DNA from: a bacterium | Lineage (GTDB): Bacteria; JAMCPX01 | NCBI GenBank assembly: GCA_021792615.1 | Contig: JAJYUJ010000001.1 | Location: forward strand, 1 to 64,000 | Length of the DNA: 64,000 bases | Direction: 5' to 3' | In this document: positions 1 to 64,000 of the stretch, in pieces | How the letters are laid out: each line of letters opens with the position of its first letter | Position numbering within the stretch: position 1 is the stretch's first letter | Notes under the pieces: generated by a model | The model's input: the letters and a program-made list of their open reading frames with translations, nothing else | Told to the model about the DNA's origin: nothing | Databases searched by the model: none | Translations under genes and position numbers: made by a program

Positions 1-150
1 TAAGAGGAGAGGAAACGAGGACAAACTGCGGAGCTAGGCTTTTTCTTCAGTTCCTCCCCCTCGACGGGGGAGGCGGGGTGGGGGTGAAATAGGAGCAATA
101 TCCACCCTCCCCTTACCCCTCCCGTCAAGGGAGGGGGATAAACGTAGAGG
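1..150. repeat. G/C-rich intergenic direct repeat, copy 1
   Basis: This 150-bp stretch recurs almost base for base at 441-590 (offset 440), and its second half recurs at 198-300. It contains a near-palindrome built on CCTCCCCCTCGACGGGGGAGG and a second one around CCCCTCCCGTCAAGGGAGG, so the RNA would form strong hairpins. No protein-coding signal is convincing. It lies downstream of secA, which runs toward it. Confidence 0.85.
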
Positions 151-162
151 AAACAATTTTGA

Positions 163-190
163 ATCTTTAATCTTTAATCTTTAATCTTTA
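163..190. repeat. Heptamer tandem repeat (ATCTTTA)x4
   Basis: Four perfect head-to-tail copies of ATCTTTA are visible. A looser version (TTAAATCTTTAATCTTCAGTC) follows near 307-327. It sits between two copies of the G/C-rich repeat and is probably a slippage-prone spacer with no gene. Confidence 0.85.
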
Positions 191-197
191 ATTTTCA

Positions 198-300
198 GTT
201 CCTCCCCCTTGACGGGGGAGGTTAGGTGGGGGTGAAATAGGAGTAATATCCACCCTCCCCTTACCCCTCCCGTCAAGGGAGGGGGATAAACGTAGAGGAA
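198..300. repeat. G/C-rich intergenic direct repeat, partial copy
   Basis: It matches 50-150 and 490-590, with a few substitutions (TTGACGGGGG for TCGACGGGGG, GGTTAGG for GGCGGGG). Only the hairpin-rich half is present. Three copies within 600 bp point to local duplication of a genome-wide repeat family. Confidence 0.8.
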
Positions 301-334
301 ATAATCTTAAATCTTTAATCTTCAGTCTTAAGTT

Positions 335-390
335 CCTTCCCCTCTTAGGGGAACGGGTACCCACCCGACAGGGAAGGGTGCGGATGAGGT
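335..390. repeat. Palindromic intergenic repeat carrying GGGTACCC
   Basis: This unit of about 56 bp contains CCCCTCTTAGGGG and the self-complementary GGGTACCC. It recurs in inverted orientation at 59181-59237, and a 24-bp core recurs exactly inside the MITE-like copy at 32301-32325. It behaves like a dispersed, structured repeat rather than a gene. Confidence 0.8.
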
Positions 391-440
391 CTAGTGAACA
401 ATCCCAAGACCTCACCCGAGACCTCACCTTAATCCTCTCC

Positions 441-590
441 TAAGAGGAGAGGAAACGAGGACAAACTGCGGAGCTAGGCTTTTTCTTCAGTTCCTCCCCC
501 TCGACGGGGGAGGCGGGGTGGGGGTGAAATAGGAGCAATATCCACCCTCCCCTTACCCCTCCCGTCAGGGGAGGGGGATAAACAGAGAGG
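441..590. repeat. G/C-rich intergenic direct repeat, copy 2
   Basis: Near-identical to 1-150; the visible differences are GTCAGGG for GTCAAGGG and AACAGAGAGG for AACGTAGAGG at the end. It is followed by a short tandem duplication, AGAGCAGGAAATCC/AGAGCAGGAAATTC (598-625), and then by secA in the opposite direction. Confidence 0.85.
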
Positions 591-666
591 AAATCGAGAG
601 CAGGAAATCCAGAGCAGGAAATTCAGAACCCCCATCTCCCCTTATCAGGGGGGCAAGAAAAGGTCT

Positions 667-690
667 CCCCTTATTGCGTGTTTCGGATTA
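667..690 (-). repeat. Decayed MITE terminal repeat at the secA stop codon
   Basis: Read on the minus strand, the secA stop TAA continues as TCCGAAACACGCAATAAGG. This matches the TAACCCGAAAAATGCAATAAGG end of the 223-bp MITE-like family in about 18 of 22 positions. The rest of the element is not recognisable; the following bases merge into the G/C-rich repeats. Confidence 0.6.
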
Positions 691-3369
691 GGCTTCTTTA
701 CCGTGGCAGTTTTTGTACTTCTTGCCGCTGCCGCACCAGCACGGATCGTTCCTGCCGATCTTCTTGTTCTCCCGCTTTATAGGCGAGGTCACACCCTGGC
801 CAGGAGGAGGCTGTGCTGCAGGGGCGGCAGGCATGCCTGCCGGCTGTGAGAGATTCAGATTGAATTTCAACGGCATTCTCTGGGCGAGCGTCAATCTCTT
901 CTCGTCTTTTTCTTCGATCTGGATCTTGAACAGCCTGGTTATGGATTCTTCCCGCACCTGGCCGAGCATGAGCTGGAACATGTCGAACGCCTCTTTTTTG
1001 TATTCTATGAGCGGGTCTTTCTGCGCATAGCCCCGCAGCCCGATGCCCTCTTTCAGGTGGTCCATGTTAAGGAGGAAGTCCTTCCAGTTGCTGTCCAGGA
1101 CCTGGAGGAAAATAAACCGTACAAGATCGGCAAACGAGGTGTCCGGCATCGTTTTTTTCTTTTGCTCGATAAGTGCCTTTGCCTGTTCGACGATCAGGTC
1201 TTTCAACTCGTATGCTGTACTGTTTTGTTTCTGTTCTTCGGACAGGGATACTTTCAATGAAAGCATGCCGTCCAGTGCGTTGTTGATCGCGTTAAAGTCC
1301 CATTCTTCGGGCCTGTCCGGGTTCTCGATGTGTTTGTGCAGTATGTCGTCAACCGTTTGCTCGGTCATCTCCGCGATGATCCCGTCGAGGTTTTCTCCTC
1401 TCAGGATCTCTTTACGCTTCGCATAGATGACTTCCCGCTGCTTGTTCATGACGTCATCGTACTCAAGCAGCTGCTTCCTTATTTCGAAGTTGTGCTCTTC
1501 CACCTTCTTCTGTGCGTTTTCTATGGCCTTTGAAATCCAGGGGTGAGTTATAGGTTCTCCCTCGGACATGCCGAGCCGCTGCATAAAAGACGAAATCCTG
1601 TCGGAACCGAACCTGCGCATCAGGTCGTCTTCAAGCGCCATATAGAACCTCGACGATCCCGGGTCACCCTGCCTGCCGGACCTGCCGCGCAATTGGTTGT
1701 CTATACGCCTGGCCTCATGCCGCTCCGTACCGATGATGTGAAGCCCGCCCTGTTCGACGACCTCTTTTTTTTCTTCGTCACAACGGGCTTTTGTAGCTTC
1801 CAGAAGGTGATCGTAATTTTCCTGCTTTGCATCGCCGGTCTTGATCTTTTCTTTCACCATGAACTCCGGGTTGCCGCCGAGCAGTATGTCCACGCCTCTT
1901 CCTGCCATGTTGGTTGCAATGGTCACCGAGCCTTTTCTGCCTGCCTGGGCGATGATCATGGCCTCTTTTTCATGGTATTTTGCATTCAGGACATGGTGTT
2001 TTATGCCGCGCCTCGTGAGCATGGAGCTCAAAAGCTCCGACTTCTCAATGGAGATGGTGCCGACCAGTACGGGCCTGCCTTTTTTGTTCAACTCGAGGAT
2101 CTCTTCTATCACCGCATTGAATTTCTCTTTCAGTGTCCTGTAGATAAGATCATGGTTGTCCTGGCGTACCATGGGGAGGTTGGTCGGAACGATGTTCACG
2201 TCGAGATTGTATATCTTTTTGAACTCCGACGCCTCGGTGTCCGCGGTACCGGTCATGCCTGCGAGTTTTTTGAACATTCTGAAATAGTTCTGGAATGTTA
2301 TGGTCGCAAGGGTCTGGTTTTCGTTCTCTATCTTGACGCCCTCTTTTGCCTCGATTGCCTGGTGCAGGCCGTCGCTCCATCTCCTTCCGGGCATCAGCCT
2401 TCCGGTGAATTCGTCTACGATAACGACCTCGCCGTCCTTGAGCATGTAGTCCACGTCCCTTTTGAAGATAACGTGCGCCTTCAATGCCTGGTTCACGTGG
2501 TGCAGGGTCTCTATCTGCGAAGGCTCGAAGATGTTCCCGATGCCGAGCAGTTTCTCGACGTTCAGCGCCCCCTGTTCCGTGAGGATAACATTTTTTTGTT
2601 TTTCATCTATGGTATAATCCTGTTCGAGTTTCAACCGCGGAATAATCTTGTCGATGGTGTAGTACTTGCTGGTTGATTCCTCGGCCTGACCGGATATGAT
2701 GAGCGGCGTCCTCGCCTCGTCTATCAGTATGCTGTCCACCTCGTCGACGATCGCGTAGTTTAAGTCCCGCTGCACCATTTCCCTTATGTCGAATTTCATG
2801 TTGTCCCTGAGGTAATCGAACCCGAACTCATTGTTCGTGCCGTAGGTAATGTCGGCGTTGTACGCTGCCTGCCGCTGCCCGTCATCCAGGTCATGGACAA
2901 TGACCCCGACCGTGAGCCCGAGGAATTTATAGACCTCACCCATCCATTCCGCATCACGTTTTGCAAGGTAATCGTTTACGGTAACGATATGCACGCCCTT
3001 GCCTTCGAGCGCATTCAGGTATGCCGGCAGGGTGGCTACGAGGGTTTTACCTTCACCCGTTTTCATCTCGGCAATTCTTCCCGTGTTGAGAACGATGCCC
3101 CCGAGCAGCTGGACATCGAAATGCCTCATACGGATGACGCGTTTTGATGCCTCCCGCACAACGGCAAATGCCTCGGCCAGAATATCGTCGAGCGTTTCGC
3201 CGTTTTCGAGCCTCTTTTTAAATGCTGCGGTCTTTTCTTTCAGCGCACTGTCCTGCAGCACTGAAACAGAAGGCTCAAACCCGTTGATCTCTTCAACAAG
3301 AGGGTATATCTTTTTCAGGTCCCTGTCGTTTTTTGAGCCCGCAATTTTTTTAAGGATCATTTCAAACAT
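688..3369 (-). CDS. secA: Protein translocase ATPase SecA
   Basis: SecA is the motor ATPase that drives preproteins through SecYEG at the inner membrane. The start is placed at the internal [13 protein letters not shown], 23 residues inside the ORF, because this matches the usual SecA N-terminus and sits just after a GAGGCAGGG stretch; this gives 893 aa. Visible motifs are Walker A MKTGEGKT, the DEVD box in [12 protein letters not shown], helicase motifs including [12 protein letters not shown] and [10 protein letters not shown], and the C-terminal zinc finger [17 protein letters not shown] that binds SecB and lipids. It is transcribed alone, divergently from the macA-like gene, and ends at a decayed MITE end. 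Length and motifs are normal for a bacterial SecA. Confidence 0.97.
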
Positions 3370-3405
3370 TATTTTCCCTGCCTCTTTGAATAAGTATAGT
3401 GTATA

Positions 3406-3434
3406 ATTTAATCCTGCTGCCCGTATAAAGTCAA
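3406..3434 (-). promoter_or_regulatory. Possible sigma70-type promoter of secA
   Basis: On the minus strand TTGACT (3434-3429) is followed after 17 nt by TTAAAT (3411-3406), about 36 nt before the chosen secA ATG. A second candidate -10, TATACT, lies nearer the start. This rests on sequence match only. Confidence 0.35.
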
Positions 3435-3501
3435 ACAAAGACCGCGCCTATCATCCATTCAAGTGCTTGCCAAGAAACGAGTATCAATATAGGAAGATCT
3501 C

Positions 3502-4539
3502 ATGAAGCTGAAAAAATTAGCCATCCCGGTTGTTATCACAGGGGCAGTCCTGATCGTTGTTATAAAAATACTGTCATCCGATAAGCCTGTCACGGTAAAT
3601 GCCGTGTCCGTAAAAAGGGGTGATGTCGATCAGATAGTAAGCTCAACATCTTCAGGCTCCGTAGAACCTGTCGAAAAGGCAGACCTGATGTCCGAATACC
3701 CCGGGGCAATAACCCATATTTATTATAAAAAGGGCAGCCACGTTCATAAGGGCGATGTTATCATCGTCATGGACAATGCTATTGCAAAGGTCGAACTCGA
3801 CAGTACGGCAGAGGCATACAACAGGGCAAAAAAGCTTTACCGGTCTCACGCCATATCAAAGGCATCGCTTGATACGGCGATGTACGCGTACAGGGGTGCA
3901 TTGGCACGGTACAATCAGTCGTTCTTACGAACACCCATAACCGGGGTAATAACCGAGTTGAACGCCCATCTCGGGGAATTTCCCCTCGGCGGCAATTCCA
4001 TGCTCCCGGGCAGTGCATCCGCATTGCAGCAGTACGGGCTGCTGGTACAGGTCGTCGATGACCGTTCGTATCACATAAAGGCGCCGTTCGATGAGGTTGA
4101 TTCCGGCATGATAAGAACGGGACAGTCCGCGCACGTTACCTTCGATGCGTTTCCGGACAGGGTTTTCCACGGCAGGGTCACCGAGGTGTCTCCCTCGGTA
4201 TCTACTGCCCTCGATCTCAACAGGACCATCGAGGCAGAGATCTCCCTTCCGCCCATACGCGGTATCAAGATGGGCATGTCCGCTGACGTCGAGATCATCG
4301 TCAGCGTGGCAAAGGACGTCCTCTCCGTACCTACGTACGCGGTCCAGGAATCGTCTTCGAACAAAAAGTTCGTGTGGATTATCCGCGATCAAAAGGCAGA
4401 AAAGATTGACGTACACACGGGCATATCGAACTGGGACAACACGGTTGTTACAAAGGGACTGACACAGGATATGAAGGTGATCCTGCCCTCTGACAAATAT
4501 ACCCTGCATGAAGGCATGAAGGTCTCGGCGCATGATTGA
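3502..4539 (+). CDS. Periplasmic adaptor (membrane fusion) protein, MacA/HlyD type
   Basis: 345 aa with one N-terminal membrane anchor (LAIPVVITGAVLIVVIKIL) followed by a periplasmic adaptor fold: a biotinyl-lipoyl half (GAITHIYYKKGSHVHKGDVI), a short alpha-helical hairpin (about residues 92-140), the second lipoyl half (TPITGVITELNAHLGE) and beta-barrel/membrane-proximal domains. In MacAB-type pumps this subunit links an inner-membrane ABC transporter to an outer-membrane channel. The hairpin is shorter than in MacA. The next gene, an ATPase, overlaps it by 8 nt, and a MacB-like permease follows, so the three form one exporter operon. The substrate (peptide, lipid or drug) cannot be read from sequence, and no TolC-type channel is encoded nearby. 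Confidence 0.88.
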   Translation: MKLKKLAIPVVITGAVLIVVIKILSSDKPVTVNAVSVKRGDVDQIVSSTSSGSVEPVEKADLMSEYPGAITHIYYKKGSHVHKGDVIIVMDNAIAKVELDSTAEAYNRAKKLYRSHAISKASLDTAMYAYRGALARYNQSFLRTPITGVITELNAHLGEFPLGGNSMLPGSASALQQYGLLVQVVDDRSYHIKAPFDEVDSGMIRTGQSAHVTFDAFPDRVFHGRVTEVSPSVSTALDLNRTIEAEISLPPIRGIKMGMSADVEIIVSVAKDVLSVPTYAVQESSSNKKFVWIIRDQKAEKIDVHTGISNWDNTVVTKGLTQDMKVILPSDKYTLHEGMKVSAHD

Positions 4540-5197
4540 GATGGAACATGTATGGAAGGTATACCGGATGGAATCCGTGGAGGTAACGGCTTTGAAGGAT
4601 ATTAACCTCCGCATAGACAGCGGCGAGTATATCTCCATAATAGGTCCGTCCGGTTCAGGCAAGTCCACACTGATGAACATCCTCGGGTGTCTGGACAAAC
4701 CGTCCGACGGGAAATTCATTTTGAACGATAAAAACATATCGGACTATTCCGACAGAGAGCTCGCGCACATACGCAACAAGCAAATAGGGTTCGTGTTCCA
4801 GATGTTCAACCTGCTGCCCCGGTACAATGCGATCAAAAATGTTTCCATCCCCCTGCTGTACGCGGGTATAGAGGGAAAGGAGATGGAAACACGATCGAAA
4901 GATGCCCTGGAAAAGGTGGGGCTGAGCGACCGGATGTATCACAGGCCGTCGCAGTTGTCCGGGGGGCAGCAGCAGCGTATTGCCATAGCCCGGGCGATCG
5001 TCAATAACCCGGATATTATTCTTGCGGACGAACCCACCGGGAACCTGGATACGAAGTCCGGCGGGGAGATCATATCCATTTTCAAAAACCTCAACCAGCA
5101 AATGAAGGTGACGGTCGTGCTCATCACGCACGATCCCTCCATAGCCCAGCAGGCGAACAGGGTGATAAAGATACTGGACGGCGCCATTGTGCAGTGA
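4532..5197 (+). CDS. ABC transporter ATPase, MacB/LolD family
   Basis: This 221-aa single-domain ATPase has Walker [11 protein letters not shown]-loop [11 protein letters not shown], signature LSGGQQQR, Walker [13 protein letters not shown] and the H-loop (LITHDP). The pattern GCLDKPSDG and [12 protein letters not shown] is typical of the MacB/LolD/FtsE group that powers mechanotransmission-type exporters. Its start overlaps the end of the adaptor gene by 8 nt, and the permease begins 3 nt after its stop, suggesting translational coupling. In canonical MacB the ATPase and permease are fused; here they are separate, as in LolD/LolC-type or YknYZ-type systems. Confidence 0.95.
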
Positions 5198-5200
5198 TCT

Positions 5201-6412
5201 ATGAACAAACTGACCTACATCGTTACGGCCTTTGAGGCTTTATCGAGCAACAAGATGCGGTCTGCGCTGACCATGCTCGGCGTGATCATCGGCGTTGCTT
5301 CCGTGATCCTGCTTGTTTCCATGGCAGAGGGTGCAAAGCAATATATCCTTGAGAAATTCACGGGCCTCGGGACCAATCTCATTATCATACAGCCCGGCAA
5401 AATCCAGACCAAGGGCGGCAGTTTTCCGGTTGCAGGCATAGCGACGACGCACAAGCTGACGCTGTCGGATGTCAAGGCAATAGAGCGGCAGGCAACGTAC
5501 GTGGACGGCGTGTTCCCGATGATACTCGGAGCGCTTATCGTGAAATACCATGACGCGCATGCCGATACAACGGTCGTCGGTGTCAATGAGCAGTTCACGA
5601 AGATCATCAGCATGATGCCCTCGATCGGCGGTTTTATGACAAAAGAGGAAAGCGACGCGGGCAGGAATGTGTGTGTACTCGGGTACAATATATGGAAGGC
5701 GTTGTTTGCGGACAAAAACCCTCTCGGCAGGATCGTCAAGCTCGGTAATTTTTATTTCAGGGTCATCGGGGTTATGGAAAAGAAGGGACAGGCTGTCGGG
5801 TTTGACTGGGACGATCTCGTGTACGTGCCTGCACGGGCGGCGGAAAAACTCTTCAACACGGACAGCCTGTTCGGCATCCGGGCGAAGGCCATATCCAAGA
5901 ACGTGATCAACGAGGCCGTTGCACAGATAACGCAGATCCTGAAGAAACAGCACAACAACAATGAAGACTTCAGCGTGGTAACGCAGGAGTCCATGCTTTC
6001 GACGGTCGATACCATTATGAACATGATGACCATCGTTCTCGGCGGCATAGCAGGCATATCGCTGCTCGTGGGCGGTATCGGGATCATGAATATCATGCTG
6101 GTTTCCATCAAGGAGCGCACCAGAGAGATAGGCCTGCGCAAGGCTGTCGGGGCGAACAAGCAGGACATACTCATCCAGTTCCTCATAGAATCGGCAACCC
6201 TGAGTACAACGGGCGGGGTCATCGGTATGCTGATAGGCATCGGCGGCGGGTTTATCATGCAGTCCATGATCAGCGGCTTCCACATCAGCATTACACTCTG
6301 GTCGATCCTGCTCTCGTTCTTTTTTTCCGCCTTCGTCGGGATATTCTTCGGCGTGTATCCCGCGTACAAGGCAGCTCAGCTCGACCCCATAGAATCCCTG
6401 CGGTACGAATAG
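5201..6412 (+). CDS. ABC transporter permease, MacB/FtsX type
   Basis: 403 aa with the classic MacB permease plan: first membrane helix in [23 protein letters not shown], a periplasmic MacB core domain of about 210 residues, then three C-terminal helices. The FtsX signature [22 protein letters not shown] sits before the third helix, and the protein ends [21 protein letters not shown], typical of this family. It should form the membrane dimer of the exporter encoded with the adaptor and ATPase upstream. The last 37 bp overlap the end of the convergent GT87-like gene. Confidence 0.95.
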
Positions 6413-7695
6413 TCAAAACGCTGCTTGATCATCCTGAAGTTGAGGAACAACAGCAGCAACATTCCGTAAAACTGTGCGGAATAAAACGTTAGCCGGTACA
6501 CAAGGTCCAAAGGATTGCCGGATATAAATGCATGGGCTATCTCCATGGCCTTTTGAAAATAAACAGAACCGGTATCGATGGATACAAGGAACAGTGCCGC
6601 TAAAAATAGTACGATCTCAAAGAGAGTGTTTTTCCTGGAGAGTTCTTTTATGAGAATAATCAAAGGCAGGAGCAGGAGGGTAAGGTAGTGATTCCAGCAC
6701 AGCGGCGACAGGAGCAGGGACGCCAGAACAAATGCGGATAGTCCCAAATCGCCCGTGTAGGTATACCGTGAGATACTCCATGCCCCATACAACACGAGCA
6801 ACGCTTCCGTACAATAGAGAAACAGGTTTTTATCGAAATAGCTTATCGACGCGGTCAATGCCCCGGTTCCGGGTGATGTTTTCACAGAGAGAAAAAGCTT
6901 TGTGGCAAAACCATTGAAAGAGGAATTCTGCAGATGTGCCTCCCAGTATCCAATATCCGCCGGTATCATGCTCGAAAAGAAATGCAAGAACTCGTATTTT
7001 GTAACGAGAAAGGTAAGGGTAAGGATAATAACGATACTTGCAATAGCATAGAGGAACGCCGTATACTTTTTACTGATGAGGAAGTAAAGGATCAGAAGTC
7101 CCGGATAAAACTTGAGCATCGTTGCGAGCGCAATAAAAATGCCGGACATACCTTCTTTTCCTTTTTTCAAAAAATACCATCCCGCAACAACGAACAGCGT
7201 AATAAGAATTGACGTTTGGCCCAGAGCAAGGTTGAGCTGAAAAGGCGGCCATGCGGTCATGAACAGGAACAGCAGAGGAACATAGAAAAATGAGCTGTCT
7301 GCGGCCTTAATCAATAAAAAGCTTGTCAGGATTGCGCATGCTATGGTCAGGAGACTCCACAAGAATATTGCGTTGTGAAAGCTCAGTCTCCACAAAGGAA
7401 ACAACAGCATGGCGGTAAACGGCGGATGGGCATTGATGTATTTAAGGTGATCGCCTGCAGGGATCCCGTTCTTTTTAAGAAGACTTGTATATAGATCCAT
7501 AAAATGAGAAGGGTACAGGGATTGACCTGCAAGGAGTTGCCTTCCGGCAATATAATCCTGTGGAAAATCATAGGGTGATGTTATGCCCGTCAAAAAGGAC
7601 TGTTTCAGCTCCGGCAGCCTGATCAAGAAGTATGCAATGACCGTTACGGAAAGAAAAACGTAAAACGCAAACTTTTTTATCGCTGCTTTTTTCAT
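6376..7695 (-). CDS. GT87-like (DUF2029) membrane glycosyltransferase
   Basis: 439 aa, strongly hydrophobic, with about 10-12 predicted membrane helices. An early loop has DFPQDYIAGRQLLAGQSLYP, matching the acidic D-x-YxA stretch of DUF2029/GT87 polyprenyl-phosphate-dependent mannosyltransferase-like proteins, where an Asp in the first loop is catalytic. It would transfer a sugar from a lipid carrier on the outer face of the inner membrane. Its ATG overlaps the stop of the upstream YfhO-like gene by 4 nt (ATGA), so both are co-transcribed and probably act in the same envelope glycosylation pathway. The donor and acceptor are not visible. Its 3' end overlaps that of the convergent macB-like gene by 37 bp. 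Confidence 0.75.
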   Translation of the reverse strand: MKKAAIKKFAFYVFLSVTVIAYFLIRLPELKQSFLTGITSPYDFPQDYIAGRQLLAGQSLYPSHFMDLYTSLLKKNGIPAGDHLKYINAHPPFTAMLLFPLWRLSFHNAIFLWSLLTIACAILTSFLLIKAADSSFFYVPLLFLFMTAWPPFQLNLALGQTSILITLFVVAGWYFLKKGKEGMSGIFIALATMLKFYPGLLILYFLISKKYTAFLYAIASIVIILTLTFLVTKYEFLHFFSSMIPADIGYWEAHLQNSSFNGFATKLFLSVKTSPGTGALTASISYFDKNLFLYCTEALLVLYGAWSISRYTYTGDLGLSAFVLASLLLSPLCWNHYLTLLLLPLIILIKELSRKNTLFEIVLFLAALFLVSIDTGSVYFQKAMEIAHAFISGNPLDLVYRLTFYSAQFYGMLLLLFLNFRMIKQRFDYSYRRDSMGSS

Positions 7696-10082
7696 GCAAT
7701 CTCCTTTTTCCGGGCTAAGGCGAGGCTGAACAACAGGAGGCTTATGATGCCGGTTATCGTGAGGATCAAGCCGATGAGAAAGCTCAACGGCTTGTAGGTC
7801 AGGACCACGGTATGGACTCCTTTTTCAAGGAACACGCCGTCAAATGCATAATCTGTTTGTATGAGCCTTGTTTCCTCGTTGTCCACGTACACATGCCAGC
7901 CCGGAAAATAGGTGTTGCTTATGACCAGCAACCCGGGCCCCGATGTGTCAACGTTCATCTTGATAAAGGACGGTTTATAGACTTCGAATTGGACATCGAA
8001 GGTACCTTGCGCATTTTTACCGGGGGAAAAGGTGGCGTACCGAGCATCAGGTTCAGGTATTATCGCCGTCGTGCTTAATTGCCCGGCATTTTTGTTTACC
8101 AGATCAAGCCAGTTCCGGTCGTCAAGTTTATGGCCGGCCGATGGCATACGCGCTGTTTTGTAATCATAGACCATGAATGCCCTGTTCAATGCAGACCGGT
8201 TCTTGTAGAGCGTATAGCCATTATACGAAAGCATGGGTTTCAGCCCGAGTCCCTGAAAACGCGGGACATCATCTTTTGTCATGATAATGAATTTGATATT
8301 GGCAAGGTTAAGGAAATCATGGAACGGCATCGTTTTAATAAGCTGAGAATACCAATGAACAAGCATTGCGTCGTAACCGGTCGGTTCTTCAAATCCATAG
8401 TACTGTACTATGCCAATGGGCCAGGGAGGTCCAACCTCGTTGTTGTGTGCTTTGAATAACGGCAGGATCCTGAATGGCTTTTTTTGCCGGTCCAACATTT
8501 CGATGATAGGATTGACCGGATAAAAGTATGCCGGCCTTATCGCAGATTCCAGGGGAATCATGGGTAATGCCGTCTCTATAAAAACAAGTACTCCCATACC
8601 GTATGCCGCGAGCGTATTCTTTTTTGACTTCTTGAGCAGAAGGAGTGTGAGGATGAGCAGGATGGCCGCCCCGATGATATCAACCAGCGACGGCAGCAAC
8701 AGATCCAGTTTATTGACGGCAGCCTGTCCTATATCCTTGTTCATCTGCAGAAGAAAAGGAAGAAAGGCAATTCCGGCAATAAGGAGTACCGTAAAAAAGG
8801 CAAACGAAAAGTATTTCGATGGTATGCGTCCTTTAAAATAGGCATCCAGCGCCAGTGTGCCCGACAAAACCACAAATACAGGCAAGTTCCCGAACATGTA
8901 ATAAGAGAAGCCTGTACTGAACACGGGCAGCAGAAGGAGAAGTGAATGCACAACCGGTATATCGAAAGCGACGACCAGAATATAGATGATTATGAAGAGG
9001 TGTACACTTATCAATTTGTTCTGAGCATGTCTCATCCCGATTAACGCTGTGATAAACAAAAAGAACATTGTTATACCGGAATATCCGATTGCGGATAGCG
9101 GGAAAAAGCCATGGAAAACAACATAGAGAATCTTTATATGGAGAAGCGTACTGAAAAAATTGGGCACCAAACTGAAAAGAGCGGTTGAAAAGGGAATTAT
9201 GGAAAGGTTGCCGGAGCCCGTTCTGCCGGCGAATGCACTACTGTTCAGCATGTATTCGAGAAACGGGATGAGTTGAACACCGGAGATCAGCATACCGATT
9301 ATCAAAAATCCCGTTAGTTTCAAAAGTGCCCTGATTCGTGCTTTTTTTTCTTTGAATTCCTGAAATATCCTTATAAAGGCATACAGAAGGATAATGGTCG
9401 TGGCATAAAACAGGGTTTCGGGATGGCCTGCAAATACCGCAAGGACAAAACCGAGGCACAGGATCATATACCCCTTGATACTGTCCTGGTGCTGAACAAT
9501 GAGTTCTACAGCCAATAAGCCCAATGGTATGTAGAAGGCAAAAGCCGAATTGTCATGATAAAGCCAGCGGGTATTGTATCCGGTAAACATTGCGGCTATG
9601 GAACCGACGATTGCTGCCCGGTAATCAACATGTACCTGCGAAAGATAAAGGTACACGAATATACCACACAGGTAAAGCCGCATAAGATAGATCAGCAGAA
9701 GGCCCCATTTCATGCCGAGCAGGTAGATAAGGAAGTTGAGCGGGAAGAAAAACGCCGACTGCATGTTTGCTATATGCGGTTGTCCGCAAGCCTCATGCGG
9801 GTTCCACAGAGGCAGGCTTCCGGATTTGATTGATTCCGTATTGAATTGGAACCACGGTATGAATTGATCCACGTTGTCGAGGTCCAGTATGCTCCTGTTC
9901 TGTATGGCCGCAGGGAGCCCTTTTTTTTGAAAGAACGTACAGGTTTGCAATATGTCGGCCGTGGCCGGTATCCTGTCCGTGAAGAGGGAACGGGAAAAGA
10001 ATACAACGAGGGACAACAAAATGAATATATGTGCGTAGAGAAATGCTTTCCGTCTGCCCATAGCTTTTGCGTCTGTATCCAT
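7692..10082 (-). CDS. YfhO-family multi-pass membrane protein
   Basis: 796 aa: about 12-14 membrane helices in the first 520 residues and a soluble C-terminal domain ending in a membrane hairpin. The early motif FIPWFQFNTESIKSGSLPLWNP and the late VISNTYFPGWHVYVDN are hallmarks of the YfhO family, which in Gram-positives helps glycosylate lipoteichoic acid and has a GT-C-like fold. Here it is probably a polyprenyl-phosphate sugar transferase acting with the GT87-like gene, which it overlaps by 4 nt. No Shine-Dalgarno sequence is visible before the ATG; a possible promoter abuts the start, so the mRNA may be nearly leaderless. A second YfhO gene lies at 29735-32116. Confidence 0.85.
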   Translation of the reverse strand: MDTDAKAMGRRKAFLYAHIFILLSLVVFFSRSLFTDRIPATADILQTCTFFQKKGLPAAIQNRSILDLDNVDQFIPWFQFNTESIKSGSLPLWNPHEACGQPHIANMQSAFFFPLNFLIYLLGMKWGLLLIYLMRLYLCGIFVYLYLSQVHVDYRAAIVGSIAAMFTGYNTRWLYHDNSAFAFYIPLGLLAVELIVQHQDSIKGYMILCLGFVLAVFAGHPETLFYATTIILLYAFIRIFQEFKEKKARIRALLKLTGFLIIGMLISGVQLIPFLEYMLNSSAFAGRTGSGNLSIIPFSTALFSLVPNFFSTLLHIKILYVVFHGFFPLSAIGYSGITMFFLFITALIGMRHAQNKLISVHLFIIIYILVVAFDIPVVHSLLLLLPVFSTGFSYYMFGNLPVFVVLSGTLALDAYFKGRIPSKYFSFAFFTVLLIAGIAFLPFLLQMNKDIGQAAVNKLDLLLPSLVDIIGAAILLILTLLLLKKSKKNTLAAYGMGVLVFIETALPMIPLESAIRPAYFYPVNPIIEMLDRQKKPFRILPLFKAHNNEVGPPWPIGIVQYYGFEEPTGYDAMLVHWYSQLIKTMPFHDFLNLANIKFIIMTKDDVPRFQGLGLKPMLSYNGYTLYKNRSALNRAFMVYDYKTARMPSAGHKLDDRNWLDLVNKNAGQLSTTAIIPEPDARYATFSPGKNAQGTFDVQFEVYKPSFIKMNVDTSGPGLLVISNTYFPGWHVYVDNEETRLIQTDYAFDGVFLEKGVHTVVLTYKPLSFLIGLILTITGIISLLLFSLALARKKEIA

Positions 10083-10090
10083 AGAACAAA

Positions 10091-10118
10091 TTTATATAAT
10101 AATCCCGTTTTTATACAA
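10091..10118 (-). promoter_or_regulatory. Possible promoter of the YfhO-GT87 operon
   Basis: On the minus strand TTGTAT (10118-10113), a 16-nt spacer and TATAAA (10096-10091) precede the YfhO ATG by only about 9 nt. Transcription would then start close to the ATG. Weak evidence based on consensus only. Confidence 0.3.
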
Positions 10119-10195
10119 CATTTATTTGTATTGCCTCGCGTAAAAACCAGAGTAACGGAGTTTACAGAGGAGTCCCTGTATGCTATACCGTAACC

Positions 10196-11698
10196 ATGAA
10201 AAATATAACGTTTCTTCTTATATCCGTTCTGGTGTTTGCTGCATTCTCGGGATGTGCAGGCAGTAAAACAACCGCTGCCCGTACTGCGGTGTGGTCCGAT
10301 GGTACATGGCTCAGAGATACGCAGGGCAGGGTGATTCTTATCCATGGTATCAATGTCAGCCAGAAAGTCCCTCCGTATCTGCCGGATAGTCCTCCGGCAA
10401 GTACCATTTCCCAGACCGCTGCTTATTTCGCAAACATCAAACAGGCAGGATTCGATGCGGTGAGGCTCATCATTATATGGGCGGGTCTTGAACCGACACC
10501 GGGCACGATCGATCAGCAGTATCTTAAGCAGATCCAGCAGGAGGTGCAATTCTGCTCGGATGACGGGTTATATGTGCTGCTGGACATGCACCAGGACCTT
10601 TACAGCCAGTCCCTATGCAATGGCGACGGAGCGCCTGCATGGGCGTGCGACCTTACAGGATACAGTGTGACCCAATGCAGCACAACCAGTTGGGCTACAA
10701 ATTATCTGGTCCCTGCAATTACGCAGTCTTTCCAGAACTTTTGGAATGACGCTCAGGGCCCCGATGGGATAGGCCTGCAAGAGCATTACGCCGAAGCATG
10801 GCAGCGCGTTGCAGCCCTGTTTGCAACCAACACCTCGGTGCTCGGCTATGAGATCATGAATGAGCCTTACCCGGGCAAATATGATTTATTTTCGACCGGC
10901 TTTGAAATACAGGCGCTCGCGCCGTTCTACGAAAAGGTTGCCGCAGCCATACGCAAGGTGGATTCCTCCCATGCCATTGTATTCGAGCCCTCGGTAACCC
11001 GGGCAAACCTTTTGCACAACTACAACACCGGCATCAGCAGTACCACGTTTCCGCAGGATTTCAGAAACCTCGTTTTTGCACCCCATTATTATCCGCTGAC
11101 ATCCGGCAGCAGCATCAGCACGACCGATATATCTGCGCTCCAGACGACGATCCCGCAGATAGCCATGGTGAGCGCATCCATGAAGACCCCGTACATCGTA
11201 GACGAGATGGGGCTGGATCATAACGAAAGCAACAGTGCAGATTATATGACCGCACTGCTCGGGGAGCTTGACCGTGAGATCAGTAACTGGATGTTCTGGG
11301 CGTATGGGGAAGTTTTTAACGGGAGCGGCAGTGAGATACTGCTGGATGCAACCGGTGCACCTGCCTTTCCCCTGATGGATGTCCTGTCGAGGCCGTATCC
11401 CGTACTGACAGCAGGGACTCCGGTCAGCATAAGCTATCCTATAACAAGCGACCCTTCAAGCTTCACGACAACTTCGTTCACCTACACGTACAAAGAGGAC
11501 GGCATAGGCCATGGCCCTACGGAGATATTCATCCCGCAGATCCATTTCCCCAACGGCTTTACGGTTACGACGTCGGACGGGACTGCGGGCTTCGATGCAT
11601 CCACGGACATCATGTCCTATACAAAGGGCGCGAGGGCGAGCCACACGATAACCGTATCTCCGTGTATTCAGGGGCAGGCAGGCTGTATCCTGTTTTAG
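10196..11698 (+). CDS. GH5 endoglycoceramidase-like lipoprotein glycosidase
   Basis: 500 aa with a lipoprotein signal peptide (cleavage before Cys in AAFSGCAG), so it is exported and lipid anchored. The body is a GH5 (beta/alpha)8 barrel: LIHGINVSQ near strand 1, LLDMHQDLYSQ, the acid/base Glu in YEIMNEPYPG, and the likely nucleophile Glu in YIVDEMGLDHN. The DMHQD and NEPYPG motifs are those of endoglycoceramidase-type GH5 enzymes, which release glycans from glycosphingolipids. A beta-sandwich tail of about 90 residues ends the protein, as in that group. Substrate is an inference. The ATG has no good ribosome site; a better GAGGAG lies before an out-of-frame ATG at 10180, which would give only 28 codons. 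folK follows directly after the stop. A related gene is at 33394-34953. Confidence 0.85.
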   Translation: MKNITFLLISVLVFAAFSGCAGSKTTAARTAVWSDGTWLRDTQGRVILIHGINVSQKVPPYLPDSPPASTISQTAAYFANIKQAGFDAVRLIIIWAGLEPTPGTIDQQYLKQIQQEVQFCSDDGLYVLLDMHQDLYSQSLCNGDGAPAWACDLTGYSVTQCSTTSWATNYLVPAITQSFQNFWNDAQGPDGIGLQEHYAEAWQRVAALFATNTSVLGYEIMNEPYPGKYDLFSTGFEIQALAPFYEKVAAAIRKVDSSHAIVFEPSVTRANLLHNYNTGISSTTFPQDFRNLVFAPHYYPLTSGSSISTTDISALQTTIPQIAMVSASMKTPYIVDEMGLDHNESNSADYMTALLGELDREISNWMFWAYGEVFNGSGSEILLDATGAPAFPLMDVLSRPYPVLTAGTPVSISYPITSDPSSFTTTSFTYTYKEDGIGHGPTEIFIPQIHFPNGFTVTTSDGTAGFDASTDIMSYTKGARASHTITVSPCIQGQAGCILF

Positions 11699-12235
11699 AT
11701 GATCGAAACGGTTTATCTGTCGCTGGGTTCGGATATGCAGGATAGGGAGGTGCATATCCTGGAGGCGCTCGGTGCACTTGCCCGCTATCCGGGAACAGAG
11801 ATAATTGCGCTGTCCCCGCTCTTTGAAACGGAGCCCGTCGCACTGAAACCGGGGCACGATGCCCTGAATTTTTTTAACCTGTGCTGTGCCATAAAAACCG
11901 GTGCCGGCCCGTTCGGGCTGCTTGAACTGATTCAGCAAACCGAACGCGGCATGGGCAGGCGTGCTTCCGGCAGGGGTTACAAGGGTCGAAAAAAAACATA
12001 CACCCGCCGCACGATCGATATAGACATACTCCTGTACGGAGAACGTATACTCTACACACGGGAGCTTGTTGTACCGCACCCGCTGCTGCACGAGCGGCGG
12101 TTTGTGCTCGAACCCCTTGCCGGGATTGCGGGCAGCGTCGTCCATCCGATGTTTCGGTTGACTGTAAATGAATTAAAAGATAGGAATACGGACAGGCATT
12201 TTGTAAGATATATCAAGAAGATAATTGATCGATAG
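11699..12235 (+). CDS. folK: 2-amino-4-hydroxy-6-hydroxymethyldihydropteridine pyrophosphokinase (HPPK)
   Basis: FolK transfers pyrophosphate from ATP to 6-hydroxymethyl-7,8-dihydropterin in folate synthesis. The 178-aa protein begins with VYLSLGSDMQDRE (family: x-LGSNLGDR), has the substrate-loop region SPLFETEPV, the signature RRTIDIDILLYG with the two Mg-binding Asp residues, and PHPLLHERRFVLEPL. The usual Asn of LGSN is Asp here. Length is slightly above the 160-aa norm. The ATG follows the stop of the GH5 gene without a gap (TAGATG), so translation may be coupled although the two functions are unrelated. Confidence 0.95.
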   Translation: MIETVYLSLGSDMQDREVHILEALGALARYPGTEIIALSPLFETEPVALKPGHDALNFFNLCCAIKTGAGPFGLLELIQQTERGMGRRASGRGYKGRKKTYTRRTIDIDILLYGERILYTRELVVPHPLLHERRFVLEPLAGIAGSVVHPMFRLTVNELKDRNTDRHFVRYIKKIIDR

Positions 12236-12272
12236 GGTGCGACGATTTGACCACACAAAGGAGTCAGGTTTT

Positions 12273-12683
12273 ATGGCAGTAAAAGAATTAAAGGTGTTTG
12301 ATCAAAAGCTCTACACAATAGTACATGCTATAACAGATACTATCATACCCCCGGGCGGTGCCTTCGATGTGGACCCAAAGGTTGTCGATCCCGTTTTATT
12401 GTTCGATAATTATATAGACAGTATGAGCAGGTTACAGCTCAAAGCAATAAGGGCGGTCATCTATACAATAGAATATGCGCCCATGGTAACCCGGTTAAAA
12501 AGATTCACCAAAATGTCTCCGGAACAGAGATTGAAGTATCTTCAGGGATGGGAAGACAGCCGGATATTCGCGAAGAGAAACATTTTTTTATTGATAAAGA
12601 TGCTTGCTTTAATGGCGTTTTATTCCGATGATGCGGTTGCGGAAGCAATACATTATCATCCGGAATGTTTGATAAAGGATTAG
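12273..12683 (+). CDS. Small subunit paired with a GMC oxidoreductase
   Basis: 136 aa, start chosen at ATG 12273 because AAAGGAG lies 9 nt upstream; the longer ORF from 12225 overlaps folK and lacks one. The protein reads HAITDTIIPPGGAFDVDP near the N-terminus, then a helical body with LKYLQGWEDSRIF. This layout (a short helical protein starting with a di-Pro 'IIPP' stretch, just before a GMC gene) recalls gluconate-2-dehydrogenase subunit 3 and the N-terminal domain of long-chain fatty alcohol oxidases, here as a separate gene. It is 7 nt upstream of the GMC gene. No Tat signal is seen. It probably stabilises or anchors the GMC enzyme; family membership is inferred. Confidence 0.6.
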   Translation: MAVKELKVFDQKLYTIVHAITDTIIPPGGAFDVDPKVVDPVLLFDNYIDSMSRLQLKAIRAVIYTIEYAPMVTRLKRFTKMSPEQRLKYLQGWEDSRIFAKRNIFLLIKMLALMAFYSDDAVAEAIHYHPECLIKD

Positions 12684-12690
12684 GTGTACC

Positions 12691-14220
12691 ATGCTCTTTA
12701 CGTACAATGACATAACCAAAGATGTTGTCGAAAGACCGGATGTCTGCATCATAGGGTCCGGTGCAGGCGGTGCTGCGATGGCGGATGTGCTGAGCGGAGC
12801 AGGCCTTGACGTCGTGGTGCTCGAAGAAGGCGGCTATTATACAAAAGACAGATACAGCACGTACAAGCCGGCAGTTGCCATGAAGATCCTGTACAGGGAT
12901 TATGGCGGGACCATTGCGTTCGGCAAAAACCCCATCATGCTTCCGCTGGGCAAGGCTGTCGGCGGTACAACGGTCATCAATTCGGGTACCTGCTTCAGAA
13001 CACCGGACAGCATATTGAAGGACTGGGCAGAGCGTTACGGCGTGGAGAACGCCTCTTCGAAAGACATGGAGCCTTACTTCAAACAGGTCGAAAAGAAAAT
13101 AAATGTTACGCAGGTCAGTCCCCAGGTGCTCGGCAAAAACGGTCTCGTTTTCAAGAGAGGTGCTGATGCGCTTGGTATGAGCAACGGCATGCTGATGCAC
13201 AACATGATAAACTGTCACGGGTGCGGCAGGTGTGCATTCGGCTGTCCGCACGATGCAAAACAGGCCGTGCATCTGAACTTTATCCCGTCCGCGCTGGAAC
13301 ACGGAGCGCGGGTCTATGCAAATGCGCGTGCCGAAAACATAACCATAGAGGCCGGCAGGGTAACACGGATACAGGGCAGCATTATCAACGAGCAGACCGG
13401 CAACAAGCTGTACGGCCTGAGCGTTTTCCCCAAACTGCTGGTCGTGTCCGCGGGAGCAATATACACACCGTACATTCTCGAAAAGAACAACATAAACCTG
13501 TCACCCGAGCTCGGCAGGAACCTTACCATACACCCCGCTGTCCGCATAACCGCGATGTTCGATGAGATTATAGAAGGGTACAAGGGTGTGCCGCAGGGCA
13601 GCTATGTCGATGCGTATGCAAGCGAGGGCATCATGCTCGAAGGCATATTCGTCCCGCCGGAGATCGGCCTGCCGATCCTTGCTCCTATAGGAAAGAAAAA
13701 CAAAGAGGTAGCAATGGCGTACGATCATCTTGCAGCCTTCGGCGTTATGGTTTCGGACAAAAATTCCTACGGAAGGGTCAAGGTAGGGATAGACAAGAGG
13801 CCGTTTATTACCTATCATTTCGATTCTTATGATTTTAAAAAGCTCGTCAAGGGCATTGCAATCGCGTCCGAGATCTTCTTTGCAGCCGGCGCTAAAACCG
13901 TCAATCCCGGTATCTACGGCATTCGGGAGTTTACATCGCCGGATGATATAGCGCAGCTTTTTACAAAAAAGGTTCCCATGACGTCAGTAGAGATGATGGC
14001 CTTTCATCCTCTCGGTACCGCACGGATGGGGGAAACGAAAGATCATTCCGTTGTAAATTCTTATGGCAAGGCGCACGGGCTCGATAACCTTTTTATCTCG
14101 GACGGCAGCATCTTCCCGTCGTCCCTCGGTGTAAACCCGCAGGTTACGATCATGTCCTTTGCCCTGAGAAATGCACAATATATCGTTGAGAATAAAAAAG
14201 CATTGTTCAACCATGAATAA
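12691..14220 (+). CDS. GMC-family FAD alcohol oxidoreductase with a 4Fe-4S-type Cys motif
   Basis: 509 aa. N-terminal FAD site CIIGSGAGGAAMADVL and VVVLEEGG, GMC signature region GKAVGGTTVINSGTC, and C-terminal block FHPLGTARMG with GVNPQVTIMSF carrying the catalytic His/Asn pair. These identify a glucose-methanol-choline oxidoreductase close to long-chain alcohol or cholesterol oxidase types. Residues 175-186 read CHGCGRCAFGCP, an exact CxxCxxCxxxCP motif as in ferredoxins, which could hold a cluster to pass electrons from FADH2. With the small gene upstream it forms a two-subunit enzyme. No export signal is visible, so a cytoplasmic or peripheral-membrane location is likely. The substrate (a hydroxyl-bearing lipid or sugar) is unknown. 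Confidence 0.85.
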   Translation: MLFTYNDITKDVVERPDVCIIGSGAGGAAMADVLSGAGLDVVVLEEGGYYTKDRYSTYKPAVAMKILYRDYGGTIAFGKNPIMLPLGKAVGGTTVINSGTCFRTPDSILKDWAERYGVENASSKDMEPYFKQVEKKINVTQVSPQVLGKNGLVFKRGADALGMSNGMLMHNMINCHGCGRCAFGCPHDAKQAVHLNFIPSALEHGARVYANARAENITIEAGRVTRIQGSIINEQTGNKLYGLSVFPKLLVVSAGAIYTPYILEKNNINLSPELGRNLTIHPAVRITAMFDEIIEGYKGVPQGSYVDAYASEGIMLEGIFVPPEIGLPILAPIGKKNKEVAMAYDHLAAFGVMVSDKNSYGRVKVGIDKRPFITYHFDSYDFKKLVKGIAIASEIFFAAGAKTVNPGIYGIREFTSPDDIAQLFTKKVPMTSVEMMAFHPLGTARMGETKDHSVVNSYGKAHGLDNLFISDGSIFPSSLGVNPQVTIMSFALRNAQYIVENKKALFNHE

Positions 14221-14255
14221 CAGAGAAAGCGCATCCGTAGTACGGCATTATCGTG

Positions 14256-14281
14256 CAGGGGCGGTTTGCTGAATCGCCCTG
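14256..14281. terminator. Stem-loop between the GMC and nitronate monooxygenase genes
   Basis: CAGGGGCG and CGCCCTG pair across the loop GTTTGCTGAAT with one bulged base. There is no long T-run after it, so it may be an inefficient terminator or a processing hairpin. It lies inside the over-long ORF starting at 14253, which supports placing the next gene start at 14301. Confidence 0.4.
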
Positions 14282-14300
14282 TTTCGGAAATAATTTACCC

Positions 14301-15257
14301 ATGAACACGCTTATACATACAAAGATTTGCAGTTTGCTCGGCATAGAGTACCCCGTGCTCCTGGGCGGTATGGTTTACGTATCGTACGCACCGCTTGTCG
14401 CCGCGGTATCGAATGCGGGGGGGCTCGGCGTTCTCGCGGGAGGCTCTTTTCAGACAAAGGATGAACTCAGACAGGAGATAGAAAAAATACGTTCCATGAC
14501 GTCCAGACCCTTTGGATTGAACGTTCCCCTTATGTACCCGCTTGCCCCGGATATGATTGCAGCGGCAATAGAAAGCAGGCTCCCCGTTGTCATTACATCC
14601 GCGGGAAGCCCTGCAAAATTTACCGTCATGCTCCACGATGCCGGTATAAAGGCCGGACACGTCGTTCCCTCGGCAAAGCTTGCCATGAAGGCGGACAAGG
14701 CGGGTGTGGATTTTATCGTGGCCGAAGGCATAGAGGCCGGAGGACATGACAGCCCCCTCGGCATAACGACGATGGTGCTCATACCGCAGGTCGTCGATGC
14801 GGTACACGTCCCGGTCGTAGCTGCGGGCGGCATAGCGGACTACCGTGGGTTTGTTGCTGCGCGGGCACTGGGCGCAGAAGGTATCCAGATGGGAACACGG
14901 TTTGTTGCAGCGAACGAAACACCTGTTCATAAGGCTTTCAAGCAGGCAATCGTGGATGCCGGGGACGATGCGACCGTGCTGACCGGCATGTCCATAGGCA
15001 GGCCGGTGCGGGTGATCAGGAACAAGCTTGCCGAACAGGTCCTCGAGCTGGAGAAAAAGGGTATAAGCGAGATGGAGATTTTATCCTTTATCGGCCCGGG
15101 CAGGAGTAAGGCGGCATCCATCGACGGGGATGTCGAGACGGGCTCGGTCATGAGCGGCGAGATTGCGGGACTTATAACCTCGATACAGACAGTAAGCGAG
15201 ATTGTGAACGGGATGATTCAAGGCGCACAGACACTCGTAAAGGCACTGAACGGTTAA
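14301..15257 (+). CDS. Nitronate monooxygenase / FabK-like flavoprotein
   Basis: 318 aa; start at ATG 14301 (MNTLIHTKICSLLGIEYPV), where homology to the family begins. TIM-barrel FMN protein of the 2-nitropropane dioxygenase group: MVYVSYAPLVAAVSNAGGLGVLAGG at the N-terminus, FIVAEGIEAGGHDSP with the conserved His, VVAAGGIADYRG and GAEGIQMGTRFVAANE for phosphate binding. Enzymes of this family either oxidise toxic nitronates (such as propionate 3-nitronate) or reduce enoyl-ACP (FabK). The EAGGH motif favours nitronate monooxygenase, but sequence alone does not decide. It lies in the same direction as the GMC genes, about 80 nt downstream, separated by a hairpin. Confidence 0.85.
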   Translation: MNTLIHTKICSLLGIEYPVLLGGMVYVSYAPLVAAVSNAGGLGVLAGGSFQTKDELRQEIEKIRSMTSRPFGLNVPLMYPLAPDMIAAAIESRLPVVITSAGSPAKFTVMLHDAGIKAGHVVPSAKLAMKADKAGVDFIVAEGIEAGGHDSPLGITTMVLIPQVVDAVHVPVVAAGGIADYRGFVAARALGAEGIQMGTRFVAANETPVHKAFKQAIVDAGDDATVLTGMSIGRPVRVIRNKLAEQVLELEKKGISEMEILSFIGPGRSKAASIDGDVETGSVMSGEIAGLITSIQTVSEIVNGMIQGAQTLVKALNG

Positions 15258-15283
15258 GCCAAAAAAGAGGTTGGAATAAATAT

Positions 15284-15472
15284 ATGACCTATGCAGATCA
15301 AAAAAGTTGTCTTACCTGTGCATGGAGAGAAACCTGCCAGAAGAGGTTTGCCTCGGCAGAAGACCTCGGCTCAAGGTGTCCGGAATATACCTTTGATGTC
15401 AGATTGAAGAAACATGGTCCGGCGGATACACCGGATGAGACCGGCGGATTAACGCATGAACAAAAAAAGTAG
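15284..15472 (+). CDS. Small cysteine-rich protein of unknown function
   Basis: 62 aa with four cysteines in CLTCAWRETCQKRF and SRCPEYTFD (positions 9, 12, 18 and 31), which could bind Zn or a small Fe-S cluster. The C-terminal third is polar and probably disordered. Small proteins with this CxTCAWRxxCxKxF pattern are familiar to me from deltaproteobacterial-type genomes, without a known role. It sits between the nitronate monooxygenase-like gene and argS, on the same strand, about 26 nt after the former. Coding status is supported by the motif and by spacing, not by a strong ribosome site. Confidence 0.65.
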   Translation: MTYADQKSCLTCAWRETCQKRFASAEDLGSRCPEYTFDVRLKKHGPADTPDETGGLTHEQKK

Positions 15473-15531
15473 GCGGATCGCATGCTTGAGCGGGGATGCG
15501 GCGGCCTCCCACTGCAGTCTTTCTTAAAAAT

Positions 15532-17175
15532 ATGATAGATTTACTCCTCAAACTTATCAATGATGCTGCAACCGCATATGCGGGTCCCGGTATCCAGGTA
15601 CCCATGCCGGGTATCGTCGTTCCTCCGAATGAAAACCAGGGTGATTTTTCAACCGGTATTGCGTTTAATCTCGCTCCCCTGATAAAAAAGCCGCCCCACG
15701 AAATTGCAGCCGGGATCGCAAAAAATATTGAAGGCAAAACCGCAGACATGATTGCCGGGATAGATGTTGTGAAGCCGGGGTATATCAACCTTTTTATGCA
15801 GCAGGCGTTCTGGCATGATGCCCTGGCCTCTGTAGTGGAAAAAGGTACTGATTACGGCAAGGGTGATGCAGGCAAAGGACAGAAGGTTTTGATGGAATAC
15901 ATCAGTGCGAACCCGACAGGTCCCATCCATGTGGGGCACGGCAGGGGCGCCGTTATCGGTGATGTGCTTGCGCGTATTTTATCCGCTCAGGGATACAATG
16001 TTACCAGGGAATATTATATCAACGATGCGGGAAACCAGGTTTTGTCTCTCGGTTATTCGGTATTGAACGAATACTACAAGAGCAGAAAGATCGATATCCC
16101 GGTCTCGCGGCAGGGAGAATATCAGGGGGCGTATATCCACGACATCAGCGATGCACTCGAGTCAGCGTTTTCCCCTGCCGATATAAACGAGGAGCATATC
16201 CAGCGCATAACAGAGTTTTCGGTCAACAGGATACTCGATGAAATAAAAGAGGTGCTCGGAAATTTCGATGTCGGGTTCGACCATTGGTTCAGTGAAAAAC
16301 AACTGTATCAGGACGGCAGCGTATCCCGCGTTATCGGGGAACTCGAGAAACGGCATGCGGTCAAACAGGAGGATGGGGCGACGTGGTTCTTATCTACGCT
16401 GTACGGGGACGAAAAGGACAGGGTGTTGAAGAAGCAGTCCGGAGAGCTGACCTACTTCGCATCGGACATAGCGTACCACGAGAACAAGTATACCAGGGGC
16501 TATGACCTGCTCATCAACATCTGGGGTGCGGACCATCACGGTTACCTGCCGAGGGTCAAAGCCGCCATGAGCGCACTCGGTTACGACGCCGGAAGGCTCG
16601 CAGTGATGTTCGTTCAGATGGTCAGGCTGACGCGGGGAGATAAGCCTGTCGCCATGTCGAAAAGGGCAGGGGAGTACGTAACGCTCAAAGAACTGGTAGA
16701 CGAAGCCGGTTCCGATGCCGTACGGTTTTTCTTTCTGCAGCGCAGCCATGAAAGCCAGCTCGTTTTCGACATAGAGCTTGCCAAAAAACAGTCTCAGGAA
16801 AATCCCGTTTACTATGTCCAGTACGCGCATGCGAGGATCGTAAGCATATTCAGCTTTGCACAAACGAAAGGCTGGCATACGGATGTGTTGAAACAGAACC
16901 GGAATTATGCATTCAGTGGACAGGAAAAGAGATTGCTGTCGCAGTGCCTGTTGTACCCCGGTCTTGTCAAAGAGATTGCCGGCAGGAGAGAACCTCACCG
17001 GTTGACGCATTATCTCGTTGACCTTGTCGGAATACTGCATAAATATTATACTGACACAAGGGTCGTTGACAGCGATGCGGATACGGAGCAGCGGCTTTTG
17101 TTGATGAAAACGGTAAAAATTGTTTTAAAGAATGCGCTGGATCTGCTGGGCATACATGCCCCGGAGAAAATGTAG
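15532..17175 (+). CDS. argS: Arginyl-tRNA synthetase
   Basis: 547 aa class I synthetase charging tRNA-Arg. Start at ATG 15532 (MIDLLLKLINDA) rather than 15496, because the Add-1 N-terminal domain begins there. The HIGH-type motif is PTGPIHVGHGRGAV, the KMSKS-type loop is VAMSKRAGEYVTL, and the C-terminal anticodon-binding domain contains NPVYYVQYAHAR and ends IVLKNALDLLGIHAPEKM. Length is normal. A SPOR-domain gene follows 66 nt downstream, and aspS after that, so two synthetases share this neighbourhood. Confidence 0.97.
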   Translation: MIDLLLKLINDAATAYAGPGIQVPMPGIVVPPNENQGDFSTGIAFNLAPLIKKPPHEIAAGIAKNIEGKTADMIAGIDVVKPGYINLFMQQAFWHDALASVVEKGTDYGKGDAGKGQKVLMEYISANPTGPIHVGHGRGAVIGDVLARILSAQGYNVTREYYINDAGNQVLSLGYSVLNEYYKSRKIDIPVSRQGEYQGAYIHDISDALESAFSPADINEEHIQRITEFSVNRILDEIKEVLGNFDVGFDHWFSEKQLYQDGSVSRVIGELEKRHAVKQEDGATWFLSTLYGDEKDRVLKKQSGELTYFASDIAYHENKYTRGYDLLINIWGADHHGYLPRVKAAMSALGYDAGRLAVMFVQMVRLTRGDKPVAMSKRAGEYVTLKELVDEAGSDAVRFFFLQRSHESQLVFDIELAKKQSQENPVYYVQYAHARIVSIFSFAQTKGWHTDVLKQNRNYAFSGQEKRLLSQCLLYPGLVKEIAGRREPHRLTHYLVDLVGILHKYYTDTRVVDSDADTEQRLLLMKTVKIVLKNALDLLGIHAPEKM

Positions 17176-17241
17176 GCAGAGGAACAGAGGATTACGCTGG
17201 AAAGGGATGAAATTCCCTTCAAAGAGGAAGAGGAGGCAATT

Positions 17242-17925
17242 ATGAGAGATATGGAAAGGATAAAACCAAAGTACAATGTAACCTTGGATAACAAGCAGAT
17301 TGTCATGTTGATCATTTCATCCATTGTAATACTGGTTCTCGTGTTTATTATAGGCTTTGTGCTGGGCAAGAACACCGGGATTAAGGAATCCCAGCTCGCT
17401 TCGGCATCTTCCCAGGGAAGCATGCCGCAGAATGCAGTGGTCTTTACCCAGCAGACCATGCAGTCCGGACAGGGTGTAACTCAGCCCTCGGAAGAGGGAG
17501 GGCAGGTTACCGGGGAGACGCAGGGATCTGCCGTTACCCGGACGACCGCGGGCACAAGTCATACGGAGCTGACGTTTTATAAGTCCCTGACGAACAGCAG
17601 GAAACAAAAAAAGACAGAGAAGAAACAGGTTAAAAAGGCAGAGAAAAAAATAATTGAGAAGAAGAAAACAGTCCGGGCAGAAAGAGGGAAATTCAGCATC
17701 CAATGCGGTGCATTCAGAGAGAAATCTCAGGCAGAGCGACTGGGTACGGAACTCAAAAACAAGTACGGGTTGAGTTCATGGCTAGAACCGATCACCAGTC
17801 AAGGTGAAAGGCTGTTCAGGGTCAAGATCGGGCATTTCGAAACAAGAGAACAGGCGCAGGCGTACCAGAAACAGAGGCTTTTACCGAAGGGCCTGAGGAA
17901 CTGTGTCATTACGGTAGACAAATAG
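17242..17925 (+). CDS. SPOR-domain membrane protein
   Basis: 227 aa: short cytoplasmic N-terminus, one membrane helix (IVMLIISSIVILVLVFIIGFVLG, about residues 20-42), a low-complexity Lys/Glu/Thr-rich linker, and a C-terminal SPOR domain (FSIQCGAFREKSQAERL ... FRVKIGHFETREQAQAYQKQ). SPOR domains bind denuded glycan strands of septal peptidoglycan, so the protein probably works at the division site in the periplasm. AGGAGG-like purines (GAGGAAGAGGAGG) precede the ATG. It lies between argS and aspS, 11 nt before the latter, a placement that hints at co-transcription only. Confidence 0.9.
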   Translation: MRDMERIKPKYNVTLDNKQIVMLIISSIVILVLVFIIGFVLGKNTGIKESQLASASSQGSMPQNAVVFTQQTMQSGQGVTQPSEEGGQVTGETQGSAVTRTTAGTSHTELTFYKSLTNSRKQKKTEKKQVKKAEKKIIEKKKTVRAERGKFSIQCGAFREKSQAERLGTELKNKYGLSSWLEPITSQGERLFRVKIGHFETREQAQAYQKQRLLPKGLRNCVITVDK

Positions 17926-17936
17926 AAGGAGACATC

Positions 17937-19718
17937 ATGGAATTTCTTGGCGGATTAAAAAGGACGTGTTACTGCGGAGAAATCGCTGCGGCACACAGCG
18001 GAAAGGAAGTTGTGCTTATGGGCTGGGTTCACCGGAGGAGGGACCACGGCGGACTCATCTTCGCGGACCTCAGGGACAGGGAAGGTATCGTTCAGGTTGT
18101 CTTCAACCCGGAGAAAGACAAATCTGCGTATGAGAAGGCAAAGCTTATCAAGCCCGAATATGTAATTTTGGTAAAGGGCAGCGTGCGGGAGCGGCCGCAG
18201 GGCACCGAAAACAAGGAAATAAAGACAGGCCTGTTCGAAGTCGAGGTCACGGAGCTCCGCATTCTGAACGAAGCCAAAACCCCTCCGTTTCCTGTTGCCC
18301 AGGAAAAGGTGGATGTCGATGAAACGACGAGACTCCAGTACAGGTACATAGACCTGAGAAGAGAGAAGATGCGGTCCAATTTGATCATACGCCATAAAAT
18401 TACCAACCTCGTCAGAGAATTCCTGAACGCCGAAGGCTTTATCGATGTCGAAACCCCGATCCTGACGAAGAGTACGCCCGAGGGCGCGCGGGACTTCCTT
18501 GTGCCGAGCAGGCTGAATGCCGGTAAGTTCTATGCACTGCCGCAGTCCCCTCAGTTGTTCAAACAACTGCTCATGGTATCCGGTTTCGATCGCTATTTTC
18601 AGATTGCACGGTGCTTCAGGGATGAGGATCTGAGAGCAGACCGGCAGCCGGAATTCACCCAGATCGATATTGAGATGTCGTTTATCGAGATGGAAGACCT
18701 CATGGGGATCATGGAACGGCTGTTCGTCAGGATCTTTAAAACTTTCAAGGGTTTTGAGCCGGTACGTCCCTTTTACCGGTTATCGTACGACGAATCCATG
18801 CGGCGGTTCGGCAACGACAAGCCGGACATGCGGTTCGGTATGGAGCTTGTGGAACTGACTGAAGTTTTTAAAAATACCGGGTTTAATGTTTTTAAGCAGG
18901 CAGTAACCGGCAAAGGCCTTATCAAGGGCGTTAAAGCCGGACAGGACTTTTCCCGGAAGGACATAGAAGAGCTTGAGCAGTTCGTCAAACAGTATCAGGC
19001 AAAAGGCCTTGTATGGCTGAAAATGAAAGACGGCATACTTTCGTCTCAGGTCGATAAGTTCCTGTCGGAAGAAGAAAAGGACAGCCTGAAACTGCTGTTC
19101 GGCATGAAAAACGGAGACACGGCCTTCGTAGTCGCAGATACTTCCGTCAAGGTCGTCAATGATGCGATGTCCAATCTCAGGCTGCACCTCGGAAGGAAGC
19201 TCAACCTCATAAAGGACGATGATTATAAATTGTTATGGGTAACAGGCTTCCCCGCTTTTGAGTACAACGAAGAAGAAAAACGCTACGACTCCGTCCACCA
19301 TCCTTTTACCTCGCCAAGAGACGAAGACATTCCGATACTTGAACAATCGCCGCTCAAGGTCAGATCGAAGGCTTATGACCTTGTGCTCAACGGCACAGAG
19401 GTCGGCGGAGGGAGCATCCGTATCCACAACAGTGAAGTCCAGTCTAAAGTGTTCAGGCTGCTCAACATATCGGACGAATCTGCGCGGGCTAAATTCGGTT
19501 TCCTGCTCGATGCACTCCAGTACGGGGCACCGCCGCACGGAGGCATAGCATTCGGTCTTGACCGGCTTGTCATGATCCTGACCGGGTCCGAATCGATACG
19601 GGACGTCATACCATTCCCCAAGACGCAGAAAGGTACCTGTCCCCTGACGGACGCACCGTCGGATGTTGACGATAAGCAGTTGAAGGAATTATTTATCAAG
19701 AAAAACGTTAAGGCTTAG
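17937..19718 (+). CDS. aspS: Aspartyl-tRNA synthetase
   Basis: 593 aa bacterial-type class II synthetase. It has the N-terminal OB anticodon domain (CGEIAAAHSGKEVVLMGWVHRRRDHGG), motif 2 FRDEDLRADRQPEFTQ, the bacterial GAD insertion (about residues 290-410) and motif 3 GIAFGLDRLVMILTG near the C-terminus. Whether it is discriminating or also makes Asp-tRNA(Asn) is not decided by sequence; gatB in this window shows that the genome uses transamidation for at least one amide aminoacyl-tRNA. AGAAGGAG sits before the ATG, and the next gene starts 8 nt after the stop. Confidence 0.97.
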   Translation: MEFLGGLKRTCYCGEIAAAHSGKEVVLMGWVHRRRDHGGLIFADLRDREGIVQVVFNPEKDKSAYEKAKLIKPEYVILVKGSVRERPQGTENKEIKTGLFEVEVTELRILNEAKTPPFPVAQEKVDVDETTRLQYRYIDLRREKMRSNLIIRHKITNLVREFLNAEGFIDVETPILTKSTPEGARDFLVPSRLNAGKFYALPQSPQLFKQLLMVSGFDRYFQIARCFRDEDLRADRQPEFTQIDIEMSFIEMEDLMGIMERLFVRIFKTFKGFEPVRPFYRLSYDESMRRFGNDKPDMRFGMELVELTEVFKNTGFNVFKQAVTGKGLIKGVKAGQDFSRKDIEELEQFVKQYQAKGLVWLKMKDGILSSQVDKFLSEEEKDSLKLLFGMKNGDTAFVVADTSVKVVNDAMSNLRLHLGRKLNLIKDDDYKLLWVTGFPAFEYNEEEKRYDSVHHPFTSPRDEDIPILEQSPLKVRSKAYDLVLNGTEVGGGSIRIHNSEVQSKVFRLLNISDESARAKFGFLLDALQYGAPPHGGIAFGLDRLVMILTGSESIRDVIPFPKTQKGTCPLTDAPSDVDDKQLKELFIKKNVKA

Positions 19719-19726
19719 GAGGAGAA

Positions 19727-22237
19727 ATGCCGGAAAATACCGTATCACACGCAAACCCAGATACCATCTACGATAAAATAGGTGTCGCTACCATTATCCT
19801 GTCGTTCCTTGTTATCCCGCTCTTGAAATTCGGCAACGAATTTATATGGATAAAGACGACGGTCCTGATAGCAGTTACCATGATCCTTACCTTTCTTTGG
19901 CTGATAAGGGCCGTTGACAGGCGGGAGCTTGTCTTTCCGAAGACATCGCTGTGGCTGCCGATGCTTATCATGATCGGGATTGTGTTCGTGCATCTCGTTC
20001 ACGTAACGGACATCTGGAGAGCGGTGGATATGATGATAAGGCTCGGTGCAAATATTTTCTTCTGGTTCTTCACCCTGCTGTACGTGAGAAAGAAGAGACA
20101 TATGAAATGGATCATTATCGCAATGGCCATATCCGTGTTTATCGTATCCATGTACGGGATCATGCAGTTCTACGAGATCCTGCCGTGTCCGTATGATATA
20201 TATGGCGAAAAGGACCCGTCGTCCACAATAGGTCTTACCAATTTTTCCGCGGAGTGGATGGTCGGGTTTATGGGGCTCTTAATCTTCGCGTTCTTCATGG
20301 AGGATTTCAACATCGAAACGAAGACGATTTTGTTCTTCCTGTTTATCCCCTCGTATTTCTACTTCATCTTAACAAAGGCGAGGGCGGCATGGATGGGATT
20401 CATTCTCTCGAGTTTCGTTATATTCGGTTTCCTGGCCTATCAGTGGATAAAACTGAGAAAACAGAAAGGCGCCCCTGCTCAACAACCGGTGAAGCAGAAG
20501 GCGGCATTGTCTCCTCCGGGTGTTTCAACAGGGAAGAGGATATCGGTCATAGTGACGTTCGCCCTGCTGGTACTCATTGGCGGTACGATCCTTTCGGTTA
20601 CGCACTTCGGAAAGAAAAAACAATTTGCTGCCGTGTATTCGACAATCAAGGATGTTGAAGAACCGCATACCAATACTTTAAAAGATATATACGACCTGCT
20701 TGTTTCTAAGATTACTACAAAGGACCCGTCCATCAATTTCAGGTTCATGGCTTGGCGGAGTACCTACGACACATGGAAGCACAATCCGATATTCGGTGTG
20801 GGCATCGGCCAGGTAGAGGTTGATATCCATAAATACCAGGTACCCCAGCTTCAACAGATCATATCAAAGACGTATCAGGTGTTTTCCGAATCCCACAATG
20901 ACTGGCTGCAGATACTTGCAGAGCTCGGCATTATAGGATTTATCGCATTCGTGTGGATTGTCCTGAATATCGCGATAAAACTCATAAAACTTGCGAGACG
21001 GAATACAGCGCATGAAGATAATTTCCTTTTGTCGCTTGCCATCGGCGGCGGTATCATGGGCATTCTTATAGCCGCGGTTTTCAGTTTCCCGTTGCAGGAG
21101 CCCGCTTCGAGCATGTATTTCTGGGGGCTGATAGCATTGGCCGATGTTATGTACAGGGGTTTTGATGACGAGAATGCGCAGGACGATGCGAGAAAGCAAA
21201 AAAGGATTGCCGCACCTCCGATGCCCGCATACCTGCTTGTCGTCGACCCTTCCGCAAAAGGCAGGATACCGGTTGCATTGAAACAGCTCGTCTTGATAGT
21301 GGCCATCGTCCTCAGCGTGTTCGCCGTTTTTGTATTGCCCATTTATGCAGGGCGTACCGCGGTGGCGGAGAACCATATCAAAGACGGTGTCGCATTCAGG
21401 AACAGGAGGGATTTCCCCGATGCTATCAGAGAATTCAATGATGCGATAAGGCTGAACCCGTTCGAGTATATCTACTACTTCCATAGGGCCATAGTCCTGT
21501 TCAACACCGGGGAGCTGCAGCAGGCAATATCCGATCTCGATCAGTCCTTAAAGCTCAGCCCTTACTTCGGACTTGCGTACAGGCTGAGAGGCGGCGCATA
21601 TTTCGCTATGGACAACTGTGCAAAGGCTGTGCCTGATTTCGACAAAGCACTGCATTTCCTTCCTCCGCTCGTGAGTGAAATAGGAAACCAGGTTGTTGCC
21701 TGTGATGTCAGACTGAATAGGTTCGACGACGTGCTCAAGATCGCAGCGCTTCAGCTGAAATTCAACCCCAAAGATAAAGATGCTTATTATAATATCGGCA
21801 ATGCCATGTTCCTGAAAGGCGATTATAAAGATGCGCTCGCGAACTACGAAAAGAGCGTACAACTGGATCCGACCTTCCAGGGCGGCTTGTTGAATTTGGC
21901 AATGACCTACTACTATGAGAAGGACTTTAAAACCGGTAACGCATATTTTGAGAAGGCAAAAAAGCTGAATTCCTCAAACCCCATTCTGTGGTACGATCAG
22001 GCAGTCGGATTGGTGCTTGAAGGGAAAAATGCACAGGCTCTGGAAAGTCTGAAGAAGGCCCTCAAGATGAAACCGGACCTCAGGGTGTCAGCTCTCGAGG
22101 AGCCTTCTTTCGCGCCGATCAGGGGCACGCCGGAATTCAAAAAGCTTATGGGTCCTAAACTCATGAACAAGTATGAGGAGATCGAAAAGCTCAAGGACAT
22201 GATCAAGAACATGAAGGTGAAGCAGCCGGTCAAATAA
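19727..22237 (+). CDS. O-antigen ligase-like membrane protein with C-terminal TPR repeats
   Basis: 836 aa. The first 470 residues hold about 11 membrane helices and the Wzy_C/WaaL-type loop: SINFRFMAWRSTYDTWKHNP, FGVGIGQ and SESHNDWLQILAELG, the conserved HN-x-L-x(4)-E-x-G pattern. After a further helix (about 515-540) come some six TPR units (for example AIREFNDAIRLNPFEYIYYF and ALANYEKSVQLDPTFQGG). Such Wzy_C-TPR proteins act as O-antigen or glycan ligases/polymerases at the periplasmic face, with TPRs binding partners or substrate. The ribosome site AGGAGGAG is strong, and aspS ends 8 nt upstream. Acceptor unknown; it may work with the two YfhO proteins and the GT87-like protein. Confidence 0.85.
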   Translation: MPENTVSHANPDTIYDKIGVATIILSFLVIPLLKFGNEFIWIKTTVLIAVTMILTFLWLIRAVDRRELVFPKTSLWLPMLIMIGIVFVHLVHVTDIWRAVDMMIRLGANIFFWFFTLLYVRKKRHMKWIIIAMAISVFIVSMYGIMQFYEILPCPYDIYGEKDPSSTIGLTNFSAEWMVGFMGLLIFAFFMEDFNIETKTILFFLFIPSYFYFILTKARAAWMGFILSSFVIFGFLAYQWIKLRKQKGAPAQQPVKQKAALSPPGVSTGKRISVIVTFALLVLIGGTILSVTHFGKKKQFAAVYSTIKDVEEPHTNTLKDIYDLLVSKITTKDPSINFRFMAWRSTYDTWKHNPIFGVGIGQVEVDIHKYQVPQLQQIISKTYQVFSESHNDWLQILAELGIIGFIAFVWIVLNIAIKLIKLARRNTAHEDNFLLSLAIGGGIMGILIAAVFSFPLQEPASSMYFWGLIALADVMYRGFDDENAQDDARKQKRIAAPPMPAYLLVVDPSAKGRIPVALKQLVLIVAIVLSVFAVFVLPIYAGRTAVAENHIKDGVAFRNRRDFPDAIREFNDAIRLNPFEYIYYFHRAIVLFNTGELQQAISDLDQSLKLSPYFGLAYRLRGGAYFAMDNCAKAVPDFDKALHFLPPLVSEIGNQVVACDVRLNRFDDVLKIAALQLKFNPKDKDAYYNIGNAMFLKGDYKDALANYEKSVQLDPTFQGGLLNLAMTYYYEKDFKTGNAYFEKAKKLNSSNPILWYDQAVGLVLEGKNAQALESLKKALKMKPDLRVSALEEPSFAPIRGTPEFKKLMGPKLMNKYEEIEKLKDMIKNMKVKQPVK

Positions 22238-22246
22238 GACGGAGAG

Positions 22247-22320
22247 CCCGGAAAACGCAATAATCAGACAGGGAGGAAAATTTTTATCTCCCTGTCTGAT
22301 TGACCCGGAAAATATAATAA
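22247..22320. repeat. Perfect 14-bp stem-loop flanked by two MITE-end fragments
   Basis: AATCAGACAGGGAG (22262-22275) and CTCCCTGTCTGATT (22288-22301) are perfect inverted repeats with a 12-nt loop, a likely bidirectional transcription terminator between convergent genes, although no T-run follows. On either side are short matches to the MITE end: CCCGGAAAACGCAATAA at 22247-22263 and ACCCGGAAAATATAATAA at 22303-22320. The 318-nt gap between the O-antigen-ligase gene and the CoA-transferase gene holds only this and the full MITE copy. Confidence 0.65.
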
Positions 22321-22334
22321 CGTGTTTTTAAGTT

Positions 22335-22557
22335 AACCCGAAAATTGCGTTTGAAAAATAAGAAAGTTTATGTGATGAGCGATAATCCCGCGTCAAATAA
22401 AGGTATTCTTCGAAAATCCGATGAGGAAACCATGCCGGGTAATAGCATATAAACATACAGAGGACTTAAATCTCGTTTCTATAAAGAAACGTATAGATAT
22501 CAGGTGGATCGCGGGATTGAGCGAATAAGTAAACTTCCTTATTGCATTTTCCGGGTT
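22335..22557 (+). mobile_element. MITE-like element, copy A (223 bp)
   Basis: Bounded by AACCCGAAAATTGC at the left and GCATTTTCCGGGTT at the right, with TTAA-type flanks. The same element lies inverted at 61170-61392 (223 bp) and 32129-32373 (245 bp). Its two ends form long imperfect inverted repeats (also GCGATAATCCCGCG against CGCGGGATTGAGCG), so the single strand folds into one long hairpin. There is no transposase; such elements move with an enzyme encoded elsewhere. It fills the convergent gap between the O-antigen-ligase and CoA-transferase genes, and its right end overlaps the CoA-transferase stop codon. Confidence 0.85.
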
Positions 22558-23200
22558 AAAACTTTTCCGGTATAACGAGCAGGGCACCGGTGTTGTCGAT
22601 CACATCCTGAACAGAGACGCCGGCTGCGAGCTCTTTTAAGACCAGGCCCTTCTCCGAAACATCGAGCACACAGAGGTTCGTTATGATCATGGAAACACAC
22701 CGGTACCCGGTCACCGGATAGGTGAGTTCCCTGACGAGCTTCGGTTTACCGTCCTTTGTGGTGTGCGACATCATGATGATGATCTTTTTTGTACCGGCGG
22801 CAATATCCATTGCACCGCCTATACTCGGCAGCATGCCCGGGGCCGTCCAGTTTGCAAGGTCTCCTTTTGCCGAAACCTGATAAGCGCCCATTATCGCAAG
22901 GTCTATGTGCCCGCCCCGCATCATGGCAAAAGAGATATCGCTCGGGAAAAAGCTCGCCCCTTTGATACAGGTTACCGGTTGTTTCCCGGCATCGACGAGG
23001 TCGGGGTGTGCGGCGCCTTTTGGCGCAAAGCCTCCCATGCCGAGCAGGCCGTTCTCCGTATGGAAGAACACCGTTTTACCGGCCGGTACGAAATCAAGCA
23101 CGAGCGTCGGCATGCCGATACCGAGATTCACATAAGAGCCGTCGCGGATCTCTGCTGCGGCACGCTGCGCCATTTCCTGTTCATTCATACCAGCGATCAT
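22556..23200 (-). CDS. 3-oxoacid/acyl CoA-transferase subunit B
   Basis: 214 aa. Start at ATG 23200 (MIAGMNEQEMAQRA) because AAAGGAG lies 6 nt upstream. Family I CoA-transferase beta subunit: DGSYVNLGIGMPTLV, the catalytic-Glu loop FFHTENGLLGMGGFAP, GGHIDLAIMGAYQVS and GGAMDIAAGTKKIIIMM. With subunit A it moves CoA from a donor such as succinyl-CoA or acetyl-CoA to an oxo- or other organic acid through a glutamyl-CoA intermediate. It overlaps subunit A by 20 nt and is the last gene of a minus-strand operon. Its stop TAA is the first part of the end repeat of MITE copy A (TAACCCGG). Confidence 0.93.
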   Translation of the reverse strand: MIAGMNEQEMAQRAAAEIRDGSYVNLGIGMPTLVLDFVPAGKTVFFHTENGLLGMGGFAPKGAAHPDLVDAGKQPVTCIKGASFFPSDISFAMMRGGHIDLAIMGAYQVSAKGDLANWTAPGMLPSIGGAMDIAAGTKKIIIMMSHTTKDGKPKLVRELTYPVTGYRCVSMIITNLCVLDVSEKGLVLKELAAGVSVQDVIDNTGALLVIPEKF

Positions 23201-23870
23201 ATCGTTCTCCTTTGAGAATCCTCTGTACAAAAATACCCGGTGTATGAATCGTATTCGGATCCAATATGCCCGGCTCAACCAGCTCTTCGACCTCCGCTAT
23301 GGTTATGTCCGCAGCCATTGCCATGAGGGGATTAAAATTGGCACCGGTGTATTGGTAAACGAGATTGCCGTAGAGGTCGCCCTTGTAAGCCTTTACAAAG
23401 GCGAAGTCCGCGCCGAGCGGCTGCTCGAGTATGTACTCTTCGCCATTGATAAGACGGGTTTCTTTGTCTCTGGCAAGCAGGGTCCCGGCACCGGTCTTTA
23501 CATAGAACCCCCCGATGCCCGCGCCTTTTGCCCGGATGCGTTCTGCAAGCGTGCCCTGGGGTACGAGATCGAGTCCGACCTTCCCTGCATCGTACAGTTC
23601 TTTGAAGGATCTTGTCGCGGTGGGGTATGAGCCTATGTATTTTTTAACCCGTCCCGCCTTGAACAGGATTGCAAGCCCGTACTCATGATCACCGAGCCGC
23701 GAACCCGGGTTGTTGCTGATCACGGTCAAGTCCTTTGTGCCCTTTTCATAGAGCGCACGGATAAGGTTCTGCGGTATGCCGGCAAGGCCAAAGCCCCCGA
23801 ACATGATGATTGCCCCATCCCCGACATCATGGATAGCCCCAAGCGAATCGCCGAATGCTTTGGTGATCAT
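23181..23870 (-). CDS. 3-oxoacid/acyl CoA-transferase subunit A
   Basis: 229 aa alpha subunit: N-terminal GDGAIIMFGGFGLAGIPQNLI binds CoA, followed by ISNNPGSRLGDHEYGL and VPQGTLAERIRAKGAGIGGFY. Members include SCOT/ScoA, AtoD and glutaconate-type enzymes; the pattern GIPQNLI and QGTLAERIRA is close to succinyl-CoA:3-oxoacid transferase. It starts within the stop of the DUF35 gene (ATGA overlap) and overlaps subunit B by 20 nt, so all are translationally coupled. The exact acid activated is unknown, but the operon context (dehydrogenase, thiolase homolog, DUF35) indicates a fatty or alicyclic acyl-CoA pathway. Confidence 0.93.
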   Translation of the reverse strand: MITKAFGDSLGAIHDVGDGAIIMFGGFGLAGIPQNLIRALYEKGTKDLTVISNNPGSRLGDHEYGLAILFKAGRVKKYIGSYPTATRSFKELYDAGKVGLDLVPQGTLAERIRAKGAGIGGFYVKTGAGTLLARDKETRLINGEEYILEQPLGADFAFVKAYKGDLYGNLVYQYTGANFNPLMAMAADITIAEVEELVEPGILDPNTIHTPGIFVQRILKGERYDRWYE

Positions 23871-24412
23871 TGTGCCTCTTTGAAATAGATGTCCGTTATC
23901 CTACCGTCCCTCTGTTTGCGGAACATAACCTTTACCTCCATACCAACCTGCGCCTTTTTAATGTCCTTCATCTCGACATTCGACAGGATAGCGGTGTCCG
24001 CACCGTCAAGCTTTATATACGCAACAATATACGGCACCCGTTTGATATACGATGATGTGGCGAAGTATACAGTCGTGTAGCTCAGGAGTTTCCCCGTACC
24101 TTTCAGCTCTATCCATGCCGTTTGTTCATAGCAGACCGGACAGTGCGATCTCGGAGGACAGAATACCTTGCCGCACGTGCCGCACCTGGTCCCCATCAGG
24201 CGTTTGTTCTCAAGGATCTCCCTGAAGAACCTGGACTGCCCGCCGTAAGAATACCGCATGTTGACGTGCATGGTGTCCGGGATCTCGAACGGTGCATCGG
24301 AGCCCGCCTGTGCCATCATCTCTTTTTCAAATGCTTTAATGACCTGTCCCTTTTTTACGCCGATCCGCCGTGCGTTCCTTTCCGCCCAGAGTAAAAATGT
24401 TTGTTTATCCAT
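23867..24412 (-). CDS. DUF35 OB-fold / zinc-ribbon protein (thiolase partner)
   Basis: 181 aa. After an N-terminal helical stretch (including YGGQSRFFREI, typical of the DUF35 leader) come the rubredoxin-like zinc ribbon CGTCGKVFCPPRSHCPVC and an OB-fold that ends DIYFKEAQ. DUF35 proteins bind SCP2-type thiolases or thiolase-like aldolases and are needed for their activity, as with archaeal thiolase/HMG-CoA synthase and the steroid aldolase Ltp2 with ChsH2. The thiolase homolog is the gene before it in the operon, about 200 nt upstream across a hairpin-rich gap. It overlaps the CoA-transferase A start by 4 nt. Confidence 0.88.
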   Translation of the reverse strand: MDKQTFLLWAERNARRIGVKKGQVIKAFEKEMMAQAGSDAPFEIPDTMHVNMRYSYGGQSRFFREILENKRLMGTRCGTCGKVFCPPRSHCPVCYEQTAWIELKGTGKLLSYTTVYFATSSYIKRVPYIVAYIKLDGADTAILSNVEMKDIKKAQVGMEVKVMFRKQRDGRITDIYFKEAQ

Positions 24413-24462
24413 AAGTATCGTTCCTTTAACTCCTTACCGTTCATCCCTTTCCTTTTTCTGTG

Positions 24463-24549
24463 CCCCCTCTTAAGATAAGAGAGGATAGGGGGCGTTATGA
24501 TTTTGTACTGTTTTTCGTAACTCCCTTAATCCCTCTTACCCTAAGAGGG
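24463..24549. repeat. Two short hairpins inside the acyl-CoA operon gap
   Basis: TCTTA-AGA-TAAGA with outer CCCCC/GGGGG arms (24463-24492) and a perfect CCCTCTTA-CCC-TAAGAGGG (24531-24549) lie in the 203-nt gap between the DUF35 gene and the thiolase gene. The cores resemble the repeats at 335-450. They could lower downstream expression or mark an mRNA processing point; otherwise the gap seems empty. Confidence 0.6.
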
Positions 24550-24615
24550 ATAACACAGAAGCAAATGCGTACATACAAAATCCCATTCTTTCTTTATTGT
24601 GCATTACTCAAACTT

Positions 24616-25815
24616 CTATTTTTCATCCCTTTCCAGTACCAGACACACGGTCCATGCTGCGCCCGGTCCTCCGATGCTCTGGACAAGCCCTGTCTTTGCG
24701 TTCTTAATCTGACGGCGGCCTGCCTCGTCCCTCAAGTGCATCACGATCTCGTTTGCCTGCATGATCCCGGTCGCACCGACGGCATGGCCGCACCCTATAA
24801 GCCCGCCGCTGACATTGACCGGCAGTTTTCCGTCCCGCATGACAACGCCTTCATCGATGAGTCTGCCGCCCGCTCCCTCGTTGCAGAAAAAACAGTCCTC
24901 ATACGCGATAAGTTCGGTTCCGGTGAACGCATCGTGCAGCTCTGCAAGGTCTATCTCTTCCACCGGGTCGTGGATGCCGGCCATGGTGTACGCTTTTTTT
25001 GCCGCTATCCTGCTTGACTCGAAGCTGTACAAGTCTTGCCTGTTGCCGATGACCGCCCAGTCCAGCGCTGCGCCGATGCCCTTTATCCAAACCGGCGGTT
25101 TTTTTAATGTCCTAGCAACATCCTCGGATGCAAGGATGAGGACTGCGGAACCCTCGGAGTAAAGGCAGTTGTCGTACCGCTTGAACGGATATGCGATCAT
25201 AGGCGATTTCATGACATCATCGACCGTCAGTGCAATCGGACTCTGGGCAACGGGGTTGAGGAGGGCGTTGGTGTGGTTTTTAACGGAGACCTTCGCCATC
25301 TGTAACTCTGTCGGGTTCCCGTATTTTTCCCTGTGAGCGATGGTTGTCAGCGCAAAGGATCCCGCTGCTGTCCTTCCGGTCGGCTGTTCGTACGTCATGT
25401 CCGCTGTATAGGAGATCGCCTTGAGTACCTCGGGGCTCGATTTGCCGGTCTCATAATCGAAGCAGTCCGCGGATTTCTCGACCCCGGCGACGAGGCACAC
25501 GTCGTAGAGCCCCGACGCAATCTGGGCAAAGCCCGCGCTGATTGCACTGCCGCCTGTTGCACCGCCTGTGGAAACCCTGATTGCAGGTTTCGGCGCCATG
25601 CCGAGATAATCATGGACAAACAGATCGGGCTGGAATTGACGTTCGAAGAAGTCGTTGTATATGCCGTACACGACACAGTCTATCCTGTCCCTGGTAATGC
25701 CGGCATCAGCGAGCGCGGACTTTACCGCATCGAACGCGAGTTCGAAGTATGTTTTTTCAATCCACCGGGACCTGAACTGTGTCGTGCCGATGCCGACAAT
25801 GCCGACCTTTCTCAT
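24616..25815 (-). CDS. SCP2-type thiolase homolog lacking both catalytic cysteines
   Basis: 399 aa; start at ATG 25815, which overlaps the upstream stop as TGATG; the family N-terminus MRKVGIVGIGTTQF begins there. The fold is thiolase-like (VKSALADAGITRDRID, YDVCLVAGVEKSADC, NVSGGLIGCGHAVGATG with the conserved His). The nucleophile motif CASGxxA reads GATGGSA, with Gly85 in place of Cys, and the C-terminal CxGGG reads SIGGPG, with Ser380 in place of Cys. Classical thiolysis is therefore unlikely. Thiolase-like proteins of the Ltp2 type lack the Cys and cleave beta-hydroxyacyl-CoA by retro-aldol chemistry together with a DUF35 protein, which is present here. The exact reaction is inferred. 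Confidence 0.85.
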   Translation of the reverse strand: MRKVGIVGIGTTQFRSRWIEKTYFELAFDAVKSALADAGITRDRIDCVVYGIYNDFFERQFQPDLFVHDYLGMAPKPAIRVSTGGATGGSAISAGFAQIASGLYDVCLVAGVEKSADCFDYETGKSSPEVLKAISYTADMTYEQPTGRTAAGSFALTTIAHREKYGNPTELQMAKVSVKNHTNALLNPVAQSPIALTVDDVMKSPMIAYPFKRYDNCLYSEGSAVLILASEDVARTLKKPPVWIKGIGAALDWAVIGNRQDLYSFESSRIAAKKAYTMAGIHDPVEEIDLAELHDAFTGTELIAYEDCFFCNEGAGGRLIDEGVVMRDGKLPVNVSGGLIGCGHAVGATGIMQANEIVMHLRDEAGRRQIKNAKTGLVQSIGGPGAAWTVCLVLERDEK

Positions 25816-26951
25816 CACAGCTCCCGTGAAACCACGAGCTTCTGTACCTCTATCGTACCCTGTGCTGCAATCCATGAGAATGCGTCCCGTAAATAGCGCT
25901 CGACCGGATACTCCGGGGATGCGCCGTAAGCACCGAGCACTCTGCTTGCGAGCTCCACGGCGCCGACCAGTGTCTCGGCAGCGTAGAACTTTGCCATAGA
26001 TGTTTCTTTTTTGTGCCGCATGCCCTTGTCGTGCATCAGCGCGACCCGGTAGGTGAGCAGCCGCGCTGCATCGATCCTTGCCGCGAGCCCGGAAAGCGGG
26101 AATGCGATTGCCTGGTTATCTATGATAGGTTTTCCGGCAACCGTCCTTTGTTTTGCGAATTTTACAGCCGTATCGAATGCAGCAGCAGCAAGACCCGTAA
26201 ACCCGGCAGCAAGGCTTATCCTTGTAGTGTTCAGGATCTCGAGTGCGAGCTTTAATCCTTCATCCGGTTTTCCGAGAAGGTTCTGGTCCGGGACAGCCAG
26301 GCCGTCAAACCTGATATTGAACGCCCGGTGCCCTCTCAGGCCCATAGTTTGGGCGTGGCTTTCAAAAACAAGTCCCTTCGGCTTGCCCTCAAGGATAAAA
26401 CCGCTGATGCCTTTTCCGCCCTTTTTAGGAGACGTTTTTGCGAACAGGATGTAGAATTCCGATATATCTGCGAACGTAACAAGTCTCTTTCTGCCGTTCA
26501 GAACATACCCCTTTTCCGTTTTTGTTGCCGTGGTTTTCATACCGGCAGGATCTGAGCCCGGTCCTTCGTCCGTGAGCGCATAACATCCTACCATGCCGTC
26601 CGCCAGCCGTGTCAGGTAGTTTTTTTTCTGTTGTTCGGTGCCGCCGAAGAGAAGTCCGTGGACGAATAGTTGTGCAATCTCGACGAGCGGGATCAGAGCA
26701 GGACATGCGTAGCCGACTTGTTCCGCGACAACGCAGACATCCATGGTGCTCAGCCCCAGACCATTGTACGCTTTGGGCACGGACATTGCGGTCAAACGCA
26801 GCGGTTCGCCCAGCAGCTTCTTTATCAGTGTTTCGGGGATCACATCGTCATGGTCTATCTTCTCCGCAAGAGGTGCTACCTCTTTTGCCATGTACTCGCG
26901 TGCCTGATCGCGCAATTTTATCTGCGATTCGGTCAAAAACACATCTGCCAT
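25815..26951 (-). CDS. Acyl-CoA dehydrogenase family protein, catalytic Glu replaced by Gln
   Basis: 378 aa; start at ATG 26951, preceded by AGGAGG. The ACAD fold is clear: CYALTDEGPGSDPAGMKTTA, the central FAD strand domain, and EYPVERYLRDAFSWI. The segment that normally reads YEGTSxIQ is AQGTIEVQ, giving Gln364 where medium-chain enzymes have the catalytic Glu, and the alternative Glu site in helix G (LDxER in IVD/LCAD) reads LNTTR. No catalytic base is visible at either position. The protein may be a non-catalytic partner, use another base or carry out a different reaction. It is the first gene of the operon with the Cys-less thiolase and faces the MutY-like gene across about 160 nt. Confidence 0.88.
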   Translation of the reverse strand: MADVFLTESQIKLRDQAREYMAKEVAPLAEKIDHDDVIPETLIKKLLGEPLRLTAMSVPKAYNGLGLSTMDVCVVAEQVGYACPALIPLVEIAQLFVHGLLFGGTEQQKKNYLTRLADGMVGCYALTDEGPGSDPAGMKTTATKTEKGYVLNGRKRLVTFADISEFYILFAKTSPKKGGKGISGFILEGKPKGLVFESHAQTMGLRGHRAFNIRFDGLAVPDQNLLGKPDEGLKLALEILNTTRISLAAGFTGLAAAAFDTAVKFAKQRTVAGKPIIDNQAIAFPLSGLAARIDAARLLTYRVALMHDKGMRHKKETSMAKFYAAETLVGAVELASRVLGAYGASPEYPVERYLRDAFSWIAAQGTIEVQKLVVSREL

Positions 26952-27111
26952 ACCATCCTCCTGACAAAGGAATTTATTGATTATTTTATCAATATCAGAA
27001 TAAATCCGTTTATGCAAACAGATTTTTTTGTCGGCATGGAGACGGCAGGCATGCACAGGGAAAGGCTTCGTCCGGGTTGACATCCATCCCTGTTCTTCAT
27101 ATGGTTGACCC

Positions 27112-27939
27112 GTGAAGCAAAAAAGTCCGGCAACCCCTGCAATAAAAAAATTCCGAACCATAATCTCCAGCTCCTATAAAAAGCATGGCAGGGATCTTCC
27201 GTGGCGGAGGACAAAAAACCCCTACCATATCCTCGTGTCCGAAGTCATGCTCCAGCAGACGCAGGTGGAAAGGGTCACCACGAAATATGCAGAGTTCATC
27301 GCTGCTTTCCCGGATTTTACATCGCTCGCAAATGCCTCCCTGCAGGAAGTGCTGCGCGTATGGCAGGGCATGGGGTACAACCGCCGGGCGGTTGCGTTAA
27401 AGGAGATAGCAGTCCGGGTGATACGTGATTTCAACGGCATGCTTCCTGATTCCGTGGATGTGCTCGCAACGCTTCCCGGGATCGGCAGGGCTACAGCTTC
27501 CTCAATTGCCGCCTTTGCGTTTAACCTGCCGGCTGTTTTTATAGAAACGAACATCCGCCGGGTCTTTATCCATTTCTTTTTTCAGGACAAACAAAACATC
27601 AAAGACCCGGACATCCTCCTTCTCGTTGAAAAAACGCTGGACAGGCGCAACCCCGGAGCGTGGTACCATGCTCTTATGGATTATGGCGTGCTGCTCAAGC
27701 GGCAATTCCCCGGGCTCAATAAAAGAAGCGCCCATTATCAAAAACAAACTCCTTTTCAGGGATCGAACAGGCAGATGCGGGGAAGGATCTTAAAGACACT
27801 TATCGAACGCCCTGCAACTGCAGCTGCAATCGCACGGATGCTCATGATCGATGCCGGGCATGCCGGAAAGCTCCTCTTGCAGCTTGGGAAAGAGGGGTTT
27901 ATCATAAAGAAAGGGTCCCGCTATTTCATAGCAGCATGA
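27112..27939 (+). CDS. MutY/HhH-GPD DNA glycosylase-like protein without Fe-S cluster
   Basis: 275 aa with GTG as apparent start. The N-terminal part is clearly MutY-like: LPWRRTKNPYHILVSEVMLQQTQV (catalytic Glu44 in the SEVMLQQT motif) and the helix-hairpin-helix LPGIGRATASSIAAFAF. At the catalytic Asp position the sequence is FIETNIRRV, so Glu145 replaces Asp. The C-x6-C-x2-C-x5-C cluster loop is absent; instead there is RSAHYQKQTPFQGSNRQMRG. The NUDIX-like MutY C-domain is replaced by a small winged-helix-like region. It belongs to a recognisable clusterless sub-family annotated as A/G-specific adenine glycosylase; its true substrate is not established. Confidence 0.85.
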   Translation: MKQKSPATPAIKKFRTIISSSYKKHGRDLPWRRTKNPYHILVSEVMLQQTQVERVTTKYAEFIAAFPDFTSLANASLQEVLRVWQGMGYNRRAVALKEIAVRVIRDFNGMLPDSVDVLATLPGIGRATASSIAAFAFNLPAVFIETNIRRVFIHFFFQDKQNIKDPDILLLVEKTLDRRNPGAWYHALMDYGVLLKRQFPGLNKRSAHYQKQTPFQGSNRQMRGRILKTLIERPATAAAIARMLMIDAGHAGKLLLQLGKEGFIIKKGSRYFIAA

Positions 27940-28005
27940 ACCGGACAAGAGATGCATTGCCCTGAGTTCCGATTTAATGTATGCTTGGTGCAAAGGAGGA
28001 TAGGT

Positions 28006-28455
28006 ATGAATATAAAAAGTATAATTTGGTCAGTGGTTTTCGTAGCAGTATTTGCCACCATCGGTGCAGCTGCTTCACCGAACATGAAGTACGGATTATG
28101 GGAGATAACAACGTCCATGGAGATGAAAGGCATGCCGATGCCGTTTGCCATGAAGCCTATGACACATACCCAGTGTATAAGCAAAAAGGATGTTGAGAAC
28201 CCCGAGAAAACAGTCCCGCAGACATCGAAAGAAAACAAGGACTGTAAAATCAAGGACTATAAGGTTGAGGGAAACCGTGTTTCATGGAAGACCGTGTGCA
28301 CGGGCAAGAACCCTATGACCAGCACCGGAGTCATAACCTATAACCAGGGTACGAGTTATGAGGGGAGCATGACCATGGATACCGAAGGAAACGCCAAAAA
28401 AACCATGCACATGATCTACCATTTTAAAGGGAAACGCATCGGCGACTGCAAATAG
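28006..28455 (+). CDS. Exported DUF3617-family protein
   Basis: 149 aa; ATG 28006 is 6 nt after AAAGGAGG. Sec signal peptide MNIKSIIWSVVFVAVFATIGAAA, then a small beta-rich domain beginning YGLWEITTSMEM and containing CISKKD and KNKDCKIKDYKVEGNRVSW, as in DUF3617. Three or four cysteines suggest disulfides in the periplasm. Function of the family is unknown. It lies 66 nt after the MutY-like gene and 76 nt before an acyl-CoA dehydrogenase; neither neighbour suggests a role. Confidence 0.8.
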   Translation: MNIKSIIWSVVFVAVFATIGAAASPNMKYGLWEITTSMEMKGMPMPFAMKPMTHTQCISKKDVENPEKTVPQTSKENKDCKIKDYKVEGNRVSWKTVCTGKNPMTSTGVITYNQGTSYEGSMTMDTEGNAKKTMHMIYHFKGKRIGDCK

Positions 28456-28531
28456 AAACCGTCTTAACAGCACAAGGGGACGAATCCTCACCCGCCCCTT
28501 TGTGCACATTGTCTGAATAAAGGGCCATAGA

Positions 28532-29668
28532 ATGATATTTGCCGAGAGGGAAGAGTACATAAAGTTACGGGACGAGGTGCGCAGGTTCAATCTCAAAGAA
28601 CTTGCACCGCGAGCAGAGGAGTGCGATGAAAAAGAATCGTTTCCCCTGGATGTACTCAGGCATGCAGCGGGCCTCGGTTATGTCGGCCCCCACCTGCCGG
28701 AACAGTACGGAGGCATGGGTGATTACTATGCAAAGGCTGTCGTTTATGAGGAAAACTGCAGGGTGTCATTCGGATACAACCTTTCTTTGAATGCATCCGA
28801 CCTGATCTTCGCAAACAATATTGCCCGGCATGGATCGGAGGAACAAAAGCAAAAATACCTGCCCGGTATAATCAGGGGAGAAAAAACGGGCTGCTGGGCT
28901 CTGACAGAACCCGATGCGGGCTCCGATGCTCTGTCTATAACAACGAACTGGAAAAAAGACGGCGGAGATTACATCATCAACGGCCGCAAGACGTTTATAA
29001 CCAATGCACCCATAGCGGATTTTTTCATCGTGATAGCGAGAAAGCCCGGCACGACAAAGGCAGAGGGCGGCTGCGCGTTTATCCTTGAAAGGGGCATGCA
29101 GGGCCTGTCCACGGGGAAGCCGTTCAAAAAACTCGGGGGACGGTGCTCGCCGACCGGTGAAGTCGTGCTCGAAGACGTAAGGGTTTCGAAGGACCAGCTC
29201 CTCGGCAAAGAAGGGAACGGATTTAAGGATATGTTTGCGTCCCTTGATGTGGAGCGGGCTTACACCCCGCTTTCAAGCATCGGCATTGCACAGGCATGTC
29301 TTGATGAAGCGGTCGTATATGTAAAACAACGGAAACAATTCGGCCAGTATCTTTCGGAGTTTCAGCTTATACAGGAAAAGCTCGCAGTCATGTCCGCAGA
29401 ACTCGAGGTCGCACGCCATTATGTCTACAACCTGATCGAACTCATGGTCCGGGGGAAAAGGATCACGAAAGAGGCTTCCATTGCAAAGCTGTTTGCCTCG
29501 GACATGGTCAACAGATCGGCACGCGAGGCAATCCAGATCATGGGCGGTTACGGGTACATGCGCGAGTATAAGGTTGAGCGGTATTTCAGGGATGCCAAGC
29601 TGCTCGAGATCGGTGCGGGCACATCCGAGATCCAGAAGCTCATCATAGCGCGGGAACTGCTGAAGTAG
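28532..29668 (+). CDS. Acyl-CoA dehydrogenase, IVD/LCAD-type active site
   Basis: 378 aa. FAD-dependent alpha,beta-dehydrogenation of an acyl-CoA: CWALTEPDAGSDALSITT, GGRCSPTGEVVLEDV, QIMGGYGYMREYKVERYFRDAKLLEIGAGTSEIQ. Ala362 stands where medium-chain enzymes have the catalytic Glu, but Glu241 in SLDVERA matches the helix-G catalytic Glu of isovaleryl- and long-chain enzymes. It should therefore be active, on a branched, long-chain or aromatic acyl-CoA. No electron-transfer flavoprotein genes are in the window. It stands alone between a DUF3617 gene and a YfhO gene. Confidence 0.93.
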   Translation: MIFAEREEYIKLRDEVRRFNLKELAPRAEECDEKESFPLDVLRHAAGLGYVGPHLPEQYGGMGDYYAKAVVYEENCRVSFGYNLSLNASDLIFANNIARHGSEEQKQKYLPGIIRGEKTGCWALTEPDAGSDALSITTNWKKDGGDYIINGRKTFITNAPIADFFIVIARKPGTTKAEGGCAFILERGMQGLSTGKPFKKLGGRCSPTGEVVLEDVRVSKDQLLGKEGNGFKDMFASLDVERAYTPLSSIGIAQACLDEAVVYVKQRKQFGQYLSEFQLIQEKLAVMSAELEVARHYVYNLIELMVRGKRITKEASIAKLFASDMVNRSAREAIQIMGGYGYMREYKVERYFRDAKLLEIGAGTSEIQKLIIARELLK

Positions 29669-29734
29669 AGCATACGGGCATTACCCGCGGCAGTATCTTG
29701 TTGCTCTCTTTTCCGGTCATGGTATAAGCATACC

Positions 29735-32116
29735 ATGAAACGGTTACAGGGCATTTTTATACTCGGTGTGCTTGTCTTTTTGTTTTTTCTACCCGATATT
29801 CTGAGGCCAAATGCGGTCTATGCACCTGCCGATATGATCTATCTGTCACAGCCGTGGCGTGCGTATAGCAGCACAATGCCGCACAACGTGCTTCAGGGCG
29901 ACGGAGCGCTGATGTTTATACCATTCAGGACATTTTATTATAACCAGGTCCACGAACACCGCTTCCCGCTCTGGAACCCGTACATTTACGGCGGAGCTCC
30001 GTTCTTTGCAAACGATCAAAGCGGGGTGCTTTCGATCTATAACCTTCTCAGTCTTCCGTTTTCATTTGCCAGGGGCTTTCTCGTTATGTCCATCCTCAGG
30101 ATTTTCGTAGCAGGGCTGGGCGCATATCTGCTCCTGGATCTGTTCGGGCTCGGTATCTCCGCGTGCCTTTTGGGCAGTCTGGCATGGATGTTCTCCGCGT
30201 ACATGATTATGTACCTCCATCTCCTGACCTCCACGGCAGCGGGCAGCTTCATCCCGTGGCTCTTTTATTTCTTCGAACGGCTTGTGCGTGCATTCGAACG
30301 GCAGTCGAAGTTTGCGTTCCTGAACATGTTCGGCATTTCAGCGATAGTTGGTTTGTCGTTTTTAGCCGGACATGCAGAAACAACGGCAGTCGCGATTACC
30401 GGGCTTGTGCTCTACGCCGTTATTAAGCTTGCAATCGACAGGGGGCACAGCATGAAAGGGCTTCTTTACATGCTTGCAGGTATCACGCTGGGAACCCTCA
30501 TAGCTGCTGTACAGTTGTTACCGTTCATCCAGATACTGTTGAACAGCGAGCCCCTGCTGTACAGGACTGCTACTGTGAACAACGCCATTTCCCGACCCCT
30601 CTATGCTTTGACGATGATGTGGTTCGTTCCGTATATCAATGCAGACTCCGCATACAGCTACCTCTGGGATCATTATCTGAACAATCATACCTTTGTGTAC
30701 GCGTATATCGGTATGGCCCCGCTCTTGTTGAGTATCTATGCACTGTTCCATAGTAAAGAAAACAGCAAGGATACAATCCCGTTTATGATAACCGCATTAG
30801 CGGCGATCTGCATAACCCTTCACATCCCTCCGTTTTCATGGCTCTTAACCCTGCCGTTGTTTGCGGCAGGGGGCAGCTGGTATTATGTGCTCGCTGATTT
30901 CAGCCTGTCCATACTTGCTGGATTCGGGGTACAGCATATTTTTCGGACCGGTGTCCCGAAGAAGCTGAACAAGCGCTGGCTGGCAGCATTAACAGCGGCG
31001 CTGCTTATATTTTTGACGATACTATACCTGATCACTCGGTTTCAAGCACCCTGGGTCGCCCTCTTGCTCCATGAAGCGCTGATACTCAAATCATGGTTGC
31101 ATACAGGCGTTCAGCCTGCTGCTGTGGTATTTTTTATGACCCAATTCCTGATAGCCCTGTTCTTTATTGCAGGTTCAGTCATCCTCCTGATAAAAGCAAA
31201 GGCAGAACCAAAAACTGCGGTTGTATGCCTTATACTCCTTACGGTAACAGACCTGCTCCTCTTTGGCATGGATTACAATCCGGACCCGCCGGCCGCGGAT
31301 CTGACCAGGACAACACCTGTCATTCAGAGGTTAAAGGAACTCAGTTCACCGGAGTACACGTGCTATGCAGGCGATGATATCATGGTGCCGGACCTCAACA
31401 TGAATTACGGTATACGGTATTTCAGCGGATACGATATAACGGTCTCGCTGATGTACCAGAGATTCCTTTTTGCCTTGTTCCCGGGAAGCACGCCGCTGCT
31501 CGGGAATAACGGCAGTGATCCGCGATCAAGACCCGGGATACCGCCCGACCACGTGATCGCAAGTATTGCAGGTATACGATACCTTCTTTTCACGTCATCG
31601 ACCCACCTCAATCCGTCTTCCTATAAGCTCCTCGGTACCTATAAAGACATTTCCTTATGGGAAAACCCTGATGCAAAGCCGCTCGTATATCTTGCCGACA
31701 GTGTTACTCCGGTCATGAGCGGTGATGAGGCATTCCGCGTATTGTCGGCCCATGATCCCAAACTTATGCATACCTCGATAGTAACGGACATTGATGAAAC
31801 CGGCGCATTGGACAACACAAAAATCCGTTTGACGAGGATAAAAGATGTGCCGGGGGAGCATGTTGTAAAGGTTGATGCCGGCAGCAACGGTTTTCTCGTT
31901 ATCAACGAGCCGTACTATCCGGGCTGGCACGCCTCCATAAACGGCAGGGATGTCAGAATGTATCAGGTGAATTACCTGTTTCAGGGCATCAAGCTGCCTG
32001 CGGGAACGTATACCGTCAAAATTACCTATGCACCCCGCATGGTTTACATCGGACTGATCGTATCCGCTATAACCATATTTTTAATGGCAGGGGTTGTTGT
32101 AATAAAAATTATATAG
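29735..32116 (+). CDS. YfhO-family multi-pass membrane protein (second copy)
   Basis: 793 aa with about 13 membrane helices, then a soluble domain and a final membrane helix. Family marks: YAPADMIYLSQPWRAY, PFRTFYYNQVHEHRFPLWNPYIYGG, and NEPYYPGWHASINGRDVRMYQ near the end. Probably a GT-C-fold glycosyltransferase using a polyprenyl-phosphate sugar at the periplasmic face. It resembles the first YfhO gene (7692-10082) in plan but diverges clearly in sequence, so the two likely have different acceptors. MITE copy B begins 12 nt after its stop. Confidence 0.85.
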   Translation: MKRLQGIFILGVLVFLFFLPDILRPNAVYAPADMIYLSQPWRAYSSTMPHNVLQGDGALMFIPFRTFYYNQVHEHRFPLWNPYIYGGAPFFANDQSGVLSIYNLLSLPFSFARGFLVMSILRIFVAGLGAYLLLDLFGLGISACLLGSLAWMFSAYMIMYLHLLTSTAAGSFIPWLFYFFERLVRAFERQSKFAFLNMFGISAIVGLSFLAGHAETTAVAITGLVLYAVIKLAIDRGHSMKGLLYMLAGITLGTLIAAVQLLPFIQILLNSEPLLYRTATVNNAISRPLYALTMMWFVPYINADSAYSYLWDHYLNNHTFVYAYIGMAPLLLSIYALFHSKENSKDTIPFMITALAAICITLHIPPFSWLLTLPLFAAGGSWYYVLADFSLSILAGFGVQHIFRTGVPKKLNKRWLAALTAALLIFLTILYLITRFQAPWVALLLHEALILKSWLHTGVQPAAVVFFMTQFLIALFFIAGSVILLIKAKAEPKTAVVCLILLTVTDLLLFGMDYNPDPPAADLTRTTPVIQRLKELSSPEYTCYAGDDIMVPDLNMNYGIRYFSGYDITVSLMYQRFLFALFPGSTPLLGNNGSDPRSRPGIPPDHVIASIAGIRYLLFTSSTHLNPSSYKLLGTYKDISLWENPDAKPLVYLADSVTPVMSGDEAFRVLSAHDPKLMHTSIVTDIDETGALDNTKIRLTRIKDVPGEHVVKVDAGSNGFLVINEPYYPGWHASINGRDVRMYQVNYLFQGIKLPAGTYTVKITYAPRMVYIGLIVSAITIFLMAGVVVIKII

Positions 32117-32128
32117 CGGGATTTTATG

Positions 32129-32373
32129 AACCCGAAAAATGCAATAAGGAAGTTTACTTATTCGCTCAATCCCACGATCCACCTGATATCTATAAGTTTC
32201 CTTATAGGAACGAGCTTTTAGTCCTCTGTATGTTTATATGCTATTACCCGGTATGGTTTCCTTATCGGATTTTCGAAGAATACCTTTGTCTGACGCGCGA
32301 CCCTTCCCTGTCGGGTGGGTACCCCATCGCTCATTGCATAAACTTCCTTATTTTTCAAACGCATTTTTCGGGT
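32129..32373 (-). mobile_element. MITE-like element, copy B (245 bp, with insertion)
   Basis: Same family as copies A and C, with AACCCGAAAAATGC and GCATTTTTCGGGT ends, in the orientation of copy C. About 22 bp longer than the others because CCCTTCCCTGTCGGGTGGGT and a few more bases (32301-32325) interrupt it; these are the exact core of the repeat at 335-390. The insertion breaks the small internal reading frame seen in the other copies. It sits in the convergent gap between the YfhO and aldolase genes; the rest of that gap (32374-32461) shows nothing. Confidence 0.85.
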
Positions 32374-32461
32374 GAATGGGTGACCGGCCGCTATTTTTCA
32401 GCCAGGGGACTGATCGATCCGTCTTCGGCGGAACAGCGTGGTCCTTCGATTTTTACTCTTG

Positions 32462-33394
32462 TTATGACGCTGAGCTTTTGCCTGCGGATCCGAACACCTC
32501 TATTCTGTTCAGGACCATGGCCTTTACCGCCTGCCGTGCAGGGCCGAGAATGTTCCGCAGGTCGAACGCCTCCGGATGTTTTGTCAGCTCTTCCCGTATG
32601 CCGGCGGTAAATGAGAGGCGGAGGTCCGTATCCGTATTGACCTTACAGATACCTTTTTTAATAGCCTGTTTCATAATATCATCCGGCACGCCCGCGGTGC
32701 CCTTGATCGCAGCGCCGTAAGCATTGGCCTTACTGACGACATCCGCAGGAACGCTCGATGCTCCGTGAAGCACAAGGGGAATACCGGTAAGAAGTGCCAC
32801 GCGCTCCAGCCTCTCCATGTCGAGTCTCGGAATGCCCTTGAATTTAAATGCCCCGTGTGATGTTCCGATCGCGGGTGCGAACGCATCGACACCCGTTTCC
32901 CGAACAAAGGCCTGCGCCTGAGCAGGGTCTACGAGCGATGCCTGCGCATCACCCACCCTGAGCGTGTCCTCTATGCCTTTGAGCCTGCCGAGTTCCGCCT
33001 CGACCGAGACGTTTACCATGTGTGCGATATGTACGACCTGTTTTGTTATGGACAGGTTCTCCTCGAACGGCCTGTCGGAGGCATCCATCATAACCGATGT
33101 GTAGCCGTGCCTGATTGCGTGCATCACGGTCTCGAGGTGCTTGCCGTGATCCAGATGGAGCACCACGTCTATGCCGGCGTTTTCCGCCGCTGTCCTTGCC
33201 AATGCAGCGAGATACCCGATACCCGCGTATTCTATCGCGCCTTCGGTCGTCTGGATTATCACGGGTGCATGAGCCTCAACAGCGGCATCGAGGATGCCCT
33301 GCAGCATTTCCATATTGACAAAGTTGAATGCGCCGACAGCGTAACCCTGTTCCCGAGCCTTCACCAATACCGTGCGCAGGTTGACCAGTCCCAT
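32462..33394 (-). CDS. Class II fructose-bisphosphate aldolase
   Basis: 310 aa Zn-dependent aldolase of glycolysis/gluconeogenesis, splitting fructose-1,6-bisphosphate (or a related ketose such as tagatose bisphosphate). Visible: AVGAFNFVNMEM, VVLHLDHGKHLE (HxDH zinc and catalytic Asp), SVEAELGRLKGIED, APAIGTSHGAFKFKG and IPLVLHGASSV (HGASS metal/phosphate loop), ICKVNTDTDLR. Length matches the Fba/GatY branch. The ATG overlaps the stop of the GH5 gene by one base (TAATG), so the two are coupled in one transcript. Confidence 0.93.
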   Translation of the reverse strand: MGLVNLRTVLVKAREQGYAVGAFNFVNMEMLQGILDAAVEAHAPVIIQTTEGAIEYAGIGYLAALARTAAENAGIDVVLHLDHGKHLETVMHAIRHGYTSVMMDASDRPFEENLSITKQVVHIAHMVNVSVEAELGRLKGIEDTLRVGDAQASLVDPAQAQAFVRETGVDAFAPAIGTSHGAFKFKGIPRLDMERLERVALLTGIPLVLHGASSVPADVVSKANAYGAAIKGTAGVPDDIMKQAIKKGICKVNTDTDLRLSFTAGIREELTKHPEAFDLRNILGPARQAVKAMVLNRIEVFGSAGKSSAS

Positions 33395-34953
33395 TAAACA
33401 CCTTGCTTTTTGTTCAATACCGGAACTTGCACGGGCTGCGGCTCGATAACAACGGTGTGTTGCCCGCTCTGTCCCTGCCAGGGTATCAATACACGCTGTG
33501 TGTACGGGTCTATACTGACGTCGATCTGGCTCCCGTCAAGCAGGACGATGAACCCGTCCGGATAGGTGTGGTGCGGGATGTACGCAAGCGGTGCGCCTTC
33601 GCCGCCGTTTGCCTTGAACGTAACGGTCAGAGTGTCCGTAGCATAGTCAAAAACATTGCTGACGAACCTTCCCGGGACTGCAAGCATGTACGGTTTTGCC
33701 AGTGCATCGAGGCCCGGCTGTGATGCTGTAAATCCGTTCACCGTATAGTCCCAGGAATAACATCCCCATGAGTTTGCAGCGTCACTCCCGAAGTCCGTCC
33801 AGTCCCAGAAGGCATTGCCCATAAACCGCTCGTCGGCGAGTTCCAGGACGGCAGTTACATACGGAAGCGGATTATTTATCTGATGCAGGTTCGTGCCCCA
33901 TTCATCAAGAACAGGAACAGCTCCGTAGGATTGAGCCTCTGCGATGGCGGAGTTGAATGTTGCGGTTAAAGCAGTAAACCAATCGCTGTAGGTTGAAAAA
34001 TTCAACCCGGCCAATCCCGGGTAAAGATGAAACGCATAGACGATGTCCTTATCCGGAAACGCGGAAGTCCGCAGCGGATATTTGAGTGAAAAGTTGCGCG
34101 TCGTTACCTCGGGCTCGAGCCAGAACAGGTGATTGTTGTCGACTTCGCGCAGGTACTTTGCTGCCTTGACATGAAAATCGTCGAGCAGCTTGAGTCCGTT
34201 GGGCGTCTGAATAGCGACGGGCTCGTTCATGTCCTCGTAACCGATAACCGCCGGATTGTCCGCATACCGTGATGCAACGAGCTGCCAGAGGGGCATAAAG
34301 CGCTCCTGCAGATTGTCCACATCTTCCCAGAACGAATTGAACGCATCGAGCACCGGTGCTGACGTGCGCCTCAGGTTCAGATCATAGCACGGGCAGGAAA
34401 GTGTCGGGCCCTGTGCAAGAGGGCCGCTGAGCAGGGTGGTCGGCGTGGGTATGATCGCCCACAGGGGGGCACCGTCCTCTCCGATTTCTTTCGAATATGC
34501 ATCCTCGTGATAATCTATCAGTACGTATATGCCGGCATTCTGTGCGCTCTTCAGAACGCTGTCCAGGAGTTGGAGATCGGCATAATTGAATGTTCCCTCT
34601 GTCGGCTCAAGCCCGCTCCAGTTGACTGCGAGGCGGATGAAATTGAATCCGAGGTGTGCCATCTGTTGTATCTGGGCATCGGTAAAGCTTGCGAGGTCTT
34701 CGTTACGCGTGCGGCCGTCGCTGAAGGTCACGTCGAAAAGATTTTCGAATTTTGCATTGACGCCGTGCAAAAGTACCTGTCTGCCATACTGATCGACGAG
34801 GACGCCGTTCGACTCTTTGATCCAGCTCAGGGTTTTTGTCGTCAGGGGCGGCAGCGGTGTTGAAGCCTTTTTTGCCGAGCATGACACAAGAAGACCCGCG
34901 GCCATGAAGAGTACAACAACAAATCCAAACACTCTTTTTCCATCTTTGTGCAT
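33394..34953 (-). CDS. GH5 endoglycoceramidase-like lipoprotein (second)
   Basis: 519 aa; start at ATG 34953 (MHKDGKRVF) with GGAGG 5 nt upstream, not the ATG 24 nt earlier. Lipobox VSC follows a typical signal helix, so it is a lipoprotein. GH5 barrel: VLLHGVNAKFEN, IRLAVNWSGLEPTEGTFNYAD, VLIDYHEDAYSKEIGEDGAPLWA, acid/base Glu in GYEDMNEPVA and probable nucleophile Glu in VPVLDEWGTN. The YHEDAYS and GDGAP-like stretch resembles endoglycoceramidase-type enzymes. A beta-sandwich tail follows (about 440-519). Substrate unproven. It is similar in plan to the gene at 10196-11698 but distinct, and co-directional with a class II aldolase that overlaps its stop. Confidence 0.85.
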   Translation of the reverse strand: MHKDGKRVFGFVVVLFMAAGLLVSCSAKKASTPLPPLTTKTLSWIKESNGVLVDQYGRQVLLHGVNAKFENLFDVTFSDGRTRNEDLASFTDAQIQQMAHLGFNFIRLAVNWSGLEPTEGTFNYADLQLLDSVLKSAQNAGIYVLIDYHEDAYSKEIGEDGAPLWAIIPTPTTLLSGPLAQGPTLSCPCYDLNLRRTSAPVLDAFNSFWEDVDNLQERFMPLWQLVASRYADNPAVIGYEDMNEPVAIQTPNGLKLLDDFHVKAAKYLREVDNNHLFWLEPEVTTRNFSLKYPLRTSAFPDKDIVYAFHLYPGLAGLNFSTYSDWFTALTATFNSAIAEAQSYGAVPVLDEWGTNLHQINNPLPYVTAVLELADERFMGNAFWDWTDFGSDAANSWGCYSWDYTVNGFTASQPGLDALAKPYMLAVPGRFVSNVFDYATDTLTVTFKANGGEGAPLAYIPHHTYPDGFIVLLDGSQIDVSIDPYTQRVLIPWQGQSGQHTVVIEPQPVQVPVLNKKQGV

Positions 34954-35121
34954 TTTTTTCCTCCGTTCGATAGTCATTCAAAGGCTTTCTTAGCGTATAT
35001 CAAGTGCGCCATAAGTCAATCCAAAGAGCACAGCATAAGGTTTGAGCAATGACCTGAAGCAATACATTGACTCATGGCCGTGGATAGTATATTGAAAGAG
35101 AAAAAAAGGGAGAAAACGGAT

Positions 35122-36135
35122 ATGATTTTAAAACGGTTTTCCGGATTTTTTTTAGGTATTTTGGCCGTCGTTCTTTTGAGTGCTCAGGCCGTCTGCGCGG
35201 ATACCGTTGTGCTCAAGAATGGCGACACGATCACCGGAAAGATCACCGGAGGAAGCAAAGGCACACTCATCATGTCCACGGACTATTCGTCTCCTATTAC
35301 CCTGCAGACAGGTACAATCAAAAAAATTACCATGGAAAAACCGCTCAACGTGCAACTTAAAGACGGCAAAACAATGCAGGGAAAATTTGCTATAGGGAGT
35401 AACGGGAAACTCGAGATCCAAACCGGACAGGGCGTATCCCCTTCCACCCTGAACTGGGACCAAATTCGGGCATTGAATCCACCGCCGAGCTCGGTGACCG
35501 GAAATATCACAGCCGGAGCAAATACGCAGTCCGGCAATGCCCACGTGTTGAATGCATCCATCGGTGGAAATGTGCTGTGGAAGGGATCATGGGACAATGC
35601 CGGTATCCGTTTCCTCTACAACTACGCTCAGAACGCAGGAATAATGTCTGCCCGCAACGTCTATGGCTCGGCAAAATATGAGCACCTTTTTACGGATTAT
35701 TTTTATGGGTATGCGGACATGGAGATGCTTTCGGATAAATTCAGGGACTTGCGTCTGCGCACCGCTGAGGGCCCCGGCATAGGATATCAGGTATGGAGCG
35801 TTCCTTCGAGCACCCTTTCGGTGGAAGCCGGCTACTCTTATTTTACCGAGGACCACTTTGTCGGGAAGGACGGCTCGTGGAGTACCCTGCGTGCTGCCGG
35901 CACGTTTCTGTGGGCCCTCGGAAATGCAGTGCGCTTTTCCGAATATTTCGTTCTGTATGACAGGCTCGACAGGACAGACAACTATACGACACGAAACGAA
36001 GCGAGTATCTCATCGGCGCTGGCAGGGAACCTGGCCCTCAAGGTATCAAATATCATCGAATATAACCGCACCCCGCCCCCCGGAATCTTCAGTATGGATA
36101 TATACTGGGTCGCCGGCCTCCAATACACCTTTTAA
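35122..36135 (+). CDS. DUF481-family outer-membrane beta-barrel protein
   Basis: 337 aa; ATG 35122 (MILKRFSGFFLG) follows AGGGAG, and a Sec signal peptide ends at AVCA. Residues about 20-120 hold two small beta repeats of the form LKNGDTITGKITGGSKG and LKDGKTMQGKFAIGSNG, then a C-terminal beta-barrel of about 200 residues with alternating aromatic strands ending in the terminal motif WVAGLQYTF, the usual Phe-ended BAM recognition strand. DUF481 proteins (YdiY-type) are outer-membrane proteins, some salt induced. The stop TAA is followed by a decayed MITE-end-like sequence. Confidence 0.85.
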   Translation: MILKRFSGFFLGILAVVLLSAQAVCADTVVLKNGDTITGKITGGSKGTLIMSTDYSSPITLQTGTIKKITMEKPLNVQLKDGKTMQGKFAIGSNGKLEIQTGQGVSPSTLNWDQIRALNPPPSSVTGNITAGANTQSGNAHVLNASIGGNVLWKGSWDNAGIRFLYNYAQNAGIMSARNVYGSAKYEHLFTDYFYGYADMEMLSDKFRDLRLRTAEGPGIGYQVWSVPSSTLSVEAGYSYFTEDHFVGKDGSWSTLRAAGTFLWALGNAVRFSEYFVLYDRLDRTDNYTTRNEASISSALAGNLALKVSNIIEYNRTPPPGIFSMDIYWVAGLQYTF

Positions 36136-36180
36136 CCTAAAAAATACATTTTAAAGGAATAGGGGCAGATAAGCGGGCAC
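36133..36180 (+). repeat. Possible decayed MITE end at the DUF481 gene stop
   Basis: The stop TAA continues as CCTAAAAAATACATTTTAAAGG and later AGATAAGCGGGC. It can be aligned with the left end of the element (TAACCCGAAAAATGCGATTGTAAAATAAGG ... GATAAGCCCGC) with gaps and several substitutions. The match is weak but in the same register as at secA, the CoA-transferase and the kinase gene. Confidence 0.35.
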
Positions 36181-36227
36181 GTTTGTCTCGTGATTGTTTC
36201 GGATCAAAAAAACTCCGGCTGGGTAGG

Positions 36228-37445
36228 CTATCTGGAATCCCCGGTAATGCTGATCCTGCCGTATTCTCCGTCATAACCGGGTGTAATCGTTACCTTACTG
36301 TTCCTGACCTTCAGGATCCCGGTCAGAATGTTCTCCGGCAGCATGTCCCGCAGCTCCGCTGCAGGTATATTCTGCAAGATGTCGAGCTCGGGTATGCCTT
36401 TGTCTATCACAACCCCGGTGTATAACCTGTTTACCCCGACGGTGTTGACGCCGGTCCCAAGTATGTCCGCCATGATCTCTTTGAGCGGGATAAGGTGACG
36501 AAAAGGTATTGCGTTGTCCGGCACGATCCCGTTTTTTCTCGTTGCAAGGCTGTCGACACGGTTCAAAACACCGATGGTCAGGGGCTTGCCGCAAACCGGG
36601 CATATCCCGTCATGCCGGCGGGACTGTTCCGGAGAAAAACTGACTTTACAGGTGCGGTGACCGTCAAAATGATACTTGCCCTCTTCGGGAAAAAACTCTA
36701 CGGTATACAGGAACCGTTTTTTGTCTTTGGATATTATTGCCGAGACGATGTCCATATAGGACATCGTGCAATCGAACACATTCGCCTCCCTGCCGAGTTT
36801 CTCCGGTGAATGTGCGTCGGAGTTCGAGATGAGCGTGATCCCGTCAAGTGCCTTAACGCGCCAGTTCATGGGCGGGTCCGATGAAAGTCCGGTTTCGATA
36901 GCGTGTATGTGATGTACCTGGTCTTCGAAGCATTCTTCGATCGAATCAAAGCCCGATTTCGAACCGAAAACAGAGTACCACGGTGTCCATGCGTGTGCGG
37001 GTATGACCATGCACGATGAAGACGCATCCATGACCAGTTTGACAAGGTCTTTTGCACTGAACCCGAATATCGGCCTTCCGTCGTAATCGAGCCTGCCGAG
37101 CCTTGAAAGCGCCCGGGAAATCTTGTCGACCGCATCGAACGAAGGGGCCGTGAGTACGTTGTGGATGCGCCGGGTCTTGCCTTTGGAGGAGTAGATATTG
37201 CTGATCTCTGACGTCAGCATGAAGCGGACACCCCGGTCCGGGCCTTTGAGCGCGAAAAGCCCGTCTTCCGCAGGCACCAGTTTTTGTTTCAGCTCTTTGC
37301 TGTATGCAGGGTGGGTGAAGTCTCCTGTGCCCACAAGGTTGATGCCCTTGCGGTGCGCCCACAGGGCAATGCTATCGACATCCATGTCTTTGCTCGTCGC
37401 CCTGCTGTACTTGGAGTGAACATGCAGGTCCGCAATGATTTTCAT
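36228..37445 (-). CDS. EndoQ-like PHP-domain endonuclease
   Basis: 405 aa; ATG 37445 overlaps the amrS-like stop by 4 nt (ATGA) and is preceded by AAGGG. N-terminal PHP metal site DLHVHSKYS, then TGDFTHPAY, HAWTPWYSVFGSKSGFDSI and LISNSDAHSPEKLGREAN, followed by a zinc-finger pair (CKVSF ... CPVCGKPL) and a helical C-terminal part. This matches endonuclease Q, first known from Thermococcales and some bacteria, which cuts 5' of deaminated bases (uracil, hypoxanthine, xanthine) and abasic sites. All key His/Asp residues of the PHP core appear present. It may complement the MutY-like protein at 27112 in base-damage repair. Confidence 0.88.
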   Translation of the reverse strand: MKIIADLHVHSKYSRATSKDMDVDSIALWAHRKGINLVGTGDFTHPAYSKELKQKLVPAEDGLFALKGPDRGVRFMLTSEISNIYSSKGKTRRIHNVLTAPSFDAVDKISRALSRLGRLDYDGRPIFGFSAKDLVKLVMDASSSCMVIPAHAWTPWYSVFGSKSGFDSIEECFEDQVHHIHAIETGLSSDPPMNWRVKALDGITLISNSDAHSPEKLGREANVFDCTMSYMDIVSAIISKDKKRFLYTVEFFPEEGKYHFDGHRTCKVSFSPEQSRRHDGICPVCGKPLTIGVLNRVDSLATRKNGIVPDNAIPFRHLIPLKEIMADILGTGVNTVGVNRLYTGVVIDKGIPELDILQNIPAAELRDMLPENILTGILKVRNSKVTITPGYDGEYGRISITGDSR

Positions 37446-38434
37446 GAGACCCTTATGTTGATCCGCTCCCCGCACGTGCTGCAGCGGTTGTCCTTCAAAC
37501 CCCTGATCCTGACGGTGTAACCAATCCTTTCGATGAGAAGGTTTTTGCATTTCGGACAGTAGGTGCTGTCCGTTTTGCTGTCTATGACATTGCCCACGTA
37601 TACATAGTTGAGTTTTTTGCTTGCGTAGGCGTATGCGAATTCGAGCACCCCCACCGGTGTCGGCGGAGCATCGAGCTTGTAGCTCGGGAAATAGCGCGAG
37701 AAATGGAGAATCGTGTCTTTGCCGAGAGAGGCAACATAGTCGACAAGTCTTTTTATCTGGTCCTCGGATGTGTTATATCCCGTTACCAGCAGGTTTGTCA
37801 GCTCGACGTGCACGCCCTTTTTCAGGGCATATTCAATGGTGTGTTTTACCGGTTCAAGCCTGCCCTTGCACAGCCTCTTGTAAAAATCATCGTCCATAGA
37901 CTTGAGGTCTATATTCATCGCATCAATGAGTGGAATGATGTCCTCAAGCGGCTGCGGATTGACGAACCCGTTCGAGACAAGCACATTCATCATGCCCTTT
38001 TCGCGGAAGAATTTTGCCGTGTCCTCCACGAACTCGAACCAGATGAACGGCTCGTTGTAGGTATAGGCAATGCCGAGGGAATCCGTTTGTTTTGCCTGCT
38101 CATAGAGATACTCTTTTGTCGTTTCGTGCGTGGGCGCCTGACCCTCGACAAGCTCCCAGTTCTGACAGAACATGCAGTTGAAGCTGCATCCGATGGTGCC
38201 GACCGAGAGGATAGATGAGCCGGGATAGAAGTGGTACAAAGGTTTTTTTTCTATGGGATCGAGGTTCATGGCACTGATCGTGTTGTAGGTCTCCGCGATG
38301 AGCATGCCGTCCTTGTTGCTCCGTATACCGCAGACACCCCTGTGCCCGCCGGCTATCAGGCAGTTATACGGACACAGCCCGCACCGTACCCTGCCGTCCT
38401 TTTCCTTCGTCGAGTATTTTGCAGGTATCTTCAT
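37442..38434 (-). CDS. amrS: AmmeMemoRadiSam-system radical SAM enzyme (AmrS-like)
   Basis: 330 aa; ATG 38434 is preceded by GAGGGGG. N-terminal Cys pattern CGLCPYNCLIAGGHRGVCGIR, then the radical SAM motif CSFNCMFCQNW (CxxxCxxC), TYNEPFIWFEF, and a C-terminal zinc-ribbon pair (CPKCKNLL ... CSTCGERI). This is the PflA-like protein often found beside AMMECR1 and Memo domains; neither partner is in the window. Substrate is unknown; related enzymes act on proteins or tRNA-linked processes only by inference. It overlaps the EndoQ-like gene, a pairing that suggests joint expression. Confidence 0.9.
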   Translation of the reverse strand: MKIPAKYSTKEKDGRVRCGLCPYNCLIAGGHRGVCGIRSNKDGMLIAETYNTISAMNLDPIEKKPLYHFYPGSSILSVGTIGCSFNCMFCQNWELVEGQAPTHETTKEYLYEQAKQTDSLGIAYTYNEPFIWFEFVEDTAKFFREKGMMNVLVSNGFVNPQPLEDIIPLIDAMNIDLKSMDDDFYKRLCKGRLEPVKHTIEYALKKGVHVELTNLLVTGYNTSEDQIKRLVDYVASLGKDTILHFSRYFPSYKLDAPPTPVGVLEFAYAYASKKLNYVYVGNVIDSKTDSTYCPKCKNLLIERIGYTVRIRGLKDNRCSTCGERINIRVS

Positions 38435-38582
38435 GTTCCACCCCCTCTGCTTTCCAGGATACCACAACCAACCGGCGCATTTCCACAAAATCGGAAAGGG
38501 TGATACAGTTATTTTTCTCTGGACATACTTCGAATGGTTACTATCTTCTGAGCATGTTACAGAGTTGCTGCAAGGAGGATGT

Positions 38583-39686
38583 ATGAAGGCGATAGCAGTC
38601 AACCCGGGCAAGCCCGGGGTCTTTTTTGTGGAGAGGGATGAACCCCGCCTGCAATCACCGGACGATATCAAGGTAAAGATCCTCGACGTCGGCATTTGCG
38701 GGACAGACCGTGAAGAGGCGAACGGCGGAAGATCCCTGACCGCTCCGGATCAGAAAGACCTTGTCATAGGACACGAAATGTTCGGTGTCGTGCAGGAAAC
38801 GGGCAAGGACGTTACGCAGGTCAGGGCGGGCGACTATATTGCTTTTACCGTACGCCGGGGCTGCGGGCATTGTGATGCATGCACCATGGGCAGGCCTGAT
38901 ATGTGCACTTCGGGCGGCTACACGGAACGGGGTATATGGGGGCGCGACGGGTATCAGACCGAGTTTGTGGTGGATAAAGAGGACTACTGCGTACCAATTC
39001 CCCCGGAGGTCCGGGACATCGGTGTCCTGGCAGAGCCGCTCTCTGTGGCTGAGAAGGCGATCGATGAAAGCGTCCTTGTCCAGAAAAGCCGCCTGCCGTA
39101 TGTCCGGGATGCATCCGGGGTTCTGGCCGGCAGGAACATCCTGATCGCCGGTATTGGCCCGATAGGTCTGCTTGCAGGCTTTATTCTCAGACTCAGAGGG
39201 GCAAAGGTGTACGGACTGGATGTTGTCGATGAGGATTCGCCCAGGGCACGGGTGCTCAGCGATATAGGCGGAACATATGTGGACGGCAAAAAGGTGAAGG
39301 TTGACGACATACAAAAAACGTATGGGTCCATGGACATGATCTTCGAGGCAACGGGCGTTACATCCCTTGAATTCAATCTCCTCGATGCACTCGGTATCAA
39401 CGGCCTGTATGTCCTGACCGGTATTCCCGGCGGGGAGAGGCCCCTGCAGGTACAGGGTCCGGACATTATACGCAGACTTGTTTTAAACAACCAGGTCATG
39501 ATCGGCAGTGTCAATGCCGGTAAGACCCATTACCGGATGGCTGTTGCCGACCTGATGAAGTTCAGGCAGGCTTACGGCAGCGCGATTGACCGGGTTATTA
39601 CGCAGAGGATTCCCTGCGATAAGGTGCAGGATGCGTTCATGCACAACACGGCTGAAGAGATTAAGACCGTAATACAATGGGGGTGA
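38583..39686 (+). CDS. Zn-dependent glucose 1-dehydrogenase (MDR family)
   Basis: 367 aa; ATG 38583 has AAGGAGG 5 nt upstream, while the longer ORF runs back through the divergent promoter region. Catalytic zinc site in GICGTDREEAN and VIGHEMFGVV, structural zinc site RGCGHCDACTMGRPDMC, Rossmann GxGxxG in IAGIGPIGLLAGF. The RRGCGHC...GRPDMC and GYTERGIWGRDGYQTEFV stretches match archaeal-type glucose dehydrogenases, which oxidise glucose (or galactose) to the lactone with NAD(P). The next gene, only 4 nt downstream, is a glucoamylase, giving a glucose source. Confidence 0.9.
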   Translation: MKAIAVNPGKPGVFFVERDEPRLQSPDDIKVKILDVGICGTDREEANGGRSLTAPDQKDLVIGHEMFGVVQETGKDVTQVRAGDYIAFTVRRGCGHCDACTMGRPDMCTSGGYTERGIWGRDGYQTEFVVDKEDYCVPIPPEVRDIGVLAEPLSVAEKAIDESVLVQKSRLPYVRDASGVLAGRNILIAGIGPIGLLAGFILRLRGAKVYGLDVVDEDSPRARVLSDIGGTYVDGKKVKVDDIQKTYGSMDMIFEATGVTSLEFNLLDALGINGLYVLTGIPGGERPLQVQGPDIIRRLVLNNQVMIGSVNAGKTHYRMAVADLMKFRQAYGSAIDRVITQRIPCDKVQDAFMHNTAEEIKTVIQWG

Positions 39687-39690
39687 AGGT

Positions 39691-42081
39691 ATGCTGAAAC
39701 AGGCGCCGGGCAAACCCGGCATGGAACCAAAATGGACATCCAGTGCCAAGAGCGGGGTTGGTACGGCCGTCAGCGGTAACAGCCGCGTATGGTTTACCGT
39801 GAGCCACGGCATCATCAACGAGATCTATTATCCCGGTATTGATCAGGCATGCACCAGGGACATGGGCATGATTGTAACAGACGGGTCATCATTCTTTTCG
39901 GAAGAAAAGCGGCATGCAATGCCCGGGATATCATACCTCGCGGATGGCGTTCCCGGCTTCAGCTTAGTCAACGCATGCATGCAGGGCAGATACAAGATTC
40001 ACAAAGAGGTTATCACGGACCCCGGGAGAAACACCGTCCTCCAGCGCACGCGGTTCGTCCCGATCAAGGGCAGTGCAAAGGATTACCACCTCTACGTCCT
40101 GCTTGCCCCGCATATAGGAAACAGGGGATATGGAAACAACGCGGTGAGCGGGGAATATAAAGGTATTCCCATGCTGTTCGCTTTCAGGGAAGGGACAGCG
40201 ATTGCGCTCGCCTGCTCAACCGGCTTTATAAAACGGTCTGTCGGGTTTGCCGGGGTATCCGATGGGTGGCAGGACCTTTACCGGCACAAGATCATGACAT
40301 GGGAATATACCGCTGCGAACGACGGCAATGTTGCGATGACCGGTGAAATAGATCCCGTTCACAACAACGGGGAATTTGTCCTGTCCATCGGTTTTGGCAG
40401 GACAATGGCGGAGGCGGGCAACACTGCACGGGCATCCTTGTTGAAAGGCTTTGATACATGCAAAACAGAGTATATTGAGGGCTGGGCATCTTATCAAAAA
40501 GGACTGCTGGATATACACAGCCCGTCTCCGGAAAAGGAAGTGAACCATTACCGGGCAAGTACTGCCGTGCTCAAGACACATGAATCAAAAAACGTACCCG
40601 GCGCTGTTATTGCATCCCTCTCCATACCATGGGGACAGGCAACCGGAGACGACGATATTGGCGGGTACCATCTTATATGGCCCAGGGACGTCGTAGAAAC
40701 GGCGGGGGGCTTCCTTGCAGCAGGCGACTACAGTTCGGCCCGGAGGGTGCTGTTTTATCTGATGACAACGCAGGAGGCTGACGGGCATTGGCCGCAGAAC
40801 ATGTGGCAGGAAGGAACGCCGTTCTGGGGAGGCATACAACTGGATGAAACGGCTTTTCCAATCCTGCTTGCCGGCATGTTGAAGCGGGAAGGCATGCTCG
40901 GTACACTCGACCCGCGGCGTATGGTTGAAAAGGCCGCCGGGTTCATCCTGCGCAACGGGCCTGTCACCCAGCAGGACCGGTGGGAAGAAGACCCCGGCTA
41001 CTCTCCGTTTACACTCGCGGTCGAGATATCCGCGCTGATCGTGGCTGCGGAATTCGCACAACAGCAGGGCATGTCCGATAAGGCCGCTTATATGAGGGAA
41101 ACGGCGGATATGTGGAATGCGTCCATAGAGAGATGGGTATACGTAAAAGACACCGGGCTCGCGGACCGGATGGACGTAGACGGTTATTATGTCAGGATCG
41201 CACCTCCGGATACATCCAGTGCGGGTTCGCCGCTCCGCGGCTTTGTACCGATCAAGAACCGTCCTTACGGGGATAATATCAAAGCAGCTGCCAATATCAT
41301 CAGTACGGATTTTCTTGCACTTGTCAGGTTCGGGCTCAGGGCACCGGACGATCCCCATATCATCAATACCCTCAAGGTTGTTGATGCCATGCTCAGGAGG
41401 CAGACGCCGAACGGTACATCCTGGCACCGGTACAACGATGACGGCTACGGCGAACATCAGGACGGGAGCGCATATGACGGTACGGGAATAGGCCGGCTCT
41501 GGCCCCTGCTGACCGGGGAGAGGGCTCACTACGAGCTCCATGCCGGCAACATCACCGGGGCAAAGCAACTCCTGCTCGATATGGAGAGGTTCAGCAATGA
41601 ATCGGGGCTTATATCCGAACAGGTCTGGGATGCACCCGACGTGCCCGAGAGAGAATTGTTTGCCGGACGGCCTTCCGGTTCTGCCATGCCCCTGGTGTGG
41701 GCGCATGCGGAGTACTTAAAGCTCCTTCGCTCCATCCGCGACAACAGGATCTTTGACATGATGTCCGAGGTTTATAAAAGGTATGTTGTGGAAAAACGGG
41801 GCTCGGCACTCTACGCATGGAAGTTCAATCAGAAATGCAGGAGTATCAAAAAGGGAGGCGTGCTCAGGATAGAAACTGTGTCACCCGTCCTTGTTCACTG
41901 GAGTCCTGATCACTGGCACACGGTCCATGACACGGAGTCAAAAGATACGGGCATGGGTATGCATGTCGTCGATATAGATACGGGGAGCATGGCAGCGGGC
42001 TCGGACATTGTGTTTACATTCTTCTGGCCTGAAGAAAACCGCTGGGAAGGCCGGGACTTCGTTGTAACCGTCAGGGTGTAA
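39691..42081 (+). CDS. GH15 glucoamylase / glucodextranase-like protein
   Basis: 796 aa: N-terminal beta-sandwich domain (about 1-270, with VWFTVSHGIINEIYYPGID, typical of prokaryotic GH15) and an (alpha/alpha)6 barrel. Catalytic acid region GGYHLIWPRDVVETAGGF, later DGSAYDGTGIGRLWPLLTGERAHYEL with the general-base Glu. It releases glucose from alpha-glucans or oligosaccharides (alpha-1,4 or 1,6) or hydrolyses trehalose. No signal peptide is seen, so it is cytoplasmic and likely acts on stored or imported sugar. It is 4 nt after a glucose dehydrogenase and directly before an MFS permease. Confidence 0.93.
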   Translation: MLKQAPGKPGMEPKWTSSAKSGVGTAVSGNSRVWFTVSHGIINEIYYPGIDQACTRDMGMIVTDGSSFFSEEKRHAMPGISYLADGVPGFSLVNACMQGRYKIHKEVITDPGRNTVLQRTRFVPIKGSAKDYHLYVLLAPHIGNRGYGNNAVSGEYKGIPMLFAFREGTAIALACSTGFIKRSVGFAGVSDGWQDLYRHKIMTWEYTAANDGNVAMTGEIDPVHNNGEFVLSIGFGRTMAEAGNTARASLLKGFDTCKTEYIEGWASYQKGLLDIHSPSPEKEVNHYRASTAVLKTHESKNVPGAVIASLSIPWGQATGDDDIGGYHLIWPRDVVETAGGFLAAGDYSSARRVLFYLMTTQEADGHWPQNMWQEGTPFWGGIQLDETAFPILLAGMLKREGMLGTLDPRRMVEKAAGFILRNGPVTQQDRWEEDPGYSPFTLAVEISALIVAAEFAQQQGMSDKAAYMRETADMWNASIERWVYVKDTGLADRMDVDGYYVRIAPPDTSSAGSPLRGFVPIKNRPYGDNIKAAANIISTDFLALVRFGLRAPDDPHIINTLKVVDAMLRRQTPNGTSWHRYNDDGYGEHQDGSAYDGTGIGRLWPLLTGERAHYELHAGNITGAKQLLLDMERFSNESGLISEQVWDAPDVPERELFAGRPSGSAMPLVWAHAEYLKLLRSIRDNRIFDMMSEVYKRYVVEKRGSALYAWKFNQKCRSIKKGGVLRIETVSPVLVHWSPDHWHTVHDTESKDTGMGMHVVDIDTGSMAAGSDIVFTFFWPEENRWEGRDFVVTVRV

Positions 42082-43332
42082 ATGCTCAAGCTCCACGACT
42101 GGTATTCTCCCTGGTACATTGTCTATGTGCTGTTCGGCGCCCTTGCGGTCGGCATATTACCGATCCTTATACCGCTCTCGGTGAGCAGCGCCGGTGCAGG
42201 CAGTATCGGTATAATCATGGCAGCGCTCAACATCGGCGGGCTGTTTGCGGGAGGGTTCGGTTTTCTGTGCGACCGGTACAGGCTGCACCGGGCAGTGGTG
42301 CTTTCCGGACTGGGTATTGTTACTGTCTCGATAGGGCTGTTCCCTGAGTTTTCGGGCTTGCTTCCGAGGGTTGTGCTCGCACTGCTCACCGGCACAGGTA
42401 TGGCTGCGGTTTCGACCGTTGCAAACCTTTTGATCGTGGAAGTCTATCCGAAAGAACAATGGGACAGCCGCATAGGATGGTTTCAAACATTTTACGGCAT
42501 CGGCCAGGTCGCCGGCCTGCTGCTCGCCGGTCTTTTTAGCAGCCGGATCTCCGAGGGGTTGCTGATAACCTCTGCCGTCGGTGCAGCAGCGCTTATCGCG
42601 GCAGTGTATACCGTACGCACGCCCGCAAAACCTCCTGCCCCTGTCCATGCAAGACCTGCGGTTATACTCCATGGTGAATGGGGGCTCAGCAGCCCTGACA
42701 GAGCGCATCACCACGTGAGCATGCATGCTCTCAGGGACTTAAAGTCCATATACTCCTCGCAGCTCGGCATTTTCCTGATCGGTTGGCTGTTTGTTTATAC
42801 CGGGGCAACAGGCATATTCTCCCTGTACCCCGTACTGTACCAAAACCTTTTCAAAGTAAGCCCGGTGCTATCGTCGGCAGGATTCGCCGTTGCTGCGGCA
42901 GCCGGTTTGTTCCTGTATGCGCCGTCCGGAAGGTTGTCGGACAGGATCGGTACGCTCCGCGTACTGAACACATCCGTCCTGATAAGAATTTTTGCATTCC
43001 TGTGTTTATGGGCTTTAACCTTTTTCCCTGCACATTCCACGGGTGCGGTTTCGTTGCTCGTGTTCGGGGTCATCGTTCTTGCATGGTCTCCGATCAGCGT
43101 GAGCAGCGTCGCATTTACAGCGGCTTCATCCTCCCTTGGTGAAGGTGAGGCAATGGGTCTGTACAATGCGGCGAGCGGTGCGGCAGCCATCGCCGGTTCT
43201 CTGGCGGGTGGAGGGATTGCTGCTGCAGCGGGGTACAGGGCGGTTCCGCTGCTGGCCGCGAGTTTACTGGCCATAGGGTTGTTCATCAACATCCGCTTTT
43301 TGAAAACACCGGGCAAACACGCAGTTACATGA
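42082..43332 (+). CDS. Major facilitator superfamily transporter
   Basis: 416 aa with 12 predicted membrane helices in two six-helix bundles joined by a polar loop around residues 180-215. The loop between helices 2 and 3 reads FGFLCDRYRLHR, an A-motif-like G-x3-D-R-x-R; an equivalent APSGRLSDRIG sits in the second half. The ATG follows the GH15 stop without a gap (TAAATG), so it is co-translated. Its cargo could be a sugar or gluconate given the neighbours, but MFS substrate cannot be read from sequence. Confidence 0.88.
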   Translation: MLKLHDWYSPWYIVYVLFGALAVGILPILIPLSVSSAGAGSIGIIMAALNIGGLFAGGFGFLCDRYRLHRAVVLSGLGIVTVSIGLFPEFSGLLPRVVLALLTGTGMAAVSTVANLLIVEVYPKEQWDSRIGWFQTFYGIGQVAGLLLAGLFSSRISEGLLITSAVGAAALIAAVYTVRTPAKPPAPVHARPAVILHGEWGLSSPDRAHHHVSMHALRDLKSIYSSQLGIFLIGWLFVYTGATGIFSLYPVLYQNLFKVSPVLSSAGFAVAAAAGLFLYAPSGRLSDRIGTLRVLNTSVLIRIFAFLCLWALTFFPAHSTGAVSLLVFGVIVLAWSPISVSSVAFTAASSSLGEGEAMGLYNAASGAAAIAGSLAGGGIAAAAGYRAVPLLAASLLAIGLFINIRFLKTPGKHAVT

Positions 43333-43459
43333 ACGGGGGAGGCCGGAATCCCGGGCCGCGGCAGTCTGCACCGTGCCTTGCGGACATGACGTACTGTTGG
43401 TTGATTTAAAACAAAAAACGTGCACATATTCAGGGTAATTATAATAGTCGAGGTTATTG

Positions 43460-44893
43460 ATGGAATATGAAGCGGTCATAGGTCTTGAGGTGCATGCTCA
43501 GTTGAAGACCCGGACAAAAACGTTTTGTGATTGTTCTACGGTCTTTGCACTCAAACCGAATATACATGTATGTCCGGTTTGTCTCGGTATGCCGGGTGTA
43601 TTGCCGGTACTGAACAGGAAAATCGTCCTGTACGCATGCATGTTGTCGATGGCAGTGGAAGGTACGATAGAAAACCGGAGTGTCTTTGCAAGGAAAAACT
43701 ATTTTTATCCGGACCTGCCCAAAGGCTATCAAATATCACAGTACGAATTGCCTATAAATAAAGATGGTATCATCCGAATACAAACAGACAGCGGTACCAA
43801 GAAGGTGCGGCTCAACCGCATTCATATAGAAGAGGATGCGGGCAAACTCATGCACAACCATGACGGCACAAGCTTTGTCGATTTCAACAGGTCGGGCATA
43901 CCGCTGCTCGAGATCGTGTCGGAGCCGGACATGGCATCCCCGGACGAGGCTGTGGCGTATCTGAAAAAGCTCAGGACAATCCTTTTATATCTGGGTATAT
44001 GCGACGGCAATATGGAGGAGGGTTCACTGCGCTGCGATGCGAATATATCGGTAAGGCCCAAGGGACAGACGCAGCTCGGCGTAAAATCCGAGCTCAAAAA
44101 CATGAACTCGTTCCGGTTTATTCATAAAGCCCTTGAATATGAAATAAAAAGGCAAACGGATGTCCTGGAAGACGGCGGCACTATCGTTCAGGAAACAAGG
44201 CTCTGGGATGAGGCGTCGGGGACGACAAAGTCCATGCGATCGAAAGAAGAGGCCCATGATTACCGGTATTTCCCGGAACCCGATCTCCTGAACCTCGAGG
44301 TCACCAGCGCGCTTCTGGAGGAGGCACGCAAAAACGTACCCGAGCTGCCGGATGCAAAGGCGAAACGGTTTGTTGCCGGTTATAACCTTCCGCAGTATGA
44401 TGCGGAGGTGCTTACGGCATCGCGTGACCTTGCCGGCTATTTCGAGGATATGGTCAAGCTGTTCGACAAGCCGAAAACCGCAAGCAACTGGATCATGAGC
44501 GAGATGCTGCGGTTCATCAAAGACATCGATACGGGGATAGGGTCCTTTAAGGTTACCCCTGCCCAAACAGCAAAACTTCTGGGTCTCGTTGAGGACGGGA
44601 CTATAAGCGGAAAGATCGCGAAATCGGTTTATGAGCGCATGGTTGAAACCGGTAAAGAACCGGACGGACTTATCAAGGAGCTTGGACTCGAACAGATCTC
44701 GGACGAGAAGGAGATTCAGGAGATAATAAAATCGGTCATGGAAAAGAATCAAAGAGAGGTTTTGCAATACCGTGCCGGCAAGGAAAAGGTCTTCGGTTTT
44801 TTTGTGGGACAGGTGATGAAAGCAACCGGAGGAAAGGCAAACCCGTCGATGGTAAATGAACTTTTAAGAAAAAATTTAAAAGAGGTAAAGTAA
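43460..44893 (+). CDS. gatB: Asp-tRNA(Asn)/Glu-tRNA(Gln) amidotransferase subunit B
   Basis: 477 aa; ATG 43460 (MEYEAVIGLEVHAQL) is preferred to the TTG one codon earlier. It has the kinase-like catalytic core with the GatB signature (VCLGMPGVLPVLN, SRVHIEEDAGKL-type LNRIHIEEDAGKL, DFNRSGIPLLEIVSEPD, GSLRCDANISVRP) and the C-terminal YqeY-like tail ending NPSMVNELLRKNLKEVK. It phosphorylates and amidates mischarged tRNA using ammonia from GatA. gatA and gatC are not here, which is common. The AsmA gene starts directly after its stop. Confidence 0.97.
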   Translation: MEYEAVIGLEVHAQLKTRTKTFCDCSTVFALKPNIHVCPVCLGMPGVLPVLNRKIVLYACMLSMAVEGTIENRSVFARKNYFYPDLPKGYQISQYELPINKDGIIRIQTDSGTKKVRLNRIHIEEDAGKLMHNHDGTSFVDFNRSGIPLLEIVSEPDMASPDEAVAYLKKLRTILLYLGICDGNMEEGSLRCDANISVRPKGQTQLGVKSELKNMNSFRFIHKALEYEIKRQTDVLEDGGTIVQETRLWDEASGTTKSMRSKEEAHDYRYFPEPDLLNLEVTSALLEEARKNVPELPDAKAKRFVAGYNLPQYDAEVLTASRDLAGYFEDMVKLFDKPKTASNWIMSEMLRFIKDIDTGIGSFKVTPAQTAKLLGLVEDGTISGKIAKSVYERMVETGKEPDGLIKELGLEQISDEKEIQEIIKSVMEKNQREVLQYRAGKEKVFGFFVGQVMKATGGKANPSMVNELLRKNLKEVK

Positions 44894-47605
44894 ATGAAGA
44901 TTAAAAAAGTTTTTTTGTATTCGGGAATAACGCTTGTAGTGATCCTTGGTATCCTGCTTGTACTCCCCTTTGTTATCAATCTCGATAAGTATATAAGCAA
45001 GATAACAGGTCCTGCGAGCAAGGCAATCGGACGGCAGGTTTCGATCGAGCATTTACGGCTGACGATACTGTCCGGACTCGGTGTGGAATTGAAGAATGTT
45101 ACCGTTCAGGAGAAGGTGCCTGCGAAGACACCGTTTGTCCATGTCGAGGACGTAGAAGTAGGCGTAAAACTCCTGCCGCTGCTGGAAAAAGAAATAGCCA
45201 TCAGCAAGGTAATTCTGGTAAAGCCCGCGATAAACATTATTCGGTATCCAAACGGGACGTATAATTTTTCCGACCTGTTGCAAAAACAGGCGCAGAAACC
45301 TGAGGAAAAAATAACCGCAACAGCCAAACCACCGTCCGGCATACCGGAGGGATTTTACCTTGATAAGTTTTCTCTGACCGACGGGGTGATAAACATAACC
45401 GATGCCGGGCATGGGAAACAACACACGTACGGGCTCAACCACATCAACCTCGGCGTGTACGGTTTTAATGTCAAAAAGGCATTCAAGGTATCGGTGGGCG
45501 TTTCCTTCGACAATTTAAAAGACGCGCGGCTCGATATAAACGGAAAAGTAGGCCCGACCGGCAGGCAGGTATCTGTGGAGCACCTGCCGCTGAATATAAC
45601 CATCTCGTTAAAGCACATCGATATACCGTATGTAATGTCCCTTGCGGGGGTAAAGGCAATGCCATTGAGCGCGGGCACGCTCGATGTCGATGAAAAACTC
45701 AACTCACGATCCTCCGGCGATATGGATATAAACGGAACAATCCAGCTTACGGGACTTGCTCTTACCAACGGTACGGTGAGCCCATTTTCCATAAGCAACA
45801 ACCTGCAGTTTATACCAAAAGAAAAGCTGTTAACGATAAAGGACGTTACCGTGAAATCCGACGGTATAAATCTCGGCATAAAGGGCAATACCAATATTGC
45901 CGCAAAAACAGTCAATCTGGACCTTGCCTCCAGGCAGTTGTCCATGGAGAAACTGCTGGCGTTTTACAGCCCGCTCAGCAAATCATTGCCGCAGAATGTA
46001 AGCATCAGCGGTGACGGGAGTATTAAGACGACCGTCCGCACAACCAAAACCGTGGTAGGCGTACAGGGTACCATCGATTTGGCAAATGCAAAAATAAGCT
46101 ATGAAAAGATGTTTATAAAGCCCGCCTCGGTACCATTGAGCCTGTCGTACGATATTTCCAAGGATGGGAACGCGGTTACCATCAGTGACATAAAATTCAT
46201 TCTGGATAAGCTGGCAATGGATGCAGCCGGTAAGGTCATGATGGCAGGTGACATGAACGGGGCGATCCATGTTCATACGAACGCAATACAGATTCAATCA
46301 TTGGAAGACACGGTCCCTATGATAAAGTCATACAAAGCAAAAGGCAGTTTTGTGCTCGAGGCAGATGCTCACGGAGCATTCAAGAATCCGAAGACGCTTG
46401 CGGTTCAGGGCAGGCTGCAGGTAAAGGATGTATCCGCGAATATTGCCTCTCTGCCAAAGCCTTTGAAATCCTTTAATATGGATGCGTTATTCACCCGTGA
46501 CAGTGTTAATCTGAAATCCATGCTTGTCCAGATCGGCCAGTCCGAGGTCAAAGCAAACGGTATGATCCATGATTTTTCCGCTCCACAGGGCAGGCTGAAT
46601 GTCGTGTCTCCGTACCTGAATGTGGATGAATTAATGCCTGCATCAAAAGCCAATGAAGAACATCCGAAGGAGCAAGCCGCTGCTCAGCAAGGAGCAGCAA
46701 AGCCCTCTATTCTGGATAAGGCCGATATAACCCTGTCGGCGAACGTGAAGAAAGGCGTTGTTAAGAAGGCGTCGTTCAACGATCTGGTAGCACTGGCAAG
46801 GATTGTTAAGGGTACCATTATGCTGGATAAATTTGATGTAAAGACATTTTCCGGCAATATAGCGGCAAACGGCACCGTTGGTATGAACAAGGAACAGCCG
46901 TACAATGTAAAACTGAAGGCGAATGGATTGAACCTTGGAGATATGCTTGCCACCTTTACGACCTACAAGGATGTCATGAGCGGCAAGCTTGGGACGGACA
47001 TTGCGCTGCATGGAAACGCAAAAGAACTGAAGCGTACGGTCTCGGGCAAGGGTACTCTTACGCTTGCAGACGGCGAGATAAAAACATTCTCCATCCTGTC
47101 GAAGCTATCGGATGTCGCAAATCTTGCGAACATTCATGCCGGGAACACGACAAAGATCCATAACATGAAAATGGACGCGGTCATCGATAACGGGAAGGTA
47201 ACGTCAAACGATCTGAAAATGATCGGCAATGATGTGGACGTAACGGCAAACGGGTATTTCGATCTGGATTCAAATCTCAATTATCATGCAACCGGCACGC
47301 TTTCCAGGGGAATCTCCAACGGCGTCGGCGGAACAGCAGGACAGCTCATTAAAAACCAGCAAGGACAGGTTGAGATACCGTTTATCCTGACCGGCGATAT
47401 ACGGAGGCCGGTATTCAAGCTCGATGCCCAGGCATACGAACAGAAAATAAAGGAAGCTGCAAAGAAACAGGTTATCCAGCAGCTCAACAAACAGCTCAAT
47501 AATGAATTGAAAACAAATAAATCCATCCAGCAGATACAACAGAACAAGAACGTCCAGGACATACAAAACCAGGGCAAAAAAGCCATAGAGCAGTTGTTCC
47601 ATTAA
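44894..47605 (+). CDS. AsmA-family envelope protein
   Basis: 903 aa: one N-terminal membrane helix (VFLYSGITLVVILGILLVLPFVI), then the AsmA N-terminal segment (IGRQVSIEHLRLTILSGLGVELKNVTV), a long repeated-strand beta-groove body and an amphipathic Lys/Gln-rich C-terminus. AsmA-like proteins (TamB, YhdP, YicH group) form periplasm-spanning grooves thought to carry phospholipids to the outer membrane. The order of domains and length fit. It begins at the base after the gatB stop, with AAAAGAGGTAAAG upstream, and mtnA follows after 1 nt, so gatB-asmA-mtnA is a tight operon of unrelated functions. Confidence 0.88.
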   Translation: MKIKKVFLYSGITLVVILGILLVLPFVINLDKYISKITGPASKAIGRQVSIEHLRLTILSGLGVELKNVTVQEKVPAKTPFVHVEDVEVGVKLLPLLEKEIAISKVILVKPAINIIRYPNGTYNFSDLLQKQAQKPEEKITATAKPPSGIPEGFYLDKFSLTDGVINITDAGHGKQHTYGLNHINLGVYGFNVKKAFKVSVGVSFDNLKDARLDINGKVGPTGRQVSVEHLPLNITISLKHIDIPYVMSLAGVKAMPLSAGTLDVDEKLNSRSSGDMDINGTIQLTGLALTNGTVSPFSISNNLQFIPKEKLLTIKDVTVKSDGINLGIKGNTNIAAKTVNLDLASRQLSMEKLLAFYSPLSKSLPQNVSISGDGSIKTTVRTTKTVVGVQGTIDLANAKISYEKMFIKPASVPLSLSYDISKDGNAVTISDIKFILDKLAMDAAGKVMMAGDMNGAIHVHTNAIQIQSLEDTVPMIKSYKAKGSFVLEADAHGAFKNPKTLAVQGRLQVKDVSANIASLPKPLKSFNMDALFTRDSVNLKSMLVQIGQSEVKANGMIHDFSAPQGRLNVVSPYLNVDELMPASKANEEHPKEQAAAQQGAAKPSILDKADITLSANVKKGVVKKASFNDLVALARIVKGTIMLDKFDVKTFSGNIAANGTVGMNKEQPYNVKLKANGLNLGDMLATFTTYKDVMSGKLGTDIALHGNAKELKRTVSGKGTLTLADGEIKTFSILSKLSDVANLANIHAGNTTKIHNMKMDAVIDNGKVTSNDLKMIGNDVDVTANGYFDLDSNLNYHATGTLSRGISNGVGGTAGQLIKNQQGQVEIPFILTGDIRRPVFKLDAQAYEQKIKEAAKKQVIQQLNKQLNNELKTNKSIQQIQQNKNVQDIQNQGKKAIEQLFH

Positions 47606-47606
47606 C

Positions 47607-48641
47607 ATGGCTTTTCACACACTGATCCCGAAGAAGGATCATATACTGTTGCTGGACCAGAGGCTTTTGCCCGGGAAGACCCGTTACCTTAAGGTCAGGA
47701 CATACCGGGATGCGTATGATGTTATCAAGCGAATGGCAGTACGGGGTGCACCGGCAATCGGCGTGACGGCAGCGTTCGGCGTTTGGCTCGGCGCGCGGTC
47801 TGTCAGGACGAATAGTCGTCAGAAGTACCTGTCGGAGCTTCAGAAGGTATGCAAACATCTCGTGAGTGCGCGTCCCACCGCATACAATCTCTCGTGGGCC
47901 GTAAACAGGATGATGGACGTTGCACGTTCCGGAAACCTCGCTCCCGCCGCAGCAACTGCCGCACTGTACAAGGAAGCTGTCCGCATTTATCATGAAGACA
48001 TCGAGGCAAACAGGAAGATGGGTGACTACGGCGCACGGTTGATCAAAAACAAATGGACCGTGCTCACGCACTGTAATGCCGGCGCTCTTGCGACCGCGGG
48101 CTATGGTACTGCTCTCGGAGTCCTTCGCTCGGCAAAGGATGCCGGCAAGGACTTGAAGATTTTCGCTGACGAAACGAGGCCGTTTTTGCAGGGTGCACGG
48201 CTGACCGCATGGGAGCTCCAGCAGGACGGTTTTGACGTAACGCTCATAACGGACAATATGGCGGGGTGGATGATGAAACAGGGGCTTATACACGCCTGCA
48301 TCGTCGGTGCAGACAGGATCGCCGCCAACGGTGATGTCGCGAACAAGGTCGGTACCTACAGCGTTGCCGTACTCGCCCGTGCCCATAACATACCGTTTTA
48401 TGTCGCTGCACCGTCTTCAACATTTGACCCGGGGATGTCTTCGGGAGACGGGATAATCATAGAGGAACGGCCGGACAAAGAGGTCCTGACCATAGCTGGT
48501 ATGCGGATAGCCCCTGCAGGCATTAAGGTGCGCAACCCTGCGTTCGATGTGACACCCGCAAAGTACGTGACCGCAATCATAACAGAGAAAGGCGTCCTCT
48601 TTCCCCCTTATAAAAAGAGCATTCAGAAACTGCTTGTCTGA
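47607..48641 (+). CDS. mtnA: S-methyl-5-thioribose-1-phosphate isomerase
   Basis: 344 aa. Converts methylthioribose-1-phosphate to methylthioribulose-1-phosphate in methionine salvage. Visible: LLDQRLLPGKTRYLKVRTY and MAVRGAPAIGVTAAFGV at the N-terminus, the catalytic Cys in THCNAGALATAGYGTALG, ETRPFLQGARLTAWEL, and the catalytic Asp in VGADRIAANGDVANKVGTY. These separate it from eIF2B-like paralogs. No other salvage genes are in the window; MtnA can also feed 5'-deoxyribose or DHAP-shunt routes, where an aldolase is needed, but the aldolase at 32462 is far away. Confidence 0.96.
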   Translation: MAFHTLIPKKDHILLLDQRLLPGKTRYLKVRTYRDAYDVIKRMAVRGAPAIGVTAAFGVWLGARSVRTNSRQKYLSELQKVCKHLVSARPTAYNLSWAVNRMMDVARSGNLAPAAATAALYKEAVRIYHEDIEANRKMGDYGARLIKNKWTVLTHCNAGALATAGYGTALGVLRSAKDAGKDLKIFADETRPFLQGARLTAWELQQDGFDVTLITDNMAGWMMKQGLIHACIVGADRIAANGDVANKVGTYSVAVLARAHNIPFYVAAPSSTFDPGMSSGDGIIIEERPDKEVLTIAGMRIAPAGIKVRNPAFDVTPAKYVTAIITEKGVLFPPYKKSIQKLLV

Positions 48642-48676
48642 AAATCGCGGCGCATAATTGCGAAAGGAGACTGTCC

Positions 48677-49885
48677 ATGGATTTTGAAGTGTCTGAAAAG
48701 ATGAAGGTCGTTTTAGGCATGATCAATGAATTTGTCGAAAAAGAACTTATCCCGCTCGAGCCTGAGTTTGTGAACAAGAGTATCAAGAGCATGATCCCGG
48801 TGCTCAAGGAAAAAAGGCGGATGGTCAAAAAGATGGAATTGTGGGCGCCGAACCAACCGAAAGATTACGGGGGTATGGGGCTTGATCTTATAGAGCATGC
48901 GCTTGTTTCCGAGGCCCTTGGCAAGTCTCCGCTCGGTCATTATGTGTTCGGCTGTCAGGCACCCGATGCAGGCAATATGGAGATACTCTATCTCCACGGT
49001 ACGCCGGAGCAAAAGGAAAAATATCTGAAGCCGCTTATTGCAGGCGACATCCGGAGCTGTTTCAGCATGACCGAGCCCGAGATGCCGGGGTCGAACCCCG
49101 TTATGCTGGAAACCACTGCGGTGAAGGACGGGAGTGACTATGTGATCAACGGACAAAAATGGTTTTCCACGGCAGCAGACGGCGCCGCGTTCACCATCGT
49201 TATGGCAATAACGAACCCGGATGAGCATCCCTATATGCGTGCAAGCATGATCATTGTCCCGACCGATACAAAGGGCTACAGCCTTGTCAGGAATATCCCC
49301 GTTATGGGACACACGGGAGAGGATTATTTTTCCCACGGCGAGGTAGCTTTTCAGTCATGCAGGGTGCCACAGACGAACCTGCTCGGCCCGGAAGGTATGG
49401 GGTTTGTGATTGCACAGGAGCGGCTCGGGCCCGGAAGGATACACCACTGCATGCGGTGGATAGGTATCTGCAACAGGTCGTTCGACCTTATGTGTTCCAG
49501 GGCGTCCAGGAGGATTATGTCCCCGGACGGTAAAACGCTTGCGACAAAACAGATCGTCCAGGAATGGATAGCCGATTCCGCAGCTGAGATCAGCGCCGCA
49601 CGGCTGATGGTGCTCAATGCAGCATGGAAGATAGAGAAGCTCGGTCAGAAAGAGGCGCGGGATGATGTATCGTTTATAAAATACTATGTTGCCGGCGTTT
49701 TGCAGCGTGTTGTAGACAGGGCATTGCAGGTGCACGGAGGACTCGGTATGACGGATGATACAATCCTTGCTTTTTTCTACCGGCACGAGCGCGCCGCACG
49801 CATATACGACGGTGCGGACGAGGTGCACAAGATGTCCGTTGCGAAGAGGATACTGAAAACATACGAAGGGAGAGATGTACGCTAA
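48677..49885 (+). CDS. ACAD10/11-like acyl-CoA dehydrogenase (LvaC-type)
   Basis: 402 aa ACAD with FAD domain marks (CFSMTEPEMPGSNPVMLETTA, QERLGPGRIHHCMRW, HGGLGMTDDTILAFFYR). The segment aligned with YEGTSxIQ is RIYDGADEVHK, so Asp378 replaces the catalytic Glu; the xDGxDEVH form is typical of ACAD10/11 and their bacterial relatives. In those, the enzyme works on a phosphorylated 4-hydroxyacyl-CoA and expels phosphate to give an enoyl-CoA. The likely kinase partner follows about 200 nt downstream at 50087. Its ATG has AAAGGAG upstream. Substrate chain length is not readable. Confidence 0.9.
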   Translation: MDFEVSEKMKVVLGMINEFVEKELIPLEPEFVNKSIKSMIPVLKEKRRMVKKMELWAPNQPKDYGGMGLDLIEHALVSEALGKSPLGHYVFGCQAPDAGNMEILYLHGTPEQKEKYLKPLIAGDIRSCFSMTEPEMPGSNPVMLETTAVKDGSDYVINGQKWFSTAADGAAFTIVMAITNPDEHPYMRASMIIVPTDTKGYSLVRNIPVMGHTGEDYFSHGEVAFQSCRVPQTNLLGPEGMGFVIAQERLGPGRIHHCMRWIGICNRSFDLMCSRASRRIMSPDGKTLATKQIVQEWIADSAAEISAARLMVLNAAWKIEKLGQKEARDDVSFIKYYVAGVLQRVVDRALQVHGGLGMTDDTILAFFYRHERAARIYDGADEVHKMSVAKRILKTYEGRDVR

Positions 49886-50086
49886 CCCTAATAAGCCAAA
49901 TTCTAAATTCGAAACCATAAATTCTAAACAAAAAAGCGCTAAAAATAGAATTTCGATCATTTAAAATTTGAATTTATTTAGGATTTAGATATTAGAGTTT
50001 AGTATTTAAGAAAACGGTGGATCGCTGGTTTGAACGAACAAGTTAATTCAACTGTTACATTTTTGTGTTAAAGATAAAGGCTGATT
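49886..50086. other. AT-rich gap between the ACAD11-like gene and its kinase partner
   Basis: 201 nt. The first 130 are AT-rich with imperfect repeats of the type AAATTCTAAATTCGAAA and ATAAATTCTAAAC, and a looser inverted version (AATTTGAATTTATTTAGGAT). At 50016-50070 a decayed MITE right end is visible (GGTGGATCGCTGGTTTGAAC). No gene is seen. A promoter for the kinase gene could lie here, but none is clear. Confidence 0.6.
50016..50070 (+). repeat. Decayed right end of the MITE-like element
   Basis: GGTGGATCGCTGGTTTGAAC and the following bases to TTTTGTGTT align with GGTGGATCGCGGGATTGAGC ... TTTTCCGGGTT of copy A at roughly 70 percent identity. It ends 16 nt before the kinase gene start. 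A left-end remnant follows the same gene at 51144. Confidence 0.55.
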
Positions 50087-51145
50087 ATGGATTTTACGGA
50101 CAAAGCAAAAAAAATACGCGAAGGCGAGCAGCTTGATATTCCCCGGATAGAACAGTTCCTCAAGGACAGCATACCCGGGCTGAAGGGTGCACTTGCCGTG
50201 GAGCAGTTCCCGAGCGGGTATTCGAACCTTACCTACATGATAAAGGTCGGCGATACGGAGCTTGTTCTCAGAAGGCCGCCGTTCGGCACCAAGGCAAAAA
50301 CAGCGCATGACATGAAAAGGGAATATACAATACTCAATGCGCTTAAGCCCGTTTTCCCCTATTGTCCCAAACCCCTCTTATACGCCGGGGATCCCTCAGT
50401 TATGGGCTGCCCTTTCTACGTTATGGAGCGCATACAGGGTATTATCCTGAGGAGGGATCTGCCCAATGGCCTTGTGTTCAGACCCGAAGATGCAAGGCGG
50501 CTCTGTGAAAACCTGCTCGATGTTCAAATCGAACTGCATTCCATTGATTATAAAAAAATAGGTCTTGCCGGTTTCGGCAAGCCTGAGGGGTATGTGAAAC
50601 GCCAGGTCGACGGCTGGTCTGAGAGATACAGGAATGCGCGGACGGAAGACGCACCCGATTTTGAGACTGTCATGAAATGGTTGCAGGAAAAGATGCCGAA
50701 AGAGACGGGTAGTCCCTGCATCATCCACAACGACTACAAGTTTGACAATGTTGTGCTATCTCCCGAAAACCCGCTGCAGATCATCGGCGTGCTTGACTGG
50801 GAAATGGCAACTATAGGCGATCCGCTCATGGACCTCGGCAGTTCTCTTGCCTACTGGATACAGGCTGATGATCCTCCGGAGTTTCAGGCAATACGCATGA
50901 TGCCAACGGACATGCCGGGAGCCATGACACGGGACGAGCTCGTGCGGCGCTATGCCGGGAAATCGGGCACGCGCATCGATGACTTCGATTTCTATTACTG
51001 TTTCGGCTTGTTCCGGCTCGCGGGTATTGCCCAGCAGATATACTACCGCTATTTTCACAAGCAGACAAAGGACGAGCGCTTTGCACTGTTGATCTTTGCC
51101 GTAAAGGCCCTCGAACAGGCGGCATTGCGGGTCATAGAACGATAA
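50087..51145 (+). CDS. APH-fold acyl-CoA hydroxyl kinase (ACAD10/11 N-domain-like, LvaA-type)
   Basis: 352 aa aminoglycoside-phosphotransferase fold: nucleotide loop FPSGYSNLTYMI, Lys/Arg strand ELVLRRPPFGTKAKTAHDM, FYVMERIQGIIL, the catalytic loop IIHNDYKFDN (HxD....N form) and the metal loop GVLDWEMATIGDPLMDLG. The order and wording (SNLTYMIKV, LRRPP, HDMKREY, DWEMATIGDPLMD) match the N-terminal kinase half of ACAD10/11, not antibiotic-resistance kinases. It should phosphorylate the 4-hydroxyl of a hydroxyacyl-CoA for the ACAD encoded upstream. Its stop TAA is also the start of a decayed MITE end. Confidence 0.88.
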   Translation: MDFTDKAKKIREGEQLDIPRIEQFLKDSIPGLKGALAVEQFPSGYSNLTYMIKVGDTELVLRRPPFGTKAKTAHDMKREYTILNALKPVFPYCPKPLLYAGDPSVMGCPFYVMERIQGIILRRDLPNGLVFRPEDARRLCENLLDVQIELHSIDYKKIGLAGFGKPEGYVKRQVDGWSERYRNARTEDAPDFETVMKWLQEKMPKETGSPCIIHNDYKFDNVVLSPENPLQIIGVLDWEMATIGDPLMDLGSSLAYWIQADDPPEFQAIRMMPTDMPGAMTRDELVRRYAGKSGTRIDDFDFYYCFGLFRLAGIAQQIYYRYFHKQTKDERFALLIFAVKALEQAALRVIER

Positions 51146-51205
51146 CCCAAAACATGCGATTGGAAAATACGGAGATTAGGAAATGAGCGATAAGCCCGCC
51201 CTGTT
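51144..51205 (+). repeat. Decayed left end of the MITE-like element at the kinase stop codon
   Basis: AACCCAAAACATGCGATTGG, then GGAGATTAGGAAATGAGCGATAAGCCCG, aligns with the left end in the orientation of copy A. The kinase stop TAA shares its last two bases with it. The remainder of the element is missing; unrelated sequence and the start of the Hyf/Ehr-like operon follow. Confidence 0.65.
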
Positions 51206-51225
51206 ACTCTTTTTGGGTTGTTTCC

Positions 51226-51256
51226 TTGACTCGCTTTTGAGAAATATGATTATGAT
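51226..51256 (+). promoter_or_regulatory. Possible promoter of the Hyf/Ehr-like operon
   Basis: TTGACT (51226-51231) and TATGAT (51251-51256) are separated by 19 nt; another TATGAT starts at 51245 with only 13 nt. Transcription from the first pair would begin almost at the ATG (51265), so the message might be leaderless; no ribosome site precedes that ATG. Weak, consensus-based call. Confidence 0.3.
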
Positions 51257-51264
51257 TTACGATT

Positions 51265-51798
51265 ATGATAAACCTTATTTTAAAAACAATAAGGACCCCA
51301 AAAAATATAATCCCGGTTAATATCGATGATCCCGAACAGGCGGAAATCATTGCCGTCGGCGAAAAGATACAAGACAAGGTAAAGCGATTGTTCAGAGGTT
51401 CCCTTTCCATAAGACAGATAGATGCGGGTTCCGACAATGCCTGCGAACAGGAACTCGTCGCCCTTTCCAATGCCTTCTATGATGTTGAACGTTTTGGTAT
51501 CCATTTTGTTGCCTCCCCGAAACATGCGGATATGCTTATGGTAACCGGCCCTGTAACGAGGAACATGGCAAAAGCACTGCGGCGGGCGTATGAAGCTACG
51601 CCCGATCCAAAGATTGTAGTGGTTGTCGGAGACGATGCAATAAACGGCGGTATTTATAGAGGCGCTTATGCGGTGCTGGATGGGGTGGATACCATAGTGC
51701 CGGTGCATTACCAGATTCCCGGAGACCCCCCGTCGCCAAAAACCATTCTCTATCACCTTCTCAAAATTTTTGACACACTGGACAGGAAGCTATTATAA
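51265..51798 (+). CDS. NuoB/HyfI-like subunit with N2-cluster cysteines replaced by Asp
   Basis: 177 aa. Alignment by eye with HyfI/NuoB: DAGSDNACEQEL for the family CNGCEIE loop, FGIHFVASPKHADMLMVTGPVT, then VVVGDDAINGGIY for GxCGxxGG and VHYQIPGDPPSPK for the IPGCPP motif. Of the four [4Fe-4S] ligands only Cys60 is left; positions 57, 124 and 154 are Asp. The fold signature is intact, so it is not a random pseudogene, but it cannot bind the usual N2 cluster. It is the first gene of the operon and would form the membrane-facing connecting subunit next to the NuoH-like and NuoD-like subunits. HyfI-like naming is by homology only. Confidence 0.88.
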   Translation: MINLILKTIRTPKNIIPVNIDDPEQAEIIAVGEKIQDKVKRLFRGSLSIRQIDAGSDNACEQELVALSNAFYDVERFGIHFVASPKHADMLMVTGPVTRNMAKALRRAYEATPDPKIVVVVGDDAINGGIYRGAYAVLDGVDTIVPVHYQIPGDPPSPKTILYHLLKIFDTLDRKLL

Positions 51799-51803
51799 AT
51801 ACC

Positions 51804-53855
51804 ATGCTCTCTACCGTTACCTCCTCCATGGGTTTTATTGTCCTGTTGTCGCTGTTTGCCGCGGGTGCGGCCGGTGCTTTCGTGCTGCGAAAACATGACG
51901 CGCCAGCCAATGCGTGGACCAGCCTGTTTTCGATTGCCGGCTCCTCGTGGGGCATATTCTTTGCACTTTCCGTTTTCATCACCGGGCACGATCTAACCTT
52001 TGCCGCCGGAACAGCGATTTTCCCGCTCCTTTCCCTGTCATTTCATATCGACAAGCTGTCCGCCTTTTTCATTTTTGTTGTTTCTTTGATAGCCCTCTTT
52101 TCTTCTCTGTACGGGATCGGATATGTAAAACATTATTATAAGACGTACAGCATCGGCGCTCTTGGATTTTTTTACAATCTGTTCATTGCGGGTATGCTCC
52201 TCGTGGTATCCGCCTCCAACGGGATCTTTTTCCTTATTGCATGGGAAATCATGTCCGTTACGTCTTATTTCCTTGTCGTGTTTGACCGCAACGATGAGAA
52301 CAATGTTAAGGCAGGGTTCCTCTATCTCATCATGACCCATGTCGGTACGGCTTTTATTATTCTTGCCTTTTTACTGTTTTATAAATTTACCGGCTCATTT
52401 GATTTTGAAACCGTGAAAGCCGGCGCTGCGCTTATTCCTCTATCGGCAAAAAACGCCATTTTTTTGCTAGCCCTGATCGGTTTTGGCACAAAAGCGGGCA
52501 TCGTACCGTTCCATATCTGGCTTCCGGGTGCCCATCCGGCAGCTCCTTCCCACGTCTCTGCGTTGATGTCCGGTGTCATGATTAAAACCGGCATTTATAT
52601 GCTCATCAGGATTTTTCTCGGTATGCTCCAGCCGGTTCCCGTCTGGTGGGGGCTTACGGTGCTCATTGTCGGCTCGGTGTCTTCCTTACTCGGTGTTTTA
52701 TACGCGCTTACCGAGCATGACATCAAAAAACTCCTGGCGTATCACAGCATCGAGAACATCGGGATCATCCTGCTCGGGCTTGGAAGCGCACTTACTTTTT
52801 CTTCGCTCGGCATGCCGTCGCTTGCACTCCTCGGACTCATTGCAGCGCTCTTTCATACCTTGAATCACGCTGTCTTTAAATCCCTGCTTTTCTTAAGTTC
52901 TGGTTCGGTCATCAACCAAACACATACGCGGAACATGGAAGAATACGGCGGGCTTATCCGCTTTATGCCGCAGACAGCTTTTTTCTTCCTGGTGGGTGCC
53001 ATGGCAATATCCGCCCTGCCTCCGTTGAACGGATTTTTTAGCGAATGGCTGACATTTCAGTCTCTTTTCCAGGGAATAACAATGAAGGCTTTTTCCGTAA
53101 AATGGACTTTTATACTGGCGTCCGGAGCACTCGCGTTTACCGGAGGACTCGCGCTCGCTTGTTTTGTAAAGGCGTTCGGTGCAACATTCCTTGCACGTCC
53201 AAGGGGTCCGGAAGTCGCTCATGCAAAGGAGTCATCACTCTCTTTGCGTGCGGCTATGGGGGCTCTTGCTCTCCTGTCCGTTTTATTCGGAATATTTTCC
53301 GGATACCTGATACCTTTTATTGAAAGCATCGGAAGCGGGCTTGGTGCTTTTCAAAACGCCCCATCGTTTGTGAACGTGTCCCCGGGTCTGGGCATTACCG
53401 TGGGGAATGGTTTTTCATCCGTTTCCGCACCGGCGCTTTTGTTGGCATTTGCCGGTGTTATTTCTCTTGTTGTCGTTACCGTCAAGTTTATCATCAACAG
53501 GACGCAGAGGGTCAAGATCGGCGCCACATGGGATTGCGGTACCGACTTAACGCAGCGCATGGAAATAACCGCTACCGGGTTTGCCCGTTCGATCATCCTT
53601 ATCTTTAAGGGCGTGCTCAAACCGAGTATCCAGAAAGAAATCGAATACAATGATTCCAAAAGCAGGTATTTACCGAAAACCAGGACCGTCATTCTCGGGG
53701 TCAGCGATGTATACGGGTCTTATGTTTATAAACCCTTGCGTAAGATGATTACCGGATTATCCGAGCGCGCGAAGGACATCCAAAGCGGAAACATAAATGC
53801 CTACATTTCCTATATCTTCATCGCGCTGCTCGCCGCTTTATTTTTGGTGCTCTGA
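51804..53855 (+). CDS. HyfB/NuoL-like proton-channel subunit
   Basis: 683 aa, about 14-16 membrane helices. Channel residues of the antiporter fold are present: Glu in LIAWEIMSVTSYFLV, Lys in IGFGTKAGIVPFHIWLPGAHPAAPS, Lys in KKLLAYHSIENIG and Lys in HTLNHAVFKSLLFL. C-terminal soluble loop GATWDCGTDLTQRMEITATGFARS is of the Hyf/Hyc type. Like HyfB it ends with a further membrane helix. It starts 5 nt after the NuoB-like gene and should translocate H+ or Na+ in the membrane arm. Confidence 0.93.
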   Translation: MLSTVTSSMGFIVLLSLFAAGAAGAFVLRKHDAPANAWTSLFSIAGSSWGIFFALSVFITGHDLTFAAGTAIFPLLSLSFHIDKLSAFFIFVVSLIALFSSLYGIGYVKHYYKTYSIGALGFFYNLFIAGMLLVVSASNGIFFLIAWEIMSVTSYFLVVFDRNDENNVKAGFLYLIMTHVGTAFIILAFLLFYKFTGSFDFETVKAGAALIPLSAKNAIFLLALIGFGTKAGIVPFHIWLPGAHPAAPSHVSALMSGVMIKTGIYMLIRIFLGMLQPVPVWWGLTVLIVGSVSSLLGVLYALTEHDIKKLLAYHSIENIGIILLGLGSALTFSSLGMPSLALLGLIAALFHTLNHAVFKSLLFLSSGSVINQTHTRNMEEYGGLIRFMPQTAFFFLVGAMAISALPPLNGFFSEWLTFQSLFQGITMKAFSVKWTFILASGALAFTGGLALACFVKAFGATFLARPRGPEVAHAKESSLSLRAAMGALALLSVLFGIFSGYLIPFIESIGSGLGAFQNAPSFVNVSPGLGITVGNGFSSVSAPALLLAFAGVISLVVVTVKFIINRTQRVKIGATWDCGTDLTQRMEITATGFARSIILIFKGVLKPSIQKEIEYNDSKSRYLPKTRTVILGVSDVYGSYVYKPLRKMITGLSERAKDIQSGNINAYISYIFIALLAALFLVL

Positions 53856-53858
53856 ATT

Positions 53859-54791
53859 ATGATGACACTCTTATGGACAATGCAATTTATCATGGTGCCG
53901 GCGGTAGCACCTCTCTGTGCGGGCATTATTAAAAAACTCAAGGCCAGGCTTCAAGGCCGGGAGGGTGCGGGTATCTTTCAGCCGTACAAAGATATAAAAA
54001 AACTCCTCTATAAGGACGAGGTGATCAGCAGGGACGCCTCCTGGGTCTTCCGATATGCGCCGTACATCATCTTTGCCGTGACCGTTGTCGCCGGTGCAAG
54101 CATCCCGCTCTTCGCGTCCTTCCTCAAAAACACCCTGACGGGCGATTTGCTGGTTATCATCTATACGCTTTCCATCGGCACGTTCTTCCTGGCGCTTGCG
54201 GGTATGGACACGGGGAGTGCTTTCGGAGGATTTGGTGCGAGCCGTGAGATGACTGTTTCCGCACTCGCAGAAGGAGGACTTATATTCTCGCTCTTGACCG
54301 TCGCTCTTGTGAGCGGGACCACCAATCTGTTTGCCGTTTCCGGCACCGGTATGTTTACTCTGGGACGGTCTTTCCTTCCCAGGATATTGGCGTTCGGCGG
54401 GTTTTTTATCGTGTTGCTTGCCGAGACCGGACGCTTCCCTTTCGATAATCCCGCAACGCATCTTGAGCTGACCATGATCCATGAAGCCATGATTCTGGAA
54501 TATTCGGGAAAAAGACTTGCGCTTATGGAATGGGCATCGGCAAACAAACTCTTTATCTTTGCAGCCATGGTGGCGAACCTCTTTTTCCCCTGGGGTATTG
54601 CGCAGAGTCCGGATGCGATTGCGGTTATCCTCGGTATAACCACATTTGGCATTAAAATATTCCTTTTTTGTATCGTTATTGCCGCGCTGGAATCAAGCAT
54701 GGCCAAGTTCAGATTCTTCCGGCTGCCGGACCTTTTAATCCTCTCCTTTATTCTGAATGCCATTGCGATCGGGCTGGTCTTTCCATTATGA
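53859..54791 (+). CDS. HyfC/NuoH-like membrane anchor subunit
   Basis: 310 aa with about 8 membrane helices. Conserved loop residues of NuoH/HyfC are present: GIFQPYKDIKKLLYKDEVI, GASREMTVSALAEGGLIFS, LLAETGRFPFDNPATHLELTMIHEAMILEYSG. The acidic residues of these loops form the half-channel that couples the soluble arm to proton pumping in complex I. It begins 3 nt after the NuoL-like gene and overlaps the HyfE-like gene by 4 nt. Confidence 0.93.
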   Translation: MMTLLWTMQFIMVPAVAPLCAGIIKKLKARLQGREGAGIFQPYKDIKKLLYKDEVISRDASWVFRYAPYIIFAVTVVAGASIPLFASFLKNTLTGDLLVIIYTLSIGTFFLALAGMDTGSAFGGFGASREMTVSALAEGGLIFSLLTVALVSGTTNLFAVSGTGMFTLGRSFLPRILAFGGFFIVLLAETGRFPFDNPATHLELTMIHEAMILEYSGKRLALMEWASANKLFIFAAMVANLFFPWGIAQSPDAIAVILGITTFGIKIFLFCIVIAALESSMAKFRFFRLPDLLILSFILNAIAIGLVFPL

Positions 54792-55435
54792 ATATCTGGG
54801 TTTTGCGATTATTGCTTGAGATAGTTTTTTTGACCGTTGTCTTCCTGCACCTCGTAAAAAAGAATTACGGGGCCGTGCTCGCGTATACGATCCAGTCCCT
54901 CGCGATTGTTGCGGTACTGTTCAATTCTTTTCTTGAGACGGGCGGAATGTCCCTGCTTCTGATAGCCCTGCTGGCATTGATCGTAAAAGTGATTTTGGCA
55001 CCGCTCTTTTTTGTCCGGATGATCAAAAAAAACGGATTGAGGTTTTCGGTAAGTACCTATCTGAATACACCGCTCACCCTGATAGTGATTGCAGCGATTA
55101 CCGCCATAGCCCACTCCCAAAAACTCGCACCGCTTGCGGATATCGTTCCTGCCAATCATGCACTGCTTTCGCTTGCGCTTTCCGCCATGTTGCTTTCTCT
55201 TGTTTTAATCATCAACCGCAAAGGCGCGCTGTCGCAGATTATCGGTATCCTTTCATTCGAAAACAGCATTATTGCCTTTGCCGTCTTTGCCGGTCTTGAA
55301 CAGTCACCGTCCTTGCAGGCGGGCATTCTGTTCGACCTTTTCGTTTGGCTTGTTATCGCTACGGTATTTATGGCCATGATCTATAAACACTTCGGCTCAC
55401 TGGATGTAACCTCCATGAAACATTTGAAAGATTAA
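54788..55435 (+). CDS. HyfE-like membrane subunit
   Basis: 215 aa; ATG 54788 overlaps the previous stop as ATGA, and the longer ORF from 54668 is out of frame with the HyfC-like gene it overlaps. About 7 membrane helices; LHLVKKNYGAVLAYTIQSLAI at the start and LIINRKGALSQIIGILSFENSIIAFAVFAG in the middle are NuoK/HyfE-like, with Glu in SFENSI aligning with a channel Glu. Together with its neighbours it forms the NuoJK-equivalent part of the membrane arm. Confidence 0.85.
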   Translation: MNIWVLRLLLEIVFLTVVFLHLVKKNYGAVLAYTIQSLAIVAVLFNSFLETGGMSLLLIALLALIVKVILAPLFFVRMIKKNGLRFSVSTYLNTPLTLIVIAAITAIAHSQKLAPLADIVPANHALLSLALSAMLLSLVLIINRKGALSQIIGILSFENSIIAFAVFAGLEQSPSLQAGILFDLFVWLVIATVFMAMIYKHFGSLDVTSMKHLKD

Positions 55436-55439
55436 CCGT

Positions 55440-56882
55440 ATGGAACTCCTTATCATTCTCATATCCCTTTTTACGGCAGCATTGATCGGTATATCGGTCA
55501 GGCACCGGCGCATTATCGAGACCGCTTCGGTTGTTGCTTCGGCAGTCTCGTTTGCGGCGTCGGTTGCTGTCGCACTCAAGGTCGCTTCCTCAGGCAGCTA
55601 TGCACCGTACTCATTTTTTTACGTCGATGCACTCGGTGCTATTGTTATGCTTATCATAGCCTGTGTCGGGTTTGCGGTAACCGTGTATTCGGTTGCATAT
55701 CTCCGGCAGGAAACCGCAAAGAAGATCATCGGGTTCACCAGGGTCAAGCAATATTTTGTTCTGCTGGACCTGTTCATAGTGGCGATGTTTCTTGCGGTCA
55801 CAGCCAGCAGCCCGATAGTAACATGGATTTCCGTAGAGGCCACGACGCTTTCCACCGCATTTCTCATCAGCTTTTACAATAAACCGTCAGCCATGGAAGC
55901 GGCATGGAAGTATCTCATCATTAATTCTATCGGACTGCTGCTCGGATTTTTCGGGACGCTCCTGTATTTCATTCCCCTGAACCCCTTGCGGGGAAGCGGG
56001 CTTATCAGCTGGCAGATGCTTGCGGCCAGTACAGCGCATTTCGATCCGTTGATCGCCAGGATTGCTTTCGTCTTTGTACTGATCGGGTACGGAACGAAGG
56101 CCGGGCTTGTACCGATGCACACATGGCTGCCGGACGCCCACAGTAAAGCACCGGCACCGATCAGCGCACTCCTGTCGGGAGTGCTTCTGAATGTCGCATT
56201 TGTCGTCATCCTCAGATTTAAAGGCATAACCGATGCAGTCGTCGGCAGGTCTTTTTCCCAGGGGTTTTTAATACTGTTCGGTGTAATTTCCATGCTCGTC
56301 GCAGCCTTGATCATTCTTACCCAGGCGAACTATAAACGGCTGCTTGCATATTCAAGCATTGAAAATATGGGTATCCTGTCCCTTGGATTCGGTTTTGGAG
56401 GCCTTGGTGCCTTTGCCGCGATTCTCCATATGATCTACCATGCCCTTGTAAAATCCACACTGTTTCTGTCGGCGGGCACGGTTTTATTAAAGTACAGTTC
56501 AACAAAAATTGCCAGGGTGACCGGAGTGCTTGCTACGCTTACCGTGACGGGTATACTTTTTCTGACAGGGTTTTTCTTTATCACCGGCACCCCGCCGTTC
56601 GGCATATTCCTCACCAAAATATTTATTCTTTCCGCCGGTATAAAAACGCACCCGGTGGCCGTTCTCGTGGCGTTGTTTTCCACGGCAGTCCTGTTTATCG
56701 GGTTCTTCAAACATATTACAGCCATGTTCTTCGGTAAAAAACCGGAGGGAATCAAGGCAGGCGAAGGGAGTGTCTGGCTCGTTGTTCCGCCACTTGCACT
56801 CATTGCCGTTGCTTTTTACCTGAGTTTCCATATTCCGGGATTTTTATTTACCTTAATCAACGGGGCGGTATCACACGAGTGA
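55440..56882 (+). CDS. HyfF/NuoN-like proton-channel subunit
   Basis: 480 aa, about 14 membrane helices. Channel residues: Glu in TWISVEATTLSTAFLISF, Lys in IGYGTKAGLVPMHTWLPDAHSKAPAPISALLSG, Lys in NYKRLLAYSSIENMGI, and MIYHALVKSTLFLSAG. The WLPDAHSKAPAPISALLSG wording is that of HyfF/NuoN-type antiporter subunits. It starts 4 nt after the HyfE-like gene and ends 1 nt before the large-subunit gene. A second ion channel in the complex. Confidence 0.93.
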   Translation: MELLIILISLFTAALIGISVRHRRIIETASVVASAVSFAASVAVALKVASSGSYAPYSFFYVDALGAIVMLIIACVGFAVTVYSVAYLRQETAKKIIGFTRVKQYFVLLDLFIVAMFLAVTASSPIVTWISVEATTLSTAFLISFYNKPSAMEAAWKYLIINSIGLLLGFFGTLLYFIPLNPLRGSGLISWQMLAASTAHFDPLIARIAFVFVLIGYGTKAGLVPMHTWLPDAHSKAPAPISALLSGVLLNVAFVVILRFKGITDAVVGRSFSQGFLILFGVISMLVAALIILTQANYKRLLAYSSIENMGILSLGFGFGGLGAFAAILHMIYHALVKSTLFLSAGTVLLKYSSTKIARVTGVLATLTVTGILFLTGFFFITGTPPFGIFLTKIFILSAGIKTHPVAVLVALFSTAVLFIGFFKHITAMFFGKKPEGIKAGEGSVWLVVPPLALIAVAFYLSFHIPGFLFTLINGAVSHE

Positions 56883-56883
56883 T

Positions 56884-58455
56884 ATGAAGATAGAAACTCT
56901 ACAACAATACGTTCCTATAAACGCAAAGACCGGTATTTCCGGTAATGCCATTATTTTTGAAGTGCCGGTTTTGAACATCAAAGAGATCGCCCTCTCACTG
57001 TACGGCAACGAAGAGCTTTCGCTCAAACTTATTACTGCGACCGATGAAAGAGAAACGCAGGGATGTTTTAAAGTGTGGTACATCTTCGGTGTTCCGAAGG
57101 AGAATGCGTTTATCATTCCTTTTATTCGATTGAAAAATACGGAAGAATTCCCTTCTCTGACTCCCGGCATACATGAAGCCTGGAATTATGAAAGAAAAAT
57201 TCAGACGTTCTTCGGTCTCACGCCGTCCGGTCATCCCGATCCACGGACGATCATCCTTCATGAAAACTGGCCCGGAGACATTTTCCCTCTCAGGAAAGAC
57301 GTTAACTGGCAAACAAGGCCGCCAGAATCGCAGGGAACATATCAATTCCAGAAAGTCGAAGGCGAGGGGATATACGAACTGCCGGTCGGGCCGATCCATG
57401 CCGGCATCATCGAACCGGGGCATTTCCGGTTCAGCGTCGCAGGGGAAGAGATCCTCCTTCTGGAACCACGCCTCGGATATACCCATAAGGGCATCGAAAA
57501 ATTATTCGAGAAGTCACCCCTGGACAAGCAGGTGCGCCTGTCCGAGAAGATCTCGGGCGACAGTTCGTTCAGCCATTCTCTGGCTTTTTGCCAGGCGGTA
57601 GAACAACTGGGAGATAGTGTGGTGCCGCGCCGGGCACGATATCTCCGGGTAATCTATGCAGAACTGGAACGATTGGCAAACCATACAGGCGACCTCGGTG
57701 CGATTATGCTTGATGCGGGTTTTAATTTCGGCGGTGCACAGGGAGCGAGGCTCAGGGAAATCATCATGCAGATAAACGGGAGGATCACCGGGAGCAGGTT
57801 TTTGCGCGGCGTCAATGTTGCCGGCGGGGTTGCGAAAGACATTGCCTCCGGAGAAAAGGATAGATTATCCGGAGAGCTTTCGGCCATAGCAAAAGATTTT
57901 TCCGAAATTATCGAGGTAGCGGAAAACAGCACATCGCTGCTGAACCGTCTGAAAGGTACCGGCGTCGTCTCCTACGGGGTCGCAAAAGATCACGGTGCTG
58001 TAGGGATCGCCGCAAAAGCGGCAGGCATAGAAGGGGACACGCGAATCGATTTTCCGTATGCGGCTTACGATGAACTGCGACCCGATGGGGTAGAAACAGA
58101 ACAGGGCGGTGACGTCTACGCGCGCTTCCTCGTCCGCGTCAAAGAAGTGCGTGCATCGATTGAGATTATTCAGCATGCACTGCATAAACTTCCGGAGGGG
58201 CCTGTCCGGGTGCCCGTGGACACCGCCGCTTTCAGGAAGGACTCGTTTGCAGTAAATGCTGTCGAAGGATGGCGGGGAGAGATCGTGTATTTCATCACAA
58301 CGGATGCGCGGGGAAATATCGCGAGGGTTGCCCCCCGGGATCCCTCGTTTATCAATTGGGCTGTCCTCGGTAATGCCGGGCTTGGTAACGTGGTGCCGGA
58401 TTTCCCCCTGATCAACAAAAGCTTCAATCTGTCGTATTCGGGAAACGATCTGTAA
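56884..58455 (+). CDS. HyfG/NuoCD-like large subunit lacking all NiFe cysteines
   Basis: 523 aa: N-terminal NuoC-like domain (about 1-130, with FGLTPSGHPDPRTIILHENWPGDIFPLRKD) fused to a NuoD/hydrogenase large-subunit domain (ELPVGPIHAGIIEPGHFRFSVAGE, GYTHKGIEKLFEK). The N-terminal CxxC motif reads SGDS (Ser224, Ser227 in EKISGDSSFSHS) and the C-terminal DPCxxC motif reads DPSFIN (Ser488, Asn491). No Ni-Fe site is possible, as in NuoD and in the Ehr group of hydrogenase-related complexes. The fold is otherwise intact. It is the last gene of the six-gene operon; the toxin-antitoxin pair follows after 123 nt. Confidence 0.93.
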   Translation: MKIETLQQYVPINAKTGISGNAIIFEVPVLNIKEIALSLYGNEELSLKLITATDERETQGCFKVWYIFGVPKENAFIIPFIRLKNTEEFPSLTPGIHEAWNYERKIQTFFGLTPSGHPDPRTIILHENWPGDIFPLRKDVNWQTRPPESQGTYQFQKVEGEGIYELPVGPIHAGIIEPGHFRFSVAGEEILLLEPRLGYTHKGIEKLFEKSPLDKQVRLSEKISGDSSFSHSLAFCQAVEQLGDSVVPRRARYLRVIYAELERLANHTGDLGAIMLDAGFNFGGAQGARLREIIMQINGRITGSRFLRGVNVAGGVAKDIASGEKDRLSGELSAIAKDFSEIIEVAENSTSLLNRLKGTGVVSYGVAKDHGAVGIAAKAAGIEGDTRIDFPYAAYDELRPDGVETEQGGDVYARFLVRVKEVRASIEIIQHALHKLPEGPVRVPVDTAAFRKDSFAVNAVEGWRGEIVYFITTDARGNIARVAPRDPSFINWAVLGNAGLGNVVPDFPLINKSFNLSYSGNDL

Positions 58456-58510
58456 GTCCCGGTTCTTGTTCTTTCCGGTTTCCCCGGATTTTATGCAGTC
58501 TTTCGGACTA

Positions 58511-58539
58511 TTGACAAGATACGTGGAGAGTATTATTAT
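58511..58539 (+). promoter_or_regulatory. Promoter of the toxin-antitoxin operon
   Basis: TTGACA (58511-58516), 17-nt spacer and TATTAT (58534-58539) give a near-consensus sigma70-type promoter 40 nt before the antitoxin ATG. Two GGTCAA copies (58552-58557 and 58568-58573) straddle the ribosome site and could be an operator for Phd autoregulation. Confidence 0.55.
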
Positions 58540-58578
58540 AGTCTTAATTCTGGTCAACTATAAAGGAGGTCAATCATA

Positions 58579-58839
58579 ATGAAAACACTGTCATTGTCAG
58601 AAGCGAAGATGAAGCTGAGCGGACTCATTAAAACCATTATCGCGGCGGATGAGGAAATAGTGATCACAAAGAACGGTTCCCCGGCGGCGGTTTTAATAAG
58701 TCCGGATGAATTTGAAAACCTGAAAGAAACGATTGCCGTCCGCTCGGACGTCGCATTGATGGACGAAATCAAAAAAGGAATAAAGGCGTTCAAGAACAAA
58801 AAGACAGCTCTGTACACGCTCGAAGAGCTTTTTAAATAA
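58579..58839 (+). CDS. Phd/YefM-family antitoxin
   Basis: 86 aa. N-terminal DNA-binding half SLSEAKMKLSGLIKTIIAADEEIVITKNGSPAAVLISPDEFENL is the Phd/YefM pattern; the Lys-rich C-terminus would wrap the toxin. AAAGGAGG lies 9 nt before the ATG. The RelE-type toxin gene starts 8 nt after its stop. It probably represses its own promoter, which lies just upstream. Sits downstream of the large-subunit gene, same strand, with its own promoter. Confidence 0.92.
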   Translation: MKTLSLSEAKMKLSGLIKTIIAADEEIVITKNGSPAAVLISPDEFENLKETIAVRSDVALMDEIKKGIKAFKNKKTALYTLEELFK

Positions 58840-58847
58840 CCTGGCAA

Positions 58848-59150
58848 ATGAAAGAGCTGGCACGGGAGCTTATAATCCCCGACGATGTGGCAGAGTTCGT
58901 ACGCAGAATGCACCCGTATCTTAAGAAAAAGATCAAGGCGTCTTTAAAAATCATCATATCCGATCCGGGTTCCGGAAAAACACTGAGAGACGAACTGACC
59001 GGCTTGAGAAGTTTCCGTGTTAGCAGTTTCAGAATAATTTACAGAATTTCCACAAATAAGTTTATAGAGATCGTAGCTATCGGTCCACGGGAACGCATCT
59101 ATGAAGAAACCTTCCGCCTGCTGAAAAAGTCAATGGACATGAAGGGATAG
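58848..59150 (+). CDS. RelE/ParE-superfamily toxin
   Basis: 100 aa with the RelE fold order: helical VAEFVRRMHPYLKKKIKASLKIIISDP, the strand LRSFRVSSFRIIYRIS (R-x-x-x-Y-R-I form) and the final strand KFIEIVAIGPRERIYEE. RelE toxins cut mRNA at the ribosome and ParE toxins poison gyrase; the Arg-rich strand favours RelE-like, but which applies is not certain. The start is ATG at 58848 following CTGGCAA without a clear ribosome site, so translation is likely coupled to the antitoxin 8 nt upstream. Confidence 0.9.
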   Translation: MKELARELIIPDDVAEFVRRMHPYLKKKIKASLKIIISDPGSGKTLRDELTGLRSFRVSSFRIIYRISTNKFIEIVAIGPRERIYEETFRLLKKSMDMKG

Positions 59151-59578
59151 ACCCCGAGTTTTCTGAAATCGAAGAATGAGACCTCATCCGCACCCTTCCC
59201 TACCGGGTGGGTACCCGTTCCCCTGAAAGGGGAAGGGATTGCTACGCCCCCCTGCGGCCATCTTAACAGACTACCCGACAACTTCCTTTTTCTCCCTCTC
59301 TCGACGGGAGGGACTAAGGGAGGGTGATAAATTCATTAAATATCAATATCTTTCACCCCCATTCTTTCTCCCCCGTCAAGGGGGAGAGGTAGTTTTGTGT
59401 ATTGTCGGACAACCTCTTAACTGCAGGGAATTTTAAAACCCCCTTTGTCCCCCTTGACAAGGGGGATGATAAGATAGACCTCATAGACCTAAGCCTGCGC
59501 CTGCATGCAGGCACGAATGGGTACCCCGAAAACGGTAAACAAAGGCCGGATAAATGTGGTATGACAGTGCAGCGGAGT
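59151..59578. repeat. Repeat-filled gap after the toxin-antitoxin genes
   Basis: 428 nt without a gene. It holds an inverted copy of the 335-390 repeat at 59181-59237 (ACCTCATCCGCACCCTTCCC ... GGGGAAGGG), a CCCTCTCTCGACGGGAGGGA palindrome near 59294-59313, TCCCCCGTCAAGGGGGAGAG near 59369-59388 and CCCCCTTGACAAGGGGGA near 59450-59467. The motifs match those at 1-600. The convergent genes on either side could end at these hairpins. Confidence 0.75.
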
Positions 59579-60163
59579 TTACGGGGTGCAGATATACCAT
59601 GCCACCTGTGCTGCGAACGAGCGCATTTCCACGGTACTGAATACGCCCTTCATTTCCTCCTGCGCATGTTGAATGAAGGAGAAATAATTCCCGCCTTCAA
59701 GCCATTCTATAATATCCGAAAGGAATTTTCTTTTTTTATTGTAATCCTGAAAGACGACCTGCACCCGCGCGAGCCGTTTCGCCTCGGTAAAAAAGGCCGG
59801 GCGCTGTTCCTCCGGCAGTCCGTGCGCTACATACGAGGATATCACCAAATCAAAGCTCTTGTCCGCGAACGGTAGTCCCTTGAGTGCGTTTGCGACCATG
59901 AATGATGCGGCGTTTCCTGGGTTGTTCTTTTTCGCGATGCTTATCATCGCGGATGAAGCGTCCACTCCCGTTACTCTGTATCCCATCTCATGGAGGCAGA
60001 AGGCGAGTGCGCCGGTGCCGCAGCCTATGTCAAGAATGCGGGCATTGCCGGGGATGAAAAGTTGCCCGTTTGTCCGTGACAGGATTGTCCTGAAAGAACG
60101 TACCTGATACCTGACAAAGATATTGTACACAGGAGCAATCGTTTCAAAAAGGCCCCGTTTCAT
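59579..60163 (-). CDS. Class I SAM-dependent methyltransferase
   Basis: 194 aa. Rossmann SAM site ARILDIGCGTGALAFCLHEMGYRVTGVDASSAM (motif I and the acidic end of strand 2), motif GLPFADKSFDLVISSYVAHGL (post-I to III), typical of UbiE/Methyltransf_11 proteins. A small C-terminal part ends AAQVAWYICTP. Substrate unknown; shape suggests a small molecule. The ATG overlaps the amidohydrolase stop as ATGA, so the two are an operon, perhaps acting on one compound. Confidence 0.85.
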   Translation of the reverse strand: MKRGLFETIAPVYNIFVRYQVRSFRTILSRTNGQLFIPGNARILDIGCGTGALAFCLHEMGYRVTGVDASSAMISIAKKNNPGNAASFMVANALKGLPFADKSFDLVISSYVAHGLPEEQRPAFFTEAKRLARVQVVFQDYNKKRKFLSDIIEWLEGGNYFSFIQHAQEEMKGVFSTVEMRSFAAQVAWYICTP

Positions 60164-61050
60164 TGCGCTTTGTTTCCGGGTTCCATGCCGGTGAGTTCCG
60201 CGAAGTTATCGCCAAGAAGTTTTTTTTGCACACCCTTGTCCGGGAACAGCCGTTCTATCCTTCGCTTGATGAATCCGTAATCGAATTTTCCGTCGGATGC
60301 ATAAAACCCGAAAGGTCCATCCGTACCGAACAAGCACCGCTCAACACCAAGATAATCAACGACAGCCTTTGTTATGCCGTTGCCCACATAGCTTGTCTGG
60401 GACAGATCGACATAGACGTGTTTGTTGTCTTTAATCCTTTCCCATGTTTCCCGGTACACGGGAAAGCCCGCATGTGCCAGGATAAGCTTTAAATCCGGCA
60501 CCTCTTTCAAAAGGCTGTAAAAATCGCCTTCTTCTCCGAATCCTACATGGATGAGCAAGGGCTTACCTGTTTTTGCTAGCTCCCGGGCAACGGGGGCAAG
60601 CTCGACGGGTTTAAAGTGGTGCCAGAAAGAATGTGCTTTTATGCCGATCATTCCCGGTGTGCTTTTCCATTTCTCGTAGACTGCGGCAGGTGCATTTTTT
60701 CCTCTCGGATTGACGAAGACCCAGCCCGCAAATCTGTCCGGATGCTTGCGTACTGCATCAAAAACCGGGGCGTTATCGGGGTCCTTGTCTATTTTATAGA
60801 TCTTGCCGAGTATATCGATATCGCCGTCGGCATTGAAGTTTGCAACAAGGGATTTACCGATGCCACGCATGCTTTTGTGTGTTAGCAGAAACTGGAGAAG
60901 GCTTACTAGAACGAGCGAAGGTTCTTTAAAGGGTTCGACCATGGGAGCCATGAGTGCTACTTTTTCGACCCCGCTTTTATCCATGCGGCTAATGAGTTCA
61001 TCCGTCTTCATCAGGCGCTCGTCAAGATGGTAGTGACAATCGATAATCAT
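60160..61050 (-). CDS. Amidohydrolase-superfamily metal-dependent hydrolase
   Basis: 296 aa TIM-barrel of the Amidohydro_2 (decarboxylase/lactonase-like) group: N-terminal MIIDCHYHLDERL gives the HxH metal pair; GIKAHSFWHHF, LLIHVGFGEEG, LILAHAGFP and LFGTDGPFG supply further His and the Asp near the C-terminal side. Members hydrolyse lactones or decarboxylate aromatic and related acids. The substrate is not predictable here. Its stop overlaps the methyltransferase start. The promoter region upstream (61051-61169) contains no other gene. Confidence 0.85.
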   Translation of the reverse strand: MIIDCHYHLDERLMKTDELISRMDKSGVEKVALMAPMVEPFKEPSLVLVSLLQFLLTHKSMRGIGKSLVANFNADGDIDILGKIYKIDKDPDNAPVFDAVRKHPDRFAGWVFVNPRGKNAPAAVYEKWKSTPGMIGIKAHSFWHHFKPVELAPVARELAKTGKPLLIHVGFGEEGDFYSLLKEVPDLKLILAHAGFPVYRETWERIKDNKHVYVDLSQTSYVGNGITKAVVDYLGVERCLFGTDGPFGFYASDGKFDYGFIKRRIERLFPDKGVQKKLLGDNFAELTGMEPGNKAQ

Positions 61051-61130
61051 ACAAAACCTCCTTGAGCAAAGATGCCCCGACTATACAATAGGTGCACGGA
61101 ATAAGCAATCTGCAGAGCTTGTGCCGTTAT

Positions 61131-61567
61131 GGCGCATAGTATTAAATTTTGTGTCATTCCCGAGACATTAACCCGAAAAATGCAATAAGGAGGTTTACTT
61201 ATTCGCTCAATCCCGCGATCCGCCTGATATCTATACATTTCCATAGAGAAACGAGATTTCAGTCCTCTGTATGTTTATATGCAATTACCCGGTATGGTTT
61301 CCTCATCGGATTTTCGAAGAATACCTTTATCTGACGCGGGCTTATCGCTCATTGCATAAACCTCCTTATTTTACAATCGCATTTTTCGGGTTAAGAATCT
61401 GGACGTCGTCCCTGCTCAAGCATATCTACGGAGAAGCCCACGGGCAGGAATGACAAGCTCGTTGAGATTGATATGTTTCTACCAATCAATTTCTTCCACT
61501 AAACTAATTTGTATAATTTAAATTAGTCCACTTTTCAACTTAAATGACAGGCGCATAGTATTAAATT
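61131..61567. repeat. 18-bp direct repeats bracketing an inserted segment
   Basis: GGCGCATAGTATTAAATT occurs at 61131-61148 and again at 61550-61567, 419 bp apart. The segment between holds MITE copy C (61170-61392), GTCATTCC near its left edge and its inverse GGAATGAC at about 61449-61456, and an ACTAATTT/AAATTAGT hairpin (61503-61527). The second copy touches the -35 box of tRNA-Ser. It looks like a composite insertion or a local duplication; no gene is in it. Confidence 0.75.
61170..61392 (-). mobile_element. MITE-like element, copy C (223 bp)
   Basis: Best-preserved copy: ends AACCCGAAAAATGCAATAAGG and its inverse at the right (GCATTTTTCGGGTT), flanked by TTAA on both sides. Read on the minus strand, AAGGAGG (in the end repeat) is followed 8 nt later by an ATG opening a 25-codon frame (61352 to 61275, MSDKPASDKGILRK...). 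Copy A has the same frame with four amino-acid changes. It lies between the amidohydrolase gene and tRNA-Ser, which point away from each other. Confidence 0.88.
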
Positions 61568-61593
61568 GACTTATCGAGGATGTTGTATAAAAT
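61566..61593 (+). promoter_or_regulatory. Promoter of tRNA-Ser
   Basis: TTGACT (61566-61571), a 16-nt spacer and TAAAAT (61588-61593) precede the tRNA by 7 nt, as expected for a tRNA transcript starting at or near the mature end. The first two bases of the -35 box belong to the 18-bp direct repeat. Confidence 0.55.
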
Positions 61594-61600
61594 GAAGAAC

Positions 61601-61693
61601 GGAGAGGTACCGAAGTGGTCATAACGGGCCCGCCTCGAAAGCGGGTATCCTGGGCAACCGGGAACGTGGGTTCGAATCCCACCCTCTCCGCCA
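61601..61693 (+). tRNA. tRNA-Ser (anticodon CGA)
   Basis: Full cloverleaf: acceptor GGAGAGG paired with CCTCTCC, discriminator G and encoded CCA; anticodon stem CCCGC/GCGGG with loop CTCGAAA, anticodon CGA reading UCG; T-loop GTTCGAATC; long variable arm TATCCTGGGCAACCGGGA typical of class II serine tRNAs. Length is 93 nt including CCA. Confidence 0.96.
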
Positions 61694-61701
61694 TATACTC
61701 A

Positions 61702-61737
61702 CAGGAAACCCGCGGTTCGTGCACCGCTGGTTTCCTG
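61702..61737. terminator. Strong stem-loop after tRNA-Ser
   Basis: CAGGAAACC/GGTTTCCTG outer stem (9 bp) and GCGGT/ACCGC inner stem (5 bp) with a 6-nt loop, separated by one mismatch. No long T-run follows, but it lies between the tRNA and the convergent CHRD gene and could end both transcripts. Confidence 0.6.
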
Positions 61738-61767
61738 TTCAGCTATGGGGAACGACTGGCATGCAGC

Positions 61768-62271
61768 TTATTTGATCTCGCCCCGGAGTTCTCCGTCAGG
61801 ATGCTGTGTCGTATGCACAACCACGTACATATCCCCGGACTTGATGCCTTCAATAAGCGCACTGACCGGTTTACCGGAAAGCGGTCCTATCAAATCGCTT
61901 GCCGTGATCTTGCCTTCCGCAAGCACGCCGCTGAACCTTCCGTGTTTTTCCATGGGGGCCATGCCTTTATCCGGATAGAGCCATACGACCGGCGGTCCGC
62001 TCGAATCTGCTGACTCCCTGTGAATGTGTGCCATAGTAACGTTGTCGATGTTTCGCACGATGAGCTTGTACGAGAGTACCTTACCGTCCTTGCTGAGGAA
62101 GAATACCGCTTTCCCCGTTGCCCGGGTATCTACTTTCTTTGGTACCACGGTTTTACCGGAAAGATAAGCTGTAAATCTTGTCGACCTGGCGCTTGCCGAA
62201 AGGGCGAGGGCGAATGTTGCAACTACCAGAATAATCAACGAACCCGTTAGCCTTAATGCTTTGTGTTTCAT
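61768..62271 (-). CDS. Exported CHRD-domain protein
   Basis: 167 aa; ATG 62271 has AAGGAGGT 7 nt upstream, the earlier ATG lacks one. Signal peptide ending ALALSASA, then one CHRD domain: FTAYLSGKTVVPKKVDTRATGKAVFFLSKDG, LIVRNIDNVTMAHIHRE, and YVVVHTTQHPDGELRGEI. CHRD domains (named for chordin) in bacteria are extracytoplasmic with unknown role; the HIH and HxxxHPDGELRG stretches might bind metal. Monocistronic. Confidence 0.88.
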   Translation of the reverse strand: MKHKALRLTGSLIILVVATFALALSASARSTRFTAYLSGKTVVPKKVDTRATGKAVFFLSKDGKVLSYKLIVRNIDNVTMAHIHRESADSSGPPVVWLYPDKGMAPMEKHGRFSGVLAEGKITASDLIGPLSGKPVSALIEGIKSGDMYVVVHTTQHPDGELRGEIK

Positions 62272-62438
62272 ACTCTTACCTCCTTGCTTTTTCATGCTTC
62301 ATAGCATAGCCGGCGTAATGTATTAAAACCCCGTATCCCAAAAAGGGATGCCGGTACACATCGGTAATGAAAATATACTATGCATCCAAAAGCATATTAT
62401 CAACCGCCCGGGATCTCATGTAAAACGGGTTTGGGAGG

Positions 62439-63584
62439 TTACAGCCAGTACCGAATGAGGAAGAACATTTTCTCAAGGAGCTTTTCCGTGAACTTCCGGT
62501 TTTTCCATTCGTTGTAATCGAGCTCTTTACAGTTTTTCAGGTCGTAATCAATCAGTGCTTTCATCCCTTTGCTGAAGCCCTCATGCATAACCGCAACATT
62601 GACTTCGAGGTTATGCATGAGGCTTATCCTGTCTATATTGAATGAGCCCACCGTGCTCCAGATGTCATCGATAACAGCAGTCTTTGCGTGCAGCACCGTG
62701 CCCTGCCAGAGAAATATCCGTGCCCCCCATTTCAAAAACCTGCGATACAACTTCCTGCTTGCATACTGTACTGCCGCGATGTCCGATTTTGCAGGGAGGA
62801 TTAAGCAAACGCTCACCCCGCGCTTCAGTGCGTTTTTTAAAACCCTCTGGATGCCCCTGTCCGGCACAAAGTATGCGTTTTCTATAGAGATGTATTCCCT
62901 TGAGTGTTTAATCGAATTTATATAATCCCGGCGAATGATCCGCCTGTTCTTCCGTTCCTTGCTTCCGAGGATCTTCAAAGCCATAGCGCCGCGCGGCTCT
63001 ATCTGCGGGAAAAAACTCCTTGTATCTATCGTCTCTCCGCCTTTGCTGAACCACGTGGAAAGAAAAAGCCTTTGCAGTTCCCTGACTGCCGGTCCTTCGA
63101 CCGCAATGTCCGTGTCCCTCCACGAAACTGCATTTCCGTAAGAATCCGTATACTCATCCGTTAGATTGATGCCTCCGATAAAACCGGTCCTGCCGTCGAC
63201 GATGAGCATCTTTCTGTGGTCCCGGTGAAACCAGCCCCAATGCTTTTTCAAAAACGGCGTGTAGGGGTTAAACTCCAGCAGCTTTACCCTGTTTTCCCTC
63301 AGGTAATCAAAAAAACCATCACCCGTTTCAAGGGAACCTATGGCGTCATAGATCATACATACCGTACACCCCTGCCTGCTCTTTTCCGCAAGGCGGTGTG
63401 CAAATTCCCAGCCTGTATTGTCGCTGGCTATCTTGTAGAATTCGAGGTTGATCGATTCTTGCGCACGTTCCATGGCTTCGAACATTGCGGTAAATGCGGC
63501 GGTACCGTCTTTCAAAATGCGGACACTGTTACCCGGAACGGCTTTCTCAAGAAATGTGTTTATCCACCGTTCCCGACTTCTCAA
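62439..63584 (-). CDS. Phospholipase D-type cardiolipin synthase-like protein
   Basis: Two HKD sites: FHRDHRKMLIVDGRTGFIGG and LHAKTAVIDDIWSTVGSFN, the paired motifs of PLD-type cardiolipin synthases. The start is uncertain; TTG at 63584 is proposed because it overlaps the upstream stop (TTGA), and the ORF further upstream is in another frame of the Fe-S gene. This gives 381 aa, matching ClsB-like soluble forms without N-terminal membrane helices. It would condense phosphatidylglycerol (with PG or PE) to cardiolipin. A longer start would need the upstream gene to be unreal, which is unlikely. Confidence 0.88.
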   Translation of the reverse strand: MRSRERWINTFLEKAVPGNSVRILKDGTAAFTAMFEAMERAQESINLEFYKIASDNTGWEFAHRLAEKSRQGCTVCMIYDAIGSLETGDGFFDYLRENRVKLLEFNPYTPFLKKHWGWFHRDHRKMLIVDGRTGFIGGINLTDEYTDSYGNAVSWRDTDIAVEGPAVRELQRLFLSTWFSKGGETIDTRSFFPQIEPRGAMALKILGSKERKNRRIIRRDYINSIKHSREYISIENAYFVPDRGIQRVLKNALKRGVSVCLILPAKSDIAAVQYASRKLYRRFLKWGARIFLWQGTVLHAKTAVIDDIWSTVGSFNIDRISLMHNLEVNVAVMHEGFSKGMKALIDYDLKNCKELDYNEWKNRKFTEKLLEKMFFLIRYWL

Positions 63585-63979
63585 CGCGTCATGTCCCTGT
63601 ACAGAAGTATCAGTTCTTTCATCTGCAGCCCAGTCGGACAATGGACGAGACAGGTGTCGCACTCTGCACAGGCTTTGAGCAATGAATCCGAATGGAAAAG
63701 TTCGGGTAATAATCTTGAATAGCTGACATAAAGGTATACCGGAGGGACTTCGTGCTTTATCCCTTTGCACTCGGCTATGCAGATACCGCAGTCAATACAC
63801 CATGATAAAGATGGATAGGACGCTCTTGTCTCTCTGCTGACGGGAGCGAGTCCCTTGTACTGGTTCACGAACAGATCATAGCCTTTATACCCCATAAGCC
63901 AGTGCAAGGGCTTCTTGAGGATGTGTACCATCAATCTGTATGCGAGGTTTAAGAGTGCAAGAATGTCTTTTTTACCCAT
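63581..63979 (-). CDS. 2[4Fe-4S] HdrC-like protein
   Basis: 132 aa. Two complete motifs CIDCGICIAEC and CAECDTCLVHCP (CxxCxxCxxxC), about 45 residues apart, with the helical linker YVSYSRLLPELFHSDSLLKA typical of heterodisulfide-reductase C / succinate-quinone-type iron-sulfur subunits. It would shuttle electrons between a flavin protein and a membrane or cysteine-rich partner, not seen here because the window ends 21 nt upstream of its ATG. Its stop overlaps the start of the PLD-type gene, an unexpected pairing. Confidence 0.88.
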   Translation of the reverse strand: MGKKDILALLNLAYRLMVHILKKPLHWLMGYKGYDLFVNQYKGLAPVSRETRASYPSLSWCIDCGICIAECKGIKHEVPPVYLYVSYSRLLPELFHSDSLLKACAECDTCLVHCPTGLQMKELILLYRDMTR

Positions 63980-64000
63980 AGATTACCCTGCCGAAAATAT

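Follow-up and report, generated by a model that had tools for sequence, protein, structure and literature searches.

We examined a window of 64,000 nucleotides (contig JAJYUJ010000001.1, positions 1 to 64,000) in which two neighbouring genes on the forward strand encode an acyl-CoA dehydrogenase (ACAD)-fold FAD enzyme and an APH-fold kinase. The ACAD gene (48677..49885) specifies 402 aa with three acyl-CoA dehydrogenase domains, and the kinase gene (50087..51145) specifies 352 aa with an APH phosphotransferase domain. Both open reading frames lie where the original prediction had placed them, and the two halves are indeed neighbours, with 201 bp between the genes. From PDB matches, trees and active-site residues, the products are a predicted 4-phosphoacyl-CoA lyase of the LvaC/ACAD11 superclade and a predicted 4-hydroxyacyl-CoA 4-kinase of the LvaA/ACAD11-kinase superclade, each in clade II. 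No NCBIfam equivalog model claims either protein. Upstream, mtnA (S-methyl-5-thioribose-1-phosphate isomerase; 47607..48641, forward strand) ends 35 bp before the ACAD gene, and a complex I/hydrogenase-4-like operon (51265-58455) lies downstream of the kinase. A promoter and terminator scan of the locus gave nothing beyond chance, and no Rfam families were found there. The window's genome (2.5 Mb in 77 contigs, estimated to be 99.6% complete) yields 15 ACAD matches, and the window itself also holds a CoA-transferase/thiolase/ACAD cluster, so that the several other acyl-CoA enzymes mentioned in the original prediction are present.

The surroundings of the pair vary between relatives. We assembled 79 kinase loci by scanning genome contigs with the kinase. 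mtnA adjoins the pair in five of them, all within the window's own family, and is probably not part of the pair's function. The spacer between the two genes (49886..50086, 201 bp) is AT-rich (27% GC), compared with a gap of 10 bp in the closest relative (L031), and a TetR gene occupies this gap in most distant relatives. Since the spacer is missing from the closest relative and has no TetR match in the window's family, it looks like an AT-rich insertion. An origin as a TetR remnant was rejected, as the TetR match is absent from the window-family loci (L031-L036) and L031 has no spacer. Nor is it a high-copy element; the rest of the genome contains two partial matches to it.

Compared with the PDB, the window ACAD scored highest against ACAD11 of human and mouse and against the related 4hr3 (272-281 bits), and the next match, a conventional ACAD, reached 156 bits. 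Its sequence identity to ACAD11 and to the bacterial relatives of ACAD11 in clade I is 40-44%; those bacterial relatives share 54% identity with ACAD11. The predicted DGxDEVH active-site variant was correctly recognized. The ending of the enzyme reads YDGADEVH (aa 377-384), and in the DGADEVH motif (aa 378-384; 49808..49828, forward strand) D378 aligns with the catalytic D753 of mouse ACAD11, which is a Glu in conventional ACADs. Stronger evidence comes from a more telling motif that the prediction had left unmentioned, ERLGPGRIHHCMR (aa 248-260). Within it, the RLGPGRIHHCMR stretch (aa 249-260; 49421..49456, forward strand) places R249, H257 and R260 at the positions of mouse ACAD11 R626, H634 and R637, the 4-phosphate contacts, and H257-C258-M259-R260 align with the HCMR motif 634-637 of that enzyme. 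Replacement of R626, H634 or R637 in mouse ACAD11 by Ala/Leu hit the second step hardest and led to a build-up of the phospho intermediate (PMC12440821). R249, H257, R260 and D378 are invariant in 51/51 family ACADs and absent from the six conventional ACADs sampled. Bit scores and residue invariance rule out a chance or mis-called motif.

The acyl pocket differs from that of ACAD10/11. H88-Y89 (48938..48943, forward strand) replace the pocket proline (human P463) and its neighbour in the alignment, and clade II has Gly87-His88-Tyr89 versus Ala-Pro-Glu/Asp in clade I. The pocket-proline position is His in 26/30 clade II rows and Pro in 12/14 clade I rows. P463 of human ACAD11 has been proposed to be a helix breaker that enlarges the cavity, and was called highly conserved in ACAD10/11 (PMC11342911). 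The window ACAD carries H88 instead, and the proline marks clade I rather than the whole family.

For the kinase, the closest solved relative is PDB 9o56 (335 bits, 46% identity), a clade II protein with a HYD loop where the window kinase has HND. The ACAD11 kinase domain (180 bits) and 3dxp (178 bits) also matched, and other APHs scored at most 50 bits. The match to 9o56, along with that of the ACAD to solved ACAD11, settles the fold of both proteins. In the catalytic loop HNDYKFDN (aa 214-221; 50726..50749, forward strand), D216 corresponds to ACAD11 D220 and N221 to N225. N215 is a marker of clade II: clade I and nearly every other APH have Gly at this position, and HND takes the place of HGD in 37 of the 38 clade II kinase rows. 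Two further pairs of residues, both on the forward strand, are R78-E79 (50318..50323), in which E79 is the alpha-C Glu, and R172-Q173 (50600..50605), neither of which varies within clades I, II, A and H. R78 and R172 correspond to ACAD11 R86 and R176, which held CoA in modelling (PMC12440821). All 52 family kinases have R78, R172 and Q173, which are largely missing in the 10 other APHs compared. The metal-binding Asp (DWE in ACAD11) is present as D237. The proposed match of the kinase to the N-terminal half of ACAD10/11 is borne out by these residues, and the window pair retains every residue of the ACAD11 kinase and lyase that mutation or modelling has implicated.

Both window proteins belong to clade II, which is the sister group of the characterised ACAD11/LvaC branch. 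In the ACAD tree, the HCMR family stands apart from conventional ACADs (100/99) and divides into clade I, with human ACAD11, M. abscessus 4hr3, a Burkholderia homologue and others (100/100), and clade II, with the window, Thermodesulfobacteriota, Spirochaetota, Syntrophomonas, Gemmatirosa and Bacteroidota (100/99). Forcing the window ACAD into clade I was rejected (AU p=5e-5). In the kinase tree, clade I comprises ACAD11 and 3dxp (100/100), and clade II the window, 9o56 and most others (100/98). The tree resolves only weakly how these two clades relate to the smaller Rhodococcus/Massilia and haloarchaeal groups. The 52-row kinase family, both clades included, is separate from other APHs (96/96). 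A position among unrelated APH proteins had been named beforehand as speaking against the original prediction; instead, the kinase branches with ACAD11 and the bacterial proteins related to it. Since the window pair belongs to the sister clade, the label "LvaC + LvaA-like" expresses relationship and not orthology. All characterised enzymes compared here lie within one clade, and we found no experiment on any clade II enzyme in the open-access literature. Clade II occurs mostly in anaerobes and is spread among syntrophs, sulfate reducers and spirochaetes, as opposed to the aerobes studied so far, and it may differ from clade I in substrate range or rate.

The ACAD and the kinase are a genuine functional unit. 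An HCMR-type ACAD lies within the fetched DNA at 70 of the 79 kinase loci, and of the remaining nine, five or six are truncated by the end of their contig. We also sampled 281 genomes, leaving out nine genomes of the window's family, with cut-offs of at least 240 bits for the ACAD and at least 140 bits for the kinase that were chosen after the score gap was seen; on this basis 18/18 kinase carriers had the ACAD and 18/19 ACAD carriers had the kinase (Fisher p 1.8e-27). In the lone exception (G027), a highly divergent kinase gene immediately adjoins the ACAD gene. This co-occurrence, a check suggested with the original prediction, came with genes that are usually linked. Within the window's family the pair is found in 7/9 genomes, and both genes are missing from the other two (G007, G008). 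Neighbouring ACAD and kinase genes are also present in annotated plasmid records from Rhodococcus, Massilia, Deinococcus, Azospirillum and Haloferax. In many Desulfobacterota relatives (38 loci), a divergent etfB gene lies upstream of the pair.

Partners from different clades are also found together. We observed a clade I ACAD with a clade II kinase in Deinococcus (L126), in Azospirillum (L127) and at loci L170, L173 and L174, and the reverse type, a clade II ACAD beside a clade I kinase, at L176. An SDR gene separates the partners in L126 and L173, and ~730 bp do so in L174. Topology tests, with groups picked after the first trees were seen, rejected forcing the five mixed-pair kinases into clade I (p 4e-10) and forcing the L176 ACAD into clade I (p 0.005). 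Since partners of either clade stay together, the same kind of intermediate is most likely handed over in both. This partner swapping agrees with the experimental finding that bacterial halves are able to replace ACAD10 domains (PMC11342911). It is the best indirect evidence that we have, and it argues for phosphoacyl-CoA use by clade II.

We consider it probable that the window pair phosphorylates a 4-hydroxyacyl-CoA and then eliminates the phosphate. What we observed is sequence, residue conservation, phylogeny, co-occurrence, linkage and partner swapping, and we infer both reactions from ACAD10/11 and LvaA/LvaC. The overall process would be a two-step, redox-neutral dehydroxylation. The kinase would use ATP to phosphorylate the 4-hydroxyl on the CoA thioester, with D216 as the putative catalytic base and R78 and R172 holding CoA. 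The FAD enzyme would then bind the 4-phosphoacyl-CoA, with R249, H257 and R260 surrounding the phosphate. D378 would take the alpha-proton and FAD would serve as a transient hydride carrier. Phosphate would be expelled, giving a trans-2-enoyl-CoA that could enter beta-oxidation without ETF. The original prediction of a split ACAD10/11-like pair for 4-hydroxyacyl-CoA is supported by tree and co-occurrence in its kinase/phospho-lyase part, but the proteins are members of a sister clade. Several observations count against our reading, namely H88-Y89 in place of P463-D464 at the pocket loop and the changed HxD motif of the kinase.

The substrate is suggested by what else the genome encodes. Elsewhere in it we found a 4-hydroxybutyryl-CoA dehydratase (AbfD; genome G000, contig C35, locus L191, 2836-4452) that matches 1u8v at 684 bits, in an alignment that includes the CxxxC and His/Cys ligand region. 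AbfD likewise converts a 4-hydroxyacyl-CoA to a 2-enoyl-CoA, but it is an unrelated radical iron-sulfur flavoenzyme and uses no ATP. Since AbfD offers an ATP-free route for C4 substrates, longer 4-hydroxyacyl-CoAs are the likelier substrates of the pair; judging by genome content alone, it probably acts on a chain length above C4. Both routes coexist in one genome, and we infer a division of labour between them. No LvaB-, LvaD- or LvaE-like gene was found at the locus, where the neighbours are mtnA and the complex I-like operon, and the proposed levulinate, lactone or lipid-peroxide source is therefore not supported. Likewise, no acyl-CoA synthetase or 4-oxoacyl reductase gene adjoins the pair in the window, which also counts against the main reading. 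A search of the open-access literature for anaerobic use of levulinate or 4-hydroxyacyl-CoA by a kinase/lyase route found nothing.

Among other explanations, the clade II pairs might likewise phosphorylate first and then eliminate, but act on a different substrate, with the hydroxyl at another position or with a branched or cyclic hydroxyacyl-CoA. The separate clades, the diagnostic substitutions next to the acyl pocket and within the catalytic loop, and the syntrophic, sulfate-reducing and spirochaetal carriers would all suit such a difference. However, the phosphate-contact, base and CoA-contact residues are all unchanged, and the pairs mixed between clades I and II would fail if the intermediates differed, which leaves this explanation rather unlikely. 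It is far less likely still that the ACAD is an ordinary acyl-CoA dehydrogenase that feeds ETF while the kinase acts separately. The ACAD fold is compatible with this, and so is the etfB adjoining the cluster in many relatives; the upstream etfB in those 38 loci would fit a true dehydrogenase and to that extent counts against the main reading. On the other hand, HCMR and the Asp base were seen in no conventional ACAD sampled, the ACAD co-occurs almost perfectly with the kinase, and ACAD10/11 require no electron acceptor (PMC11342911).

The kinase might instead be a small-molecule enzyme of the APH fold. With mtnA only 35 bp upstream of the ACAD gene, a methylthioribose kinase (MtnK) or another such APH working with mtnA comes to mind, and MtnK is an APH-fold enzyme. 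No MtnK model matched the kinase, though, the five mtnA-linked loci belong to a single family, and the kinase has its place in the tree among the ACAD11 kinases and accompanies the ACAD across genomes. We consider such a role highly improbable, and the model search and locus survey led us to reject an MtnK identity. The label that 9o56 carries in the PDB ("Aminoglycoside phosphotransferase") would suggest a kinase for aminoglycoside resistance, but this is scarcely credible: the window kinase scores no more than 25 bits to true APH(2'') enzymes, its CoA-binding Arg residues are conserved, it is linked to the ACAD, and the label is a fold name. This identity was likewise rejected, on model search and bit scores. 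The phosphorylation of a 4-hydroxyacyl-CoA followed by phosphate elimination is the reading that we retain.

In the Pseudomonas putida lva operon for levulinate catabolism, as described in papers that cite its first report, LvaA and LvaC share with the window pair the side-by-side split genes for a kinase and an ACAD-fold lyase and the same predicted reactions, whereas the window pair has no LvaB, LvaD or LvaE neighbour. The window ACAD also has the residues of the family that LvaC defines, compared through ACAD11 as a proxy, to which LvaC is 56% identical (PMC11342911). Mammalian ACAD10 and ACAD11 have the same two domains and the same catalytic and phosphate/CoA-binding residues, but each is one fused protein rather than two genes. 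The window pair also differs from them in its His for P463, its HND for HGD, its lack of a HAD domain and its place in the sister clade. It is an ordinary, well-conserved representative of a known pathway type, in a seemingly uncharacterised branch. The ACAD10/11 pathway was assigned only in 2024-2025. The window and about 70 related loci reveal a second clade, from Thermodesulfobacteriota, Spirochaetota, Syntrophomonadaceae, Gemmatimonadota, Bacteroidota and others, which brings a recurrent phosphatase partner and natural mixed pairs that reveal interchangeable parts. If confirmed, this would extend 4-hydroxy acid catabolism to anaerobic fatty-acid degraders and provide simple split enzymes for probing the role of FAD and the acyl pocket.

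The phosphatase partner is a histidine phosphatase, whose gene flanks the pair in 47 of the 65 loci that have enough upstream DNA. Outside the window's family, 8/11 genomes with a phosphatase of this type also carry the pair (Fisher 7.5e-9). Deinococcus, Azospirillum, Burkholderia and several other genomes also have it adjacent to the pair or to the kinase gene, and in the sister genus (L033) the gene order is mtnA-phosphatase-ACAD-kinase. In the window's own genome, a search for the cluster-type phosphatase gave no match, with the sister genome G005 as positive control, and the single PF00300 protein is an alpha-ribazole phosphatase-like CobC. Relocation of the phosphatase elsewhere in the genome was rejected on these two results. 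The window's genus has lost the phosphatase and the sister genus keeps it; the enzyme is therefore dispensable for the core reaction.

A Pseudomonas citronellolis levulinate cluster combines LvaA and LvaC homologues with a histidine phosphatase, as most relatives of the window pair do and the window's genus does not, and its authors suggested that the phosphatase may act on 4-phosphovaleryl-CoA (PMC6692424). Tentatively, clade II could be a distinct, mostly anaerobe subfamily with a substrate range set by the His-Tyr loop, operating as a three-protein module in which the histidine phosphatase resets or limits the phosphoacyl-CoA intermediate, as a counterpart of the regulatory HAD domain of ACAD10. 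The organism studied here would run this module without the phosphatase. Separately, the Haloferax locus has a HAD hydrolase in the phosphatase's stead, which recalls the HAD domain of ACAD10 as a parallel only.

The window encodes a predicted 4-phosphoacyl-CoA lyase (ACAD) and a predicted 4-hydroxyacyl-CoA kinase. It also carries a fatty-acid cluster (22556-29668) with 3-oxoacid CoA-transferase A/B, a ChsH2-type OB-fold protein, a thiolase and two conventional ACADs. On contig C35 of the same genome we observed a gene for AbfD, 4-hydroxybutyryl-CoA dehydratase/vinylacetyl-CoA isomerase (L191 2836-4452; 684 bits to 1u8v). Judged by sequence, AbfD would provide a second, ATP-free route for a 4-hydroxyacyl-CoA.

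The lyase and kinase genes are separated by an AT-rich spacer of 201 bp (window 49886-50086, 27% GC), compared to a gap of 10 bp in the closest relative, L031, whose proteins are 97-98% identical. This spacer looks like a recent insertion; elsewhere in the genome we found only two partial copies of it, both short.

A histidine phosphatase family gene often accompanies the kinase and ACAD genes as a third cluster member (47 of the 65 related loci with enough upstream DNA; L033 3820-4527 in the sister genus) and has been lost in the window's genus. When this phosphatase was compared to PDB sequences at E <= 0.001, no relative was found. In two Spirochaetes, second ACAD genes with the HCMR active-site motif (L071 10503-11705; L083 11032-12234) lie about 3.5-4 kb 3' of the kinase, one with its own TetR gene after it, and these are possibly duplications of the kinase/ACAD module.

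Downstream of the kinase, we identified a hydrogenase-4/complex I-like operon (window 51265-58455, + strand) encoding NuoB-, HyfB-, HyfC-, HyfE-, HyfF- and NuoC/D-like subunits. The large subunit (56884-58455) is devoid of the CxxC motif and the NuoB-like subunit has one Cys only, so the ligands for NiFe and those normally binding a 4Fe-4S cluster are both absent. The operon resembles "energy-converting hydrogenase-related" (Ehr) complexes, in which the Ni/Fe ligands are likewise missing (PMC6349859). Compared to these, the additional loss of the NuoB cluster makes the window operon look more extreme.

Among the 70 loci carrying both kinase and HCMR-type ACAD, 52 have a TetR-type regulator between the two genes (e.g. 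L038 5274-5972) and 38 an upstream divergent etfB-like gene; both occur in L038 and in the majority of loci from Thermodesulfobacteriota, Spirochaetota and Syntrophomonas.
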